NCBI GenBank assembly: GCA_031281155.1
Contig: JAITFT010000015.1
Location: forward strand, 1 to 55,429
DNA: 55,429 bases
Reading direction: 5' to 3'
DNA from: Candidatus Fibrimonadaceae bacterium
GTDB lineage: Bacteria; Fibrobacterota; Fibrobacteria; Fibrobacterales; Fibrobacteraceae
How positions within the stretch are numbered: the stretch's first letter is position 1; every line of letters begins with the position of its first letter. The notes below the pieces were generated by a model that had not been told where the DNA came from, ran no database searches, and was given only the letters and a program-made list of their open reading frames with translations. Below are positions 1-55,429 of this stretch, piece after piece. The position numbers were made by a program, and so were the translations under genes.

Positions 1-158
1 AAAGGCAAAATCGGGAAAGGGGGGCTTGGGGTGTTTTCGTTAGGACATAAAAAGACTGGAAGAGGCTATTATACGCAGACTATTGAAAAAAGTAGTTTTT
101 ATATGGGACACTAGTGAGATTTTCTACATTCCTCTTATTCGGCAAGGACACTTTTATT

Positions 159-2798
159 ATGCGATTATCATGGGAAGAAATACAGGCCAACGCCATAGCA
201 TTTTCTAAACGCTGGGCTGGCGTGACCAGCGAAAAGCAGCAAGACCAAGGCTTTATAGAAGCCCTTTTGCGTGTTTTTGGCGTAGAGGATGCCCGCGCCG
301 GTGGCACCTTCCAGGAGAAAACGCAAACCAGCAATAGCACAAAATGGATTGATTATTTATGGAAGGCCAAAATAGCCATTGAGATGAAGTCAAAAGGCGA
401 GAATCTAGATGCTGCGTTTGACCAGCTTAGGCAATATATGATGGGCATCTCCGCAGAAGATGTTCCCGATTTATGGATGGTATCTGATTTTGAAAACATC
501 CGTCTTTCCCGCCGCTCCACCAACGAAACATGGGATTTCAAAACTAAAGAGCTTCGCAAATACATACGCCGTTTTTCCGACATTGCCGGGTACACCACCG
601 AGCGTGTTCGCCCTGATCAGTTGAAGCTTAACGGTAAAGCCGCCGAAAAAATGGCCGATCTGTACGATGCTTTGAAAGCGCATGGCTATGATGGCCACGA
701 CCTCGAAGTATATCTTGTGCGTTTGCTGTTCTGCTTGTTTGCAGGGGACACAGGGATTTTTCCAAAAGGCAATTTTTACTACTACATCAATGATTCCAAA
801 GAGGACGGTAGCGACCTTTCGCACAGGATTTCTGATTTGTTTGAAGTCCTCAATATGCCTGAAGATGTTCGGGCAAAGAAAACGTTGCTTTCTGAAGAAT
901 TGAAGCAATTCCGCTACATAAACGGCGCTTTGTTTGCAGGCCGTCTGCCGCCCGCCAGCTTTGATGCGAAAATGCGGAAACTTCTTTTGGAATGCAGAGA
1001 GTTTGACTGGAGTGAAATTCACCCTGCCATATTCGGATCCATGTTCCAGGGCGTTATGGATAAAAACAAAAGGCGTGAGTTGGGTGCGCATTATACGAGC
1101 GAGGAAAATATCTTAAAGCTGATAAATCCGTTGTTTATGGATGAGCTTTGGCATGAGTTCGACCGCATAAAAACCGACCCATCCGCCCTTGAGCATTTCC
1201 ATGATAAAATTGCCGGGTTGAAATTCCTTGACCCAGCCTGCGGCTGCGGAAATTTTCTGATTGTAACTTATGGAAAGCTGCGTGAATTGGAATTTGAAGT
1301 GCTGAAGATTAAATCTTCTACCCGTCAGATGGTCATAGACATAAGGCCTATGCTCAAGGTGAATGTTGACCAGTTTTACGGCATTGAAGCAGAGGATTTT
1401 CCTTGCCAGATTGCAACCGTTGGCATGTGGCTGATTGATCATCAGATGAACAATCTTGTTGCCGACTATTTCGGTATTCCGTTTGTCCGCCTGCCGCTGA
1501 AAAACAGCGCAGTGATTGTTCACGGAAATGCGTTGCGCATGGATTGGGAGAGCGTTGTGCCGAAGGCGGAATTGAGTTATGTGCTGGGGAATCCGCCGTT
1601 TGTGGGGAACAATAATTTATCTGTCTCACAAAGAGAAGATTTAGCACCATTTTTCCCAAATAACAAAACAATGGATTATGTAACAGCGTGGTACGTGAAA
1701 GCAACTGATTATATGCGTGATACAAATATAAGATGTGCATTTGTATCAACCAATTCAATATCTCAAGGTGAACAAGTGGCATTGTTGTGGAAACCATTAA
1801 TTGAAAAAGGAATCCATATAAATTTCGGCATACCCACATTTAAATGGAGCAATGAAGCAAAAGGCAAGGCAGCGGTACATTGTGTTATTGTAGGATTTGG
1901 TTATCAAAAAAACATACCGAATATAAATCCTTATTTATTTGAAGGGCCTACTATTTTTATTGAAAGTAGAACAAAGCCAATTTGTGATGTACTCGAAATA
2001 CAAAAAGGCAATCAACCAACCGATGGAGGAAATTTAATAATAGAAGCTAATGAATTTGATGATTTTATCAAAAAAGAACCTCTAGCAAAACCATATATCA
2101 AACGTTTGGTAGGGGCACAAGAGTATATAAATAACCTAGATAGGTATTGCCTTTGGTTGGTGGATGCACCTCCTGATGTTTTACGGAAAATGCCGCTTGT
2201 TTTGGAGAGAGTAAAAAGAGTTCGTGAAATGAGGCTTGCAAGTCCAGATAAAGGAACTCAAAAACTTGCAGGAAAGCCAACACTTTTCAGAGAAATTTAT
2301 AATCCTGAAACTTTTATTATTGTGCCATCTGTGTCATCTGAAAAAAGAGAATATGTTCCAATAGGGTTTATGAATAAAGATACGATTGCAACAAATCTTG
2401 TTCTTATAATTCCAAATGCAACTTTATATTACTTTGGCATTCTCACTTCTAGCGTTCATAATGCTTGGATGCGAGCAGTTTGTGGACGACTAAAAAGCGA
2501 TTATCGTTATTCAAAAGATATAGTTTACAATAATTTTCCATGGCCAGAAACTAAAAAAGAACAAGAAGCTGAGATTGAAAAATTAGCACAAGACGTTTTG
2601 AACACAAGGGCAAAATTTCCAGAAAGCTCGCTTGCAGACCTATACGACCCCCTAACTATGCCACCAGAATTGGTTAAAGCACACAAGGAGCTTGATAGGG
2701 CGGTTATGAAGTTGTATGGGTTTGGTAAGGATATGAGTGAGGCTGAGGTTGTGGCGGAGTTGATGGGGAGGTATAGGAGAATTATTGAAGATGTGTAG
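159..2798 (+). CDS. MmeI-like type IIL/IIG restriction-modification enzyme
   Basis: Single-chain restriction endonuclease plus adenine methyltransferase, 879 aa, close to the usual length of MmeI (about 920). An N-terminal PD-(D/E)xK nuclease is seen as D65 followed by E75-M-K77. A SAM-binding motif DPACGCGNF sits near residue 357 and the catalytic NPPF near 477. The C-terminal third should be the target-recognition domain plus a helical end. An upstream in-frame ATG at 114 lies before the promoter -10 (TACATT, 125-130), so ATG 159, which has an AAGGA ten bases upstream, is the better start. Base composition changes inside the gene: the nuclease and methyltransferase core is near 47 percent GC in a sampled stretch, the 1610-2640 part is far more AT-rich. 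The family assignment is firm. Target sequence cannot be read. The first 158 bases of the window hold no other gene I can support. Confidence 0.85.
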   Translation: MRLSWEEIQANAIAFSKRWAGVTSEKQQDQGFIEALLRVFGVEDARAGGTFQEKTQTSNSTKWIDYLWKAKIAIEMKSKGENLDAAFDQLRQYMMGISAEDVPDLWMVSDFENIRLSRRSTNETWDFKTKELRKYIRRFSDIAGYTTERVRPDQLKLNGKAAEKMADLYDALKAHGYDGHDLEVYLVRLLFCLFAGDTGIFPKGNFYYYINDSKEDGSDLSHRISDLFEVLNMPEDVRAKKTLLSEELKQFRYINGALFAGRLPPASFDAKMRKLLLECREFDWSEIHPAIFGSMFQGVMDKNKRRELGAHYTSEENILKLINPLFMDELWHEFDRIKTDPSALEHFHDKIAGLKFLDPACGCGNFLIVTYGKLRELEFEVLKIKSSTRQMVIDIRPMLKVNVDQFYGIEAEDFPCQIATVGMWLIDHQMNNLVADYFGIPFVRLPLKNSAVIVHGNALRMDWESVVPKAELSYVLGNPPFVGNNNLSVSQREDLAPFFPNNKTMDYVTAWYVKATDYMRDTNIRCAFVSTNSISQGEQVALLWKPLIEKGIHINFGIPTFKWSNEAKGKAAVHCVIVGFGYQKNIPNINPYLFEGPTIFIESRTKPICDVLEIQKGNQPTDGGNLIIEANEFDDFIKKEPLAKPYIKRLVGAQEYINNLDRYCLWLVDAPPDVLRKMPLVLERVKRVREMRLASPDKGTQKLAGKPTLFREIYNPETFIIVPSVSSEKREYVPIGFMNKDTIATNLVLIIPNATLYYFGILTSSVHNAWMRAVCGRLKSDYRYSKDIVYNNFPWPETKKEQEAEIEKLAQDVLNTRAKFPESSLADLYDPLTMPPELVKAHKELDRAVMKLYGFGKDMSEAEVVAELMGRYRRIIEDV

Positions 2799-2852
2799 TA
2801 GTATTATAGCTTGCAATAGAAGGTCTTGGACTTTGAAAGAAAATTATTTTTC

Positions 2853-2858
2853 TATATT
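2853..2858 (+). promoter_or_regulatory. Likely -10 box of the AT-rich defence operon
   Basis: TATATT preceded by TTTTC, the -10 context seen throughout the window. It lies about 66 bases before the ATG of the first operon gene, which has its own Shine-Dalgarno AGGAGA at 2909-2914. This operon is therefore expected to have a conventional leader, unlike many genes here. Confidence 0.5.
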
Positions 2859-2924
2859 ATCATTGAAAAAGTTTGATCATATCCTATTTTTGGTTGTCAA
2901 GCATATGCAGGAGAAGATAGTATA

Positions 2925-3875
2925 ATGAAAAGTTTGCTACATAAAACAAATTTGGGCAAATATTACATCGGTCGATGTGAAGATATGATAGGAAAACTTA
3001 ACCTTAAAGGAAAAGTTCAGCTTATTCTCACTTCGCCTCCTTTTCCATTGAATCATAAAAAACAATACGGCAATTTAGAGGGTGAAGAATATCTTAATTG
3101 GTTTTCTAAATTAGCAAAATTATTTTCAAAATTGCTAAAACCAAATGGTTCCATAGTTATTGAAATGGGAAATGCATGGGAACCTAATAGACCTGTACAG
3201 TCATTATTGACTTTTAATTCATTGCTAGCATTTACTAATAGCCCAAAGGCTAAATTAAGACTTTGCCAAGAATTTATTTGCTATAATCCTGCTCGTTTAC
3301 CATCACCAGCTCAATGGGTTACGATAAATAGAATAAGAACCATAGATAGTTTTACTCATATATGGTGGCTGTCTAATTCCGATTACCCAAAAGCAGATAA
3401 TAGAAAAGTCATACGCCCATATAGTAAAAGTATGAAAAATCTTTTAAAAAAACAAACTTTTAATGCGGGCAAACGACCATCACAGCATATAATTAGTAAA
3501 AAAGGCTTCTTAACTGATAATGGCGGTAGTATTAGTCATAATGTACTGGAGTTGGAGGCGAATGAAAATGAGGAACTTCGATATCCCCATTCTATGTTAC
3601 GTTTGGCGAATACAAAATCAAATGATTTTTTTACGAAAGTTTGTAAACAAAGGGGTATAATTCCGCATCCTGCAAGAATGCCACTTGAACTTGCAAGTTT
3701 TTTCATTAATTTTTTGACAGATGAAAAGGATTTAGTTCTTGATCCTTTCGGAGGCAGTAACACTACTGGTTTTTGTGCAGAACAAGCAAATCGTAAATGG
3801 ATTAGCATTGAAGCGGATAGGGAATATGGTGAACAATCAAAAATTCGATTTGAGGAATTATTGAGGAAAAAATAA
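2925..3875 (+). CDS. Site-specific DNA methyltransferase, TSPPF type (beta class)
   Basis: SAM-dependent DNA methyltransferase, 316 aa. The catalytic motif IV TSPPF occurs near residue 37 and the SAM-binding motif DPFGGSNTTG near 275. Motif IV before motif I is the beta-class order (N4-cytosine or N6-adenine). TSPPF is typical of N4-cytosine enzymes such as M.PvuII, but the modified base is inferred. A good Shine-Dalgarno (AGGAGA) supports the ATG. Its stop overlaps the next gene by one base (TAATG), so the two are probably translationally coupled. No endonuclease partner of a classical type II system follows. Instead there are a phosphoribosyltransferase-like protein and an ATPase. Codon use is AT-rich like the downstream genes and unlike the housekeeping genes after 8.7 kb. 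Confidence 0.85.
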   Translation: MKSLLHKTNLGKYYIGRCEDMIGKLNLKGKVQLILTSPPFPLNHKKQYGNLEGEEYLNWFSKLAKLFSKLLKPNGSIVIEMGNAWEPNRPVQSLLTFNSLLAFTNSPKAKLRLCQEFICYNPARLPSPAQWVTINRIRTIDSFTHIWWLSNSDYPKADNRKVIRPYSKSMKNLLKKQTFNAGKRPSQHIISKKGFLTDNGGSISHNVLELEANENEELRYPHSMLRLANTKSNDFFTKVCKQRGIIPHPARMPLELASFFINFLTDEKDLVLDPFGGSNTTGFCAEQANRKWISIEADREYGEQSKIRFEELLRKK

Positions 3876-4852
3876 TGAAAGATTTGCCAGAAAAAGAACT
3901 TCTTATGAATAAGATTATGAAAACTATAGAAATTGCATGGGATATTAGAACTGAACTGCACAAAAAGGATATTGACAATTGGCTGACAAATTTCTCTGGA
4001 CACGCCCTATGCAATAATCCGAATAATGGGCAAGAATTAAGTGACTCTCAAAATCTTGAACAACATATTGCTTTATTTATGTTATGCAATTTTGTGTTTT
4101 ATAGCAAAAATGAAATTAAACGTCTGCTTAAACTAATGTTTGAAAAATACATTCATTCTGTTTTCACAAGGGAGAAAAAGAATACAGCAACTGACGATGA
4201 TATAAATGACTTGTTAAGAGAAACGCAATTTTCGCCGTTAGGTTCTCCTAGTGAAAGTTCGTCATATCTATTATATCATTTTCGCCAAGAAAACGATTTG
4301 TCTAAAAAGAGTTTTAGTGAAAATTTGAATATTAATAAAACGAATGTAGTATTTGTAGATGATTTTTCGATATCCGGTAGTCAAGCTAAAGAGCGTTTTG
4401 AGGAATTTGTTACTAAATGTCAAAAAGAAAAAAAAGATGTTAGCGGTAAATATTTTTATATGCTTTTGATGGTTACTACGGAAGAAGCTATGAAGTTGTT
4501 AACCGAAATACCAAATATGACTGCTTTACCATGTATTATTATGGACAATAAATCAAGAGTATTTTCTGATTCATCTATAGTTTTTGAAGGATATAAAGAG
4601 AAATATAAAACTCAAGCCAAAAAAATGTGCGAATACTATGGAGAAAAATTAATCGACGAAAAGAGTAAAAAAGAAGGCATGAATTCTTTGGGGTTTGGCG
4701 GCGACGGCTATATATTCGGTTCATACTATAATATTCCAAATAATACTTTGCCAATATTTTGGTCTGAACAAAATAATTGGAAGCATTTATTAAAAAGGTA
4801 TGACAAGAAATACGGGGATAATAATTTGATTTTTGGAGGGCGATATGTATAA
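3875..4852 (+). CDS. Phosphoribosyltransferase-like protein (PRTase-CE type)
   Basis: 325 aa, soluble, no signal peptide. Residues 157-170 read VVFVDDFSISGSQ, which matches the PRPP-binding loop of type I phosphoribosyltransferases (hydrophobic strand, two acidic residues, small residues and a TG-like turn, here SG). The rest is helical and not recognisable by eye. From memory, a PRTase-like family (PRTase-CE) has been described in prokaryotic conflict operons next to ORC/CDC6-like ATPases. The next gene is such an ATPase, which supports the call. Substrate and reaction are unknown. It overlaps the methyltransferase stop by one base and the ATPase start by eight bases, so all three are likely co-translated. 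Very AT-rich. Confidence 0.6.
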   Translation: MKDLPEKELLMNKIMKTIEIAWDIRTELHKKDIDNWLTNFSGHALCNNPNNGQELSDSQNLEQHIALFMLCNFVFYSKNEIKRLLKLMFEKYIHSVFTREKKNTATDDDINDLLRETQFSPLGSPSESSSYLLYHFRQENDLSKKSFSENLNINKTNVVFVDDFSISGSQAKERFEEFVTKCQKEKKDVSGKYFYMLLMVTTEEAMKLLTEIPNMTALPCIIMDNKSRVFSDSSIVFEGYKEKYKTQAKKMCEYYGEKLIDEKSKKEGMNSLGFGGDGYIFGSYYNIPNNTLPIFWSEQNNWKHLLKRYDKKYGDNNLIFGGRYV

Positions 4853-6770
4853 TTTTGTAAATCCATTTGCAAGTTGGAATGCAATGAATATGTCTTCTGA
4901 GCAGGTTCTAAAACACTTCATTTCTCCATATGCTTTTTTGGGAATAACAGAGAATGAAATTATCTCAGATACGCAAGCTATAATACTTTCTGGGGTACGT
5001 GGTTGTGGCAAAACAATGCTTATGAAGCAATTTTCTTACAATGTACGAAAATTGATAAGCAATACAGAGTCATATTATGAACATGTAAAAGAAGATAAAT
5101 ATTTGGGAATCTATTTTAGATTAGATGATGACAGGCTATATTCATTAGCCTCATTCAATCTTAAGAATAGTAGTAATTCTGAATATAATATTTTTACTCA
5201 TATTTTTGAATTATCTATCTTTAAAGAATATATAGAGGTAATGACTATTTTCCTTGATGAAGAGAAAAATAAAATATCTGAAGTTGAAATTGTTAAAGAA
5301 TTATTAAGTTTATTTTCGTCAAAGGAAAGGCCAGACATTAGTAACATTGATGATTTACTTGATTTTGTTATACAAGAAATAAATTATGTTTTTGATTTTA
5401 AATCTAGTAAAGCGATTGACATAAATGATGAGATTAAGTTTGAACCAAAATGCGGCTTAATTTGTAATGGGCAACTTATTAATGGATTTGTTAGAGCAAA
5501 AATTTTAGAAAAAATTGATTTAGGAGAAACCAGGATATTGCTTTTTATTGATTCTTTTGAAGAATTTTCAAAAGAACAGCAAAAAGTTATAAATACTATG
5601 ATGCGTTTTTCCAATGCAAGTAGTGTATTTTTGCGAATAGGTATGAGACCGTATGGATTTAAAACTCTTGAAACAATTAATAATGAAGAAGTAAAGTTAG
5701 GGAGAGAATTTAGACCTATAGAATTTAACAACCCACTAGTGTTTAAAGAAGCAGAGTATCTTAAATTTTGTAAAGAAATAGCTCATCAAAGATTATCAAG
5801 CACTGAAATGTTTAAAAAGCATGATATTATAAATATTCTTGGAGAAAGTGAGAGTTTAGTCAATGAAGCGAAGAAAATCGTCAAAAATGGAAAACGGCAT
5901 ATTGAGGCGTATCTAAAAAAAATAAATAAAAAATTTCGAATCGAATTAGATATCGATAAAGTATCTTATCTAAAAGATGATAATCCATTGATTGAAATGA
6001 TATGTTTACGTTTACTTTTAGCCGGCAAAAGCAAAGAATTCGTAGAGAAAGCTCTTAATGATCATAAAGCGAATATAAAAAGTGAAGAAAGTAAAAAGTT
6101 TGCTAACGATTACAATAATAAATATAAACTTTCTTTTGTGTTTGTGCTGTGTTCTATTTATAAAAAAGAAAAGAAAGAATATTATGGCTTTAAGGATTAC
6201 TGTTTGTTATCTTCGGGTATAGTAGGGCAATTCGTTAGACTTTGCTGTATAACCTTTAACTTGGCTTCATTTAAAGGGCGAGAAGATTTAATTGAAGGGA
6301 AAATTTCTTCAGAAATACAAACGGAAGCAGCTTATGTTATGTCTCGTGAAGAGATGGATTACATTAATAGTATACCTGAATTCGGAAGAAAGTTGTCAAT
6401 TTTTATTAAAAATATTGGAAGTGCATTTAGGGCATTACATTCAGAAATAGAAACTAGATACCCGGAAACAAATCTATTTTCAAAAACAACTTTATTGCCA
6501 GAAAATGAGAAGTTGTTAGAAACAGCTCTTAGATGGTCTTTAATCATTAAAAAACCTAATTCTCAAAATATTAACGGAAAAGTAGAAGATATATTCTTGT
6601 TGAATAGAATATTTGCTCCAAATTATAAAATTTCATGTAGAACAAGAGGTGGTTTCAATCCTGTTGTGGTTGATGATAATTATTTCAATAATGATTATAA
6701 AGATCCAAAAGTATTTAAAAATACGGAAGATAATTATTTGACCGAAAATACATTATTTAATTTAGGGTAG
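4845..6770 (+). CDS. ORC/CDC6-like AAA P-loop ATPase
   Basis: 641 aa. Walker A GVRGCGKT at residues 50-57 and Walker B LLFIDSFEE near 231-239 mark an ASCE/AAA ATPase. Overall layout (N-terminal ATPase, then about 400 helical residues) fits the ORC/CDC6-like ATPases found in defence loci. A TTG at 4833 is in frame, but GGAGGG at 4835-4840 lies four bases before ATG 4845 and would be inside the coding region if TTG were used, so ATG is chosen. Likely role, by inference: nucleotide-dependent sensing or DNA loading for the operon. It overlaps the preceding gene by eight bases and is followed after seven bases by the next gene. AT-rich, consistent with horizontal acquisition. Confidence 0.7.
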   Translation: MYNFVNPFASWNAMNMSSEQVLKHFISPYAFLGITENEIISDTQAIILSGVRGCGKTMLMKQFSYNVRKLISNTESYYEHVKEDKYLGIYFRLDDDRLYSLASFNLKNSSNSEYNIFTHIFELSIFKEYIEVMTIFLDEEKNKISEVEIVKELLSLFSSKERPDISNIDDLLDFVIQEINYVFDFKSSKAIDINDEIKFEPKCGLICNGQLINGFVRAKILEKIDLGETRILLFIDSFEEFSKEQQKVINTMMRFSNASSVFLRIGMRPYGFKTLETINNEEVKLGREFRPIEFNNPLVFKEAEYLKFCKEIAHQRLSSTEMFKKHDIINILGESESLVNEAKKIVKNGKRHIEAYLKKINKKFRIELDIDKVSYLKDDNPLIEMICLRLLLAGKSKEFVEKALNDHKANIKSEESKKFANDYNNKYKLSFVFVLCSIYKKEKKEYYGFKDYCLLSSGIVGQFVRLCCITFNLASFKGREDLIEGKISSEIQTEAAYVMSREEMDYINSIPEFGRKLSIFIKNIGSAFRALHSEIETRYPETNLFSKTTLLPENEKLLETALRWSLIIKKPNSQNINGKVEDIFLLNRIFAPNYKISCRTRGGFNPVVVDDNYFNNDYKDPKVFKNTEDNYLTENTLFNLG

Positions 6771-6777
6771 GTTATAT

Positions 6778-7728
6778 ATGAATTATGAAGTATATAGTAT
6801 GAATAAATTAGATGAAACGAACACACAATGCCGTCAGATAAGTTGCTTTATTTTCTTATTTACAGATGAAGAGCGTGCTACTTGTACAAAATCTTGCCTT
6901 GAGAAAAATAAAACAATGCCGCAAAATATTATAATACTCTACTTTAACGATGATGATACAAAAAAAATAGATGAATTATTTTGTATGAACGAAAATTTAC
7001 GAATAGAGAAAATAAAAATTAGCCATCAACTATCGGAAAACTTTTCGCCATATTTGACAAAAATAGCAGAAAAAGTAACTGATATTAAAGAAGTAGGATT
7101 AGATATTACATGTATTCCAATACCATTTTTTGTGCAAATTATTAATTATCTATATAATAACGACAAATCAATCATAGCTTATTATTCTCAACCTAATCAT
7201 TATAGATTAAATGAAATGTATGAATATCTATCGTTGAATGGAGAATTAAAGATAAATCACATCTCTGGTTTTCCTGGTAAAATAGTTAAACGTTCTGAAT
7301 CCGAGAGATTGTTAATTTACCAAATAGGATTTGAAGGTAAAAATATATTCAGACGAATTATAGAGGATATTGAGCCGAAAGAAATTATCCCCTTAAATGG
7401 TTTTCCTGCATTCTTCCCAAAATATAAAGATATTAGCCTTGTAAATAACGATAAAAACTATTATGCTGATGGAAATGACATTTCATTTGCTGAGGCAAAT
7501 AATCCTTTTGATACATTTAATCAACTATTGAAAATATGTAACGAACCGAAAAGTTCAAATTATTGTATTGATATAATGATATCTAGTACAAAGCCAATGG
7601 CTCTTGGAGCTTGTCTATTTGCATTAAAAAATACTAAAAATTCAGTTAGGCTTTTGTTTCCATTTCCTGCCGAATATGAGCCAAAGCAGAGTACAGGTGT
7701 GGGAGCGATATGGGAGTACAAATTGTAA
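6778..7728 (+). CDS. Unrecognised protein with CARF-like TKPM motif
   Basis: 316 aa, soluble. I do not recognise the family with certainty. Residues near 264-280 read MISSTKPMALGACLFAL, resembling the TKPM/TKLM loop and following helix with which CARF-type Rossmannoid domains bind cyclic oligonucleotides. An earlier strand-loop, LDITCIPIPFF near residue 108, may be an equivalent loop in an N-terminal half. The C-terminus is Pro/aromatic-rich. Seven bases separate it from the ATPase stop and 31 bases from the downstream thyX start. By position it is a candidate sensor or effector of the operon. The CARF resemblance is a motif-level observation only. Confidence 0.4.
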   Translation: MNYEVYSMNKLDETNTQCRQISCFIFLFTDEERATCTKSCLEKNKTMPQNIIILYFNDDDTKKIDELFCMNENLRIEKIKISHQLSENFSPYLTKIAEKVTDIKEVGLDITCIPIPFFVQIINYLYNNDKSIIAYYSQPNHYRLNEMYEYLSLNGELKINHISGFPGKIVKRSESERLLIYQIGFEGKNIFRRIIEDIEPKEIIPLNGFPAFFPKYKDISLVNNDKNYYADGNDISFAEANNPFDTFNQLLKICNEPKSSNYCIDIMISSTKPMALGACLFALKNTKNSVRLLFPFPAEYEPKQSTGVGAIWEYKL

Positions 7729-7759
7729 TGAAAAATTATAACTGGAGGTTCACTAAAGT

Positions 7760-8386
7760 ATGAAAGTGATAAACGCATCATTTACGATTATGAGCAATAT
7801 TAATTCGCAAGAATTTCTCAGCAATATTGAGAAATTCGGAAGAGTTTGTTATAAAAGTGAAAATAGCATTACAGCTACATCTGCGAAGTCATTCATTGCT
7901 CGTATTATTAAAAATGGACACGAATCTGTTATAGAACACGAAAAAATTACAGTAAAAATAGTATGCGATAGAGGAGTAAGTCACGAAATAGTAAGACATC
8001 GTATTGCAAGCTATAGCCAAGAAAGTACTCGTTATTGTAATTATTCAAACGATAAATTTGGCAATGAATTAACTTTTATTAAACCTGTTTTTTGGGAAAA
8101 AACTTCTACAGAATATAAAATATGGCGTGAAGAAATGCAAAGAGTTGAAGATAGTTATCTAAAACTTATTTCGCTAAATGTTCCACCAGAACAAGCAAGA
8201 AGTGTACTGCCCAATAGTTTAAAGACTGAAATAGTTGTAACGATGAATTTGCGCGAATGGAGGCATTTTTTCAAATTACGTACATCTAAACGAGCGCATC
8301 CTCAAATGAGAGAGATAAGTATACCATTACTTAATGAAATGAAGGAATTGTTACCTCCAATTTTTGAAGATATTGTCGTTGAATAA
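7760..8386 (+). CDS. thyX: Flavin-dependent thymidylate synthase ThyX
   Basis: Converts dUMP to dTMP using methylene-tetrahydrofolate and FADH2. The 208-aa protein has the ThyX signature RHRIASYSQES starting near residue 80 (RHR-x7-S with following serine/glutamine) and the expected length. GGAGG at 7744-7748 supports ATG 7760. It lies 31 bases after the CARF-like gene on the same strand with the same AT-rich codon use, so it is probably the last gene of the defence-like operon. The alternative is that this is the host housekeeping thyX that the island inserted beside. The base composition argues for shared origin with the upstream genes. Confidence 0.93.
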   Translation: MKVINASFTIMSNINSQEFLSNIEKFGRVCYKSENSITATSAKSFIARIIKNGHESVIEHEKITVKIVCDRGVSHEIVRHRIASYSQESTRYCNYSNDKFGNELTFIKPVFWEKTSTEYKIWREEMQRVEDSYLKLISLNVPPEQARSVLPNSLKTEIVVTMNLREWRHFFKLRTSKRAHPQMREISIPLLNEMKELLPPIFEDIVVE

Positions 8387-8427
8387 ATATTCTCAACTCG
8401 AAAGTCTATTAATCTTATTTTTAAAAC

Positions 8428-8450
8428 TTTACATAAAGAGAGAATGTAAA
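8428..8450. repeat. Perfect 7-bp inverted repeat after thyX
   Basis: TTTACAT and ATGTAAA separated by nine bases, 42 bases after the thyX stop. It could be a weak terminator stem for the operon or an operator. On the plus strand it is followed by an A-run, not a T-run; on the minus strand a T-run follows. Confidence 0.4.
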
Positions 8451-8459
8451 AAATAAAAA

Positions 8460-8577
8460 TGTAGCTTCACCACTGGGGCGTTACGGGGTGTTAGGGAGCG
8501 CAGCGAACCAACCCCGTTCTGAGGGTGGCGGAAAACGCCGCAGGCGGTTGAAGCGAGGGAGAGACTTCTCCCTTTTT
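8460..8577 (+). ncRNA. Candidate structured RNA element with terminator
   Basis: GC-rich insert in very AT-rich surroundings. An outer pairing CTTCACC (8465-8471) with GGTTGAAG (8546-8553) encloses two hairpins: ACGGGGT (8483-8489) with ACCCCGT (8511-8517), and GGCG (8527-8530) with CGCC (8536-8539). A terminator hairpin follows immediately. I do not recognise a named RNA family. It may instead be a dispersed intergenic repeat. No convincing -35/-10 pair is visible upstream. Plus strand is assumed because of the terminator. Confidence 0.4.
8557..8577 (+). terminator. Rho-independent terminator
   Basis: Stem GGGAGA (8557-8562) with TCTCCC (8567-8572), loop GACT, then five T. It would end either the thyX operon transcript or the structured element just upstream. 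Confidence 0.7.
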
Positions 8578-8616
8578 ATATATTACACATAACAAAATGC
8601 AAGCAAGGAGCAAAAA

Positions 8617-8715
8617 ATGAACAATAGCGAAGAATCTGCGGTTGATAATCAAGATTATGACAATGCTGTCAAATATCACAAATTGGGACTTTTCTACCCC
8701 AAACTCCAACCATAG
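8617..8715 (+). CDS. Small 32-aa ORF, possibly a truncated gene
   Basis: ATG at 8617 has AAGGAG seven bases upstream (8605-8610), and the frame runs 32 codons to TAG at 8713-8715. The predicted peptide is acidic at its start and ends YPKLQP. Its last 22 bases overlap the 3' end of the convergent SDR gene, and the base composition changes exactly here. It therefore looks like the 5' stub of a gene cut when the island and flanking genome were joined. No family recognised. It could also be a genuine small protein. Confidence 0.35.
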   Translation: MNNSEESAVDNQDYDNAVKYHKLGLFYPKLQP

Positions 8716-9425
8716 TCAGCGTGATACACCATTAGCTTGCTCATCCCGCCGTCAACAGTGATGTTTTCGCCAGTGATAAAACCAGCTTGGCTGCTACAAA
8801 GATATAACACCGTCTCCGCAATATCCGCCGGAGTGCCTATGCGCCCAGCGGGATGCTGACGTTTGTCCGCTTCGGAATGCTTTGGGGTTTCGGCAGTATC
8901 AATCCATCCCGGACTGATGCTGTTTACCCGCGCTAGCCCGGCAAGACTGACCGCCATTGCGTGGGTTAGAGCGACAATACCGCCTTTGGCGGCGGAATAG
9001 CTCTCGGTGTCGGGCTGTGACTGGAATGCTCGCGTAGAAGCGATGTTTACTATAGCGGCATTCGGGGCGAGCAATTTGTTTTGAAGCAGCTGAGTTGTCA
9101 AATAATACGGTGCGATAACACCCACTCGCTGAACGTACTCAAAATCTTCATAAGAACACCCTGATAGCAATCCGCGGCGACCGATACAGGCATTATTTAT
9201 AAGATAGTCAACGGGTTGTGTCAGGCTGCAAACGAATTTTTCCAATACAGATTTTTCTGCAATATCTCCATGAAAAAAGTTGACATTTTGCATTTTTTCA
9301 CCCGATGTTTTATCCACGTCAATCACAGTGACAATTGCACCTTCTCTCAGAAAAGCTTTGGCGATACTACACCCAATGCCGTTCGCGGCACCTGTTACAA
9401 TTGCGTGTTTGTTTGCAAACTCCAT
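8694..9425 (-). CDS. SDR-family NAD(P)-dependent oxidoreductase
   Basis: Classical short-chain dehydrogenase/reductase, 243 aa. The cofactor loop is TGAANGIG near residue 12, followed by NNAC, catalytic Ser in NIASTRA, and YSAAK for Tyr and Lys. The C-terminus VDGGMSKLMVYH is typical of the family. Substrate cannot be deduced. An in-frame upstream ATG (to 9524) is possible, but GAGGTGAG just before ATG 9425 and the -10 at 9471-9476 decide for the shorter form. It stands alone, converging on the defence island. Confidence 0.88.
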   Translation of the reverse strand: MEFANKHAIVTGAANGIGCSIAKAFLREGAIVTVIDVDKTSGEKMQNVNFFHGDIAEKSVLEKFVCSLTQPVDYLINNACIGRRGLLSGCSYEDFEYVQRVGVIAPYYLTTQLLQNKLLAPNAAIVNIASTRAFQSQPDTESYSAAKGGIVALTHAMAVSLAGLARVNSISPGWIDTAETPKHSEADKRQHPAGRIGTPADIAETVLYLCSSQAGFITGENITVDGGMSKLMVYHADYGWSLG

Positions 9426-9470
9426 AAGCTCACCTCGTTTTCTTCGTAAAAAATTAGAATTTATACGGGG

Positions 9471-9476
9471 AATGTA
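9471..9476 (-). promoter_or_regulatory. -10 box (TACATT) of the SDR gene
   Basis: Reading the minus strand, TTTACTACATT lies 45 bases before the SDR ATG. It is the usual -10 context of this window. Bases 9477-9653 hold no gene I can support. Confidence 0.5.
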
Positions 9477-9686
9477 GTAAATTCTTTTTTCTATTAATGT
9501 ACTACCCCATTCAAATCCTCGCAATGCTCCAACCCCTCAAGCTGACCCGTGAGGGCATTAAGATAGAGCCAAAAAATGGAATAAGGCATTATGCTTTTCA
9601 AAGCTCGCCAGCTTGCTTCTTGTTCAATGTTTATGGGACAACTTAGTATTTTCTATATTCCCCTCAAATAACACAATAGAGGATTT

Positions 9687-10391
9687 ATGCCAATTTTTCC
9701 GCACGGAGCAGAACTGCTTTCCACTTTGGAAAAAGAGTCCAGGCTGCCAGGCCCTGCTGCCAATTTAAGCCTTTTGAAGCAATTTATCGAAGAAGCAACA
9801 GCAGAGCAAATCGCTTTATGCCTAGAAGCTCTAGATAATAAGCCCGATGCCAACGCACCAGCAACATTTGTTGCTATGTGCGGAGTAGCTGCATCTGGTA
9901 ACCCGGAAGTTTTCAGGAAAGCTGCTAACAGCGATAACTGGCGGGTTCGTGAGGCAGCAGTCCTAGGCTTGCAGGCTCTTGGGTTGAAAGATCTAGATTC
10001 TATTTATTCCATTTTTGAGTCTTGGGAAAATGCAAATCTACTGGAAAAAAGATGCATAGCGGCAACTCTGTGCGAGCCAGATTTAATTAAAACCACAGAA
10101 AGAGCCGAAAGGCTTTTAGGCGTATTGAATGGGTATATGGAGCTTATAGAGCTGGAAAAAAATGTTAAAAACGAAAATTACAAGGCTTTTAAAAAAGCAA
10201 TGGGTTATTGCATAAGCGTGGTGATTGCAACGAGTCCTGAAAAGGGAAAGGATTTTTTTGAAGAGTGGATGCGTTCTCCGAGCCTTGAAATACGTTGGGT
10301 TTTGAGCGAAAACCTAAAACGCGACCGTTTGCGCAAGGTTGATTCCAAGTGGGTAGATGCTCAAATAGAAACCCTTAGCGATGTGGAATAG
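9687..10391 (+). CDS. Hypothetical HEAT-like repeat protein
   Basis: 234 aa, soluble, no signal peptide. Helical pairs with the pattern D-N-W-R-V-R-E-A-A and S-L-E-I-R-W-V-L-S-E resemble HEAT or DNA-alkylation-repeat (AlkD-like) units, so a protein- or nucleic-acid-binding solenoid is likely. No catalytic motif is seen. TATATT at 9654-9659 (with TTTTC upstream) and an AGAGGA before the ATG support the start. The next element is tRNA-Arg on the same strand, with its own -10. Confidence 0.6.
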   Translation: MPIFPHGAELLSTLEKESRLPGPAANLSLLKQFIEEATAEQIALCLEALDNKPDANAPATFVAMCGVAASGNPEVFRKAANSDNWRVREAAVLGLQALGLKDLDSIYSIFESWENANLLEKRCIAATLCEPDLIKTTERAERLLGVLNGYMELIELEKNVKNENYKAFKKAMGYCISVVIATSPEKGKDFFEEWMRSPSLEIRWVLSENLKRDRLRKVDSKWVDAQIETLSDVE

Positions 10392-10396
10392 TTTAC

Positions 10397-10402
10397 TATA
10401 TT
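10397..10402 (+). promoter_or_regulatory. -10 box of tRNA-Arg
   Basis: TATATT in the context GTTTACTATATTC, eleven bases before the mature tRNA 5' end. No good -35 hexamer is visible. Confidence 0.55.
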
Positions 10403-10412
10403 CCATATACTT

Positions 10413-10486
10413 GCGCTTGTAGCTCAGCTGGATAGAGTGTTGGCCTCCGAAGCCGAAGGTCGCGCGTTCGAATCGCGCCAGGCGCA
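10413..10486 (+). tRNA. tRNA-Arg (anticodon CCG)
   Basis: A complete 74-nt cloverleaf. The acceptor pairs GCGCTTG with CAGGCGC, the D-arm carries AGCTCAG, the anticodon stem TTGGC/GCCGA holds loop CTCCGAA (anticodon CCG), and the T-arm contains GTTCGAATC. Discriminator A, CCA not encoded. Its 3' end abuts the stop codon of the convergent rpe gene with no spacer. Confidence 0.95.
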
Positions 10487-11128
10487 TTAGCCTTTAAGCA
10501 ATGAGCAGAAACGCCGAGTTTCTTCCTCAACGTTTTTCGCACCGAAAATCGCAGAACCTACAACAAAAACATTCACGCCGGCTTGCTTTGCAAGCGGCAA
10601 CGTTTCTAAATTCACGCCGCCATCAATCTCAATTTGCAAATTTGGTTTCATAGCACGCAAACGGCGAACCTTTTCCAAACAATACGGAATTAGCGATTGC
10701 CCGCCAAAGCCTGGATTTACGGACATAATCAGAACCAAGTCTGCTAAATCCAAAACTTCTGCTATATCTTCCAAAGGCGTAGCAGGGTTTATTGAAACGC
10801 CTGCTTTGCAGCCCAGCTCTCTAATTTGATTAAGCAATCTGTCTAAATGCTTTGTTGCTTCAGCATGAACGGTTATATATTGAACGCCTGCTTTCGCAAA
10901 TTCCGCAATGTGCTGTTCGGGGTGTTCTATCATTAAGTGGCAATCTAAAGGAAGCTTTGTGCATTTGCGAATTTGTGCCGCTATGCCAGGCCCAAAAGAA
11001 ATATTTGGAACAAAATTTCCATCCATTATATCTAAATGAATCCAATCTGCTCCACCTTTTTCGGTTGCTTTTATATCTGCTTCTAAGTTTAAGAAGTTAG
11101 CATTTAGAACACTAGGCGCTATAATCAT
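10487..11128 (-). CDS. rpe: Ribulose-phosphate 3-epimerase
   Basis: Interconverts ribulose 5-phosphate and xylulose 5-phosphate in the pentose phosphate pathway. 213 aa, full family length, TIM barrel. Recognisable motifs are the start IAPSVLNANF, HLDIMDGNFVPNISFG with metal-binding His and Asp, DCHLMIE, SVNPGFGGQ, and the C-terminal phosphate loop EIDGGVN followed by VVGSAIF. On the minus strand TATATT (11136-11141) ends seven bases before the ATG, so the mRNA is probably leaderless. It converges on tRNA-Arg with zero spacing. Confidence 0.96.
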   Translation of the reverse strand: MIIAPSVLNANFLNLEADIKATEKGGADWIHLDIMDGNFVPNISFGPGIAAQIRKCTKLPLDCHLMIEHPEQHIAEFAKAGVQYITVHAEATKHLDRLLNQIRELGCKAGVSINPATPLEDIAEVLDLADLVLIMSVNPGFGGQSLIPYCLEKVRRLRAMKPNLQIEIDGGVNLETLPLAKQAGVNVFVVGSAIFGAKNVEEETRRFCSLLKG

Positions 11129-11167
11129 GCGCAGGAATATAGAAAAATGCTCAATGGGCGAAACTCC

Positions 11168-12925
11168 CTACGGGTTGACTGTAAGCAAAGTCAAAGCCCT
11201 AACAACCGTATCTGCATACAAAATCTCCGGCATAAGAATAGCCTCTCCGCTGGGGCTTAGCAGCAAATCAAAAGGAACGCCGCTGCGCCCGTAGGCTGCG
11301 AATAATCTTGATGCTTCTTTATTTGGGTTTGTATAATCTGCCTGCATTTTAACCACAAAACTCTCTTCGAATATTCTTTTGATTTTTTCATTCTCAAAAA
11401 TATTTTTCTCATTTACTTTGCAAGTTATGCACCAATCTGCTGTGCCATTTACCCAAACCGCTATGCCTTTGCTTTGCAAGCTATCAAGTTTTTTTTGCGA
11501 GAAGGAAAGCCATTCGCTGGGCGTTCTTTCTTTGTTGGTTCCTATATTAATTTGCGGCTTAATCCACAAACTCCACGATAGCAGGTAAATCAACGCAAAA
11601 ACAAGCCACAAAAAGGCGAAACGCCACCAAGGTTTGCCGGGGTTCGCGAGTATTCCCGCAAGCCACGCAAAGAAAGCCGCTGCACAAATTATTATGCTTA
11701 AAGAAAGTGCCGCATCTATTCCCGCTTGCCTGTAAAAAACCCAAAGAAGCCAAACAAAAGTTAGCAAAAGCGGAAAACCAAGGAATTGCTTGAACACCAC
11801 CATCCACTCTCCGGGGCGCGGAAGTTTTTTTGCCCACCCAGGAAATGCGCTCAAAAGCAAGTATGGCAAAGCCAAGCCCATTGCGAGCGAGAAGAAAATT
11901 ACCAACAACTCAAAATTCGATGCAGCAAATGCAAAGCCAACTGCCGTGCCGAGGAAAGGCGCAGAACAAGGCGTGGACAAAAGCACCAGCAAAATTCCAT
12001 AAGCGAATGCGCCGTAAAAACCTTCGCGTTTTGACTGGTTCTCCCACGCTTTTAGAATATTGCCGGGCATCCATATCTCAAAAACTCCCCAAAGATTTAG
12101 CGCAAATAAGGCAATGCACAACGCCATTGCCGCTGTGTATGCCGGGTGCTGAAATTGAAAACCCCAGCCAACAGCATCGCCGCCAAGGCGGGCCGCCAAA
12201 ACCACTGCCGCTATAATGGCAAAGGAAAAGAGAATGCCGCCCGTGGTCGCAAGCCCCCATTTGAACATATTACGCCGAGTTTCACCGGTGCGCCGCATTA
12301 TGTCAAAAATTTTAATAAACAAAACAGGCAATACGCATGGCATTACATTCAAAAGCAAGCCACCAAGGAGAGCGAACAGAATGTATATCAGCAGAGATTT
12401 AGAGTTTTTTTTTTTTTTTTTGGTTTCGTTTAAACTACTAGTATTGGTGCTGCCAGTGCTAAAAGATTCACCGAAAGATACTTCTATGGTTCTAGGAGCA
12501 AGGCATATTCTTGAGCAGGCCTGGTAGGTGAATTTGAGTTTTGCGTTGTAGGGGTTATAGCCTTTTGATATGGCATTTATGGGCAAGGCAACGGTGAAGG
12601 AATCTTGCAGCAAGAGCAATTCTATTTTTAGAATCTCGTTGTATAGCGCAAAGGGTTCCGGCCATAAGGCGGCACCGAACTCAATGCCATCGGCTATGGG
12701 CTCCACGTGGCTGGGAATTAAAAAATCATCTTGAACTTTATCTGAATTTATGCTCCACCCCTGCGGAATCACGATTTTCATGTAAAGCGTGTCGCCTGCT
12801 TCTGGGAATTCCTGTGAGTAAAACAGCTCCGTTTTTGGCGGTGCCATATTGCTGAGAGATATGGAAGCTTCCTCTTGAGCTATTGCAAGGCCAGTAAGGA
12901 ATATGGCAATCCAGAGGAAAGGCAT
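11168..12925 (-). CDS. dsbD: DsbD-like thiol:disulfide interchange protein
   Basis: Inner-membrane electron carrier that passes reducing power from cytoplasmic thioredoxin to the periplasm. 585 aa. It has a signal peptide (MPFLWIAIFLTGLAIA), an N-terminal periplasmic domain (residues 20-170) with CSRIC, then about eight membrane segments containing the paired cysteines in NVMPCVLPV and LLSTPCSAPF, and a C-terminal thioredoxin domain with WCITC. The ATG lies one base after the stop of the upstream lyase gene. The longer form starting at 12982 would overlap that gene and hide the signal peptide. Between the first domain and the membrane part lies a tract of 17 A on the coding strand (12405-12421), encoding five lysines. 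This makes the gene prone to frameshift. Confidence 0.88.
   Translation of the reverse strand: MPFLWIAIFLTGLAIAQEEASISLSNMAPPKTELFYSQEFPEAGDTLYMKIVIPQGWSINSDKVQDDFLIPSHVEPIADGIEFGAALWPEPFALYNEILKIELLLLQDSFTVALPINAISKGYNPYNAKLKFTYQACSRICLAPRTIEVSFGESFSTGSTNTSSLNETKKKKKNSKSLLIYILFALLGGLLLNVMPCVLPVLFIKIFDIMRRTGETRRNMFKWGLATTGGILFSFAIIAAVVLAARLGGDAVGWGFQFQHPAYTAAMALCIALFALNLWGVFEIWMPGNILKAWENQSKREGFYGAFAYGILLVLLSTPCSAPFLGTAVGFAFAASNFELLVIFFSLAMGLALPYLLLSAFPGWAKKLPRPGEWMVVFKQFLGFPLLLTFVWLLWVFYRQAGIDAALSLSIIICAAAFFAWLAGILANPGKPWWRFAFLWLVFALIYLLSWSLWIKPQINIGTNKERTPSEWLSFSQKKLDSLQSKGIAVWVNGTADWCITCKVNEKNIFENEKIKRIFEESFVVKMQADYTNPNKEASRLFAAYGRSGVPFDLLLSPSGEAILMPEILYADTVVRALTLLTVNP
12405..12421. repeat. 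17-nt homopolymer (T17/A17) inside dsbD
   Basis: Seventeen consecutive T on the plus strand. On the coding strand this is A17, read as five lysine codons plus two bases. Single-base slippage would remove the membrane and thioredoxin domains. Confidence 0.95.
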
Positions 12926-12926
12926 A

Positions 12927-13811
12927 TCACTCCACCAGCTTTTTAGCGAGCCTAAGCGTGGCTCTGTCCACCATTCTGCCATCTACAGCAAAAGCACCGC
13001 GCCCTGCGCTTGCCTTTGCCGCTTCTATAATACGTTTGGCTCTGTCGATTTCTTCTTTGGTTGGAGAAAATACGTTGTTAATTGTTTCTATTTGGCTTGG
13101 GTGAATTGCCCACTTGCCGTCAAAGCCGAGAGCGCATGCTGCCTTAGCATTTGAAACAAGCCCTAGCAAATCTTGGAAATGCCCGTAGGGAGCGTCTATG
13201 GCCAGCAAATTATGAGCCTTTGCCGTTTGCGCTATTTTTGACATAACAAAATTCCACCTGTGGCCGGGGTAAATTTCCTGCTCGTTTTCGCCGTGCCCGC
13301 TAATGCTGTTTAACCTCGCTCCTATGGAGGCACTGTAATCTGCTATGCCGAAAATCAGCGAGCGAACCCTTGGCGCAGCGGCAATTTCAGCAATGTTCTC
13401 AACTCCAATCGCAGATTCTATGGTTGCATCTATGGCTATGGGAGTTTCTATGCCTGTTTCCAATTCAATGCCATCTAGCAAGCGGGAAAGAAAATGCACA
13501 TCGCCTGCGTTGTCCACCTTCGGCAATACCAGAGAATTTATTTTATTACCAACAGCTTGCGCAACTTCTATAACATCGCGAAAACAATAGGAGGTATCAA
13601 CGCTATTGACTCTAACGGAAATTCCATAACTGCGAAGATCTGCGTTGCCGAGCGTTGAGATTACCTGGGCTCTTGCAGCTTGTTTTGAATCGAAAGGAAC
13701 AGAATCTTCCAAATCTAGCATAATAACATCTGCTGCGAGTTCAAAAGCCTTTCGATGCATTTTTTCCGAATGCCCAGGCACGGATAATGTTGAGCGTTGG
13801 CGGGTAATCAT
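12927..13811 (-). CDS. CitE-like lyase (HpcH/HpaI family; malyl-CoA lyase-type)
   Basis: 294 aa TIM-barrel lyase. Features typical of the CitE/malyl-CoA lyase group are RSTLSVPGHSEKM at the N-terminus, MLDLEDSV (metal- and substrate-binding acidic residues), LPKVDN, ESAIGVENI, FGIADYSASIG, and GFDGKWAIHPSQI. The substrate is probably an acyl-CoA such as malyl-CoA, but cannot be fixed by sequence alone. The ATG overlaps the stop of the CoA-transferase gene as ATGA, so translation is coupled. Together the two suggest organic-acid or CoA-thioester metabolism. A longer in-frame extension to 13952 lies inside the upstream gene and is rejected. Confidence 0.85.
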   Translation of the reverse strand: MITRQRSTLSVPGHSEKMHRKAFELAADVIMLDLEDSVPFDSKQAARAQVISTLGNADLRSYGISVRVNSVDTSYCFRDVIEVAQAVGNKINSLVLPKVDNAGDVHFLSRLLDGIELETGIETPIAIDATIESAIGVENIAEIAAAPRVRSLIFGIADYSASIGARLNSISGHGENEQEIYPGHRWNFVMSKIAQTAKAHNLLAIDAPYGHFQDLLGLVSNAKAACALGFDGKWAIHPSQIETINNVFSPTKEEIDRAKRIIEAAKASAGRGAFAVDGRMVDRATLRLAKKLVE

Positions 13812-15295
13812 CCCATCATGCTCCCTGTTTCCATTAGCCTTTTGTGGAAATCGAAAGCTTTGCTCAAAGTATGCGGCGCATGGAGAGCGGAATGTTTTAG
13901 GCCGTAATCTAAATATTCCTGCAAAAGCGGGCGGTAACTTGGGTGAGCGCATTTCTCGATAATCAAGCGGGCGCGTTTAATTGGAGCGAGTCCTCTTAAA
14001 TCTGCGAGACCCTGTTCGGAAACGAAAATCATTGTGTCGTGCTCGGTGTGATCTGTGTGGCTTACCATTGGAACTATCGCGCTGATTTTGCCGCCTTTTG
14101 CAATGCTTGGTGTCATAAAGAAACCGAGCAAGCAGTTTCTGGCAAAATCGCCGGAACCGCCTATGCCGTTCATTATTCTGGAGCCATTCACATGAGTGCT
14201 GTTCACATGCCCGAAAATATCTGCTTCTAATGCGGTGTTCATTGAAATCACGCCAAGCCTGCGAATAACTTCGGCGTTATTGGAGATTTCTTGCGGGCGC
14301 AAAATGAATTTGTTTTTCCAGCCTTTGGTGTAGGCATTCGCTTTGTATTTTTCCTGCCCGTCGAGGGTGTAGCTAACGGAGGCACCGCTTGCGATAATCA
14401 ATTTATCTGCTTCCAAAATATCAAAAACGGAATCTTGGATAACTTCGGTGTAGAGAGCCACGGGTGCTTGCGTTGGGTCTTTTGCCATTGTTGCGAGAAC
14501 GGCATTTGCAACATTGCCCACGCCGCTTTGGTAAGGGACATCGGCTGGCAAGCGGCCTTTTTTGCGTTCGTGCGCTAAGAATTCCAGAATATATGCAGCT
14601 ATGGCGTTTGAATCGTCGTCTGGTGCGGCGAATGCTTTTAGGGAATCGGGCAAGTTTGTTTCTACGATAGCCACTATTTTTGCAGGGTCTATTTGTACAT
14701 AATCTTTGCCTATTCTATCGCCTGCAAAGTGTATTGGAACGGTGCCTTTAAGTTCTGGGATAAAGATATCGTGCGAGCCGATTAGGGTATCGCCGTAGTG
14801 CGTGTTTAGTTCAATGATTATGCGTTCTGCTGTTAGCAGGTAAGTGGGCGTGTTGCCGCCATTGCCGGTGAGGTAAATTTTGCCGTCTGGGGTAACTTCG
14901 CAAGCATCGACAATCGCGACTGTTGGCTTTGGGACAAAGCCCATGCGAATTAGGCGAGCGGAGTGCGAGAGGTGCATATCGATATACTCTGTTGTGCCTT
15001 TGTTTATGCTGTTGCGAACATCTGTGTGGCTTTGGTATGGCAAGCGCATTTTCATTATGCCGGCACGAGCCAAAACGCCATCGCATTCGTCTCCTATGGA
15101 AGCACCTGTGTATAGCGATATGCCAAATTCCTGCCCTTGGGCCCTGAGTGCCTCTCCTCTTTTAGCCAGCTCCGCAGGAACCACTTTCGGGTAGCCTGCG
15201 CCTGTAAAGCCGCTAACGCCTATAACTTCGCCATTGTTAATCAAAGCTGCCGCTTCTTGCGCGCTCATAACTTTGCTTTTTAGATTTGGATGCAT
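13808..15295 (-). CDS. Acetyl-CoA hydrolase/transferase family (succinyl-CoA:acetate CoA-transferase type)
   Basis: 495 aa, full length for the family that includes Cat1 and AarC. Catalytic glutamate is in ALYTEVIQD. The C-terminal oxyanion and CoA loop GIGGSGDF, preceded by VNGSRIMNG, is clear. It transfers CoA between short-chain acids, a plausible step in the succinate/acetate fermentation expected of Fibrobacterota, though substrate is inferred. AGAGGT precedes ATG 15295, and a -10 TATCTT lies at 15325-15330, so this gene has a short leader. It is first in a three-gene operon with the CitE-like lyase and DsbD. Its promoter is divergent from and overlaps the tRNA-Gly promoter region. Confidence 0.9.
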   Translation of the reverse strand: MHPNLKSKVMSAQEAAALINNGEVIGVSGFTGAGYPKVVPAELAKRGEALRAQGQEFGISLYTGASIGDECDGVLARAGIMKMRLPYQSHTDVRNSINKGTTEYIDMHLSHSARLIRMGFVPKPTVAIVDACEVTPDGKIYLTGNGGNTPTYLLTAERIIIELNTHYGDTLIGSHDIFIPELKGTVPIHFAGDRIGKDYVQIDPAKIVAIVETNLPDSLKAFAAPDDDSNAIAAYILEFLAHERKKGRLPADVPYQSGVGNVANAVLATMAKDPTQAPVALYTEVIQDSVFDILEADKLIIASGASVSYTLDGQEKYKANAYTKGWKNKFILRPQEISNNAEVIRRLGVISMNTALEADIFGHVNSTHVNGSRIMNGIGGSGDFARNCLLGFFMTPSIAKGGKISAIVPMVSHTDHTEHDTMIFVSEQGLADLRGLAPIKRARLIIEKCAHPSYRPLLQEYLDYGLKHSALHAPHTLSKAFDFHKRLMETGSMMG

Positions 15296-15357
15296 AACGT
15301 ACCTCTTTTTGAAATGGTTAGGGTAAGATAGAAAATTTCCAATAGCAATATTTTCCC

Positions 15358-15386
15358 TTGACAAGGTCTCTCAAATTTTCTATATT
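15358..15386 (+). promoter_or_regulatory. Consensus sigma70-type promoter of tRNA-Gly
   Basis: TTGACA (15358-15363), 17-base spacer, TATATT (15381-15386), with TTTTC just before the -10. The spacing and hexamers are the same as at fusA and at the small RNA candidate after fusA. Confidence 0.9.
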
Positions 15387-15398
15387 TACAACAAACAA

Positions 15399-15471
15399 GC
15401 GGGAATAGCTCAGTTGGTAGAGCATAACCTTGCCAAGGTTAGGGTCGGGGGTTCGAGTCTCCTTTCCCGCT
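15399..15471 (+). tRNA. tRNA-Gly (anticodon GCC)
   Basis: 73-nt cloverleaf. The acceptor pairs GCGGGAA with TTCCCGC, D-arm GCTC/GAGC, anticodon stem TAACC/GGTTA with loop TTGCCAA (anticodon GCC), T-arm GGGGGTTCGAGTCTCC. Discriminator T, CCA not encoded. A MerR-like gene begins 13 bases after its end and may be read through from the same promoter. Confidence 0.95.
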
Positions 15472-15484
15472 TTTAGTCTTTGTA

Positions 15485-15835
15485 ATGAAATACGGTCGAG
15501 TAGAAACGGAAAAGATTTACTTTTCGAGCAGCGAGGCAGCCGAGCAAATAGGCGTGCCAGTTTCGCTCTTGCATTCTTGGGAAAAAGAGCATGTTGCATT
15601 AAAGCCGAAAAAAGATAGAGCCGGCAAACGATTTTATAAACCAAACGATATTGAAATAGCAAAGAAAATCAAAGAAGAATTAAGCAACGGCACGCCATTC
15701 AAGGAATTAACAGAAATTAAACCGAAACCAAAAACTTCCAAAAAAGCAAAAAATACAAATAACGTAAGCAAAGAGTCTTTATTGAAAATCAGAAACGACT
15801 TACAACAAGCACTTCTCCGTATCCATCGCAATTAG
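15485..15835 (+). CDS. MerR-family-like DNA-binding protein
   Basis: 116 aa. An N-terminal winged-helix of MerR type is visible: [24 protein letters not shown], then [19 protein letters not shown]. The remaining 45 residues are lysine-rich with a short helix, and there is no metal- or drug-binding domain, so this is a short MerR-like protein as found beside translation and cell-cycle genes. No Shine-Dalgarno is obvious. It sits between tRNA-Gly and fusA, and fusA has its own promoter. Target unknown. Confidence 0.75.
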
Positions 15836-15844
15836 CAACTCACC

Positions 15845-15873
15845 TTGACAACGCCTCATTTTTTTTCTATATT
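15845..15873 (+). promoter_or_regulatory. Consensus promoter of fusA placed at the start codon
   Basis: TTGACA (15845-15850), 17-base spacer, TATATT (15868-15873). The ATG of fusA is at 15883, nine bases after the -10, so transcription should start within about three bases of the ATG and the mRNA would be essentially leaderless. Confidence 0.9.
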
Positions 15874-15882
15874 TATAGTCCT

Positions 15883-17985
15883 ATGAAAAATATCGAGAAA
15901 CACCGCAATATTGGAATCTCTGCACATATAGATTCCGGGAAAACTACCCTAACCGAGCGTATTTTGTTCCACACAAAACGCATTCACGCAATTCACGAAG
16001 TCCGCGGGAAAGACGGCGTTGGCGCAACCATGGACTCCATGGAGCTGGAGCGCGAACGCGGCATTACCATACAATCCGCTGCTACTTACGCAACTTGGGG
16101 CGATATTACCATTAACATAATAGATACTCCCGGCCACGTTGACTTCACCATCGAAGTAGAACGCTCCCTCAGAGTGCTAGATGGCGCAGTCCTCGTTCTT
16201 TGCGGCGTTGCCGGCGTTCAGTCGCAATCCATCACTGTGGACAGGCAAATGCGCCGCTACAATGTTCCGCGCATCGCTTTTGTAAACAAATGCGACCGCT
16301 CCGGGGCAAACCCGCTCCGCGTTGCCGAACAGCTCCGCGAAAAGCTGAACCTCCTGCCATGCGTTATGCAAATTCCCATTGGCTTGGAAGACCAAATAAA
16401 AGGTGTTGTTGACTTAATAGAAATGAAAGGCTACGTTTTCGGCGGGCAAAACGGCCAAGAAATAACCGTAATAGAAATTCCCGAAGACCTTAAAGCCCAG
16501 GCTGCTGAATATCGCGCCAAAATGATAGAAACCATCGCCGATTTCAACGATAGCGTAATGGAGCTTGCACTAGAGGGTAAAGATGTTCCCGAAGACTTAA
16601 TCAAAGCGACCATCCGCAAAGCAACAATAGATTTGAAAATCACTCCAATATTTATGGGCTCCGCATACAAGCACGTTGGCGTTCAAAGACTCTTAGACGG
16701 CGTTACCGCTTACCTCCCAAACCCAACAGAAGTAAAAAACATTGCTCTCAACATAGAGAAAAACGAAGAGCCAACCGAGCTAGAAGACAAAGACGATAAA
16801 CCCCTAGTTTGCTACGCGTTCAAACTAACCGACGACCGCTACGGGCAGCTCACTTACGTTCGCATTTACCAGGGTATGCTGAAAAAGGGCTTGGCCATTA
16901 CCAACATGACAACCGGCAAAAAAGTAAACGTAGGCCGCCTCGTTCGCATGCACGCAGACGACATGCAAGACATCACCGAGGCCGGCGCAGGCGACATTGT
17001 TGCTTTGTTCGGCATTGATTGCGCAACAGGCACCACTTTCACAGACGGCACGCTCCGCATGAACATGACAAGCATGCACGTTCCGAACCCCGTTATAGAG
17101 CTTGTTGTAGAGGCTAAAAACAGAGACGATCTCGCAAACCTTTCCAAAGCACTCAACCGCTTTACCAAAGAAGATCCAACCTTCCAAGTTTACATCGACA
17201 AAGAAAGCGGTCAAACTGTTATCAAAGGCATGGGTGAATTGCATCTCGAAGTTTACGTAGAGCGCATGAAGCGCGAATACAAAGTTGAAGTTCAAACCGG
17301 CGCGCCGCAGGTAGCCTACCGCGAAACCATAACAAGGCCCGCTGCTTACGACTACACCCACAAAAAGCAAACAGGCGGCGCAGGCCAGTATGCAAAAATG
17401 ATGGGCGAAATGCGCCCAATGCCCGTTGAAGGCGATATGGAAAAGGTTTATAACTTTATGAGCTCCGTTGTTGGCGGCCGCATTCCAAAAGAATATATCC
17501 CCAGCTGCGATAAAGGTTTCCAAAGCTGCATGGAGGCAGGCTCTCTTATTGGCTTCCCCGTTGTTGGCATAGAAATGGAAGTTAAAGATGGTCAATATCA
17601 CCCCGTTGATTCTTCCGATATGGCTTTCCAAATTTGCGCTCGCATGGCATTCCGCGAGGCTTACCAAAAGGCAGGCCCTCAGGTTCTGGAGCCCATAATG
17701 AAGGTTGAAGTTCAAACACCAACTGAATTCCAAGGCAGCGTTGTAGGCAATCTTTCCCAGCGTCGCGGCACAATACAGGGCACCACCGAGCAGCAGAACT
17801 ACACCACCATAGTTGCAGAAGTTCCGCTATCTGAAATGTTCGGCTACGCCACCGATTTGCGTTCCATGACTCAAGGCAAGGCAGAATTCACAATGGAATT
17901 TGCCAAATATTCTGCGGTTCCACGCAGCATACAAGAAGAATTGGTGAAGAAATACGGCGACAAAGCAAAGGCTACCGGGCGGTAA
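15883..17985 (+). CDS. fusA: Translation elongation factor G
   Basis: GTPase that drives ribosomal translocation. 700 aa, full length. G1 loop [13 protein letters not shown] (serine where classical bacterial EF-G has alanine, as in the mitochondrial EFG1 type), G2 [11 protein letters not shown]3 DTPGHVDF, G4 NKCD, and domain IV with [11 protein letters not shown] and the C-terminal QRRGTIQGT. It lacks neighbouring rpsL, rpsG or tuf genes here, so it is outside the usual str operon. Codon choice differs from the AT-rich clusters, with many C-ending codons, as expected for high expression. The promoter places the start site at the ATG, so initiation probably works without a Shine-Dalgarno. Confidence 0.97.
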
Positions 17986-17993
17986 AATAACAA

Positions 17994-18027
17994 ATTTTTT
18001 CAAAAAAACAACAATTTTTGAAAAAAT
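17994..18027. terminator. AT-only stem-loop after fusA
   Basis: Thirteen-base perfect inverted repeat, 17994-18006 with 18015-18027, loop of eight bases, starting nine bases after the fusA stop. It has no GC pairs and is followed by an A-rich, not T-rich, run on the plus strand. It could still act in termination or mRNA stability. Confidence 0.45.
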
Positions 18028-18039
18028 CAAAAAAAAACC

Positions 18040-18068
18040 TTGACTTTTGTTTCAAAATTTTCTATATT
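18040..18068 (+). promoter_or_regulatory. Consensus promoter of the small RNA candidate
   Basis: TTGACT (18040-18045), 17-base spacer, TATATT (18063-18068), preceded by TTTTC. Same architecture as the tRNA-Gly and fusA promoters, which suggests a strongly expressed transcript. Confidence 0.85.
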
Positions 18069-18074
18069 TGCCTC

Positions 18075-18246
18075 CAAATGCTTCGTACGAATAAGCACAA
18101 GTTGATAACTCCCGATTTCCCGCTGGTGGCCAGCTGGGTTGTCGGGTTATTCAGCTCCTTGCTGCTTGCCCCGCGCGCGTTCGAGCGCAAGATGGTGCTA
18201 AATCAGAGTAGCACCCCCCCCCAATAGCATTTGGGATTTTTTTTAC
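18075..18246 (+). ncRNA. Candidate small structured RNA (about 170 nt)
   Basis: A GC-rich stretch between a consensus promoter and a T8 run. Consecutive stems: TGCTT (18079-18083)/AAGCA (18093-18097); CCCGA (18111-18115)/TCGGG (18142-18146) enclosing GCTGG (18122-18126)/CCAGC (18130-18134); CTTGC (18165-18169)/GCAAG (18187-18191); GGTGCTA (18194-18200)/TAGCACC (18209-18215); terminator-like CCCAA (18220-18224)/TTGGG (18231-18235), then T8 at 18237-18244. I match it to no named family (not SRP RNA, tmRNA or a riboswitch I know). Alternative: a leaderless 49-aa ORF starts at ATG 18078 with a hydrophobic middle and ends at 18227. The stem density and unusually GC-rich third positions favour RNA. 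It could also be an attenuating leader for the gene at 18281. A C9 run at 18214-18222 is part of it. Confidence 0.5.
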
Positions 18247-18280
18247 AGACTTTCGCTCTTTTACAAAGGGGGTGTTTAAA

Positions 18281-18976
18281 ATGAATAACACATTAAAATA
18301 TTGTTTTACGGGTTTATCCATTGTGATACTTTTTTGTGCTTCGCCTGTTTTTGCCGCTTGGGATTATTTCCCTTTGCGAGGCCTTAACAAGGGGCAAGCG
18401 AAAATTGACTATGAAACTGGTTCTAAAACCACGCTTGCGGGAGTTCGCTATGAACCTATAAAAAATCTGGAATTTGCGGTAACGTCTTTAGCTGATTATA
18501 CTTCAGATAATTACGCTATAGGTTTCCGCTGGCAATTGCCTTGGGTAGAAATGTTAAGAATATACTCCGATTTTAGCCCAGCGCATCGTTTATCTGGCAA
18601 TAACGGGCCTATGTCTTTATATTCTGGAATACAATTTTCGCATGATTTTAATTCGCTTTTTGATTCGTCAATAGATCTTGGCTGGGGAAATCAAATTGGA
18701 ATAGCCATAGCAGACGATACTGATTTTAATTGTGGAACGCAATTGGAATTATATATCACAGCAGAAAACGCTTTTTGGCTTAGCGTAGATTTTTCGACTA
18801 AAGGGTTGGCAACTGAAACTAAAGACTATGGGCTTATACCTGCTTTTGGTTATTTTGCTTGTGGAAAAGAATTTTCTGTTTGTGTAGGTACATATTTAAA
18901 GCGTTATAAATATTATAAAAGCGATATAAAAGATTTTGATTGGGTTGCTGGAATAGATGTTTCATTTCTTTTTTAA
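18281..18976 (+). CDS. Exported beta-barrel-like protein (first gene of tubulin/Hsp70-like cluster)
   Basis: 231 aa. Signal peptide with hydrophobic core LSIVILFCASPVFA, cleavage probably after AFA-type VFA. The rest alternates polar and aromatic residues, is rich in Gly/Tyr/Phe and ends DVSFLF with a terminal phenylalanine, as outer-membrane barrels do. AAAGGGGGTG at 18265-18274 supports ATG 18281 over the in-frame GTG at 18272. It is followed after 13 bases by a lipoprotein gene and heads an eight-gene co-directional set. Probable role: outer-membrane component of that system (inferred). No named family recognised. Confidence 0.55.
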   Translation: MNNTLKYCFTGLSIVILFCASPVFAAWDYFPLRGLNKGQAKIDYETGSKTTLAGVRYEPIKNLEFAVTSLADYTSDNYAIGFRWQLPWVEMLRIYSDFSPAHRLSGNNGPMSLYSGIQFSHDFNSLFDSSIDLGWGNQIGIAIADDTDFNCGTQLELYITAENAFWLSVDFSTKGLATETKDYGLIPAFGYFACGKEFSVCVGTYLKRYKYYKSDIKDFDWVAGIDVSFLF

Positions 18977-18989
18977 AGGGTAAAATGTT

Positions 18990-20399
18990 ATGTTAAAATT
19001 TTTGTTTTTATCTATTATGCTTATTTTCAGCCTTTTTGCTTGCAAAGAAAAAGGCTCTGTTGCTACAGAAGAAAGTAAACTAAATCCCATAGAAGAACTG
19101 CCTGAGATTGTTTTAAAGGAGCCTATTATTCCAACAATCAATGTTTATCTTGAAACCACAAACAGAATGGAAGGTTATCTTCGCGGTAAAACTGATTTTA
19201 AGGGTGTTGTTTTAGATTACCTAAGCGCTGTAAATGGGCTGAACTTTCCTATGAACCTTTATTTTCATACAACTAATAGTATTCTGCCCATAAGAGACTT
19301 TACAAATGCTATAAAAAACACTTTTAAAGGGGTAAAAATTCATAACTTTACTTCAGATTACGCTTCAGGCTTAGATTTCATACTTTCTCGGCAAAACAAC
19401 GACTCTGCCGTTTCAATTTTTATTACAGGAGGAATTCTTTCGGGCGAACATCAACATCACTCAGTAAGAGCTAGAATAAACGATTATTTAAAGCAAAACC
19501 CAAATTGGGCGGTAAAAGTATATAAGCTGAGTTCAGAGTTCAGGGGCACGTATTATTATATAGACGATTCTGCAATTCACTTGCCTTGTGAGCTAAGGGC
19601 TTCGCCCGATAGATATTGCCATTGGCCAAAAGGTGGCGGTAAAAGGTATGATATTGGCGAGATAGCATGCAGAAATATGGTGGACACTGTTGAATCATAC
19701 CCAGAGTTAAAAACTGTACGCAGTGCTTCGTGGAGGGTAGATCTGAAGCCTCCTTACAGCGAAAAAGCATGCGTTGGCAACAATATTGAACGGCCTTATT
19801 ATATTTGGGTTATTGGAAATGAAAAAAATATTTCAGAGATAAGCAAAGCAACAAGAATTGCAGAACGCAGCAAAGAAGAACCTAATACCTTCTTTGCTAT
19901 GAATTCAAATATTGCCTTTGAGTACGGCTTTTTAGATCTTCAAAAGCCTAAAAGAGACCCTAAAAACAGTGCTTATGACATTTCTGAAGATAAAAAAACG
20001 TTAAGCAAATGGAAAACTTCCGTTCAGGGAAAAAAGAGAAATTTCGCTATAGGAATGGATTTGAAAGCTTTTATAAATATTAAAGGAAGAGAGTATATTG
20101 AAAGCCCCAATAATTATGTAGTAAAAATTAATGGAAAACCAAGTTCGGAATATGAATTAGAGATTAGTCCTATGGAAGACAATCTCTATACTCATCAATT
20201 TTTAGTCACTTCTAACTCTAGAAAATCTGAATATGGCAATATTGAAATAATTTTAAAAGGTAGCATTCCTGGCTGGGTTGAAGAAATTAATGATGCTAAC
20301 GGAGCTGAGTTTAGAAAAACTTTTGGCATAAAGCCAATATTAGAGTCTTTCGGTACAAATAGAGAACTCTTTACAGCGAAACTTTCTTTAAATAGGTGA
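18990..20399 (+). CDS. Lipoprotein with degenerate vWA-like domain
   Basis: 469 aa. Lipobox LFAC with the lipidated Cys at 18. After a spacer, INVYLETTNRMEGYL (about 50-64) sits where vWA domains have the MIDAS DxSxS strand (compare a typical VYID-SGSM-GY arrangement). Further on, a SDYASGLDFIL helix and SIFITGGILSGEH resemble the later vWA elements (usual LITDGE). Metal-binding residues are therefore largely replaced, suggesting a binding rather than metal-dependent vWA fold. The C-terminal part (350-469) looks Ig-like. Shine-Dalgarno AAAGGG supports the start. It lies between the barrel-like gene and a small membrane protein, nine bases before the latter. The vWA call is by pattern only. 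Confidence 0.5.
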   Translation: MLKFLFLSIMLIFSLFACKEKGSVATEESKLNPIEELPEIVLKEPIIPTINVYLETTNRMEGYLRGKTDFKGVVLDYLSAVNGLNFPMNLYFHTTNSILPIRDFTNAIKNTFKGVKIHNFTSDYASGLDFILSRQNNDSAVSIFITGGILSGEHQHHSVRARINDYLKQNPNWAVKVYKLSSEFRGTYYYIDDSAIHLPCELRASPDRYCHWPKGGGKRYDIGEIACRNMVDTVESYPELKTVRSASWRVDLKPPYSEKACVGNNIERPYYIWVIGNEKNISEISKATRIAERSKEEPNTFFAMNSNIAFEYGFLDLQKPKRDPKNSAYDISEDKKTLSKWKTSVQGKKRNFAIGMDLKAFINIKGREYIESPNNYVVKINGKPSSEYELEISPMEDNLYTHQFLVTSNSRKSEYGNIEIILKGSIPGWVEEINDANGAEFRKTFGIKPILESFGTNRELFTAKLSLNR

Positions 20400-20407
20400 G
20401 GTAATAA

Positions 20408-20836
20408 ATGGAAAAAATCTACAATTTATTTGTTCCAAGATTAATCTGTGAAGATTTGCACAATGAAATGTATCAATTTGTCGAAGGCAGCGAAGGCTGG
20501 GCGTATTATGACATTCTCGGAATAATATTTATTCTGATTTGTTTTGTGTCTGCCTTGTTTTTTTATAAAATTTTTGATAAAGCTAGTGGAAATAGAACGA
20601 CAGCTTGGCTTACTCAGCTAATTATTACTGCTGTTATAAATTTTGCAATTGCAGCCTTATGGATACATGGCCGGAATGGAGATCCGCATAACTGGGATAT
20701 AGAAACATTTTTTATCTTTGGCTTTGGCATAGTAAATTTTACGCTCGCAGCGGTTTATTTCCTTATTTTTTCATTTATATTCAAGAATATTAGCATAAAC
20801 AATATTCACACTCCTTTTAAATTTCCCAACAAGTAA
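20408..20836 (+). CDS. Small inner-membrane protein, three predicted membrane segments
   Basis: 142 aa with hydrophobic segments at about 36-54 (ILGIIFILICFVSALFFY), 68-86 (WLTQLIITAVINFAIAALW) and 101-124 (FFIFGFGIVNFTLAAVYFLIF). No catalytic motif. GAGG precedes the ATG. It begins nine bases after the lipoprotein stop and ends nine bases before the tubulin-like gene, so it may tether cytoplasmic components to the membrane. Family unknown. Confidence 0.6.
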   Translation: MEKIYNLFVPRLICEDLHNEMYQFVEGSEGWAYYDILGIIFILICFVSALFFYKIFDKASGNRTTAWLTQLIITAVINFAIAALWIHGRNGDPHNWDIETFFIFGFGIVNFTLAAVYFLIFSFIFKNISINNIHTPFKFPNK

Positions 20837-20844
20837 GGTGCAAA

Positions 20845-22398
20845 ATGGCAAAGTTATATTTATTCGGAATAGGCGGAACTGGAGCGAGAGTTATTCGTTC
20901 CTTAACAATGTTGCTGGCTGCTGGCGTAAAATGCAATGCCACGGAAATAATACCCGTGCTTATTGACCCAGATAGAGAAAATGGCGACTTACGAAGAACA
21001 GAAAAGCTTTTAAATAAGTATTGCGAAATTCGCAGATACCAAAAAGAAGATAAGCAAACTGGAGAAAAAAAACCAGCGCTAAGTTTTATTAGCAGCAAAG
21101 ACCGCCTCAATGCTTTCTTTAAAATGCCAATATTAGAATCAGATTTTGGCATTAATGAACCCAAGCCTGGTTTTGTGATGCCTATAACCATTGTCAATGG
21201 CGACAAGCAGAGCTTCAAATCGCATATAGATTATGATAATTTGAGTGAAGAAACAAAGGCTCTGGCAAATATGCTATTTTCACAGGCAAATCTAGATTTA
21301 CAACTGGAGTTTGGGTTCAAGGGCAATCCAAATATTGGAAGCATAGTATTGAATCAGTTTGAAAGCAAAGATTCTGTTCTAAAAAAAATATTTACATCCT
21401 TTCAGCCAAATGATAGAATATTTATAGTAAGCTCCATTTTTGGCGGAACTGGTTCTAGTGGCTTTCCTTTGCTACTCAAAACTTTGAGAAAAAATTGGGC
21501 AATGGATAAAAATTCCGAATTGGCATTTAGCGAAAATGTAAGAAATGCTTGTATTGGCGCAGTAACAGTGATGCCATACTTCCAAATATCCGGCGGCGAC
21601 AGCAAAACCATGGTTAATTCCCAAACCTTTATTTCAAAAACCATAGCAGCAATGGATTATTACCATAAAGATATAATAGGCAAAGAAAAAGACCAAGACA
21701 CTTCTTCTTGTTTAAATTATTTATATTCAATTGCCGATTACGATCATACAAAAGAAAATGAAAGAAATGAGGGTGGCGAAAATCAAGTTAACAATGCTCA
21801 TTTTGTAGAGCTTGCCTCTGCGCTTGCTATTTGCCATTTTATGAATAAAAATATTGTGCAAAATGATAGCGAAAAACATATCACAAAAAAAATGCGTTTT
21901 GGAATTGACAGCCAAGGCGAGACCGGAGAAATAATTTATAGTAATTTAGCTAGAGATACACTTGAAGCTTTAAGAAAGCCTTTAACTCAATTATGGCTAT
22001 TCTCTAGGTATATCCACGAAAAAGGCGGTTCCGAATTTAATGGCACGCCAGCAGGCAGTTTGTTTGAAAGCAGCTTTTTCTCAGAAGACCATGGCTTTTA
22101 CAAAATAATTAAGGAATTTCTCAAGGAATTTGATAATTATTTATATGAGATGGAGCAAACAAGAAGTTTTGTTCCATATACTAGCCATAAAGATGAAGAT
22201 ATATTTCTGCGTATTCGTGGCGTGGGCGAAAAGAAGAAGAGATTTTTCGCTGCAAATGAAACTGGGTGGGATTTGCTTATAACGCAATTAAATAAACAAA
22301 GGGAAGTTTTGAAAGGACAATACCCAGAAGAAAGATTTTTGGAAATATTTTATAGAGGAACGCTTAATTCTATGAAAGAAAGGTTAACTGATTGGTAA
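20845..22398 (+). CDS. Tubulin/FtsZ-superfamily GTPase-like protein
   Basis: 517 aa, cytoplasmic. The N-terminus has a nucleotide-binding Rossmann start FGIGGTGARVIRSL (residues 6-19), an acidic DPDRENGDL strand end near 47, and near residues 198-206 FGGTGSSGFP, equivalent to the tubulin signature GGGTGSG that binds GTP phosphates. This resembles divergent bacterial tubulin-like families (Tubulin_2 or the FtsZl group reported as linked to membrane remodelling), not canonical FtsZ. The C-terminal half is unfamiliar. AAGGTG supports the ATG. It is followed after 12 bases by the Hsp70/actin-like gene, so two cytomotive-type folds are adjacent in one operon. Confidence 0.75.
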   Translation: MAKLYLFGIGGTGARVIRSLTMLLAAGVKCNATEIIPVLIDPDRENGDLRRTEKLLNKYCEIRRYQKEDKQTGEKKPALSFISSKDRLNAFFKMPILESDFGINEPKPGFVMPITIVNGDKQSFKSHIDYDNLSEETKALANMLFSQANLDLQLEFGFKGNPNIGSIVLNQFESKDSVLKKIFTSFQPNDRIFIVSSIFGGTGSSGFPLLLKTLRKNWAMDKNSELAFSENVRNACIGAVTVMPYFQISGGDSKTMVNSQTFISKTIAAMDYYHKDIIGKEKDQDTSSCLNYLYSIADYDHTKENERNEGGENQVNNAHFVELASALAICHFMNKNIVQNDSEKHITKKMRFGIDSQGETGEIIYSNLARDTLEALRKPLTQLWLFSRYIHEKGGSEFNGTPAGSLFESSFFSEDHGFYKIIKEFLKEFDNYLYEMEQTRSFVPYTSHKDEDIFLRIRGVGEKKKRFFAANETGWDLLITQLNKQREVLKGQYPEERFLEIFYRGTLNSMKERLTDW

Positions 22399-22410
22399 AA
22401 AGGAGAGTAT

Positions 22411-25400
22411 ATGGCCATTGTTAAAAGTTTGTACGATAAAACTGCCAATGTAAGTCATTGGGATGAAAACGACAAAGATTGGACATTTAATGCAGGCGGC
22501 GCTATTGAAGCTGTAAATGACCCTAGTGGCGCCAAAGCAAGTTTGCAAATCACATCTATTCCATCTCCATGGGCTAGGATCGATTTGGTAAAAACCGCTT
22601 TTAGCAAAGTGAATAAAGATGGGCACCAAATAAAAGAAGATGGTACTGGAAATATTTACGATAAAATAGTTTCTGATACCCTTGACGTAGGCCAGCTTTT
22701 TTTCAGCTATTCCACTATAAGCGACAAAGTTGAAATAATTGAATGGGATAAGGAAACAGAACTCGAAAATCTTATAAAAAACTCAAATCACGCACACCGA
22801 AAGTTGGGCAATACTTTAAAAATGTATCTGGAAGGGAAGAAAGACCAGTATAAACACGACCGTTTTAAAAAGCTGTATATGCTGAGGTACAAAAATGCGC
22901 CTCGGGATAGTTCTAGCATTATAGGCATGACTTCTCCGGTATCCTTATTTTGCAGTTCAGCGAATAACCAGTCTTTTATAGACGATATATTTTTTGGGCA
23001 AGATAAACCGTTTGACTCAAGCTTTACTCCTTTACGCAAAAGAGACCCTGAATATATAAAATGGCTTTATGCTTTAAGCAAAACAGAGGGTTTCTCGGTA
23101 GATTTCCCAGAAATATATGAGTATATAGAAGAAGAAACTGGCAGTTTCAGCGTAGGCTCCACTCTATACAATGAGATCCAGGAATTTGACGATAAAAAAG
23201 CTACTTACGAATCTAAATATCCGTCTAAGCTGAAAAAAAATGATAACGCTCAAGATAGCGTAACTATTTTAGATAAATATGTATTAAGACAAAGAGATAC
23301 TACAAGCGGTCTTGGCGAAAGCGATTTTGAAATAGTTAACAGCAAATTTCCTTTTGAAGCGGAAGGCTTGCCAAAACCGCTAATTTTGCCCGATGTTGCG
23401 GGCAATGATTATGCCAACTGGAAATATACTTACGACAAATGGGGTGATAAAAGCAAGGCACCCGAAATGCCCGATGCTAAATGGCAAGATAGAACTTTGC
23501 CTTTCCAGCACATAAAACATCCATACCTTACGTTAAGCGATTTTTTGGAAGATGATATTATTCGTCCTAGCAAATTATCGGATACATTGTGGAACGATAA
23601 AAATTTCTTTTCTGGAAATTATGAACAATCGCAAAAGGACTCAGGCTATCTTTTGCCGCTCAAAGACTTGTTTTTTAAATTCTTTAGTATAAACGATTTG
23701 AAAAACGGATTTAATGGCACAAAATTTATTGAAATGAAAAAAGACGGTGATAATGTTCGCGTAACTTTGCGGGTTCCTGTTCGTAGGGGATTTGTAGAAT
23801 TTATTAGAACATACGAAGGAAAACCTGCTGTTGCAAACGATTCCAAAAAACATTTTTATGTTATAAACGAAGACCAGTTTGATTTCTTTCTTTTCCCGAA
23901 TATTCGTTTTGAAGATGGAATAAAAGGCCATTACAGAGCGGCAATAGCACAAGATGTAGATATGGCGGAAGGAAATAGAGCTTATAGTTTGGAATTCTGT
24001 TCTGGCAATGGCTACCCTCTTGATAATAATGAGCCTTCAGTTCGAGATGACAAAACCAACGATGAAAAGATACTTACCTGGAGATATCATCCGAGTAAAA
24101 AAGATGAAGAATTTGAATATATAAGAATATATCGCAATACCAGTAAAAAAAGGTATTCTGGCGTAATAATTCCTATTTTCAAAGAACAATCTAATACCGA
24201 CAGGAAAAGATTCATTTTTGCCGTAGACTTTGGAACCACCAACACTCATATTCAATATTCGGTAGATGGTGGATTAACCCAGCCTTTTAACATTACAAAA
24301 GAAGATAAACAGCTATCAATGCTGTTTTACAGAAAAGATAAAACCGGCACAAAAGAGGATGCATTCTTTGAAGACGCAATAAAGAATAAGATTTTTTTTG
24401 ATTTTATCCCAACCATTATTGATGGAGATTATTATTTTCCGTTGCGCACTATTTTGACTGTTGCAGATAATTGTGATTATGAAGCTGCCCAACCCTATGT
24501 TTTTACCGATGCAAATATGGCATTTAGGTATGGAAAGGAACGAAAGCCGCCTTATGATAAAATAGAATCTGATTTAAAATGGCTTGGCAATTCCACCAAG
24601 AACGCTAATGAGCATCTTGTTAGAAGTTTTATTGAATCCATTTTGTTTTTAATTCGCAATAAGGTTATTCTAAATGAAGGGCGATTAAGCGAAACCAGAA
24701 TTGTTTGGTTTTACCCTGTTAGCATGGCAGCTCCCAGAGTCGAGGCTTTTTCTAGAATATGGGAAGATTCTTTCAAAAAATATTTTGGACAGCACAATCC
24801 AATAGATAATTTGATTAAGATGACAGAATCTGTCGCTCCTTATTATAATTATGGAAGAATAGCTGATGTGGATATTATGGCTACTGTTGATATTGGCGGC
24901 GGTACAACTGATATTGTGCTGGCAGAGAATATTGCAAGCAACGGCAAGATAAATCACATAGCCTCTTTCAGATTTGCGGCAAATTCTCTGTTCTCAGATG
25001 GCTTTAATGAACCGCAAACGCCAGATGAGAAAAGCGGCATAGTTAGAAAATACGCTGCTGAAATAGAAAACGTTTTGAAATCCGATCAATTAGGCAGCAA
25101 ACACCAGCATCTTAAAGATACTTTTGCCGAAATTAATGCCGGTAAAAGCACCAGCAATTTTGCGGCGTTTCTATTTTCTTTAATTGAGTTGGAAGGAATT
25201 CCTGCAAACATACAAGGATCTCTTGACTATGAGAAAATGCTGTTTAAAGATAACAAAATGAAAGTATTGTTTGTTATTTTCTATTCTGCGATAGTTTATC
25301 ATTTAGCGCAGCTTATGAAAGCAGCAGGCATGAAATCTCCGACTCATATTGCTTTTAGCGGAAATGGCTCTAAAACAATACGTATTTTGAGCAACAAAGA

Positions 25401-25971
25401 CAAGCTCGGCAAATTTGCCAGCAAAATTTTTGAAAAGGTATATGGTGAAGAAATAAAGAGCGAGATTGTGATTCTGCAAAATGATGAGCCAAAAAAAGTA
25501 ACTTGCGATGGCGGAATTACATATATAAAAAACAAGCTCAACGCTGAAGTACGTAAAGAGGAAGACAGAATAGAAAAACTCAAAATTGTTTTGAAAAAAT
25601 CTGGAAACGGAAAAGAAAAGGGCGAGTTTTTTAGTGATGAAAAATATGGTGATATCAGGAGTTGCGAGGCATATAAAAAACTTGTTCTAGAAGATGTGGA
25701 ACGATATTTTAAGATTATTTTTGACGATTTGGGAGAGTTAGTGTGCAATGATTTATTAGACGCTACAGCCCATAAAACCTTTGAAGCTGCTAAAAACGTA
25801 TGTTTGGGCGATGCAGATAAGCTTCGCATTTGGCTGAGCAGAGGGATTGGAAAAAAACTAGATAATGGCGAAACTACTGATACAAGCAGAATTGAAGAGC
25901 CTTGGTTTTTCTATCCTATAATTGGGGTTTTGAATAAATTAGCCAATAGTGTTTGCGATGGTAAAATTTAA
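22411..25971 (+). CDS. Giant protein with C-terminal Hsp70/actin-type ATPase domain
   Basis: 1186 aa. Residues 1-590 are an unrecognised N-terminal region. The C-terminal half carries the actin-superfamily motifs in order: phosphate-1 AVDFGTTNTHI near 604, phosphate-2 VDIGGGTTDIV near 826, and adenosine motif FSGNGSKT near 982, after which a lysine/glutamate-rich helical stretch follows. Large proteins of this layout recall SrfB-like Hsp70 relatives, but similarity by eye is limited to the ATPase motifs. AAGGAG precedes the ATG. The 3' end overlaps the next gene's start by 14 bases. Together with the adjacent tubulin-like protein it probably forms the cytoplasmic energised part of the cluster (inference). 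Confidence 0.75.
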   Translation: MAIVKSLYDKTANVSHWDENDKDWTFNAGGAIEAVNDPSGAKASLQITSIPSPWARIDLVKTAFSKVNKDGHQIKEDGTGNIYDKIVSDTLDVGQLFFSYSTISDKVEIIEWDKETELENLIKNSNHAHRKLGNTLKMYLEGKKDQYKHDRFKKLYMLRYKNAPRDSSSIIGMTSPVSLFCSSANNQSFIDDIFFGQDKPFDSSFTPLRKRDPEYIKWLYALSKTEGFSVDFPEIYEYIEEETGSFSVGSTLYNEIQEFDDKKATYESKYPSKLKKNDNAQDSVTILDKYVLRQRDTTSGLGESDFEIVNSKFPFEAEGLPKPLILPDVAGNDYANWKYTYDKWGDKSKAPEMPDAKWQDRTLPFQHIKHPYLTLSDFLEDDIIRPSKLSDTLWNDKNFFSGNYEQSQKDSGYLLPLKDLFFKFFSINDLKNGFNGTKFIEMKKDGDNVRVTLRVPVRRGFVEFIRTYEGKPAVANDSKKHFYVINEDQFDFFLFPNIRFEDGIKGHYRAAIAQDVDMAEGNRAYSLEFCSGNGYPLDNNEPSVRDDKTNDEKILTWRYHPSKKDEEFEYIRIYRNTSKKRYSGVIIPIFKEQSNTDRKRFIFAVDFGTTNTHIQYSVDGGLTQPFNITKEDKQLSMLFYRKDKTGTKEDAFFEDAIKNKIFFDFIPTIIDGDYYFPLRTILTVADNCDYEAAQPYVFTDANMAFRYGKERKPPYDKIESDLKWLGNSTKNANEHLVRSFIESILFLIRNKVILNEGRLSETRIVWFYPVSMAAPRVEAFSRIWEDSFKKYFGQHNPIDNLIKMTESVAPYYNYGRIADVDIMATVDIGGGTTDIVLAENIASNGKINHIASFRFAANSLFSDGFNEPQTPDEKSGIVRKYAAEIENVLKSDQLGSKHQHLKDTFAEINAGKSTSNFAAFLFSLIELEGIPANIQGSLDYEKMLFKDNKMKVLFVIFYSAIVYHLAQLMKAAGMKSPTHIAFSGNGSKTIRILSNKDKLGKFASKIFEKVYGEEIKSEIVILQNDEPKKVTCDGGITYIKNKLNAEVRKEEDRIEKLKIVLKKSGNGKEKGEFFSDEKYGDIRSCEAYKKLVLEDVERYFKIIFDDLGELVCNDLLDATAHKTFEAAKNVCLGDADKLRIWLSRGIGKKLDNGETTDTSRIEEPWFFYPIIGVLNKLANSVCDGKI

Positions 25972-27277
25972 CTTATCCATAATAATTTTCTTAGCTTTTT
26001 TGCTATCGCCACTGTGCGTTCCAGAGGCTTATGCGCAGAGAGGGCGGGCGGATCGGCATGGTTCAAACGATCAAACGCCTGGATCTGCGCCCGAACAGCC
26101 TACACTTGCGCCGCCGCCAGCGTCCGTCTCTACGCCGCCAGCGGTGCAACCACCACCGCCACAACCACCGCCGCCGCCATCACCACCGGCAACCGTCCCT
26201 ACATCCGAACCACCACCGCCTGCGCCACAACCACCACCGCCGCCATCACCACCGGCAACCGTCCCTACATCCGAACCACCACCGCCTGCGCCACAACCAC
26301 CACCGCCGCCGCCAGTAGCACAACCCACACCACCACCAGCTCCCAAGTCAGCGGCAAAGGCAGGTGCAAAAAAAACTGCAGAAAAGAAGGCAACAGAAGA
26401 AAACCCAACTTCCTTCATTGCTAAAGAAGAAGAAAAACCAACTCCCAAAGCGCAAGATTCCACTCCTGAAGCTAGTGAAGGGCAGAAATCGCCAAAATTT
26501 TTTGGCCCTTTATTAGATAAAAAAAATAGAAGATATATTGTTTTTGCCATAACTTTAATTTTACTTTTGTTAATATTTATCTTTAGGCATTTATTTAAAA
26601 AGAAAGACGAGGAACAAGTTCCATATGTGAATTTAGAAGAGATAGCTGCAAAAGCGGCAGAAGCGGCTTTTGCAAAAGTGACAGCAGAGAAAAAGACAAA
26701 AGAAGATGCCGAAGCAAGAGAAAAAGAAAGAGCACGAATGGCGGAAGAACGAAAAGCAAAAGAAGCGGAAGAACGAAAAGTCAGAGAAAGAACAGAAGCT
26801 GAGCAAAGAGCAAAAGAAGCAGAAGAACGAAAAGCCAGAGAAAGAGCAGAAGCTGAGCAAAAAGCAAAAGAAGCGGAAGAGCAAAGAGTCAGAGAAAAAG
26901 CAGAAGCTGAACAAAAAGCGAAAGAAGAAGCAAGATTAGCTGTTGAGGCGAAAATAAAAGCCGATATTGAGGCTAGAGCAAAAGGAAAATACCTTAAAGC
27001 TATAAATAATAACTATTTTGGAAATGTTTCAGAAGATCCAAAAGGCGCATTCTATAAAATGTTCTACGAAGATGCAAATACGGCTTCTGCGCAATTTGAA
27101 TTTTGCGGAAATTCAGAAAGAGCATTAAGAAATCCAGATGCTACTATTTTCAAATTCTGCGATTTTGAAGGAAATTTAAATAACGCAGAAACAATAATAA
27201 ATGTAAAACCAGGAATTCTTATAAACAGAGATGGGTATTGGACAGTTTCTCAAAAAGCTCAAATAAAATTGGTATGA
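25958..27277 (+). CDS. Proline-rich single-span membrane protein with coiled coil and shared C-terminal domain
   Basis: 439 aa. Signal peptide ending AYAQRG, Pro-rich segment (about 40-145) containing a 22-residue unit repeated in tandem, membrane span near 187-208 (VFAITLILLLLIFIF), a long Ala/Glu/Lys/Arg coiled coil (about 218-345), then a roughly 95-residue C-terminal domain with KGAFYKMF and SAQFEFCGN. That domain recurs in the next gene. ATG 25958 overlaps the preceding gene by 14 bases. The in-frame GTG at 25949 is a less likely start. Topology suggests a proline-rich arm outside the cytoplasm and the coiled coil plus end domain in the cytoplasm, possibly contacting the Hsp70/tubulin-like pair (inference). 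Ends ATGA with the next gene. Confidence 0.65.
   Translation: MVKFNLSIIIFLAFLLSPLCVPEAYAQRGRADRHGSNDQTPGSAPEQPTLAPPPASVSTPPAVQPPPPQPPPPPSPPATVPTSEPPPPAPQPPPPPSPPATVPTSEPPPPAPQPPPPPPVAQPTPPPAPKSAAKAGAKKTAEKKATEENPTSFIAKEEEKPTPKAQDSTPEASEGQKSPKFFGPLLDKKNRRYIVFAITLILLLLIFIFRHLFKKKDEEQVPYVNLEEIAAKAAEAAFAKVTAEKKTKEDAEAREKERARMAEERKAKEAEERKVRERTEAEQRAKEAEERKARERAEAEQKAKEAEEQRVREKAEAEQKAKEEARLAVEAKIKADIEARAKGKYLKAINNNYFGNVSEDPKGAFYKMFYEDANTASAQFEFCGNSERALRNPDATIFKFCDFEGNLNNAETIINVKPGILINRDGYWTVSQKAQIKLV
25979..26043 (+). repeat. 65-bp direct repeat, copy 1 (signal peptide region)
   Basis: Identical base for base to 27289-27353. It encodes the hydrophobic core and cleavage region of the signal peptide in both proline-rich paralogues. 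Confidence 0.97.
26171..26302 (+). repeat. Two tandem copies of a 66-bp unit
   Basis: Copies 26171-26236 and 26237-26302 are identical and encode a 22-residue proline-rich unit. Copy number is likely to vary between strains. Confidence 0.95.
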
Positions 27278-28146
27278 TAAAACTGTCAATAATAATTTTC
27301 TTAGCTTTTTTGCTATCGCCACTGTGCGTTCCAGAGGCTTATGCGCAGAGAGGAGTGCGGGAGCGTTCTAGTTTAAACGATCAAACGCCCGAACAACCTA
27401 CACTTGCGCCACCGCCACAACCACCGCCACCGCCACCGCCACCGCCACAACCACCGCCGCCGCCTGCGCCGAAACCGCTACCAGTAGCCGTCCATACGCC
27501 TGAACCTACGCCGTCCGAACTCACAGAAAAAGCGAAAGAATACATCAGCGCAAATACTCCTTATTATATCTACTCAATGCGATCTTGGCAAAATACAGTA
27601 ACGGCCCTCCTTATTCTGATTTTGTTAGCATTTGTTTCTGTTGCATTATTTTTATTTAAAAAGGAAAAAGAAAAAAAATATACTGAAAATTTGAAGGAAG
27701 CACAACTCAGAAAAGAGCTAAACAACCAACAGCGAAAAACGAGAGAATTGGAAAAAATACTTTTAGATATGCAAAAAGAAAAGAAACAAAGCTCACCGCA
27801 ACAAGCAACGAAGGAGTCTGAACAGCAATCATCGCTACTGCCAAAGGAATACAAATATCTTAAATCTATAAGCGAAAATTATTTTAGAGATATTTCAGAA
27901 GAACCTAAAGGTACATTTTACAGAATGTTCAATGAAGACACAAGTGCTGCTTCTGCGCAATTTGAATTTTGCGGAAACACGGAAAGGGCATTGAGCAACC
28001 CGTATGCAAATATTTCCGAGTTCTGCGAAATTGAAGGTGATTTAAGCACCGCAAAAGGAATAACAAGCGTTGAGCCAGGAATATTGATTAAAAAAAATGG
28101 ATATTGGACGGTTGCTCAAAAAGCGAAAATAAAGTTAGAAAGTTAA
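27274..28146 (+). CDS. Paralogue: proline-rich single-span membrane protein with shared C-terminal domain
   Basis: 290 aa, shorter relative of the preceding protein with the same order: signal peptide identical over its core, Pro-rich segment, membrane span near 110-130 (ALLILILLAFVSVALFLF), short coiled coil, and a C-terminal domain (about 195-290) with KGTFYRMF and SAQFEFCGN. ATG 27274 overlaps the previous stop as ATGA. The much longer upstream in-frame extension to 27238 lies within the previous gene. Tandem duplication is clear, and the 65-bp exact identity at the signal peptide shows either recent duplication or gene conversion, since the rest has diverged. Function unknown. Confidence 0.65.
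   Translation: MIKLSIIIFLAFLLSPLCVPEAYAQRGVRERSSLNDQTPEQPTLAPPPQPPPPPPPPPQPPPPPAPKPLPVAVHTPEPTPSELTEKAKEYISANTPYYIYSMRSWQNTVTALLILILLAFVSVALFLFKKEKEKKYTENLKEAQLRKELNNQQRKTRELEKILLDMQKEKKQSSPQQATKESEQQSSLLPKEYKYLKSISENYFRDISEEPKGTFYRMFNEDTSAASAQFEFCGNTERALSNPYANISEFCEIEGDLSTAKGITSVEPGILIKKNGYWTVAQKAKIKLES
27289..27353 (+). repeat. 65-bp direct repeat, copy 2 (signal peptide region)
   Basis: Exact copy of 25979-26043. Confidence 0.97.
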
Positions 28147-28161
28147 TTTGAGTTAATAAAA

Positions 28162-29895
28162 ATGCAAAAAAATACTTTATTTGTAGTTATATCGTTAATT
28201 GTATTAGCTATAATTATTTATGCTTTAATCGGTGGCAATAATTCCAACCGAGGTTATAATAATAAACCAAGAACCCCACATAATCAATCAAAAGATTTCA
28301 CTTTTGAAAGCAAGCAGCTACCTATAGAAGATGACACGATAATAGAAAATAGTGAGGAGATTCAAATGGAAATTTTCGCAGAACAAATAGTAATTTTCTT
28401 TTCCAGTGCAATATCTATCGAAAAGGCCAATAAAAAAATAAACCAGATGGGTGGCAAAGTAATAACGCAAATTCCGGATATGCGCTATTTTTTAGTTGAA
28501 GTTCCAAAAGGCAAAGAAGCAGAATTTATATTAAAAGCAGAACGCGATAGATATGTTAATCATGTATCTCAAAATATGCAAAGTTATCCTATGTTTATCA
28601 TTGATGATTTTACTGAATCCATGCCCAATAGTAAAATTACACACGGGCACGCAGTTTATAATGCTGCTAAAAAATGCTGCCCAGAATGCACTTTTAAACC
28701 AGATATTTTTGATGTAGGTCCAAAATTTCTTACGAAAGATATAGTACAAGGCATTCATACCGCTTTTAATCAAGACAAAAATAAACCAGTAGTGATAAAT
28801 ATGTCATTTGGAATGCCTCTTTGTTCTTTGAAAGTTAATATCCGCATACGAAGCTGTAAAACGAATAGAGAAGGAGACATTATAAAAGCAAAATGGACTG
28901 AAGCTGATTCCGATGCGCAAGAGTATTGGATTCGCAGTTATAAAAGATTTATTGTAACTAATGTCCTTGCGCCATTGCAAGCATATAAAGAGAACGGCAG
29001 GGATTTTGCCATAACAGTAGCTGCCGGCAACAACGGCTCTCCTGTGCTAGGCGATAGAATATTAGATCCTCTGAGAGAGTCTTTGAAAGATGGGTTAAGA
29101 AACGCTAAATTAAGAAAGGATAAAATAGGAGAGAAAAAATTTGAGACTTATCTAGAGATTCTTAATAAACATGTATTATTTGTTAGTGCATACGAAAAAA
29201 ATAAAGATTATAGCGATAGGCCAGCCAAATATCATGACTTGGTAACAGCAGCAGATATTTCTAATAAAGCTGTTTTTCCCTATCCTGGTAGTTCCTTCGC
29301 AGCACCTGATGCAGGATATTGCCATATACGTCGTGCTATGGAGAAAAATGAAATTTCTGAATCAGAAGCTGTGCAAGCGATTAAAAACGCAACAAAGGAA
29401 AATGCCGGGAGAAACGGCGATTTATATACGCCTGGTATTTTAGAAACTTCTATGTTAGATCGAGAAGCCCGGCTCATTGCCATAGATAAAGAGCCAAAGG
29501 AAGAACTAGATCAAATGGATCAATTAGCAAAAAAAGATACTAATCGTCACCCAAGTTACGATGAGCAAAAAAAACTGAGCAAAGCAGCAAGAAAAAGTAA
29601 TCGTCGCCCAGGTTACGATGAACAAAATGAGCTGAAAGGACAAAGAGCAGAGAAAAGCAAGCAACATAGAGAAGAACGGGACAGAAAAACAGTAGAGGCG
29701 ATGAGAAGGAAGCAAAAAAAACAAGAACTGGCTGCTGCTAGAAGACAGCAGCGAGAACAAAAAAAGGCAGAAGCAAATAGAAGAAAACAGGAAGAAAGAG
29801 AAGCAGCAAAACGGCAAAAAGACCTTGAAATGGCAGGAATGGGATGCTTTCCGTTTATAATTGCAATGGTGTTTTTAATTTTCTTGTTTTCATAA
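28162..29895 (+). CDS. Membrane-anchored subtilase-family serine protease
   Basis: 577 aa. N-terminal membrane span (residues 6-24), an I9-inhibitor-like propeptide domain (about 65-125), then a subtilase fold: candidate Asp 147/148 in IIDDF, His 161 in ITHGHAV, oxyanion Asn in AAGNNGSP, and Ser 378 in PGSSFAAP (the GTSxAAP motif). A long Lys/Arg/Glu coiled coil (about 490-560) follows and a second hydrophobic segment, FPFIIAMVFLIFLF, ends the protein. The aspartate motif is non-canonical, so activity is likely but not certain. It closes the eight-gene cluster, 16 bases after the previous stop. Probable role: regulated proteolysis at the membrane within the system. Confidence 0.75.
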   Translation: MQKNTLFVVISLIVLAIIIYALIGGNNSNRGYNNKPRTPHNQSKDFTFESKQLPIEDDTIIENSEEIQMEIFAEQIVIFFSSAISIEKANKKINQMGGKVITQIPDMRYFLVEVPKGKEAEFILKAERDRYVNHVSQNMQSYPMFIIDDFTESMPNSKITHGHAVYNAAKKCCPECTFKPDIFDVGPKFLTKDIVQGIHTAFNQDKNKPVVINMSFGMPLCSLKVNIRIRSCKTNREGDIIKAKWTEADSDAQEYWIRSYKRFIVTNVLAPLQAYKENGRDFAITVAAGNNGSPVLGDRILDPLRESLKDGLRNAKLRKDKIGEKKFETYLEILNKHVLFVSAYEKNKDYSDRPAKYHDLVTAADISNKAVFPYPGSSFAAPDAGYCHIRRAMEKNEISESEAVQAIKNATKENAGRNGDLYTPGILETSMLDREARLIAIDKEPKEELDQMDQLAKKDTNRHPSYDEQKKLSKAARKSNRRPGYDEQNELKGQRAEKSKQHREERDRKTVEAMRRKQKKQELAAARRQQREQKKAEANRRKQEEREAAKRQKDLEMAGMGCFPFIIAMVFLIFLFS

Positions 29896-29919
29896 GACTC
29901 AGGGAATGGGTGAATGCAG

Positions 29920-30375
29920 CTAGCCAGCTAGCACTTTTCCTTCGCAATAGCAAGCAAATATATAGCTTTGATTTTCATAATACAAACTGCTATTGAAATT
30001 CTCTATTTTTCTGGAAATCGGAGAGTTATATGCTTTTATAAGCGCTTGCATTAAACCTATCTGCTCATGTTCGGCTATATCAATAATCAGCCTTTTATAT
30101 ACTTTGCCAATATCCCAATGCGAAGGAACGGCATATTTGCAAACTATTTCAAAATTCTCACTTGCTATGGAAAATTCAGTTATCAGCTCATCGCTTACTT
30201 TATCGATATTTTCCGAATGATAAACATCTGCTAAATTGAAAATTTTGCTTATTTTTTTTTCGCCAATCGCATTCACAACAGAGTCTCTGTGAGCTTTGAT
30301 TTTGCGAGAAATATATTCTATTAAACTGCACACAAAAAACAGATTGTTATGTTCTTTTATTTCCCTGCCTATCAT
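29920..30375 (-). CDS. DUF3791-like protein, putative partner of the ART-like toxin
   Basis: 151 aa. The first 70 residues (FFVCSLIEYISRKIK, then DVYHSENIDKVSDELI) match my memory of DUF3791 proteins that occur next to DUF3990. The second half contains VPSHWDIGKVYKRLI, also seen in such loci. ATG overlaps the stop of the DUF3990 gene as ATGA, so the two are coupled. By position it is the candidate antitoxin, though in related loci similar proteins can also flank the toxin. It is convergent with the subtilase gene. Near the shared 3' ends the sequence GCTAGC-CA-GCTAGC (29918-29931) is palindromic. Confidence 0.55.
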   Translation of the reverse strand: MIGREIKEHNNLFFVCSLIEYISRKIKAHRDSVVNAIGEKKISKIFNLADVYHSENIDKVSDELITEFSIASENFEIVCKYAVPSHWDIGKVYKRLIIDIAEHEQIGLMQALIKAYNSPISRKIENFNSSLYYENQSYIFACYCEGKVLAG

Positions 30376-30824
30376 ACAAGCTCCTCACTTTGTCTAAACT
30401 TTAAGTATTTCAGAGCATCTTCATTGCAAAAATTTATTTGATGCGTTGGGCGTTTAAATTTTGCCAGAACCCAAAATTGCTCCCTTGTTATTGCTCCGTT
30501 TATGTAATCACTTATGTAATTATATACCTGATCATTTGCCATTGGCCCATCAACAACATCATAATCGTGGCTTTTCCCGTTTCTGCAAAAAATTATGAAA
30601 TCCAGCCATTCTTCAGTCATTTCTGGAAAATTTCTTGCTTGCAAAGAAGCATTTTCTTTGTATTCATATACATTGAGAATCGGAGCTTCGTAACGGCTCG
30701 CCCAGCGTATCGCTTGCTGCTTTAAAACTGTGCAATAAAAACCCTTGCCGAAATCTTTAGCGTATTTTCCTATTAGTATTTGCGGAATTTCAATTTCTGT
30801 ATAACTGCCGTGATAGAGGATCAT
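30372..30824 (-). CDS. DUF3990 protein, ADP-ribosyltransferase-like putative toxin
   Basis: 150 aa. Starts ILYHGSYTEI and contains DFGKGFYCTVLKQQAIRWA, the conserved pattern of DUF3990, a family assigned to the ADP-ribosyltransferase fold. The target is unknown. An in-frame ATG three codons upstream (30833) overlaps the -10 TATCTT, so ATG 30824 is chosen. The -10 (30832-30837) ends seven bases before it, implying a leaderless mRNA. First gene of a two-gene unit with the DUF3791-like protein. Together they look like a toxin-antitoxin pair. Confidence 0.65.
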   Translation of the reverse strand: MILYHGSYTEIEIPQILIGKYAKDFGKGFYCTVLKQQAIRWASRYEAPILNVYEYKENASLQARNFPEMTEEWLDFIIFCRNGKSHDYDVVDGPMANDQVYNYISDYINGAITREQFWVLAKFKRPTHQINFCNEDALKYLKFRQSEELV

Positions 30825-30831
30825 GTGCAAC

Positions 30832-30860
30832 AAGATAGAAAATTAAAATTTTTCTATATT
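30832..30860. promoter_or_regulatory. Divergent overlapping promoters with -10 boxes 17 bases apart
   Basis: Minus-strand TATCTT (30832-30837) serves the DUF3990 gene, and plus-strand TATATT (30855-30860) serves the gene at 30869. Each -10 ends 7-8 bases before its ATG. The whole intergenic region is 44 bases, so the two promoters must interfere with each other. Confidence 0.7.
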
Positions 30861-30868
30861 CCACCTAA

Positions 30869-32839
30869 ATGTTTCGGCTCATCTTCCTAATTACCGCTCT
30901 GGTTTTCGCCAGGGATTGGGCAAATTATTCCGGGCAGGGTGAAGTTCGAGACCTTGCGAGCGGTAGCGATGGAACTTTGTGGGCTGCTTTGGCTTGGGGC
31001 TTGGAAGAACGCTCTGCCAGTGGGCGAACTACATCTTATATGCCAGGGAGCAATGGGCTTGAAGCAGCAGATTTTATGCAGATTTTCGTTTTGCCGAATG
31101 GAGATATGATAGCAGGTTCGAAAAACGGAACTTTGGTTCGCAAAAATAAAAATTCAAATCGATTTGAAACCATTAGCACTTCTTTTGTAGGAAGAAATCG
31201 AAATCTTGAACAGGGTTTGGGAGAAATTGCCGGGAATATTCTTATATTGCCTTTTAAGGGCGCGTTGGCTTTTTTTGATATAACAACAAATCGCTCTATT
31301 ATCACCATTTCGCAAATAGGCACAAGCTCACTTGAAACAATAAGAAGAGTGGCTGTAGAAGATACTACCGTATGGATTGATTTAGGCACTTTAGTTTGGA
31401 AAAGGCATATCAATTGGAGCAATATTCACAATGATAATTTTCTAGCAGATCCAGGCTCTTGGGTAGAAGCAGAAGATATGCCTGCTGAAAAAAACAAACC
31501 TGCATATACAGCAAGCGGTTTAAATTTTCCTATGGCAAAAGTAGAAGTAGTTTCTTTAATATCAGGAGGCGATGCTATTGCTTGGGGAAACGATTTTAGT
31601 CATTTTTCTAGAATGCAAAACGGCAATTGGGGTGGAGCTTTTTGGGCAAATACAAGCGGTTATGGAGATGACCAGGATATTTTTAATTCTAAATCTCTAG
31701 CAATGCAGCCTAATGGTAATTTTGCCGTTGGAATGTGGGGGCCAGGACTTTTGGTCTTCAATAATCAAGCGCAATTGACAAATTGGTTTCATTCCACCAA
31801 CACAGGAAATACTTGCCCAACGAAAATCACAGACGCAAACGAAGGCTGGACAATAGTTCAAGGTCTGGCTCCTGCCCCCAATTTTTCAGGCTATATTTTT
31901 TCTTATGTGAGCCAGGATAATTATGGGCTTGGTTTTGTGGATAATAATGGAAATACCAAATGCATAAAGTCAGCAGAAGCATCTTCATCTATTGCATTCA
32001 CTGTTATAGCTCGCGAAAACGAAATGAGAGAATGGGAAATTTACGTTTCATGGAAAACTTCTCTGGATTTGGGTTCAAAAGGCGGTGGCGTTGATTTTTA
32101 TAAAGTTTCTCCATTTCAAAATACAGGAAATTTTGCGCCTTTGCTGCATAAAAAATGGGCATTGCCTTTTGGTTCGCCAATAGAATTTGCCTTTGACAGC
32201 CAAGGTACTTTATGGGCAATTTCTTCTTCAAAAATTTTCTACTTAGATAAACAGGAAGATGAGTGGAAAGAACCATCTCATATTCGCAATTTTAATAGCA
32301 TCAATATTTCTGCCTTGAAAACAGATGCTCAAAACGGCCTGTGGATTGGCACTACTGGCGATGGTGCATATTCGCTTTCGCAAATAAATAATTCACCAGA
32401 CAGTTTAACAGCAAAGCATTTCAGAGTTAGAGATGGTCTTTTAAGCGAAGTTATTTACGATATTGCCATAGACACAATTAGAGGCAAGGTATATTTTGCA
32501 AACGAGCTAGGCCTTAGCGTTTACCGCACTGCACTGGTTCGCAATGCGCATGGCTACATGCAAAGCAACGCTCCAAAACCAATAGCCTGGCCAAATCCCT
32601 TTCGTCCCAGCTTGCACAGCGCAGTAACAATAGACCACATAAGCGAAAATTCCACGGTATATATCCTTGATTCCTCTGGCAAACGCATTCGCCTATTCAG
32701 CGGCAACGCCTTGCGCGGAGGCGCAGTAAAATGGGACGGAAAAAACGAAAGCGGAAAACTGGTAGCGCCAGGTTTATACCATTATGTAGCCAGAGACGGG
32801 AAAAATACCGCCAAAGGAAAAATTATTGTGGAACGGTAA
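30869..32839 (+). CDS. Secreted beta-propeller protein with FlgD-like C-terminal domain
   Basis: 656 aa. Signal peptide [13 protein letters not shown], then repeated strands of the type [23 protein letters not shown] and [14 protein letters not shown], as in two-component-regulator propellers. The last 85 residues (from about 572, AWPNPFRPS, then [30 protein letters not shown]) form a FlgD-like Ig domain, as on secreted proteins sorted by C-terminal domains. TATATT ends eight bases before ATG, so leaderless. Its 3' end overlaps the convergent pgi gene by 17 bases. Function unknown, likely surface or secreted. Confidence 0.65.
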
Positions 32840-34499
32840 TATCCCTATTTTTCAAATACCACCTTATCAAAGTGTTGGTGCTGGAATCGTGGTTAAGCTC
32901 AATGTCGGGGTTGCTTTCGCCTTTTTCCAATTCGGGCAGAATTTTATTGGCCAATTGCTTGCCCAGTTCTACGCCCCATTGATCGTAACTGTTTATATTC
33001 CAAATAATGCCTTGAACGAAAATTTTATGCTCGTACATGGCTATCAAGGAACCTAGAGTTCTCGGATCGATTTTTTTCACCAAAATTGAATTGGAAGGCC
33101 TGTTGCCTTCGAATACTTTGTGAGGGGATAGAAATTCTACCTCTTCTTCGGTTTTGCCTTCTTTGGTTAATTCGTCTTGGGCTTCTTCGAGGGTTTTGCC
33201 GTTTAGCAGAGCCTCGGTTTGGGCGAAGAAATTGGAAAGAAGTTTGCGGTGATGGTCGCCAATTTTGTTTAGGCTGTTTACCGGAGCGATAAAATCGCAG
33301 GGAATAAGTTTTGTTCCTTGGTGGATAAGCTGGTAAAAAGCATGCTGCCCGTTGGTGCCAGGTTCGCCCCATAGAATTGGGCCCGTTTGGTAATCTACGC
33401 GCTCGCCTTCGCGGTCTATGGTTTTGCCGTTGGATTCCATATCTGCCTGCTGGAAATATGCAGCAAAGCGGTGCATGTATTGGTCGTAGGGCAAGATTGT
33501 GTAGGAATCAGCATCCATAAAGTTATTGTACCAAACACCCAAAAGAGCCAGGATAATGGGAATGTTCTGCTCAATGGGCGCAGTGCGGAAATGCTCATCC
33601 ATGTCGTAGGCGCCTGCGTGCAAAAGCATGTAGTTATCGAAACCTATTCTCAACGCTATGGGAAGCCCAATGGCAGACCACAGGCTGTAGCGACCGCCAA
33701 CCCAGTCCCAGAATTCAAACATGTTTTTCGTGTCTATGCCAAATTTCGCAACTTCTGCGGCGTTGGTGGAAAGCGCTATGAAATGCTTGGCTATTGAAGA
33801 AGCATCGTTGTTGAATTTCGCAAGCACGGCAGTTTTGGCGGTGTTTGCGTTGGTCATGGTTTCCTGAGTGGTGAAGGTTTTGGAAGCCACTATCCAAAGG
33901 GTCTCTTCCAAATCCACTTTTTTAAGAGTTTCAGCTATGTGCGTTCCGTCTATATTTGAGACAAAATAAACTTCGGGGGCGTTTTCGCTAGCGTAGGGTT
34001 TTAGGGCTTCGCAAACCATTACGGGACCTAAATCTGAACCGCCTATGCCTATGTTGACGATGGTTTTTATGGGTTTGCCGCTATGCCCTTTCCATTCGCC
34101 GCTGCGAACGCTTTCGGAAAATTCCCGAACGTGTTTTAGAACCGCCCGAACCTGCGGCATAACGTCTTCGCCATCTACCAGTACAGGCTTCTTGCCTTGG
34201 TAGCGAAGCGCGGTGTGCAAAACAGCGCGCTTTTCGGTGTGGTTTATTTTTTCGCCGCTAAAGAATTTCTCGCGCATTTCTTCAAAGCCGCAGCTTTTCA
34301 GCAAATTCGCAAGCAAATCCAGAGTTTCTGAATTTACCCTGTTTTTGGAGTAGTCCAAATAGATATCGCAAGCTTCCACGCTATACCTGCTTCCTCTGTT
34401 TGGGTCTGCTTTGAACAATTCGCGCATGTGCGTTTTCTGCGCATTTCGTGCTTGAGCTTCCAGAGCTTTCCACTCAAGAAGCAAATTTGGTTTAGTCAT
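32823..34499 (-). CDS. pgi: Glucose-6-phosphate isomerase
   Basis: Interconverts glucose 6-phosphate and fructose 6-phosphate. 558 aa, full length of the long bacterial/eukaryotic type. Motifs: [57 protein letters not shown] and near the end [15 protein letters not shown]. On the minus strand TACCTT (34507-34512) ends seven bases before the ATG, so no leader. Followed by the unrelated convergent propeller gene and preceded, 20 bases away, by rfbB on the same strand, which has its own promoter. Confidence 0.97.
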
Positions 34500-34518
34500 G
34501 GGGGGTAAGGTAGAAAAT

Positions 34519-35487
34519 TTACTTTAAAGGTCCCCACCACGCCTCATTCTCCTTATACCATTTCACTGTTTCGGGCAATCCCGTGCCAAATGAATACTTA
34601 GGCTCCCAGCCTAGCTCTGTTCTAATGCGGGTGGCATCTATGGCATAGCGCAAATCGTGGCCGAGACGGTCTGTTACAAACTCAATTTTGTCTTCGCCCA
34701 TTCCCATTATTTTAACAAGCTCATGCGCTATATCTATGTTTTTCCACTCATTATTTCCGCCAATATTATATACCCTGCCAGATTCTCCCTTTTCCAAAGC
34801 GAGCAAGATTCCGCTGCAATGGTCTTCTACATGGAGCCAGTCGCGAATATTCAAGCCTTTGCCATAAACAGGAATTTTTTTGCCCTGCATTAAATTGGTA
34901 AGCGCCAGCGGAATAAGCTTTTCCGGGAATTGATAAGGGCCGTAGTTATTTGAGCAACGGGTTACCACTGTGTCTAGCCCGTAGGTTTCCTGCCATGCGC
35001 GCACAAGGAAATCGGCTGCTGCCTTTGATGCACTGTAAGGGCTATTTGGCGCAAGCGGTGTATCTTCGGTGAAAAGACCGGTATCGCCGAGCGTTCCGTA
35101 AACTTCGTCTGTGCTGACTTGCAAAAATCTTATCTTTTTTTCCTGAGCATATCTCAAAAGCTTTAAAGTCCCCTCTACATTAGTGCGAATAAAAACGCCG
35201 GGATTCTTAATGGAATTATCAACATGCGACTCCGCCGCAAAATTCACAATAGCGCTCGGCTTGCCTTGCAGCAAATCCCCAGCAGCGCAAATATCTGCAT
35301 CGTTCGTTATATCGCCTTTAAGGAAAGAATAGTTCGGGTGCTTTTCAACATCCCTCAAATTTTCAATATTCCCCGCATAAGTCAAGGCATCTAAATTAAC
35401 CATTTTCCAATTTGGCCGTTCCTTTAAAACAAAACGAACAAAATTAGTGCCTATAAAACCGCAACAACCTGTGAGTAGTAGATTCAT
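34519..35487 (-). CDS. rfbB: dTDP-glucose 4,6-dehydratase
   Basis: Second step of dTDP-rhamnose and related sugar synthesis. 322 aa extended SDR with [11 protein letters not shown] at the NAD site, [20 protein letters not shown] (catalytic acid/base region), YSASKAAAD with Tyr and Lys, and [19 protein letters not shown], specific to RmlB. The partners rmlA, rmlC and rmlD are not in the window. Minus-strand TACATT (35495-35500) ends seven bases before the ATG, again a leaderless start. Confidence 0.93.
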
Positions 35488-35535
35488 TTGAATGAATGTA
35501 GAAATTTGTACCTAGTATTTTGTATATTGTATCGT

Positions 35536-35679
35536 ATGGAAGCAAAAGATTCAGCTACTTTAGACTATACGGCTACGCCAATGGCTATCAATGTAGATAT
35601 TTTACAAAAAGGAGCTATGAACATTTTACGCGAACTGGCTAATTTAAAACTAATAAACATAAGCATAGACCCGTCTTAA
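35536..35679 (+). CDS. 47-aa microprotein upstream of thiH
   Basis: Starts at ATG 35536, with TATATT at 35523-35528 seven bases upstream, the same leaderless spacing as proven-type genes nearby. Begins MEAKDSATLDY and ends with the amphipathic NILRELANLKLINISIDP. This end resembles very short antitoxin-like or regulatory peptides, but I recognise no family. An in-frame upstream ATG at 35488 lies before the promoter and is rejected. thiH starts 16 bases after its stop and has no promoter of its own visible, so the two are probably co-transcribed. Confidence 0.5.
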   Translation: MEAKDSATLDYTATPMAINVDILQKGAMNILRELANLKLINISIDPS

Positions 35680-35695
35680 AAGACCCTAAATAACA

Positions 35696-36805
35696 ATGTT
35701 CTACTCAACCCTGTCTAAGTTTAATTGGAAGCAAGTAGAAGACGCTATCGCTACTGCTACTTTGCAATCTGTGGAGAGAGCTTTAGCTAAAAGGGAAAAT
35801 TTGAACCTAGAAGATTTTGCAGCTTTAGTTTCTCCAGCGGCGACTCCGTATTTGGAAGCCATGGCGAAAAAAAGCAGAGAGCTGACTTTGCAGCGCTTTG
35901 GGAAAGCTATTCAAATTTACTTGCCTCTTTACCTATCTAATGATTGCGAAAATTCTTGCGTATATTGCGGCTTTAACCGTAATAATAAAATAGAGCGGAA
36001 AGTTTTAACTGCAAGCGAAATTCTCGCAGAAATAAATGAAATAAAAAAGCTTGGACCCTTTGAACACGTGCTTTTAGTAACAGGCGAAAGCCCAAAAGCT
36101 TCGTTTGAATATTTAATGAATGCAGTGGAACTTTGCCACGAACACTTTTCTGCTATTTCAATAGAGGTCCAGCCGCTTGGCATGGAAGAGTACGCTGAAC
36201 TTGCAAAAAATGGAGTAACGGCTGTTTATATTTATCAGGAAACTTACAGAGAAGAAACTTACCAAAAGCATCATCCGAAAGGCAAAAAAAGCATTTTCGA
36301 ATATCGTTTGCACTGCCCAGATAGAATTGGAATAGCCGGCGTTAGGAAAATCGGCGTTGGCGCGCTGCTCGGTTTGGAGAATTGGCGGGCGGATAGTTTC
36401 TTCACAGCTCTCCATTTGAATTATTTACAAGAAACATATTGGCAGAGCAAGTTTTCAATTTCCTTTCCAAGGCTAAGGCCTTTTGAAGGGCAAAACTTTG
36501 AGCTATGCACGCCAAGCGATAGAGAATTGGTGCAGCTTTTATGCGCTTATAGAATATGTTTCCCCGATGTCGAAATCTCTCTAAGCACAAGGGAAGCCGC
36601 AAATTTCAGAGACAAAGCAATGATGCTTGGGCTAACCACCATGAGTGCCGGGAGCCGCACAGACCCTGGTGGCTACACGGTTTCCAAAACCGAACTTTCG
36701 CAATGGGAAATAAACGATTACAGAAGCCCCGCCGAAATAGAGCAAAAAATAAAGCAAAACGGCTACGACCCGGTTTGGAAAGATTGGGATGCCGCTTTTC
36801 GCTAA
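35696..36805 (+). CDS. thiH: 2-iminoacetate synthase ThiH (radical SAM tyrosine lyase)
   Basis: Cleaves tyrosine to dehydroglycine for the thiazole ring of thiamine. 369 aa, normal for ThiH and shorter than HydG. The iron-sulfur motif is CENSCVYCGF near residue 83. Also seen: VTGESPK, QPLGMEEYAELAKNG, QETYREETY, and a C-terminal TTMSAGSRTDPGGY. thiG, thiS and thiF are not adjacent. Likely co-transcribed with the microprotein just upstream. Confidence 0.92.
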   Translation: MFYSTLSKFNWKQVEDAIATATLQSVERALAKRENLNLEDFAALVSPAATPYLEAMAKKSRELTLQRFGKAIQIYLPLYLSNDCENSCVYCGFNRNNKIERKVLTASEILAEINEIKKLGPFEHVLLVTGESPKASFEYLMNAVELCHEHFSAISIEVQPLGMEEYAELAKNGVTAVYIYQETYREETYQKHHPKGKKSIFEYRLHCPDRIGIAGVRKIGVGALLGLENWRADSFFTALHLNYLQETYWQSKFSISFPRLRPFEGQNFELCTPSDRELVQLLCAYRICFPDVEISLSTREAANFRDKAMMLGLTTMSAGSRTDPGGYTVSKTELSQWEINDYRSPAEIEQKIKQNGYDPVWKDWDAAFR

Positions 36806-36816
36806 CCAATAATAGT

Positions 36817-37242
36817 TTACCTATTCAGAGCCGCTATTGAAACCTTTTTTACGCCTGCCATGGTACAGGCATCTATAACTGAAACCAATTTTCCCGTTTG
36901 AGCGTCTTTGTCTGCAATTAAAACAGCCTCTCTTTCCGGATTTTTTGCTATAATTCCTTTTATAATATCGGTTAACCCTGCTAAATCAACTTGCCGCTCG
37001 TCTATGTGAATTGTGCCGTCTCTGGTTATGGCTATTAAAATATTTTCCCTTTCCAGCTGGCTTGCAGACTGTGCCTGCGGTTTGCTAACTTCAACGCCTG
37101 TTTCTCTTGTGAACGTACTTGTGACTATAAAGAATATAAGCAATATAAACACCATATCCAGCAAAGGCCCAATATCTATTTCAGCTGCTCTTTTTGGCCT
37201 TGGCTTAAATTCCAAAAAATCAATTGAATCAGGTGTTTTCAT
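36817..37242 (-). CDS. exbD: ExbD/TolR-family biopolymer transport protein
   Basis: 141 aa. One N-terminal membrane span with the proton-channel aspartate ([22 protein letters not shown], Asp in the span), then a periplasmic domain. Works with ExbB/TolQ to turn proton flow into force on TonB- or Tol-type proteins. ATG lies inside the 3' end of the exbB-like gene (14-base overlap). No tonB is next to it. Confidence 0.88.
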
Positions 37243-37600
37243 ATTTTTCCGCCAATTTTTGGTTTAACAGTATTATTGGAAAGGCGATAACCAAACCGCT
37301 TTGCGTTGTAATTAAAGCCTCTGAAATGCCATCTGCCATAAGCGCTGGATTTTGGTTGCCGTAAAGCGTTATAACCTTAAAGGTTCGCATCATGCCTGTT
37401 ACCGTGCCAAGCAATCCAAGCAGCGGTGCCATTTTTGCCATAATCCCCGCCATGCGCATAGCCTTGTGCACCGGCAAAACCCCGGTATATCCGCAGTATA
37501 TATAATAAAACCCCAAGGCCCCCACAAAAACAATAGGCACCATAACTGGCCCACCCGCTAAAGCGGTTCGGTAAATTTCATCAATGAGCACGTTGAACAT
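37229..37600 (-). CDS. exbB: Short ExbB/TolQ/MotA-family proton channel protein
   Basis: 123 aa, shorter than typical ExbB (about 200 or more). Conserved helices [16 protein letters not shown] and [20 protein letters not shown] identify the family; the cytoplasmic loop is small. ATG 37600 is chosen over the TTG nine bases upstream because the minus-strand -10 TACCTT (37608-37613) ends seven bases before it. Forms a two-gene unit with exbD. Confidence 0.85.
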
Positions 37601-37646
37601 AGTGTGCAAGGTAGAAAATATTTCTTGAGAAACGGGAGTTTTGCCC

Positions 37647-38072
37647 CTACTTTTGCCGCAATACTTTCATATAATCACGCCCTAAAAAAATTGTTGCGTC
37701 AACGATTCCGCTTTGCGCATCTTGCAAAACAATGAAGTTTTTTGTATTTAGAACGCTTTTTAACGCACTATTTCCCTGCCAATGCGGGTTTCTTATGGCT
37801 ATGATGGTTTCTTCGTAGTTAGACCATTGAGGATCGGTTCGTGCCTCTAAAACGTCAAAGCCGTAACCTCTCAAAATATCTTTTGCATCGGATGCGGCAC
37901 CAGAAATCCCGCAACTGTTGAAAATCTCTATTTTACCAGGAACAGGCCCTACATGCACAGGCTGTTTAACTTTGTCTTCTTCGCAAGCAATGAAGAGCAG
38001 GAATAAGAATGGAAATAAGAGTTTCCTATGTAAACCCCAGGAGCGGCAGGCTTGATGCACGGCAATGCACAT
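37647..38072 (-). CDS. Lipoprotein with LytR_C-like domain
   Basis: About 141 aa. Hydrophobic leader [17 protein letters not shown] with a lipobox-like Cys. The mature part [21 protein letters not shown], then LGRDYMKVL at the end is the pattern of the LytR C-terminal domain, found in envelope proteins. ATG 38072 is 14 bases after the stop of the next upstream lipoprotein gene. Exact start uncertain because there is no clear Shine-Dalgarno and the region before the leader is unusually long. Confidence 0.6.
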
Positions 38073-38085
38073 TTTCAGAGTTAAA

Positions 38086-38331
38086 TTACTCACTAATCTC
38101 ACAGTTTTCCAAGTTCGTACTATTAGTCCAAGCCACAAGCGTACCGCCTATAATTCCGCATTCTTTTTCGGAAATAACATAAGTGGTTTCACACCTTGGC
38201 TGGCCAAGAGCATTCGTATATTTGCAAACTTGAACCGACTGCGGCACTGGCAATTCCGGCAGGTCGCTGTAGCAAGAAGTCAAAAAAACAGCAACCACCG
38301 CTGCCACACTGAATTTTACCAAGATTCGCAT
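38086..38331 (-). CDS. Small lipoprotein
   Basis: 81 aa. Signal peptide with lipobox LTSC (Cys 20), then a short domain with four more cysteines (CKYTNALGQPRC, KECG, ENC), likely disulfide-linked. GGAGG precedes the ATG. Its start overlaps the end of the poly-Ser lipoprotein gene by 16 bases. Cys-spaced patterns similar to the neighbouring lipoprotein's VSCYKAEGE and EKLCLEMGW suggest that both share a small domain. Function unknown. Confidence 0.6.
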   Translation of the reverse strand: MRILVKFSVAAVVAVFLTSCYSDLPELPVPQSVQVCKYTNALGQPRCETTYVISEKECGIIGGTLVAWTNSTNLENCEISE

Positions 38332-39635
38332 GTAAAACCTCCACTTGGAAATGTACCTGTTGCTTCCATTAAAATACGCTTGGGATAGTGGAATAAAATA
38401 TCGCCTGGGCTGGGGTTGGAGCCAGGGTAAGGTCTACAATCTGGATAAGCCTCAGGTCTAGCCGGAAGCAATGGATCAGGCAAAATAACCTCACTATTAT
38501 TTGTAGAAGTCATTTTTGCAAACCCATCAACAAGAAGAGTGTAGTCATTAAAACAATTATTGAATTGCATTCTTAGTTTAGGCTGGCAACATGCATGTTC
38601 AATAATTGTTGTTGCTGCAGGAACTCTCCAATTACCAAAGGGACCCTGAGAATGATTGCACCTCGCTTCTACATAGCCTTCTGCCACAAATACTTTGGAG
38701 CATTCTTTTGGCACTGGTTCGTTGCTGCCGCATGTGATTGTTGCTGTTGCGTTTGATTCGCCAAGAGCAACACTGCTCAAGCTAAAGGAGCCTGTTGCGT
38801 TGTTTGTGCTGCCAAATGAATACGATAAGTCGCAACGATCATAAACATTATTTACAACTACGTTTAAGGTTTCGCCTCTATGCATTAGGTGTTGAGAGCC
38901 TTCGCCAAAAACACACTCTAAACTGGCGGGGTCTGGATCGGGAACTACCGTTGCTATTGCTTTTTCCAATTCATGCTCCGTTCCGTTGCAATTTGCAACA
39001 GCAGTAACGGTGATTGTTCCTGCTCCTGTAATTTTTCCGGCCTCATCGATTATGTTTGGAGGCGTGGTTTCTATTCTTATAGTCGTTTCATCTGTTGCGC
39101 ACAAGGCTGCAGCATGATTGCTTACTTTAACGGTGTTATTGATACCGTAATCATCGCCAATAAAATAAACTCCGTGCGGCTGGTTTAAACCAACAAAGTC
39201 TATATCTCCTGTTTTTACAGGCCCTGGTATGCTGACGCTTGAACTGCTTGGCGGAACAGAAGAGCTGGAACTTTCGCCGCCACCAGTTGAAGAAGAGCTA
39301 GAATCGCCACCCTCGCCAGACGAACTGGAAACGTCACCCGCAACAGAAGAGCTGGAAGCATCGCCGCCCTCGCCAGATGAACTGGAACCGCCGCCTGCAA
39401 TAGTAGAAGAACTAGAACCAGCAACAGAGGAGCTGCTGGAAACGACAGTCCAGCCCATTTCTAGGCACAATTTTTCGCTAAGCTCAACGAGTTCACCTTC
39501 TGCTTTGTAGCAAGAAACATTTGCTGCCACATTTGACTCAAAGCCATCGCTTGAGCAGGAAAATATTGCTTGAACCCCTATGGCTCCAATTAACAGGACT
39601 AACAGGATCTTCCAATTATCAACTATTTTTCTCAT
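38316..39635 (-). CDS. Lipoprotein with poly-serine linkers (Fibrobacter style)
   Basis: 439 aa. Signal peptide with lipobox IFSC, then a small Cys-containing segment, a long low-complexity run of SSSSS blocks spaced by Gly/Glu/Asp (about residues 65-135), and an Ig- or cadherin-like C-terminal part with several cysteines. Poly-serine linkers are a hallmark of secreted proteins in Fibrobacter. GGAGAG precedes ATG 39635. Operon-like with two downstream lipoprotein genes. Substrate or partner unknown. Confidence 0.65.
   Translation of the reverse strand: MRKIVDNWKILLVLLIGAIGVQAIFSCSSDGFESNVAANVSCYKAEGELVELSEKLCLEMGWTVVSSSSSVAGSSSSTIAGGGSSSSGEGGDASSSSVAGDVSSSSGEGGDSSSSSTGGGESSSSSVPPSSSSVSIPGPVKTGDIDFVGLNQPHGVYFIGDDYGINNTVKVSNHAAALCATDETTIRIETTPPNIIDEAGKITGAGTITVTAVANCNGTEHELEKAIATVVPDPDPASLECVFGEGSQHLMHRGETLNVVVNNVYDRCDLSYSFGSTNNATGSFSLSSVALGESNATATITCGSNEPVPKECSKVFVAEGYVEARCNHSQGPFGNWRVPAATTIIEHACCQPKLRMQFNNCFNDYTLLVDGFAKMTSTNNSEVILPDPLLPARPEAYPDCRPYPGSNPSPGDILFHYPKRILMEATGTFPSGGFTCESW
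39228..39445. repeat. Imperfect repeats encoding poly-serine linkers
   Basis: Degenerate tandem units on the minus strand encode alternating Ser5 and Gly/Glu/Asp spacers of the lipoprotein linker. Likely to vary in length by recombination. Confidence 0.7.
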
Positions 39636-39653
39636 TTTCAACTCTCCATCTAT

Positions 39654-41225
39654 TTAAAAGAAAAGCGTTACAACTCCAACAGACCCAAATACTCCAGCGC
39701 CTATATAAAGACCGTTCCGCAAAGTTTCAGTGTTACGCAAATTATTATAAGCCTCAGTATATTCTTTTCCTTTTGCGCTATAGTTTTGTCGCTCACCAGC
39801 TATCACTGCGGCCTCGGCAGCATCAAATAAAATTTCTAAATCTTTCTTTTTTGAAACTGCCTCGCTGTTTTGCCAAATGCCAACACCCGTACCCGCAGCG
39901 GCAAGCACAAAGAAAGTTCCTCTCACAATGTTTTTATTTCTATCCCACCAAGTTCCGCCTGCCGCTTCTTTCGGAGCCTTCTGTTTCCCTGCTTTTGCTG
40001 TTTTTGGAAGCTCTCTCTTCATTGCATATAAAGAGTCTAGCTTTCTTGGCACTAGCTTGCCGCTTATCAAAGAATCTGCGTGCATTGCCCATTCTGCATA
40101 GCCAGGCGCAGTTTCAAAAATAGAGAGCTTTCTGAAAGTTCCGGTATTTGGAAATTCTCTGTCTTTATAATAAACATTAGCTTTTTTTGCGCCTGGGAAT
40201 AATTTTTTGCCATCTAAAATAAAAGGAAAATTTATGTAGTCTATGCTCACTGTAAAATCATCTGTTTTTCGGTCTATCTCCTGCGCCTGCTGAGGAGGAA
40301 TTTTAACCTTGCCAACGTAATCGAAAGGAACCGTTGGGGAAGTTATATCGTTCATGTTTAGTTCATGCTCTTGTTTTTCAATGTCATAAGTGCCAAGTGA
40401 CATATTCACCTTTTTTCTCTCGGTTCCTAAAACCTGAGCCCGTTCTTGAAGGATATAATCTTGCATTAATTCACGCGCTCTATCTAAACGTGCCAGGTAA
40501 ATTCTGTTTTTTCTATCTAAAGTTTCCAAATCGCTCTTGCTCAAACCCATGCCGGCTACAATTTCGCTCACCTGCTCGGTTTTCCGTTTCATATCGTGAG
40601 ATCTGCCAGCTAGCCTAGCCATTCGGCTTTCATACCCTTCGATGGTTGTATCGCGTTTCAATATACCTGCCCATTCTGGCTGAATGTCTTTGTAGTTTAT
40701 GGCGGCTCTAAGCCTGTTAAGCCGAGCCTTTTCTTCGGTTTGAAACTTTTTTTCCAAATTTTGAATTTCTTTCTGTTTGTCTTTATCGAAATTGGCAATT
40801 TTTCTGTCGTAATCGGCCTGCTTTTCAAACTCGCTTTTTGGACCTGGCGTTCTTGCGATTATTGCCGCTTTTTCTGCCTCGAATTTGTCTTTGCCGGGCT
40901 GAATAGCCCTTGCGAGAGCCACTATGCTATCGAGATAATTTTCGTAGTTTTGGTAAGAAGCTGCGGATTTGGAAGCAGGCTTGGGAGCTGGCGGTGGTGG
41001 CGAAACCACTGGCGCTATTAGTGCCGGAGTATCTTCCAGGGCTGGCAGTGGAGGCTCAATGGGCTGAACCAGAGGCTCTTCGGGAGGGGTTATGTTTTCT
41101 ATTGTTTCTTGAGGCGTTAGCTCCAAATCGCCCAAAAGACTTGGGAACAATTCTTCTTGCGCAAAAGCGTTGCATAAAAATACCAGCAACACGCCTACCC
41201 CTATACCCATAAATTTACGATCCAT
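39654..41225 (-). CDS. Exported coiled-coil protein, unknown function
   Basis: 523 aa. Signal peptide VGVLLVFLCNAFA, Pro/Glu-rich segment (about 20-85), a Lys/Glu/Arg coiled coil (about 110-270), a beta-rich part, and two hydrophobic segments at the C-terminus (GTFFVLAAAGTGVGIW and GLYIGAGVFGSVGVVTLFF). The end resembles small outer-membrane or lipid-facing helices in proteins of this type. ATG 41225 is chosen because minus-strand TATATT (41232-41237) ends six bases before it. Not recognised. Confidence 0.55.
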   Translation of the reverse strand: MDRKFMGIGVGVLLVFLCNAFAQEELFPSLLGDLELTPQETIENITPPEEPLVQPIEPPLPALEDTPALIAPVVSPPPPAPKPASKSAASYQNYENYLDSIVALARAIQPGKDKFEAEKAAIIARTPGPKSEFEKQADYDRKIANFDKDKQKEIQNLEKKFQTEEKARLNRLRAAINYKDIQPEWAGILKRDTTIEGYESRMARLAGRSHDMKRKTEQVSEIVAGMGLSKSDLETLDRKNRIYLARLDRARELMQDYILQERAQVLGTERKKVNMSLGTYDIEKQEHELNMNDITSPTVPFDYVGKVKIPPQQAQEIDRKTDDFTVSIDYINFPFILDGKKLFPGAKKANVYYKDREFPNTGTFRKLSIFETAPGYAEWAMHADSLISGKLVPRKLDSLYAMKRELPKTAKAGKQKAPKEAAGGTWWDRNKNIVRGTFFVLAAAGTGVGIWQNSEAVSKKKDLEILFDAAEAAVIAGERQNYSAKGKEYTEAYNNLRNTETLRNGLYIGAGVFGSVGVVTLFF

Positions 41226-41297
41226 ACTGATAATATAGAAAATCCGCAGCGGCAAACGCGCAGGCAGCCCTCATGGTTTTCTACATTATAATCTTAG

Positions 41298-41612
41298 ATG
41301 CGCAAAATTAGGGTTAAAGATATTAAAGATGAGATGGTTCTGCTGGAGCCTTTAAAAACTTCTGCAGGCGTTGTTCTTATGGCCAAAGGGACAGTTTTAC
41401 GGGAAGCCTTTGTACCCAGGCTTGTGCAGCGCGGAGTCACAACGGTTTGCGTTGAAGGAGAGCCTCAGCCAGGGGATATGGCTGAAGAACACGATGTTAG
41501 CGATATTCAAAAAATACCATTGGAAAAATTATTTGAAAGAAAATTGGTTAACAGTTCTATGAATATCATTTACGAAGCCTTAGCTAGGCACAGGAATTCA
41601 AGTGGAGTATAG
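41298..41612 (+). CDS. Small protein coupled to an HDOD gene
   Basis: 104 aa, soluble. The N-terminal 60 residues (MRKIRVKDIKDEMVLLEPLKT, then GVVLMAKGTVL, RLVQRGVTTVCVEGE) form the short beta domain that often precedes HD-GYP or HDOD proteins. TACATT (41282-41287) ends ten bases before ATG. The next gene starts inside its last codons (11-base overlap), so the two act together, probably in signalling. Confidence 0.6.
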   Translation: MRKIRVKDIKDEMVLLEPLKTSAGVVLMAKGTVLREAFVPRLVQRGVTTVCVEGEPQPGDMAEEHDVSDIQKIPLEKLFERKLVNSSMNIIYEALARHRNSSGV

Positions 41613-42462
41613 CAAACTAGATACCGTAGTTAAAAACATGGGAGAGTTACCCACGCTGCCCAGCGTTTTTTTCACTATAAACAAAATGTTGAGCGATCCG
41701 AGAACTTCCGCTGTGGAAGTAGGGCTTGCAATATCAAGCGATCAAGTTATAACAACAAAAATTTTAAGGTTGGTCAATAGCGCATTCTATGGTTTTAGCG
41801 GCAGGGTGAATACTATTTCGCATGCCATATCTATTTTGGGGTTTAGCTCCACAAAAAACATAGTGCTGGCAACAAGCGTTCTATCCAGCCTTAAATTGAA
41901 GAACCCAATAGAAGGTTTTAACTTAGCGGCTTTCTGGAAACACTCGGCAGCCGTGGGTGCAATATCAAAACTCGTGGCGGCAGAAACTCATCCGCAAAAA
42001 CAAGAAGAAGCCTTTACCGCAGGCCTTCTTCACGATATTGGCAAACTTATTCTGGCTATATGCGCTCCCGAAGAATTTGCGCAATGCTTAAATCTTGCCA
42101 TCAGTAAAAATTGTTTATTTATAGATGTGGAAAGAGAAGTTCTAGGCATTACCCATACTGAGATTGTTAAGTGGATAAACGAAAAATGGAATTTGCCCGA
42201 AGAAATAGTCAACGTGATTACAAATCATCATAATAAAATTTATGCTTCGGCAGGCGAGCATGCAAAATTAATTGCTGTTGTGCAAATCGCAGATGTCTTG
42301 GCAAGAGGCTTGCAATACGGTCATCCCTGCGATAACTCCTTGCCGATTTTGGGTAATAATGTTTTGGACATTTTGGGGCTTACTCCCCAAAAATTAGATT
42401 CCATTCTGCTTGCAAGCCACGAAGCTCTGCAAAACTCAATGGTTTTTGTTTCTGCCGATTAA
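41602..42462 (+). CDS. HDOD-domain signalling protein
   Basis: 286 aa. HDOD core: LPTLPSVFFTINKML, then ISSDQVITTKILRLVNSAFYG and ISHAISILG, followed by GLLHDIGKLIL, an HD-like helix. HDOD proteins act as non-catalytic regulators in bacterial signalling. GTG 41602 with AGGA upstream is the likely start; an ATG at 41638 is an alternative. Overlaps the preceding gene by 11 bases and is nine bases before ruvC. Confidence 0.85.
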   Translation: MEYSKLDTVVKNMGELPTLPSVFFTINKMLSDPRTSAVEVGLAISSDQVITTKILRLVNSAFYGFSGRVNTISHAISILGFSSTKNIVLATSVLSSLKLKNPIEGFNLAAFWKHSAAVGAISKLVAAETHPQKQEEAFTAGLLHDIGKLILAICAPEEFAQCLNLAISKNCLFIDVEREVLGITHTEIVKWINEKWNLPEEIVNVITNHHNKIYASAGEHAKLIAVVQIADVLARGLQYGHPCDNSLPILGNNVLDILGLTPQKLDSILLASHEALQNSMVFVSAD

Positions 42463-42471
42463 GAGGTTTTT

Positions 42472-42942
42472 TTGAGTAAAACGATAATGATGGGAATAGA
42501 CCCCGGTAGCCATGCAACAGGTTATGCTTTTTTAAATTTGGCGGGAAACAAGGCTTCGGTTTTGGATTACGGAGTGATTCGCCCAAAAAAAGATTCGGAG
42601 CTTATTTTTAGAATTGGGCATATAATCAACGAATTGGATATTTTAATTGTAAGGCACAGGCCAGTTGCTTTTTGCTTGGAAAAAGCATTTTTTGCGAGCA
42701 ATGCAAACAGTGCTTTAATTTTGGGGCATATTCGCGGAGCGGTGATGGCTCTCGGTTTTAAGCACGATTTAGTTTTTTCGGAAAGAAGCCCGCGCTCGGT
42801 TAAGCAAGCCGTAACGGGCAATGGCGCAGCAAGCAAGGAGCAGGTTGCAAATATGATGAAGCGTTTGCTCGGCATTCAAGATGCAGATATCGCTTTGGAT
42901 GCAAGCGATGCCCTTGCTATAGCTTGGTCCGGTTTGTTTTAG
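42472..42942 (+). CDS. ruvC: Crossover junction endodeoxyribonuclease RuvC
   Basis: Resolves Holliday junctions. 156 aa, standard length. Acidic catalytic residues are seen in MGIDPGSHATG, CLEKAFFA, and DASDALAIAW. Start codon is TTG at 42472 with AAGAGG at 42461-42466, since no ATG fits before the catalytic Asp except the internal MMG. ruvA and ruvB are not adjacent. The end overlaps the convergent gene by four bases. Confidence 0.93.
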   Translation: MSKTIMMGIDPGSHATGYAFLNLAGNKASVLDYGVIRPKKDSELIFRIGHIINELDILIVRHRPVAFCLEKAFFASNANSALILGHIRGAVMALGFKHDLVFSERSPRSVKQAVTGNGAASKEQVANMMKRLLGIQDADIALDASDALAIAWSGLF

Positions 42943-43295
42943 GTTTTCTCCGCAAGCTGCTTTTCTATCTCTTGCACCTCTTTAGAAGGCTCAACCTTGT
43001 TCTTTAAATCTTCGGGCTTAACGGTTCCGTTGGCTATATTCATGCGTATAATTTGCTCGGAAATATTAACCCGCGTAGCTGGGCCAGGCCTGTTTGGATT
43101 ATTCGCTTCACCCTCAGAAGCCTTTGCTTCTTCATCTTGCCTTTTTTGCAAAGCATCGCGAATTTGCGGCGTTATAGCCTTATTGTCGTAAAATTTATAC
43201 AATAAATCTGCACTTATGGGCAGGTCTATCTTCTTATCCTTTTTATCCTTCTTGGCGTTTAGATTTGGCAAAAAGTTTGATATTGGCTGAATCAT
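42939..43295 (-). CDS. Hypothetical soluble protein with charged N-terminus
   Basis: 118 aa, lysine- and acid-rich, no signal peptide or membrane segment. Contains KKDKKDKK near residue 20 and a conserved-looking RVNISEQIIRMNIANG segment. No family recognised. GGAGG eight bases before ATG 43295 decides against the upstream ATG at 43310. Upstream, minus-strand AATCAGCGTTTACTA matches part of the repeat that brackets the polysaccharide cassette at 50.8 and 54.5 kb. Confidence 0.5.
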   Translation of the reverse strand: MIQPISNFLPNLNAKKDKKDKKIDLPISADLLYKFYDNKAITPQIRDALQKRQDEEAKASEGEANNPNRPGPATRVNISEQIIRMNIANGTVKPEDLKNKVEPSKEVQEIEKQLAEKT

Positions 43296-43360
43296 AATAT
43301 GTACCTCCATTAATATTTATCGGCATATAACGTAGAAAACTTTAGTAAACGCTGATTTTT

Positions 43361-44542
43361 CTAAACGCTCCGCTCTAGTTGCGGCACCATCATGCTTATG
43401 CCGTTTTGCTCGAATAAATCCATTATGTTTTTATTCAGTTCCGAGAAAATGCTGGGCTGTTTTTCCGGAAAATGCGTGTAAATATTGAGCTCCATCTCAG
43501 AGGCGTTGTTTTCCAGGTTTTTTATCAAAACAAAGGGTGCAGGATCTTTCAATACGTTTTCCGTTCTACGGGCAGCCTCGGTTATGAGCTCAACGGCACG
43601 TTGCCATGGAACATCGTAGCAAACGCTAATGGGCATATAAAGTATAACTCCGTCTTTCTCATCGCCCGATGTGCTGTAATTCACAACGTTAGAAGACAAA
43701 AGCGTTCCGTTAGGAACAGTGACAATTTCTTTTTTAGATGTTTTTATGCGAATAGCAAAAGGAGTTTTTTCCACCACATCGCCAAGCACATTATCGACCT
43801 TGACCCTGTCGCCCAACTTAAAAGAGCGCATATATGTTAGCACCAGCCCTGCCACCATATTGGCTATAACCGTGGTTGAGCCAAGAGAGATTAAAACCCC
43901 TAAAAACACGGAAACGCCTCTGAATACCGCGGTTTCGGAATCTGGCAAAAGCGGGAATACAAGAATAAGCATAAAGGCAAAAGCCAAAAGCCTTATTAAA
44001 TTAAACGTTGCATGTGCCCAATCTGGGTAAAAACCTGGGATAACCAGCCTTCCCATGGATATTTCTTTTGAAATGAGTTTTAAGAATTTTACAAAATAAT
44101 GCGTAACAAACACTATAACGACTATACGCAGCATATTTGGAATGTAGGCTATAAGACCCTGCAAAATGGATAAAAATGGATCTAATACGCCGTGGAGAAG
44201 CGCAAACGCAATGCTTCTTGTGCCAGGGTGAATGCTAAATAAAAGGGTTAGAGAAATATAAAAAGAGGTTATATAGATAGCATACATAATGGCGCGAGAC
44301 ACAAAAAGATATATGCGAATTACGCGCGCAGGGCTTAATAGCATATAGTTGAGGAGTTTAATCCCTTGAAAACTGCCGCTGCTTTTGCTTACTATAAATG
44401 GGTTTATTACTTTTTTAAAAAGTTTTTTTACCAACAGATAAAACAGAATTTGCCCCGCTATAACAATGAGCAATAAGCCTGCCATGCGAGCAAAAGAAGG
44501 CCAATCTATTAAACTTGCAGTGTTTATGGTTTCTTGAAACAT
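43361..44542 (-). CDS. MscS-family mechanosensitive channel
   Basis: 393 aa. About five hydrophobic segments precede the conserved pore-lining helix and beta domain: GVSVFLGVLISLGSTTVIANMVAGLVLTY, then FKLGDRVKVDNVLGDV, IRIKTSKKEIVTVPNGTLLSSNVVNYS. Opens under membrane tension to release solutes. Minus-strand TATATT (44549-44554) ends six bases before ATG. Confidence 0.9.
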   Translation of the reverse strand: MFQETINTASLIDWPSFARMAGLLLIVIAGQILFYLLVKKLFKKVINPFIVSKSSGSFQGIKLLNYMLLSPARVIRIYLFVSRAIMYAIYITSFYISLTLLFSIHPGTRSIAFALLHGVLDPFLSILQGLIAYIPNMLRIVVIVFVTHYFVKFLKLISKEISMGRLVIPGFYPDWAHATFNLIRLLAFAFMLILVFPLLPDSETAVFRGVSVFLGVLISLGSTTVIANMVAGLVLTYMRSFKLGDRVKVDNVLGDVVEKTPFAIRIKTSKKEIVTVPNGTLLSSNVVNYSTSGDEKDGVILYMPISVCYDVPWQRAVELITEAARRTENVLKDPAPFVLIKNLENNASEMELNIYTHFPEKQPSIFSELNKNIMDLFEQNGISMMVPQLERSV

Positions 44543-44590
44543 TTAGTGAATATAGTAAATGTCACTAGCGGCAATGCTCATCTGCCCGCT

Positions 44591-45619
44591 TCAGAATTTT
44601 TCTAACGAAAGTAATTTATCAAAATCGTTTTGAAATAGTTTGTCTTGAACAATGCGATATTTTTCCCATTCACTTTCTGCAAATAACTTTGCTTGTTCGT
44701 GAGATATTTTACCCTGTCCTTTTAAAATTTTATTTCCATTAAATTCTAAGAAGCCATCCAGTCTTTGAGACCAATCTTCCATTGTCATAGGAATTTTTCG
44801 TTTAGCTTGCAATTCTGCAAAATCCAAATAAAGTGTCACTATCCTTTCCAAATAGTCTAACTCCTCTTCGTTTAAGTAATTTTTTGCGATTGAAACATCA
44901 AATTTATAAATTTTTCCATTAGGAGCATATTTCCAGGAAGTTAAACCCATATTAGTTTTTTTCGCATTTGCTCTCTCAATAATTATTTCCGCCGCTGTAT
45001 GCCTATGAACGGCAAAATGCATTTTGTTCTGAACCATTGCAAAAAAGTCTTTTGTTGTTTGAGAATTTGGATCGTAATCCATAGATGTTGTATAAATATC
45101 TGTAATTTTTTGATAAAATAACCGTTCACTTATTCTTATTTCTCTAATCCTTTCTAGCTGTTCTGAAAAATATCTATCTATTAAAATAGAACCGCCTGCC
45201 TTAATTCGTTCATCATCCATTACCCACGCTTTAACGGTAAAAGTCTTTAAGATAATTGTTGCCCATTTACGAAATTGCACAGCTCTTTCGTTATCTACTT
45301 TATAACCGACAGCAATAATTGCTTCTAAGGAATAAAATTTTGTTTCATAAATTTTTCCGTCTTCGGCAGTATGTGCAAAAATTGCACATACTGAATTTTC
45401 TTCAAGTTCGCTATCTGTAAATATTTTTTTAAGATGTTTTGTTATCACAGACCTGTCTATTCTGTATAGTTCTGCCATCATTTTTTGAGTTAGCCAAATA
45501 TTTTCATCTTTATACATAACTTCTATGGAATTTTCGCCACTTGCAGCCAAAAATTGTAAATATTCTGCGGCAGAGCTTCTAATTGTTATTTCCCTATTTT
45601 TTTTCACACTTTTTGACAT
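44591..45619 (-). CDS. RhuM-family protein
   Basis: 342 aa. Typical RhuM layout: an N-terminal segment IWLTQKMMAELYRIDRSVITKHLKKIF (helix-turn-helix-like), FYSLEAIIAVGYKVDNERAVQFRKWAT, and a helical C-terminus with FAELQAKRKIPMTMEDW. RhuM-like genes are mobile accessory genes, often near toxin or restriction loci; function is unknown. ATG 45619 fits the promoter (minus-strand TAAATT at 45627-45632, seven bases before). The longer form to 45667 is rejected because it would start upstream of this -10. Confidence 0.85.
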   Translation of the reverse strand: MSKSVKKNREITIRSSAAEYLQFLAASGENSIEVMYKDENIWLTQKMMAELYRIDRSVITKHLKKIFTDSELEENSVCAIFAHTAEDGKIYETKFYSLEAIIAVGYKVDNERAVQFRKWATIILKTFTVKAWVMDDERIKAGGSILIDRYFSEQLERIREIRISERLFYQKITDIYTTSMDYDPNSQTTKDFFAMVQNKMHFAVHRHTAAEIIIERANAKKTNMGLTSWKYAPNGKIYKFDVSIAKNYLNEEELDYLERIVTLYLDFAELQAKRKIPMTMEDWSQRLDGFLEFNGNKILKGQGKISHEQAKLFAESEWEKYRIVQDKLFQNDFDKLLSLEKF

Positions 45620-45689
45620 AGTACGTAATTTAGAAATTAATAGCTGCAAATGGCAAATATTACCCATTTGATATTTCTACATTTCTCCT

Positions 45690-48257
45690 ATGCCTAACTC
45701 TAAACGCTCCTTCCAAGAAAAGTTCGCAAATTGGTATATACCGCTGGTTTCCCAAAACAAATTCAAAGCCTTAGGCTTGTATTTGGCTGTAGCCATTGCC
45801 TGCTCATTTACCATACTAGTTTACCCTGGGTTAAAACTAGATGCAGACTTATCCAAACTCCTGCCCGAATCAACCCCAAGCGTTATAGCCTTGCGAGAAT
45901 CCTTTGAACGCTTTGGCAGCACAGACCGCTTTATGATAGCAATACAAAGCGAGAATGTAGAGCTTGTGGCCGAACTTCAAGATTCAATAAAAAATTACAT
46001 GCACAAAAATTGGAAAGGAGATTACGTTTCTATTCAAATCGATAACGATAACAAATTTTTCAAAGACAATGCCCTGCTCTACCTGCCAATAGAGCATTTG
46101 GAGAGAATTAAAGATAATTTGGAAGACGTGCAGCTGGAAATTGGGCGGAGAAATTTGCCGCTGGTAGTGGATTTAGTGCAAAGAGAAGAAAAAAAGGAAC
46201 GAGTGTGGTTCGATGCAAATATACCGCAAGAGCTCGGGCTTCCAGATGAAGCAGCCGGCGCCTTTGATGCTTTTTTCAAGGCAGAAAAAAACGAGGAAAA
46301 AACAGAGGCTGCCGCATGGGACTCAAAAGCCCCCGTGCCCGAACATCTAAAAACAAGGCTAATAGGCTACCCAAGGCCAGATAGCACCGGAAAAATTTTA
46401 TTCAACGGAATTGTGCAGGCAAAGTTATCCAAACCCTCAACGGATTATGCTTTCGTCGAAGATATACTCGCACGCTCAGGTGTTCTTATTCAGCATTTCA
46501 AGTCAAAAAAATACGATTCTCCTGTGCGCTTTTCCGTTGAAGGAGCCTACGAAGGCTTAAAAGAGGTTGAAGATTTGCAAAACGATTCTGCCACCTCGTT
46601 CGCCATAGGTTTTGTTTTAATATTGCTTGTAACAATATGGTTTTTCAAAAGCATAAAAGGGCCGCTCCTCGTTATATCCACCATACTTTACGCCTGTATT
46701 CCAACGCTTGCATTCACAGCGGTTTTTTATGGGACCTTAAACCCCTTTACCGTTTTTGTGGCTACAATAATTTTAGGCATAGGCACAGATTACTCCATAC
46801 ACATGCTGGGCACAATGCAAAAGCTGCTCCAAAAACATCCTCGCACAGAAGACGCTTTAATACACGCGCAAATAGAAATGTTCAAACCGTTTTTGCTTGC
46901 CAGCGGAACAACAATCGCCGCTTTTTTATCACTATTGGTTGCGCATTTTAGAGGCTTTTATGAGTTTGGCGTTGTGGCATCTTTTGGCGTGCTATTCAGT
47001 ATGCTTTCCTCTTTCTTTGTTTTGCCGGTTATTGTATTCGTTTCCGGCGGCATTCCAAAAGCCTCAGAGAAAAGCATGTTGCCTGCCTCGTGGAGCGAAG
47101 CGAAAATTTTCAGAGTCTTTAAGCGTCTCGCTATCACAGGTTTTATTTTAGGTATAATATCTTTGTTTTTCGCCTCTCACGTGGACTTTGAGCATAACCT
47201 TCAAAACTTGCGCAGGCCAGCTACAGAACAAAAGCAATTAGATGGAATATCCACAGGCGTTGCTCAATCCAGCAATCGCAGAGCGGCCAGCCCTGCTGCG
47301 GTTATGGGTTCCAAAACAGAGCAGCTGGATAAACTTTACGATTCTCTGATGATTCGCTTGCATAAGGAAAAAGCACCAACGCTTCGCAGTTTTTTAACGC
47401 TTAAAACATTTGTGCCGAGCTATTCAGATCAAAGAGAGAGGCTGGATGTTATAGAAGAGATAAGAGACTTGGCTGAAGCAAGAGTTTTTGACAGAGCTAC
47501 CGGCCAGGATTCCGCCAACATAATGGCTTTGAGAGAGTTAGCTCAGGTGGAAAATACTTTTACCGCCAAGGATATTCCCGAATGGGCATTGGATTTGCTG
47601 AGGGAAAAAGACGGAAGCTATGGAAAGATAGGCTTTATTTACGGCCGCTACGAAACTTGGGATGCAAAAGCCGTTCATCAATTTCAAAATGATTATGGAA
47701 ATTGGGATTTTGATGGTGAAAAGCTTAGGGTATTTTCCTCGCAGTTTATTTTGTCAGATGTAATAGAGTCGGTAAAATCCGATAGCTTTAATCTTGCTCT
47801 TCTTATAACCATTGTGATTTTCACAAGCTTGGTTATTAGCCTTAGAAGGCCTGCCCTATTTGCCACAGGTTTCTTCTCTTTCGCAATGGGAATAGTGCTG
47901 ACAATGGGACTTATGGGTTTCCTAACCTTCTTCTTTGAGTTTGGAAAAATCAGCATTTACAACGTTATAGCCATACCTTTGATTTTAGGTCTTGGCATAG
48001 ACTGCGCAATTCATTTTGTTATGTGCTGGACAAGCAAAGAAAAAATGACTTTGAGAGAGCTCTTTGATTCCACTGGAAGAAATGTTATGGCAAGCTCCAC
48101 AACAACGATTGCCGGTTTTGCCGGCATGCTGTTTACAGCACACAGGGGTTTGCGAGGCATTGGCGAGCTTACCTGCATGGGCATATTTGTGTTTATGGTA
48201 GCAGGTATAATTTTCTCAATGTTCTTCTGCTCGGTTTGGCTTAAGAAGAAGGGTTGA
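45690..48257 (+). CDS. RND-superfamily (MMPL/HAE3-type) exporter
   Basis: 855 aa. Two-fold layout: span near 25-45, a large exterior domain, then a bundle of about five spans (from SATSFAIGFVLILLVTIWFF, including GIGTDYSIHMLG), a second exterior domain and a second bundle with GLGIDCAIHFVMCW. These GxxxDxxIH motifs carry the proton-relay aspartates. Proton-driven export of lipids or hopanoid-like compounds is typical of this family, but substrate is unknown. TACATT (45678-45683) ends six bases before ATG. It ends overlapping a gene remnant on the other strand. Confidence 0.9.
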   Translation: MPNSKRSFQEKFANWYIPLVSQNKFKALGLYLAVAIACSFTILVYPGLKLDADLSKLLPESTPSVIALRESFERFGSTDRFMIAIQSENVELVAELQDSIKNYMHKNWKGDYVSIQIDNDNKFFKDNALLYLPIEHLERIKDNLEDVQLEIGRRNLPLVVDLVQREEKKERVWFDANIPQELGLPDEAAGAFDAFFKAEKNEEKTEAAAWDSKAPVPEHLKTRLIGYPRPDSTGKILFNGIVQAKLSKPSTDYAFVEDILARSGVLIQHFKSKKYDSPVRFSVEGAYEGLKEVEDLQNDSATSFAIGFVLILLVTIWFFKSIKGPLLVISTILYACIPTLAFTAVFYGTLNPFTVFVATIILGIGTDYSIHMLGTMQKLLQKHPRTEDALIHAQIEMFKPFLLASGTTIAAFLSLLVAHFRGFYEFGVVASFGVLFSMLSSFFVLPVIVFVSGGIPKASEKSMLPASWSEAKIFRVFKRLAITGFILGIISLFFASHVDFEHNLQNLRRPATEQKQLDGISTGVAQSSNRRAASPAAVMGSKTEQLDKLYDSLMIRLHKEKAPTLRSFLTLKTFVPSYSDQRERLDVIEEIRDLAEARVFDRATGQDSANIMALRELAQVENTFTAKDIPEWALDLLREKDGSYGKIGFIYGRYETWDAKAVHQFQNDYGNWDFDGEKLRVFSSQFILSDVIESVKSDSFNLALLITIVIFTSLVISLRRPALFATGFFSFAMGIVLTMGLMGFLTFFFEFGKISIYNVIAIPLILGLGIDCAIHFVMCWTSKEKMTLRELFDSTGRNVMASSTTTIAGFAGMLFTAHRGLRGIGELTCMGIFVFMVAGIIFSMFFCSVWLKKKG

Positions 48258-48438
48258 AGCTTTGCTGCTCTGGATGAATTTCAGATAAAACCAGTTTTGC
48301 TATGCTTTGGGCAAATCCCAAATAAGATTTGGCTTCTTCAACACTTGGCAGCACTTCGCCTTCTAAAAGAGCAACATCGGTAGGAGCTTTTGTTTGCAAA
48401 AAATACCCAAGGATTCTGTTTAGGCTTTTGCATAAATC
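48241..48438 (-). pseudogene. Remnant of a downstream partner gene, possibly HEPN
   Basis: Reading the minus strand, 65 codons are open and coding-like (LNRILGYFLQT, VLPSVEEAKSYLGFAQSIAKL, ending FNPSS) but have no ATG. The frame starts inside the end of the MNT nucleotidyltransferase gene, just after a TGA. The helical end with EEAKSYL resembles the tail of HEPN proteins, the usual partner of MNT genes. Probably a HEPN gene whose 5' part has been deleted. A short protein from TTG is possible but less likely. Confidence 0.4.
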
Positions 48439-48761
48439 TCAATACCCATATTTTTAACTTCTCTAACAAAGTCGCTTTCTTTTTTGTCTAAATATTCAAA
48501 TTCCCCTTTTGAATAAACAACAATATCCATAGCGTACTGCCTATTTATTTCCAGCAATGCTGTCGAAACAGACAAATTTCTATTTCTTCTGTTTTTGAAG
48601 GTTTTGGCAAATTCTTCCGTATCTAGAATAATAACCAAATCTATATCGCTATCTTCCGTTGCTGTACCTTTTGCATAAGAGCCGAATAGGATAACTTTAT
48701 AAATATTCAAGCCCATTAGGCTTTGAACGATTTTTGAAATTATATCGGCAGACAAAGACAT
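48420..48761 (-). CDS. MNT-type nucleotidyltransferase
   Basis: 113 aa. Minimal nucleotidyltransferase with ILFGSYAKGTATEDSDIDLVI (GSxAKG-x-DSDIDL, two metal-binding Asp) and a third Asp in AMDIVVYS. Such genes form MNT-HEPN toxin-antitoxin pairs in which MNT AMPylates the HEPN toxin. The partner here is only a remnant, so the pair is probably inactive. Minus-strand TACCTT (48770-48775) ends eight bases before ATG. Confidence 0.88.
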   Translation of the reverse strand: MSLSADIISKIVQSLMGLNIYKVILFGSYAKGTATEDSDIDLVIILDTEEFAKTFKNRRNRNLSVSTALLEINRQYAMDIVVYSKGEFEYLDKKESDFVREVKNMGIEIYAKA

Positions 48762-48812
48762 ATTGATGTAAGGTAGAAAAAAATATAAACGTATCTGGCT
48801 TGCCAGCTCGTT

Positions 48813-48838
48813 TGGTGTGATTAGTGATTAATACACCA
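48813..48838. repeat. Stem-loop between FISUMP gene and MNT gene
   Basis: TGGTGT plus ATTA pairs with TAAT plus ACACCA, ten pairs with one bulged G and a five-base loop. It lies 41 bases after the FISUMP stop on that gene's strand, so it may act as its terminator, though no T-run follows. Confidence 0.45.
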
Positions 48839-48878
48839 TAATTGTCGATTTAAACGCACCAAAAATCACTGACGCACC

Positions 48879-49481
48879 TTAGTTCTTAACACAACGAACG
48901 CTGTTCAAACCCAACTTATTGGAGCGGCTCATGGACATGCTCCAGTACCATGCGTCGCTGGTATTGAACCCGGTAGCGCTCCACCAGAAGCCTTCGCTGC
49001 CGACACGGGCGAAGCTGCCATCCCAGCCGCCGCCGCCCGGGAGGGCCGAAAAGCCGAACTCGTCTGTGCCATTGCCACCGCTATTCCAGCCGCTAGCAGC
49101 CTTAAGTTTGGTTCCTGGGTCTGTCCCAACGAAGTCCGTCAACACGGTCCATTCGGCATCTGTAGGCAAATGCCAGCCGGGAGGGCAAGCATTTAAAGCG
49201 GCATGCCAATTGTAAAGACGGCCGTAGGCATCGCAGTTGCTCGAATTGTTATTGTAACAAGCAGTGCTGCTTGCCTGGAAATAAGCACTGCTGCCCTCGA
49301 AATTCAAATTCTCGGCCATCCAAGTCTGATCGCCGATCTTAACCCATTTGTAGGTTTTACCATCGCGAGAATCCTTGAAAGTGCCGCTGGAAGAACTACC
49401 GCCATCATCGCCTGAGCAAGAAAATGTGAATGCCAAGGCTATGGAAATAGCCGCCAAAAGAGTGGTTTTTACTCTGTTCAT
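48879..49481 (-). CDS. FISUMP-domain lipoprotein
   Basis: 200 aa. Signal peptide with lipobox TFSC (Cys 22), short GGSSSSG linker, then the Fibrobacter succinogenes major paralogous (FISUMP) domain: DGKTYKWVKIGDQTWMAENLN, YGRLYNWHAAL, CPPGWHLPTDAEWT, DEFGFSALPGG, GFWWSAT, and the terminal VRCVKN. Extracytoplasmic, role unknown; expanded in Fibrobacterota. It is the best taxonomic marker in the window. Confidence 0.93.
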   Translation of the reverse strand: MNRVKTTLLAAISIALAFTFSCSGDDGGSSSSGTFKDSRDGKTYKWVKIGDQTWMAENLNFEGSSAYFQASSTACYNNNSSNCDAYGRLYNWHAALNACPPGWHLPTDAEWTVLTDFVGTDPGTKLKAASGWNSGGNGTDEFGFSALPGGGGWDGSFARVGSEGFWWSATGFNTSDAWYWSMSMSRSNKLGLNSVRCVKN

Positions 49482-49808
49482 GATGTTTTCTCCTTATTGG
49501 GGGAAAGTGAATAAGTGAATATTTGTGAAATCCTGAAAATCCTTGAATCCTGGCCAACGGGGTTCAGACAGAAGGGTGAAATTGCGGTTGAGCGGTTCAC
49601 CGCTATTAACTTGGCGGCAAATCCAAAGATTCTCCGCAAACTCGCCAGCTCGTTTGCTAGGGGGGGGGGGGCAACATTGACAACCCAAAATTCCGCTCAC
49701 CCATGCTCGGGGCACGATACATATCAGGTGCGGAACCATTTTTACAAATATATGTCATATTAGGAGCATAATATAGAAAAATTTTCTGTGCTTGTAAAGG
49801 GTTTTGTT
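49482..49808. other. 327-base intergenic region with G11 tract
   Basis: No gene I can support. It holds a run of eleven G (49661-49671) and the sequence GCCAGCTCGTTTG, which is repeated at 48802-48814. The run lies about 180 bases upstream of the FISUMP ATG. On the minus strand, TATATT is readable in the revcomp of 49770-49775 near GGAGCATAATATAG, but it is not placed before a known gene. Confidence 0.6.
49661..49671. repeat. 11-nt poly-G tract
   Basis: Eleven consecutive G in the non-coding region upstream of the FISUMP lipoprotein gene. Such tracts are slippage-prone. Confidence 0.95.
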
Positions 49809-50834
49809 TTAAAAACCTGCGATTACCCAGTCTAGCCTGCCTAGCTCCGTTGCAGAGCGCCCACGCCTGTAACGCAAGTCGCCAAGCGCTAATTTAACCA
49901 CGTTTCGCTCCAAAAAGCCTTCGAAGTTTGCGAGGATGCTAAATATTTCTTGAGGCGTTGCGTCAAATTTAAGAGGCGGGACATTTTCATCGTTCCATAC
50001 GAATGTTAAATTTTTTGGAGACCTTCTGGGATTATAATTGTTTCCATCTTCAAGCACGGAATTTGCAAAAACAATTTTTGAGGTGCCTTCAGCATGGTGA
50101 ATGGCATAACCGAATGGAAGACCGCTTCTTGTTATTCCTATGCGCCCCGCTATAAACGTTTTTGATGATGGCATGCTAAGAGTAACCATTCGCGCTGCCA
50201 TCTCGGTAGGCTTTTCGGTTTGCCAAACTTGATCCATATAACCATAGCCCTGTACTTCGATTGTATCTTTTCCAACGCCTAAACGGCCCCTGACTCTGCC
50301 ATGCGGAATATGCACAACCAAACCGAATTTTTCTCCGTTTACAGTAAATTCTCCGTTTCCGGGAACCATGCCGCTTACAGCGCTTGTAAAGGTTAAGTCG
50401 AGAAATCTTTCGCCGCTTTTATTGGCGGAAAACACTAAGCGGTGCCCCGCTCCGGGCGTATTTTCCATTATATAATCGTTGTTGTTTATGTTAATTCTAT
50501 TTGCGCTTTTATTTTCAACAAATCTATCTGTTGAATATTGCCGCCCTACGCTATAGCTCTTGCCTTTAAAATTCCATACCGAAAAATCGGTGCCTATCCT
50601 AAAACCCTGAGTGGGCACGTACATCCAGGTATAGTTTACATACGCCCTTGTGCCGTTATCAAACACAAAAACATAACTCCACATTTCGTTATACTTGTTG
50701 CTTTGCTGAGGGTGCCTAAAGAAATCTGCGGCATTGGCTCTCCTAGCTTCACCTGTAGGGTTGTTTACGGCAGATATGGAAAGCGAAGCTAAACACAAAA
50801 GAAAAACAAATGCAGTTTTTAAAAGTTTTGTCAT
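49809..50834 (-). CDS. Exported lipocalin-like (CrtC/AttH-type?) protein
   Basis: 341 aa. Signal peptide LKTAFVFLLCLASLSISA, then a beta-rich protein. EVQGYGYMDQVWQTEKPTE resembles the GxGYxDHxW motif of CrtC/AttH/Svf1-like lipocalin-fold proteins, and a preceding HIPHGRVRGRL strand fits. Catalytic function is not evident, and the assignment is by motif only. ATG 50834 follows minus-strand TATATT (50842-50847) by seven bases. The longer form to 50900 begins upstream of the promoter. The promoter belongs to the inverted repeat at 50842-50918. Confidence 0.5.
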   Translation of the reverse strand: MTKLLKTAFVFLLCLASLSISAVNNPTGEARRANAADFFRHPQQSNKYNEMWSYVFVFDNGTRAYVNYTWMYVPTQGFRIGTDFSVWNFKGKSYSVGRQYSTDRFVENKSANRININNNDYIMENTPGAGHRLVFSANKSGERFLDLTFTSAVSGMVPGNGEFTVNGEKFGLVVHIPHGRVRGRLGVGKDTIEVQGYGYMDQVWQTEKPTEMAARMVTLSMPSSKTFIAGRIGITRSGLPFGYAIHHAEGTSKIVFANSVLEDGNNYNPRRSPKNLTFVWNDENVPPLKFDATPQEIFSILANFEGFLERNVVKLALGDLRYRRGRSATELGRLDWVIAGF

Positions 50835-50841
50835 AGAGACG

Positions 50842-50918
50842 AATATAGTAAACGCAAACGCTGATTTAGTCGCTGGGGTAATCCACTCCCCACTAGCCAC
50901 TCCCTACTCCCAAACATT
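50842..50918 (-). repeat. Left inverted repeat bracketing the polysaccharide cassette
   Basis: Read on the minus strand: AATGTTTGGG (50909-50918), a GGGAGT-rich middle, TACCCCAGCGACTAAATCAG (50861-50880), then GTTTACTATATTC. The same order of blocks occurs on the plus strand at 54515-54588. The promoter at the end points outward to the gene at 50834. Confidence 0.8.
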
Positions 50919-50936
50919 AAGCTAAGCATTGATTAC

Positions 50937-50942
50937 TATATT
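50937..50942 (+). promoter_or_regulatory. -10 box of the polysaccharide cassette
   Basis: TATATT ten bases before ATG 50953, at the inner side of the left repeat. Its placement rejects the in-frame TTG at 50929 as start. Confidence 0.55.
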
Positions 50943-50952
50943 TACGGAAATT

Positions 50953-52143
50953 ATGTTCGTTCTTTGCCTTCCTTTTAACTTCGCCATGGCAATGTGCTTT
51001 CGCATTCTTGCGCCTTTTTTTCGCAAAGCACGCGATTCTGGAAAGTACCCTTGGGTTATAGGCGGGCATCGAGGGCGTATTTACGAGGATAATTCCGGGG
51101 CATTGCATTCTTACATATTTAAGCATACAAAACAACCGATTATTTGGATTGCCAACTCGCCAATGCTTTTAAAAGAATCATGCGCGCAGGGGAGGGGGTG
51201 TGCAATTTTGAAAAGAAATAGCTTTGCTGCCCGCTTGGCAATTTTGCGTGCCCCCGTGCTAATTTATTCGCACGGCGAGGATGACTTGGATTTATTTTTG
51301 CTGTTTTTTCGTAAAGCATTGGGTATGCGCGTTTTTTTGGGACATAGTCTTAAATTTCTGAAAACTGGGCAATATACCCGTTTGGGTTTTGGCAAATGGA
51401 CATGGCCCAAGCGCAAGCTCTATGCTTTTTTAATGACCGATTTCGATTTATTCCCAATGTCTTCGCCCGCAGAAAAAAAACATGGAGATGCCGCTTTTCG
51501 CTATCGCACGGAACGCATACTTCCTTATGGCGGCGGCGCGCATATAGATAGAATGCTGGCTTTGCGCGAAGAGCAGCCGGCAAATATAATAACCTGGTTC
51601 CCAACCTTTCGCGATAAAAAAGCAGAACAAAACAATGCTTACAAGGTAATCAACAATATTCTAAACTCTGCAAGATTGCATGAATATTTGGAAAAGGAAG
51701 ATTTGCGTTTGGCTGTGGCAGGGCATATAAATTCAAAAAATATGCAAAGCGAAATTTCAAATTTGCATCCACGCATTTCCATTCATAGCGCAAAAGAAGC
51801 AATACCTCTGCTTGGCTCTTCTGTTTGTTTTATTTCTGATTACTCAGGCTTAATATCGAATTGGCTTTGCTTTGGCCGCCCGCTAATATTATTTCCATTT
51901 GACAAAGAAGAGTACCTCAAAAGCCGCAGTTTATGCGTTTCGCTGGAAGACATTCACTATGGGCCTTTGGTTTATACTGCCGAAGATTTTTTAGAAGCCT
52001 TGTGTTCAGGCACTTGGAAAGATATGAAGCCTTATGCCGAGAAACGAAAGCATTGGATGAATGAAATTTTCCCCGATTTGCGACCAGGCTATTCAGAGCG
52101 GTGTTATGAGGCGATAAGAAAATTTCCTATATTTAAGACATGA
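50953..52143 (+). CDS. CDP-glycerol glycerophosphotransferase-like protein
   Basis: 396 aa GT-B-like protein. The C-terminal motif FISDYSGLISNWLCFGRPLI and LFPFDKEEY is the hallmark of the TagB/TagF (CDP-glycerol:poly(glycerophosphate) glycerophosphotransferase) family, which builds polyol-phosphate polymers of the cell surface. An N-terminal hydrophobic stretch (LPFNFAMAMCFRILA) likely peripherally associates it with the membrane. First of three genes; its stop overlaps the epimerase ATG as ATGA. In a diderm the product is probably a phosphoglycerol-modified surface glycan (inference). Confidence 0.8.
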   Translation: MFVLCLPFNFAMAMCFRILAPFFRKARDSGKYPWVIGGHRGRIYEDNSGALHSYIFKHTKQPIIWIANSPMLLKESCAQGRGCAILKRNSFAARLAILRAPVLIYSHGEDDLDLFLLFFRKALGMRVFLGHSLKFLKTGQYTRLGFGKWTWPKRKLYAFLMTDFDLFPMSSPAEKKHGDAAFRYRTERILPYGGGAHIDRMLALREEQPANIITWFPTFRDKKAEQNNAYKVINNILNSARLHEYLEKEDLRLAVAGHINSKNMQSEISNLHPRISIHSAKEAIPLLGSSVCFISDYSGLISNWLCFGRPLILFPFDKEEYLKSRSLCVSLEDIHYGPLVYTAEDFLEALCSGTWKDMKPYAEKRKHWMNEIFPDLRPGYSERCYEAIRKFPIFKT

Positions 52144-53111
52144 ACATACTAGTTACAGGTTGCGCAGGGTTTATAGGCAACGCCGTTGCCATTGCCTTGC
52201 TCCAACGAGGCGACACAGTCATTGGCATAGACAATTTAAACGATTACTATTCGGTAGAGCTGAAAAACGCAAGGTTAAAGCGTATTCCCCCCTTTCAATT
52301 TCACAAAGCCGATATTTGCGATAAAGCTAAATTGATTGAAATTTTCCAAAGCAATAAAATAGATGCTGTTGTGCATTTAGCAGCGCAAGCAGGGGTTCGC
52401 TACTCTTTGGAAAATCCTCAAGCGTATATAGACAGCAATATTACCGGAACATTGAATATTTTTGAATGCTGCAGAAACTTTGGCGTAAAAAATATTGTAT
52501 ATGCAAGCAGTAGCTCCGTTTACGGAGACAATGCGAAAATCCCATTTTCTACAGAAGATAGAACCGATAACCCCATAAGCCTATATGCGGCTACAAAAAA
52601 ATCCTGCGAATTGATGGCGCACACTTATTCGCATTTATTTGGTTTAAATATAACAGGTCTGCGCTATTTCACAGTCTATGGTCCCTGGGGCAGGCCAGAC
52701 ATGGCTCCCATATTATTTGCAAAAAATATTTTAGAAGGCAAGCCCATAAAAGTTTTCAACAACGGCAACATGAAAAGAGATTTCACATATATAGACGATA
52801 TTGTAAATGGAACAATCGCTGTTTTGGATAATAGCCTAAAGCTTATTTCACTTGACTCAGGGATTAATAGGACTTTTAACATTGGTCGTGGTGAGCCTGT
52901 TGACTTAATGCGTTTTATTGAGATTTTGGAGAATGAATTAGGAAAAACTGCGATAAAAGAGTTTTTGCCCATGCAACCTGGCGATGTTCCTGTGACTTGG
53001 GCCGATACAGCGGAATTGGAAAAGGTAGTTGGTTATAAACCAAAGATTTCCTTGGAGCAAGGGGTAAAAGAATTTGCGGAGTGGTATGGCGAGCACTCTA
53101 GAAACAGATAA
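52140..53111 (+). CDS. NAD-dependent nucleotide-sugar epimerase (UDP-glucuronate 4-epimerase-like)
   Basis: 323 aa extended SDR. NAD site TGCAGFIGNAVA, IGIDNLNDYYSVELKNARL (typical of UDP-glucuronate 4-epimerase/CapI), HLAAQAGVRYSLENP, SSSSVYGDN, catalytic YAATKK, and RYFTVYGPWGRPDMA. It probably supplies UDP-galacturonate for the glycan made by this cassette. Overlaps the preceding gene by four bases and the flippase start by 26 bases. Confidence 0.88.
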   Translation: MNILVTGCAGFIGNAVAIALLQRGDTVIGIDNLNDYYSVELKNARLKRIPPFQFHKADICDKAKLIEIFQSNKIDAVVHLAAQAGVRYSLENPQAYIDSNITGTLNIFECCRNFGVKNIVYASSSSVYGDNAKIPFSTEDRTDNPISLYAATKKSCELMAHTYSHLFGLNITGLRYFTVYGPWGRPDMAPILFAKNILEGKPIKVFNNGNMKRDFTYIDDIVNGTIAVLDNSLKLISLDSGINRTFNIGRGEPVDLMRFIEILENELGKTAIKEFLPMQPGDVPVTWADTAELEKVVGYKPKISLEQGVKEFAEWYGEHSRNR

Positions 53112-54516
53112 AAAATTCCTGTTTAAAAGTACTTTATATAATTTTCTAGGCACAGCCTTGAAAATCATAAGCCCTGTGCTTATGATAGTTGTGGCTAGAG
53201 TCTTTGGCAAAGAAGCATTTGGAATTTTTGTCAGCACGCAATTGTTGATGCAAACACTAAGCCGCATCGCTACCTTTGGCTTGGCTGGAGGATTAAACTG
53301 GTTTTTGCCTCAAAACATTGTAAACAACCGTCCGGTGAATTTTGGATTTAACGAATCTCTCAATCGTTCGCTTATAGCATCAGTTATTATTTTTGCAATA
53401 CTTGCATTATGCGCCATGCTTGGATTGCAAAAATATTCTACTAGCCTTGTTTCCTTGTCTTCAACGGAATTATTGATTTATTCTTTATCTACCGTGCCTT
53501 GGGCAATTATGATTATTTATGGCGGTGCAGCAGAAGGTATCCGCAAACCACAGTATAGAATGTTTATTAGCGATTGCGCCGTATATACAGCCTCCCCAAT
53601 TATAGCCATAATACTTTATTTCGCCAATATTCCCTATGCTTTGGCAATAGGGCTTTTAATATCGAATATTTTGGGCTGCCTTATATATATCCCGCTAATG
53701 AAAAAAACTTTCCCTTTTTCATTAAAATTTTTTGGAAATAAAATTCCAAGAGAACTTTTAATTTACTCCATACCGCGCGGCTTCTCAGATGTAACGGGCT
53801 TTGTTTTGCTGCGCATTGATTTATGGATGGTCTTATTATTGCTCGGGCCCGGAGAAGCAGGTGTTTATGCAGTTATGGTAATGATTTCCAACGGACTACG
53901 CACTATTCGCCAGGGTTATGCTCCAATTTTATTGCCTGTTGTAGCGGGAATGAGCAAAGACAGGCTAAACACAGATTTAAAATCTGTATTTTCCTATTGC
54001 GTTAATATGGTAACGCTTATACAATTATCCATAGGCTTTTTTATAGTGCTGTTCCCCGATAAAATTCTTATGATAGCCGGTAAAGATTTTATTGTTCAGC
54101 CCGAAGCTTTGGGAGTGCTTTTGTTTGCGCATTTGCTCGGCGGTTTTTTCTTGCTATCCGCCGCTGTGCTTAACGGAATTGGCAAAAGTTTATATACGCT
54201 AAAAATGGATGTAATTTCGCTTTGCGCAGCTTTGGCTGCGAATTATTTTTTAATTCCTATTTTTGGATTGGTCGGCGCAGCGCTTTCCACCTTGGCATTT
54301 ATTTTATTGCAATCCGTTTGGAATAATGCATATATTTTTAAGCTGAATTTAAGGCTCTATTCCAAAAAAGTAATTCCCTATGCTATATGGTCTGTTTTGC
54401 TTTTGGCAGTTTATATTCTATTGCCAAGTTTTTCGTTTGAGCTTTGGCAAAAAATAGCTCTATATATCGCAGCTCTATGCGGCTTGGCCCTTACGCGCCG
54501 CTTAACAAACCAGTAA
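53086..54516 (+). CDS. Polysaccharide flippase (Wzx/MOP type)
   Basis: 476 aa, about 12-14 hydrophobic segments over the whole length, beginning FLFKSTLYNFLGTALKIISPVLMIVVARVFG and with internal RIDLWMVLLLLGPGEAGVYAVM, the usual MOP-family arrangement. Moves lipid-linked glycan to the outer leaflet. ATG 53086 (MASTLETDKK) is preferred to the one at 53074 because the former follows a GG-rich region and gives the usual N-terminus, but both overlap the epimerase gene. No polymerase is present in the cassette. It ends exactly at the right inverted repeat. Confidence 0.85.
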   Translation: MASTLETDKKFLFKSTLYNFLGTALKIISPVLMIVVARVFGKEAFGIFVSTQLLMQTLSRIATFGLAGGLNWFLPQNIVNNRPVNFGFNESLNRSLIASVIIFAILALCAMLGLQKYSTSLVSLSSTELLIYSLSTVPWAIMIIYGGAAEGIRKPQYRMFISDCAVYTASPIIAIILYFANIPYALAIGLLISNILGCLIYIPLMKKTFPFSLKFFGNKIPRELLIYSIPRGFSDVTGFVLLRIDLWMVLLLLGPGEAGVYAVMVMISNGLRTIRQGYAPILLPVVAGMSKDRLNTDLKSVFSYCVNMVTLIQLSIGFFIVLFPDKILMIAGKDFIVQPEALGVLLFAHLLGGFFLLSAAVLNGIGKSLYTLKMDVISLCAALAANYFLIPIFGLVGAALSTLAFILLQSVWNNAYIFKLNLRLYSKKVIPYAIWSVLLLAVYILLPSFSFELWQKIALYIAALCGLALTRRLTNQ

Positions 54517-54588
54517 TGTTTGGGTGCGGGATTTAGCCCCATACCCCATACCCTATACCCCAGCGACTAAATCAGTGTTTACTATATT
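54515..54588 (+). repeat. Right inverted repeat bracketing the polysaccharide cassette
   Basis: AATGTTTGGG (54515-54524), a CCCCATA-rich middle, TACCCCAGCGACTAAATCAG (54556-54575) and GTTTACTATATT with TATATT at 54583-54588. Twenty bases are identical to the left copy in opposite orientation. The outward promoter drives the DUF1643 gene at 54618. Confidence 0.8.
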
Positions 54589-54617
54589 ATACCACATAGT
54601 TTATAGGAGAATAAAAA

Positions 54618-55202
54618 ATGTCAGCATTTTCAAAATTTTTAGATAATAGACCAAAGGGAAGCCGCAAATGCAAATACGATGAAAATCAAACCCCAAATAT
54701 TATTAAACCTAAACAAAATGAGCTATATCGCTTTTTATTAGGTAGACTAGATAAAGATGGAAAGAAACCTTTGGTAGCACTTTGTATGAATCCGTCTGCT
54801 GCTAATGATAAATGGAGTGATGCAACAGTAAATATAGTAATTGAAGCAAGTAAAGAACTAGGATATAGTGGATGGCTTGTAGTAAACATATATCCAGAAA
54901 GAGAACCTAATCAGCGTAAACTAGGTGAATTTAAGGATGATTTGGCAAAAAAAAATATTAAAGCCATTAAAGACTTTTTGCTTGAAAGAAAGATTACAGA
55001 AGTTTGGGGAGCTTGGGGAGATTTAAAATGTAAATCTTTGAAAAGGGCAAAAGAAATGATTTTGGAAATGTTAAAAGAACAAAAAATTAAAATATTCCAT
55101 TTTGCAGATACTACAAAACTTGGTAATCCAAGGCACCCTAACCCAAGACTCTTATCAATGCGCCCAAAAGTAACAAAGGAAAATAAACGGTACTGGTCGT
55201 AG
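54618..55202 (+). CDS. DUF1643 family protein
   Basis: 194 aa, soluble. CMNPSAANDKWSDATVN matches the DUF1643 core (MNPS-x-AD with DxT), followed by YSGWLVVNIYPER and EVWGAWGD. The family occurs in phages and mobile islands and its function is unknown. AGGAG before ATG; AT-rich compared with neighbours; inserted immediately next to a decayed FISUMP gene. Horizontal transfer is likely. Confidence 0.82.
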   Translation: MSAFSKFLDNRPKGSRKCKYDENQTPNIIKPKQNELYRFLLGRLDKDGKKPLVALCMNPSAANDKWSDATVNIVIEASKELGYSGWLVVNIYPEREPNQRKLGEFKDDLAKKNIKAIKDFLLERKITEVWGAWGDLKCKSLKRAKEMILEMLKEQKIKIFHFADTTKLGNPRHPNPRLLSMRPKVTKENKRYWS

Positions 55203-55207
55203 GTTTA

Positions 55208-55318
55208 TTCCCGCCACGGATGATTTTGGTTTTTCGGGTGAGCGGTGTGGGTCAGAACGAGAACGGGCACGATAAGTCGTTTCTGTTCAGCGTGCGTTGC
55301 GTTAAGTCTGGACCGTGA
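55208..55318 (+). pseudogene. Remnant of a FISUMP-domain gene
   Basis: In one frame the bases encode ATDDFGFSGE, matching DEFGFSALPG of the FISUMP domain. In another frame they encode GHDKSFLFSVRCVKSGP followed by TGA (55316-55318), matching the domain's end VRCVK. A frameshift and an internal deletion therefore separate two conserved FISUMP blocks. It begins within six bases of the DUF1643 stop codon, suggesting that insertion of that gene destroyed the copy. Confidence 0.7.
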
Positions 55319-55332
55319 TTTTTCTACATTAT

Positions 55333-55368
55333 ATGCTAATTAACACTATATTAGTGCTAAACTAGCAT
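55333..55368 (+). promoter_or_regulatory. Nested palindromic operator over the antitoxin promoter
   Basis: Outer repeat ATGCTA (55333-55338) with TAGCAT (55363-55368), inner repeat CACTA (55344-55348) with TAGTG (55352-55356). They cover a possible -10, TATATT (55347-55352). This is the usual arrangement for autorepression by a ribbon-helix-helix antitoxin. A further -10-like TACATT is at 55325-55330. Confidence 0.65.
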
Positions 55369-55382
55369 TAAAGGAGATGAAA

Positions 55383-55429
55383 ATGAGCAATACAACGAGT
55401 TTCGCTTTAAGATTGGATACAGACCTTAA
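55383..55429 (+). CDS. RelB/DinJ-type antitoxin, 5' end only
   Basis: The window ends after 15 codons. The peptide MSNTTSFALRLDTDL matches the start of RelB/DinJ ribbon-helix-helix antitoxins (short polar start, then alternating hydrophobic strand with RLD). AAGGAG precedes the ATG at 55383. A toxin gene is expected beyond the window. Confidence 0.7.
   Translation, partial: MSNTTSFALRLDTDL

Follow-up and report, generated by a model that had tools for sequence, protein, structure and literature searches.

Operons of the FtsZl1/vWA kind combine a divergent FtsZ/tubulin protein with an adjoining vWA gene and genes for membrane proteins, in some cases with OmpA domains, and are proposed in the text of PMC2875224 (Makarova & Koonin 2010) to be membrane-remodelling systems. 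In SrfABC loci, which also occur in the genus of the organism studied here, a giant actin-fold protein lies beside a different NTPase and a further large protein. The Zorya anti-phage defence system contains a ZorA/ZorB ion motor with ZorCD, ZorE, or ZorFG partners. The locus described below has features in common with each of these systems; as the original prediction held, no published description of its gene set was found in the literature.

Layout of the locus and its parts

The analysed stretch of DNA (the window) comprises 55,429 nucleotides of contig JAITFT010000015.1 from a Candidatus Fibrimonadaceae bacterium. It contains eight tightly packed open reading frames between positions 18281 and 29895 (Table 1). 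The gaps are 13 nt between g1 and g2, 8 nt on either side of g3, 12 nt between g4 and g5, and 15 nt between g7 and g8. Genes g5 and g6 overlap by 23 nt (25949/25971), and g6 and g7 by 4 nt, in the sequence ATGA (g6 stop codon at 27275–27277, g7 ATG at 27274). The convergent gene pair that follows is a neighbour of the cluster outside its core; its DUF3990 assignment is based on a match to PF13151 with an E value of 1.9e-49. The block carrying the cluster is species-specific and has a GC content of 0.37, as against 0.40–0.42.

Table 1. Genes of the cluster and the adjacent convergent pair
Feature	Coordinates	Strand	Assignment	Basis
g1	18281..18976	+	exported protein, signal peptide	ORF, signal-like N-terminus
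g2	18990..20399	+	lipoprotein (FAC lipobox), degenerate vWA-like domain	profile, hhalign
g3	20408..20836	+	small membrane protein, three hydrophobic spans	
g4	20845..22398	+	predicted divergent tubulin/FtsZ-superfamily GTPase	Pfam, AlphaFold, Foldseek
g5	22411..25971	+	1186 aa; ~590-aa N-terminal region, then predicted actin/Hsp70-fold ATPase	
g6	25949..27277	+	adaptor; single span, ~95-aa C-terminal domain	
g7	27274..28146	+	tandem g6 paralogue, same C-terminal domain	
g8	28162..29895	+	putative subtilase-like protease, pro-domain, membrane span at each end	
flanking convergent pair	29920..30833	-	DUF3990 protein (30372-30833) and small partner without annotation	

The g4 protein contains a T1 loop, GIGGTG, at residue 8, a T4 loop, FGGTGSSG, at residue 199, and the T7-like sequence NNAHFVE. 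Its Pfam matches to Tubulin (3.7e-5) and Tubulin_2 (1.2e-4) each lie under the curated cut-off. The AlphaFold model has a pLDDT of 83 and a pTM of 0.90, and all 50 Foldseek matches listed for it are tubulin, FtsZ, or CetZ structures (probabilities 0.80–1.00), with a best E value of 7e-4 and whole-chain TM values of just 0.2–0.37. Within the g4 family, the T1 motif GG.G is kept in 85 of 86 members and the T4 motif FGGTG[AS][SA]G in all 86. Together, the loops and the model place g4 in the tubulin/FtsZ superfamily, with a predicted tubulin-type GTPase fold.

The likeness of g4 to FtsZl1 extends to the largely helical C-terminal half. The Tubulin_2 model (PF13809) is matched at E ≤ 0.01 by 15 of the 18 g4-family members scanned, the best at 1.4e-6. 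However, g4 itself scores 21.9 bits against a curated cut-off of 27, and the 517-residue protein contains several helices of ~20 residues after the GTPase part instead of a long coiled coil; membership in FtsZl1 was rejected on these two grounds. The partner here is a giant actin-fold ATPase, whereas the text of PMC2875224 gives a P-loop GTPase or a protein kinase for the FtsZl1/vWA operons and does not describe a ZorAB-type motor or a protease/nuclease slot for them. The cluster is sub-threshold but close to the FtsZl1/vWA kind, and the families may overlap.

The three actin-superfamily motifs of g5 are DFGTTN at residue 606 (phosphate-1), DIGGGTTD at 827 (phosphate-2), and FSGNGS at 982 (adenosine). 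The top Foldseek matches are MreB and the Hsp70 nucleotide-binding domain (E 2e-9, probability 1.00), and the phosphate-1 and phosphate-2 motifs recur in 78 and 72 of 79 relatives, respectively. The motifs and the structural matches identify the C-terminal part of g5 as a predicted actin/Hsp70-superfamily ATPase fold. SrfB was considered and rejected as the family of g5: the match to PF07520 reaches 13 bits (E 0.025) against a cut-off of 27.1, the profile similarity is confined to the phosphate-2 motif region (hhalign, P 9e-5), and true SrfABC loci are built differently, with no vWA-like, three-span, tubulin, or adaptor family in the SrfB loci examined.

The family profile of g2 aligns in register with VWA_2 domains (hhalign P 2.8e-4); no Pfam VWA was among the families listed for g2, and a profile search of the PDB also returned none. 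A MIDAS-like ExSxS motif is present in 61 of 81 relatives and is degenerate, ETTNRM, in the window copy. The g6 protein consists of a signal peptide, a proline-rich segment, one membrane span, a charged coiled-coil-like stretch, and the C-terminal domain. The signal peptide of g7 is nearly identical, its C-terminal domain aligns, and its profile match has an E value of 4e-27. A weak PADLOC match of g7 to ZorB (4e-4) most likely stems from the membrane-spanning and coiled-coil segments of g7; the motB family of the relatives matches no window gene, and g7 was dismissed as a ZorB. The g8 protein has a Fervidolysin N-pro domain (3.2e-6, over the cut-off), the subtilase motifs DDF (148–149), HG (161–162), AAGNN (287), and GSSFAAP (376), and two membrane spans. 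It is a putative protease and sits in the effector slot of the window version.

These results bear out most of the original prediction made from the window: eight co-directional genes, a tubulin-signature protein, a 1186-residue protein with three actin-superfamily motifs, a degenerate vWA protein, a three-span membrane protein, two proline-rich single-span paralogues, and a membrane-anchored subtilase. The g1 protein, described there as beta-barrel-like, possibly is a beta-barrel and is probably co-transcribed with the cluster. It has no Pfam match and, by tblastn, no homologue in the relatives' loci checked, and is not a conserved component of the system.

Conservation, motor genes, and effector slot

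A scan identified more than 550 relatives, a lower bound, and so the operon, for which no function is described, is widespread. Among the 62 relatives with complete flanks, mostly from Bacteroidota but also from Fibrobacterota-like genomes, the vWA-like lipoprotein, three-span, tubulin, and giant genes are all present in every locus, are contiguous and in order in 59, and are accompanied by the single-span adaptor in 61. The conserved multi-gene system is therefore real. Clustering by chance or for local reasons, without any shared function, would fit the unconserved g1, but the recurrence of the core in 62/62 loci refutes it and leaves it a negligible probability. The earlier proposal of one machine holds for the core and fails for g1. 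The proposed span from cytoplasm to outer membrane stands in so far as the system has components on either side of the inner membrane; for the outer membrane, lipoprotein signals are the one pointer.

In most relatives, the core is followed by ZorA/ZorB-type motor genes and then by genes for exported proteases and nucleases. The motB-like proteins match PADLOC ZorB in 41 of 41 cases, and their best PDB match is ZorB 8vvn (9e-16), ahead of flagellar MotB (2e-5); the motA-like proteins match ZorA2 in PADLOC and ZorA 8vvn in the PDB. The ion-carrying Asp motif of the motor is kept in 53 of 53 cases, and the matching Asp of ZorB is required for Zorya defence (PMC11890865). Further likenesses to Zorya are the long cytoplasmic part of the MotA-like protein, the PG-binding-like domain of the ZorB-like protein, the nuclease effectors, and the proximity of restriction genes. 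In contrast to Zorya, 13 of the 62 loci have no motor, nor does the window or the rest of the 92%-complete genome of its organism; the core is made of vWA-like, three-span, tubulin, actin, and adaptor proteins; and the effectors look exported. ZorC, D, E, F, and G were found neither among the window proteins nor among the best 25 PADLOC families of 120 downstream genes in relatives, and assignment to Zorya was rejected for want of both the motor in the window genome and the ZorCD, ZorE, or ZorFG partners.

The same 120 downstream genes include trypsin (19), retropepsin (16), SNase (9), Exo_endo_phos (6), Endonuclease_NS (5), and caspase (2) families, and SIR2_2 is present in one locus (L012). 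Many of these nucleases and proteases carry lipoprotein signals or signal peptides. Proteolysis as an output, an early suggestion, agrees with the recurrence of trypsin, retropepsin, or, here, subtilase in one slot. The motor, the exported nucleases, and the defence neighbours of the relatives are not visible from the window sequence alone.

Carriers make up 6 of 168 genomes in the phylum and 10 of 301 in a Flavobacteriaceae sample. The tubulin was found in all 36 Spirosoma genomes searched and is thus core in Spirosoma. The window copy does not cluster with same-genus copies, the flanks differ in every one of these, and it appears to have been horizontally acquired. No sequence from 18.0–32.8 kb of the window is found beside EF-G or pgi in the sampled relatives. 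EF-G and pgi are themselves unlinked in these relatives, so a clean insertion boundary cannot be drawn. Carriage by plasmids or phages was rejected: 1 of 72,556 plasmid records matched, on a 1.77-Mb Prevotella replicon, the phage records gave no match, and of four matching viral contigs two apparently represent one locus.

Candidate functions

Judged from sequence, the cluster would stem from horizontal transfer and encode an NTPase machine that crosses the envelope; the machine's likeliest role is to defend the cell from phages or other mobile elements (probability about 0.5). In favour of this role are the kept synteny of the core, the Zor-like motor of most relatives, the variable protease/nuclease slot, the accessory distribution, and the neighbouring genes. 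The neighbourhood points more to conflict or defence than to membrane remodelling or force. The enrichment of restriction genes refers to ten Bacteroidota genomes: their flanks match 192 PADLOC families (E ≤ 1e-20), led by type I restriction-modification methyltransferases and specificity subunits, whereas control regions from these genomes match nine families, which look like house-keeping ones. Copies in Flavobacteriaceae lie near restriction-modification genes. A narrower defence gene set, its seeds drawn partly from the tested regions, matched just 4 of 68 non-Spirosoma loci.

More tentatively, the machine could represent a new immune class in which the tubulin GTPase and actin ATPase form a cytoskeletal switch, coupled in most versions to a Zorya-type ion motor, and a breach of the envelope leads to the release of exported proteases and nucleases. 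In the main defence reading, the vWA-like lipoprotein and the three-span protein would detect a disturbance that arises at the inner membrane or beyond it. The switch, which might involve filaments and in most relatives would include the ZorA/ZorB-type ion motor, would then turn on the effector, the membrane-anchored subtilase in the window version and exported proteases and nucleases in relatives. Invading elements would be the target and immunity the outcome.

A physiological envelope machine is a less likely alternative; in its favour, the actin fold and the tubulin fold are both typically found in cytomotive filaments. The NTPases and the optional motor would deform or organise the envelope, in cell shape, vesicles, or surface assembly, and the protease would process substrates. 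Further support for this role is that the system is core in Spirosoma (36/36 genomes) and scarce on plasmids and phages, and that tubulin-like, vWA, and OmpA-domain operons are proposed membrane remodellers in the text of PMC2875224. However, outside Spirosoma the system is rare and patchy (6/168; 10/301), its copies are incongruent with the species in the phylum, the flanks change between same-genus copies, the protease and nuclease genes are swapped, and restriction genes are neighbours. It is improbable that the exported nucleases and proteases are exposed or released against neighbouring bacteria or environmental polymers. Their lipoprotein or signal peptides would suit such an antibacterial or scavenging device, but neither an immunity-gene pattern nor a secretion apparatus or delivery module was recognised in the loci, and the PG-binding, ZorB-like character of the motor suggests that the cell's own envelope is involved. 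Points that speak against defence are the Spirosoma core, the near absence from plasmids and phages, the motorless window copy, the lack of ZorC–G among the best PADLOC matches, the ten-genome basis of the enrichment, and the few loci (4 of 68) matched by the narrower gene set.

A role in immunity would make it, by the literature found here, the first defence system to draw on the actin and the tubulin superfamilies together, and would extend the range of uses of Zor-type motors. If it is an envelope machine, this would assign a function to a family of divergent bacterial tubulins, for which membrane remodelling has been proposed since 2010. Culturable hosts for deciding between these readings are found in Spirosoma, Flavobacterium, Sphingobacterium, and Parabacteroides.

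Conserved core and predicted folds

The eight genes g1–g8 are placed as the original prediction had them, all on the + strand and with close spacing or overlaps. A genome-neighbourhood survey confirmed that most of them belong together: the vWA-like lipoprotein, three-span protein, tubulin and giant protein occur in all 62 loci of relatives with complete flanks, in 59 of which they are adjacent in that order, and the adaptor occurs in 61. Additional, more distant copies have an unchanged core. Judged by this conservation, the core genes are one system. The relatives' loci that were checked contain no counterpart of g1, and it is best excluded from the proposed eight-gene machine.

Pfam by itself was nearly uninformative for the cluster, with matches of g4 to Tubulin (3.7e-5) and Tubulin_2 (1.2e-4), of g5 to SrfB (0.025) and FtsA (0.2), and of g8 to the Fervidolysin pro-domain (above cut-off), and none for g1 and g2. 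The AlphaFold models of g4 (pLDDT 83, pTM 0.90) and g5 (pLDDT 84, pTM 0.78), calculated using relatives' sequences as alignment, uphold the tubulin and actin folds proposed for them. Every Foldseek match listed for g4 is a tubulin/FtsZ-superfamily chain (best E 7e-4, probability up to 1.00), with a low whole-chain TM score that is probably caused by a differing C-terminal half. Those listed for g5 are nucleotide-binding domains of MreB and Hsp70 (E 2e-9, probability 1.00), with 356 matches at E≤1e-3.

Coordinates of the window genes and of features in loci of relatives
Feature	Sequence	Positions	Strand
g1	window	18281-18976	+
g2, vWA-like lipoprotein	window	18990-20399	+
g3, three-span protein	window	20408-20836	+
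g4, tubulin	window	20845-22398	+
g5, 1186-aa giant, actin/Hsp70 fold	window	22411-25971	+
g6, adaptor	window	25949-27277	+
g7, adaptor	window	27274-28146	+
g8, subtilase-like	window	28162-29895	+
DUF3990 gene (PF13151, E 1.9e-49) and a small partner that overlaps it, immediately after the system	window	29920-30833	-
Adaptor C-terminal domain fused to ankyrin/TPR protein (ankyrin and TPR repeats, membrane span)	L008	3890-6493	
Same fusion	L009	3075-4289	
SIR2_2-like protein, TPR protein and membrane-anchored Endonuclease_NS, 3' of motor	L012 (same-genus genome)	11215-13607	
Cas9 gene immediately behind operon	L053 (Flavobacterium akiainvivens)	18136-21423	
Distant version: 507-aa lipoprotein-like, TM, 600-aa tubulin and 1504-aa giant proteins; recombinase-like and ParB-like genes adjoin	L120 (viral contig)	5026-16951	

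Motor, adaptor and downstream genes

MotA-like and MotB-like genes are present in 49 and 44 of the 62 loci, respectively. All 41 MotB-like proteins compared with the PADLOC defence models matched ZorB, the best PDB match is ZorB 8vvn (9e-16), followed by ZorB 8qyd and flagellar MotB, and the Asp motif is kept in 53/53. The MotA-like proteins matched ZorA2 models and 8vvn ZorA. The motor is absent from the window operon, and a search of the rest of its genome (92% complete) found none. Because L008, L057, L060, L088 and the Spirosoma copies are likewise motor-less, the core consists of five genes, with the motor optional.

The window copy carries two adaptor paralogues in tandem. Each combines a signal peptide and a single membrane span with a proline-rich segment, a charged stretch resembling a coiled coil and a C-terminal domain of ~95 aa, which this topology would place in the cytoplasm, on the same side as both NTPases. 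Fusions of this domain to a MotA-like protein (L012) and to ankyrin/TPR proteins are as expected of a docking module. The g8 subtilase has membrane spans at both ends, and the Lys/Arg-rich stretch before the second suggests that its domain may be cytoplasmic, unlike those proteases of relatives that are lipoproteins. The DUF3990 gene and its partner look like a toxin-antitoxin-type pair.

The 120 downstream genes of relatives include those for trypsin (19), retropepsin (16), SNase (9), Exo_endo_phos (6), Endonuclease_NS (5) and caspase (2), many with lipoprotein or signal peptides. In four Flavobacteriaceae loci (L162, L163, L165, L166), HsdM-like, DUF262-like and PLD-like genes, identified by eye, follow the effector genes.

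Proposed function and relation to known systems

A conflict or defence machine is the best account of the system, with a probability of about one half. The lipoprotein and three-span protein would sense at the envelope, and the two NTPases on the adaptor would form a switch that activates, on or across the inner membrane, the protease (and nuclease); in copies that have a Zor-type motor, ions would flow through this motor as well. What the data show is limited to the list of parts, their folds, the homology of the motor and the neighbourhood; sensing, filament formation, order of events and target are inferred. In 10 Bacteroidota genomes, the sequences flanking the copies gave matches (E≤1e-20) to 192 PADLOC families, most prominently the methyltransferase and specificity subunits of type I R-M systems, but many of these models overlap on the same few genes (≤4 proteins per model). 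Equal-sized control regions of these genomes matched nine, all house-keeping-like. Seed searches were positive in 7/20 flank regions and 0/20 controls, with some seeds derived from those loci, and in 4/68 other loci. A physiological envelope role is less likely, yet the presence of the tubulin in all 36 Spirosoma genomes (G169, G474–G508) and its near-absence from plasmids and phages are real evidence for it, which is why the defence machine is not rated higher.

The set is best described as a variant of a loosely known vWA/FtsZl1 kind rather than categorically new, since 15/18 tubulin members have weak matches to Tubulin_2 and a predicted membrane-remodelling kind, consisting of vWA/FtsZl1 operons that include OmpA-domain proteins, has been described (PMC2875224). 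Strict FtsZl1 membership was rejected from the Tubulin_2 score and the AlphaFold model. Zorya was rejected because ZorA/ZorB are missing in the window genome and the ZorC-G partners were matched neither by window proteins nor among the 25 best PADLOC families of the 120 downstream genes, and SrfB because g5 fails the Pfam cut-off and profile comparison. True SrfABC-like loci (SrfB, a P-loop protein and a third large protein) occur in the same genus and phylum (L114, L115, L116). A literature search, with most subscription papers and preprints outside its scope, found no paper combining these parts.

Distribution

The tubulin was present in 6/61 relatives in the first search, in 6/168 genomes of the window's phylum and in 10/301 of a Flavobacteriaceae sample. 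A species-representative collection gave matches at >550 places, mostly in Bacteroidota, of which the best 80 were retained. The phylum's copies do not form a single clade, and the window copy stands apart from three same-genus copies on a long branch of unsure exact place. The window block has a GC content of 37% versus 40-42%, and none of the 18.0-32.8 kb sequence adjoins EF-G or pgi in the sampled same-genus genomes. In other phyla, the system may ride mobile elements. The motor is missing in the Spirosoma loci seen, and two score classes of Spirosoma tubulins suggest two subfamilies.
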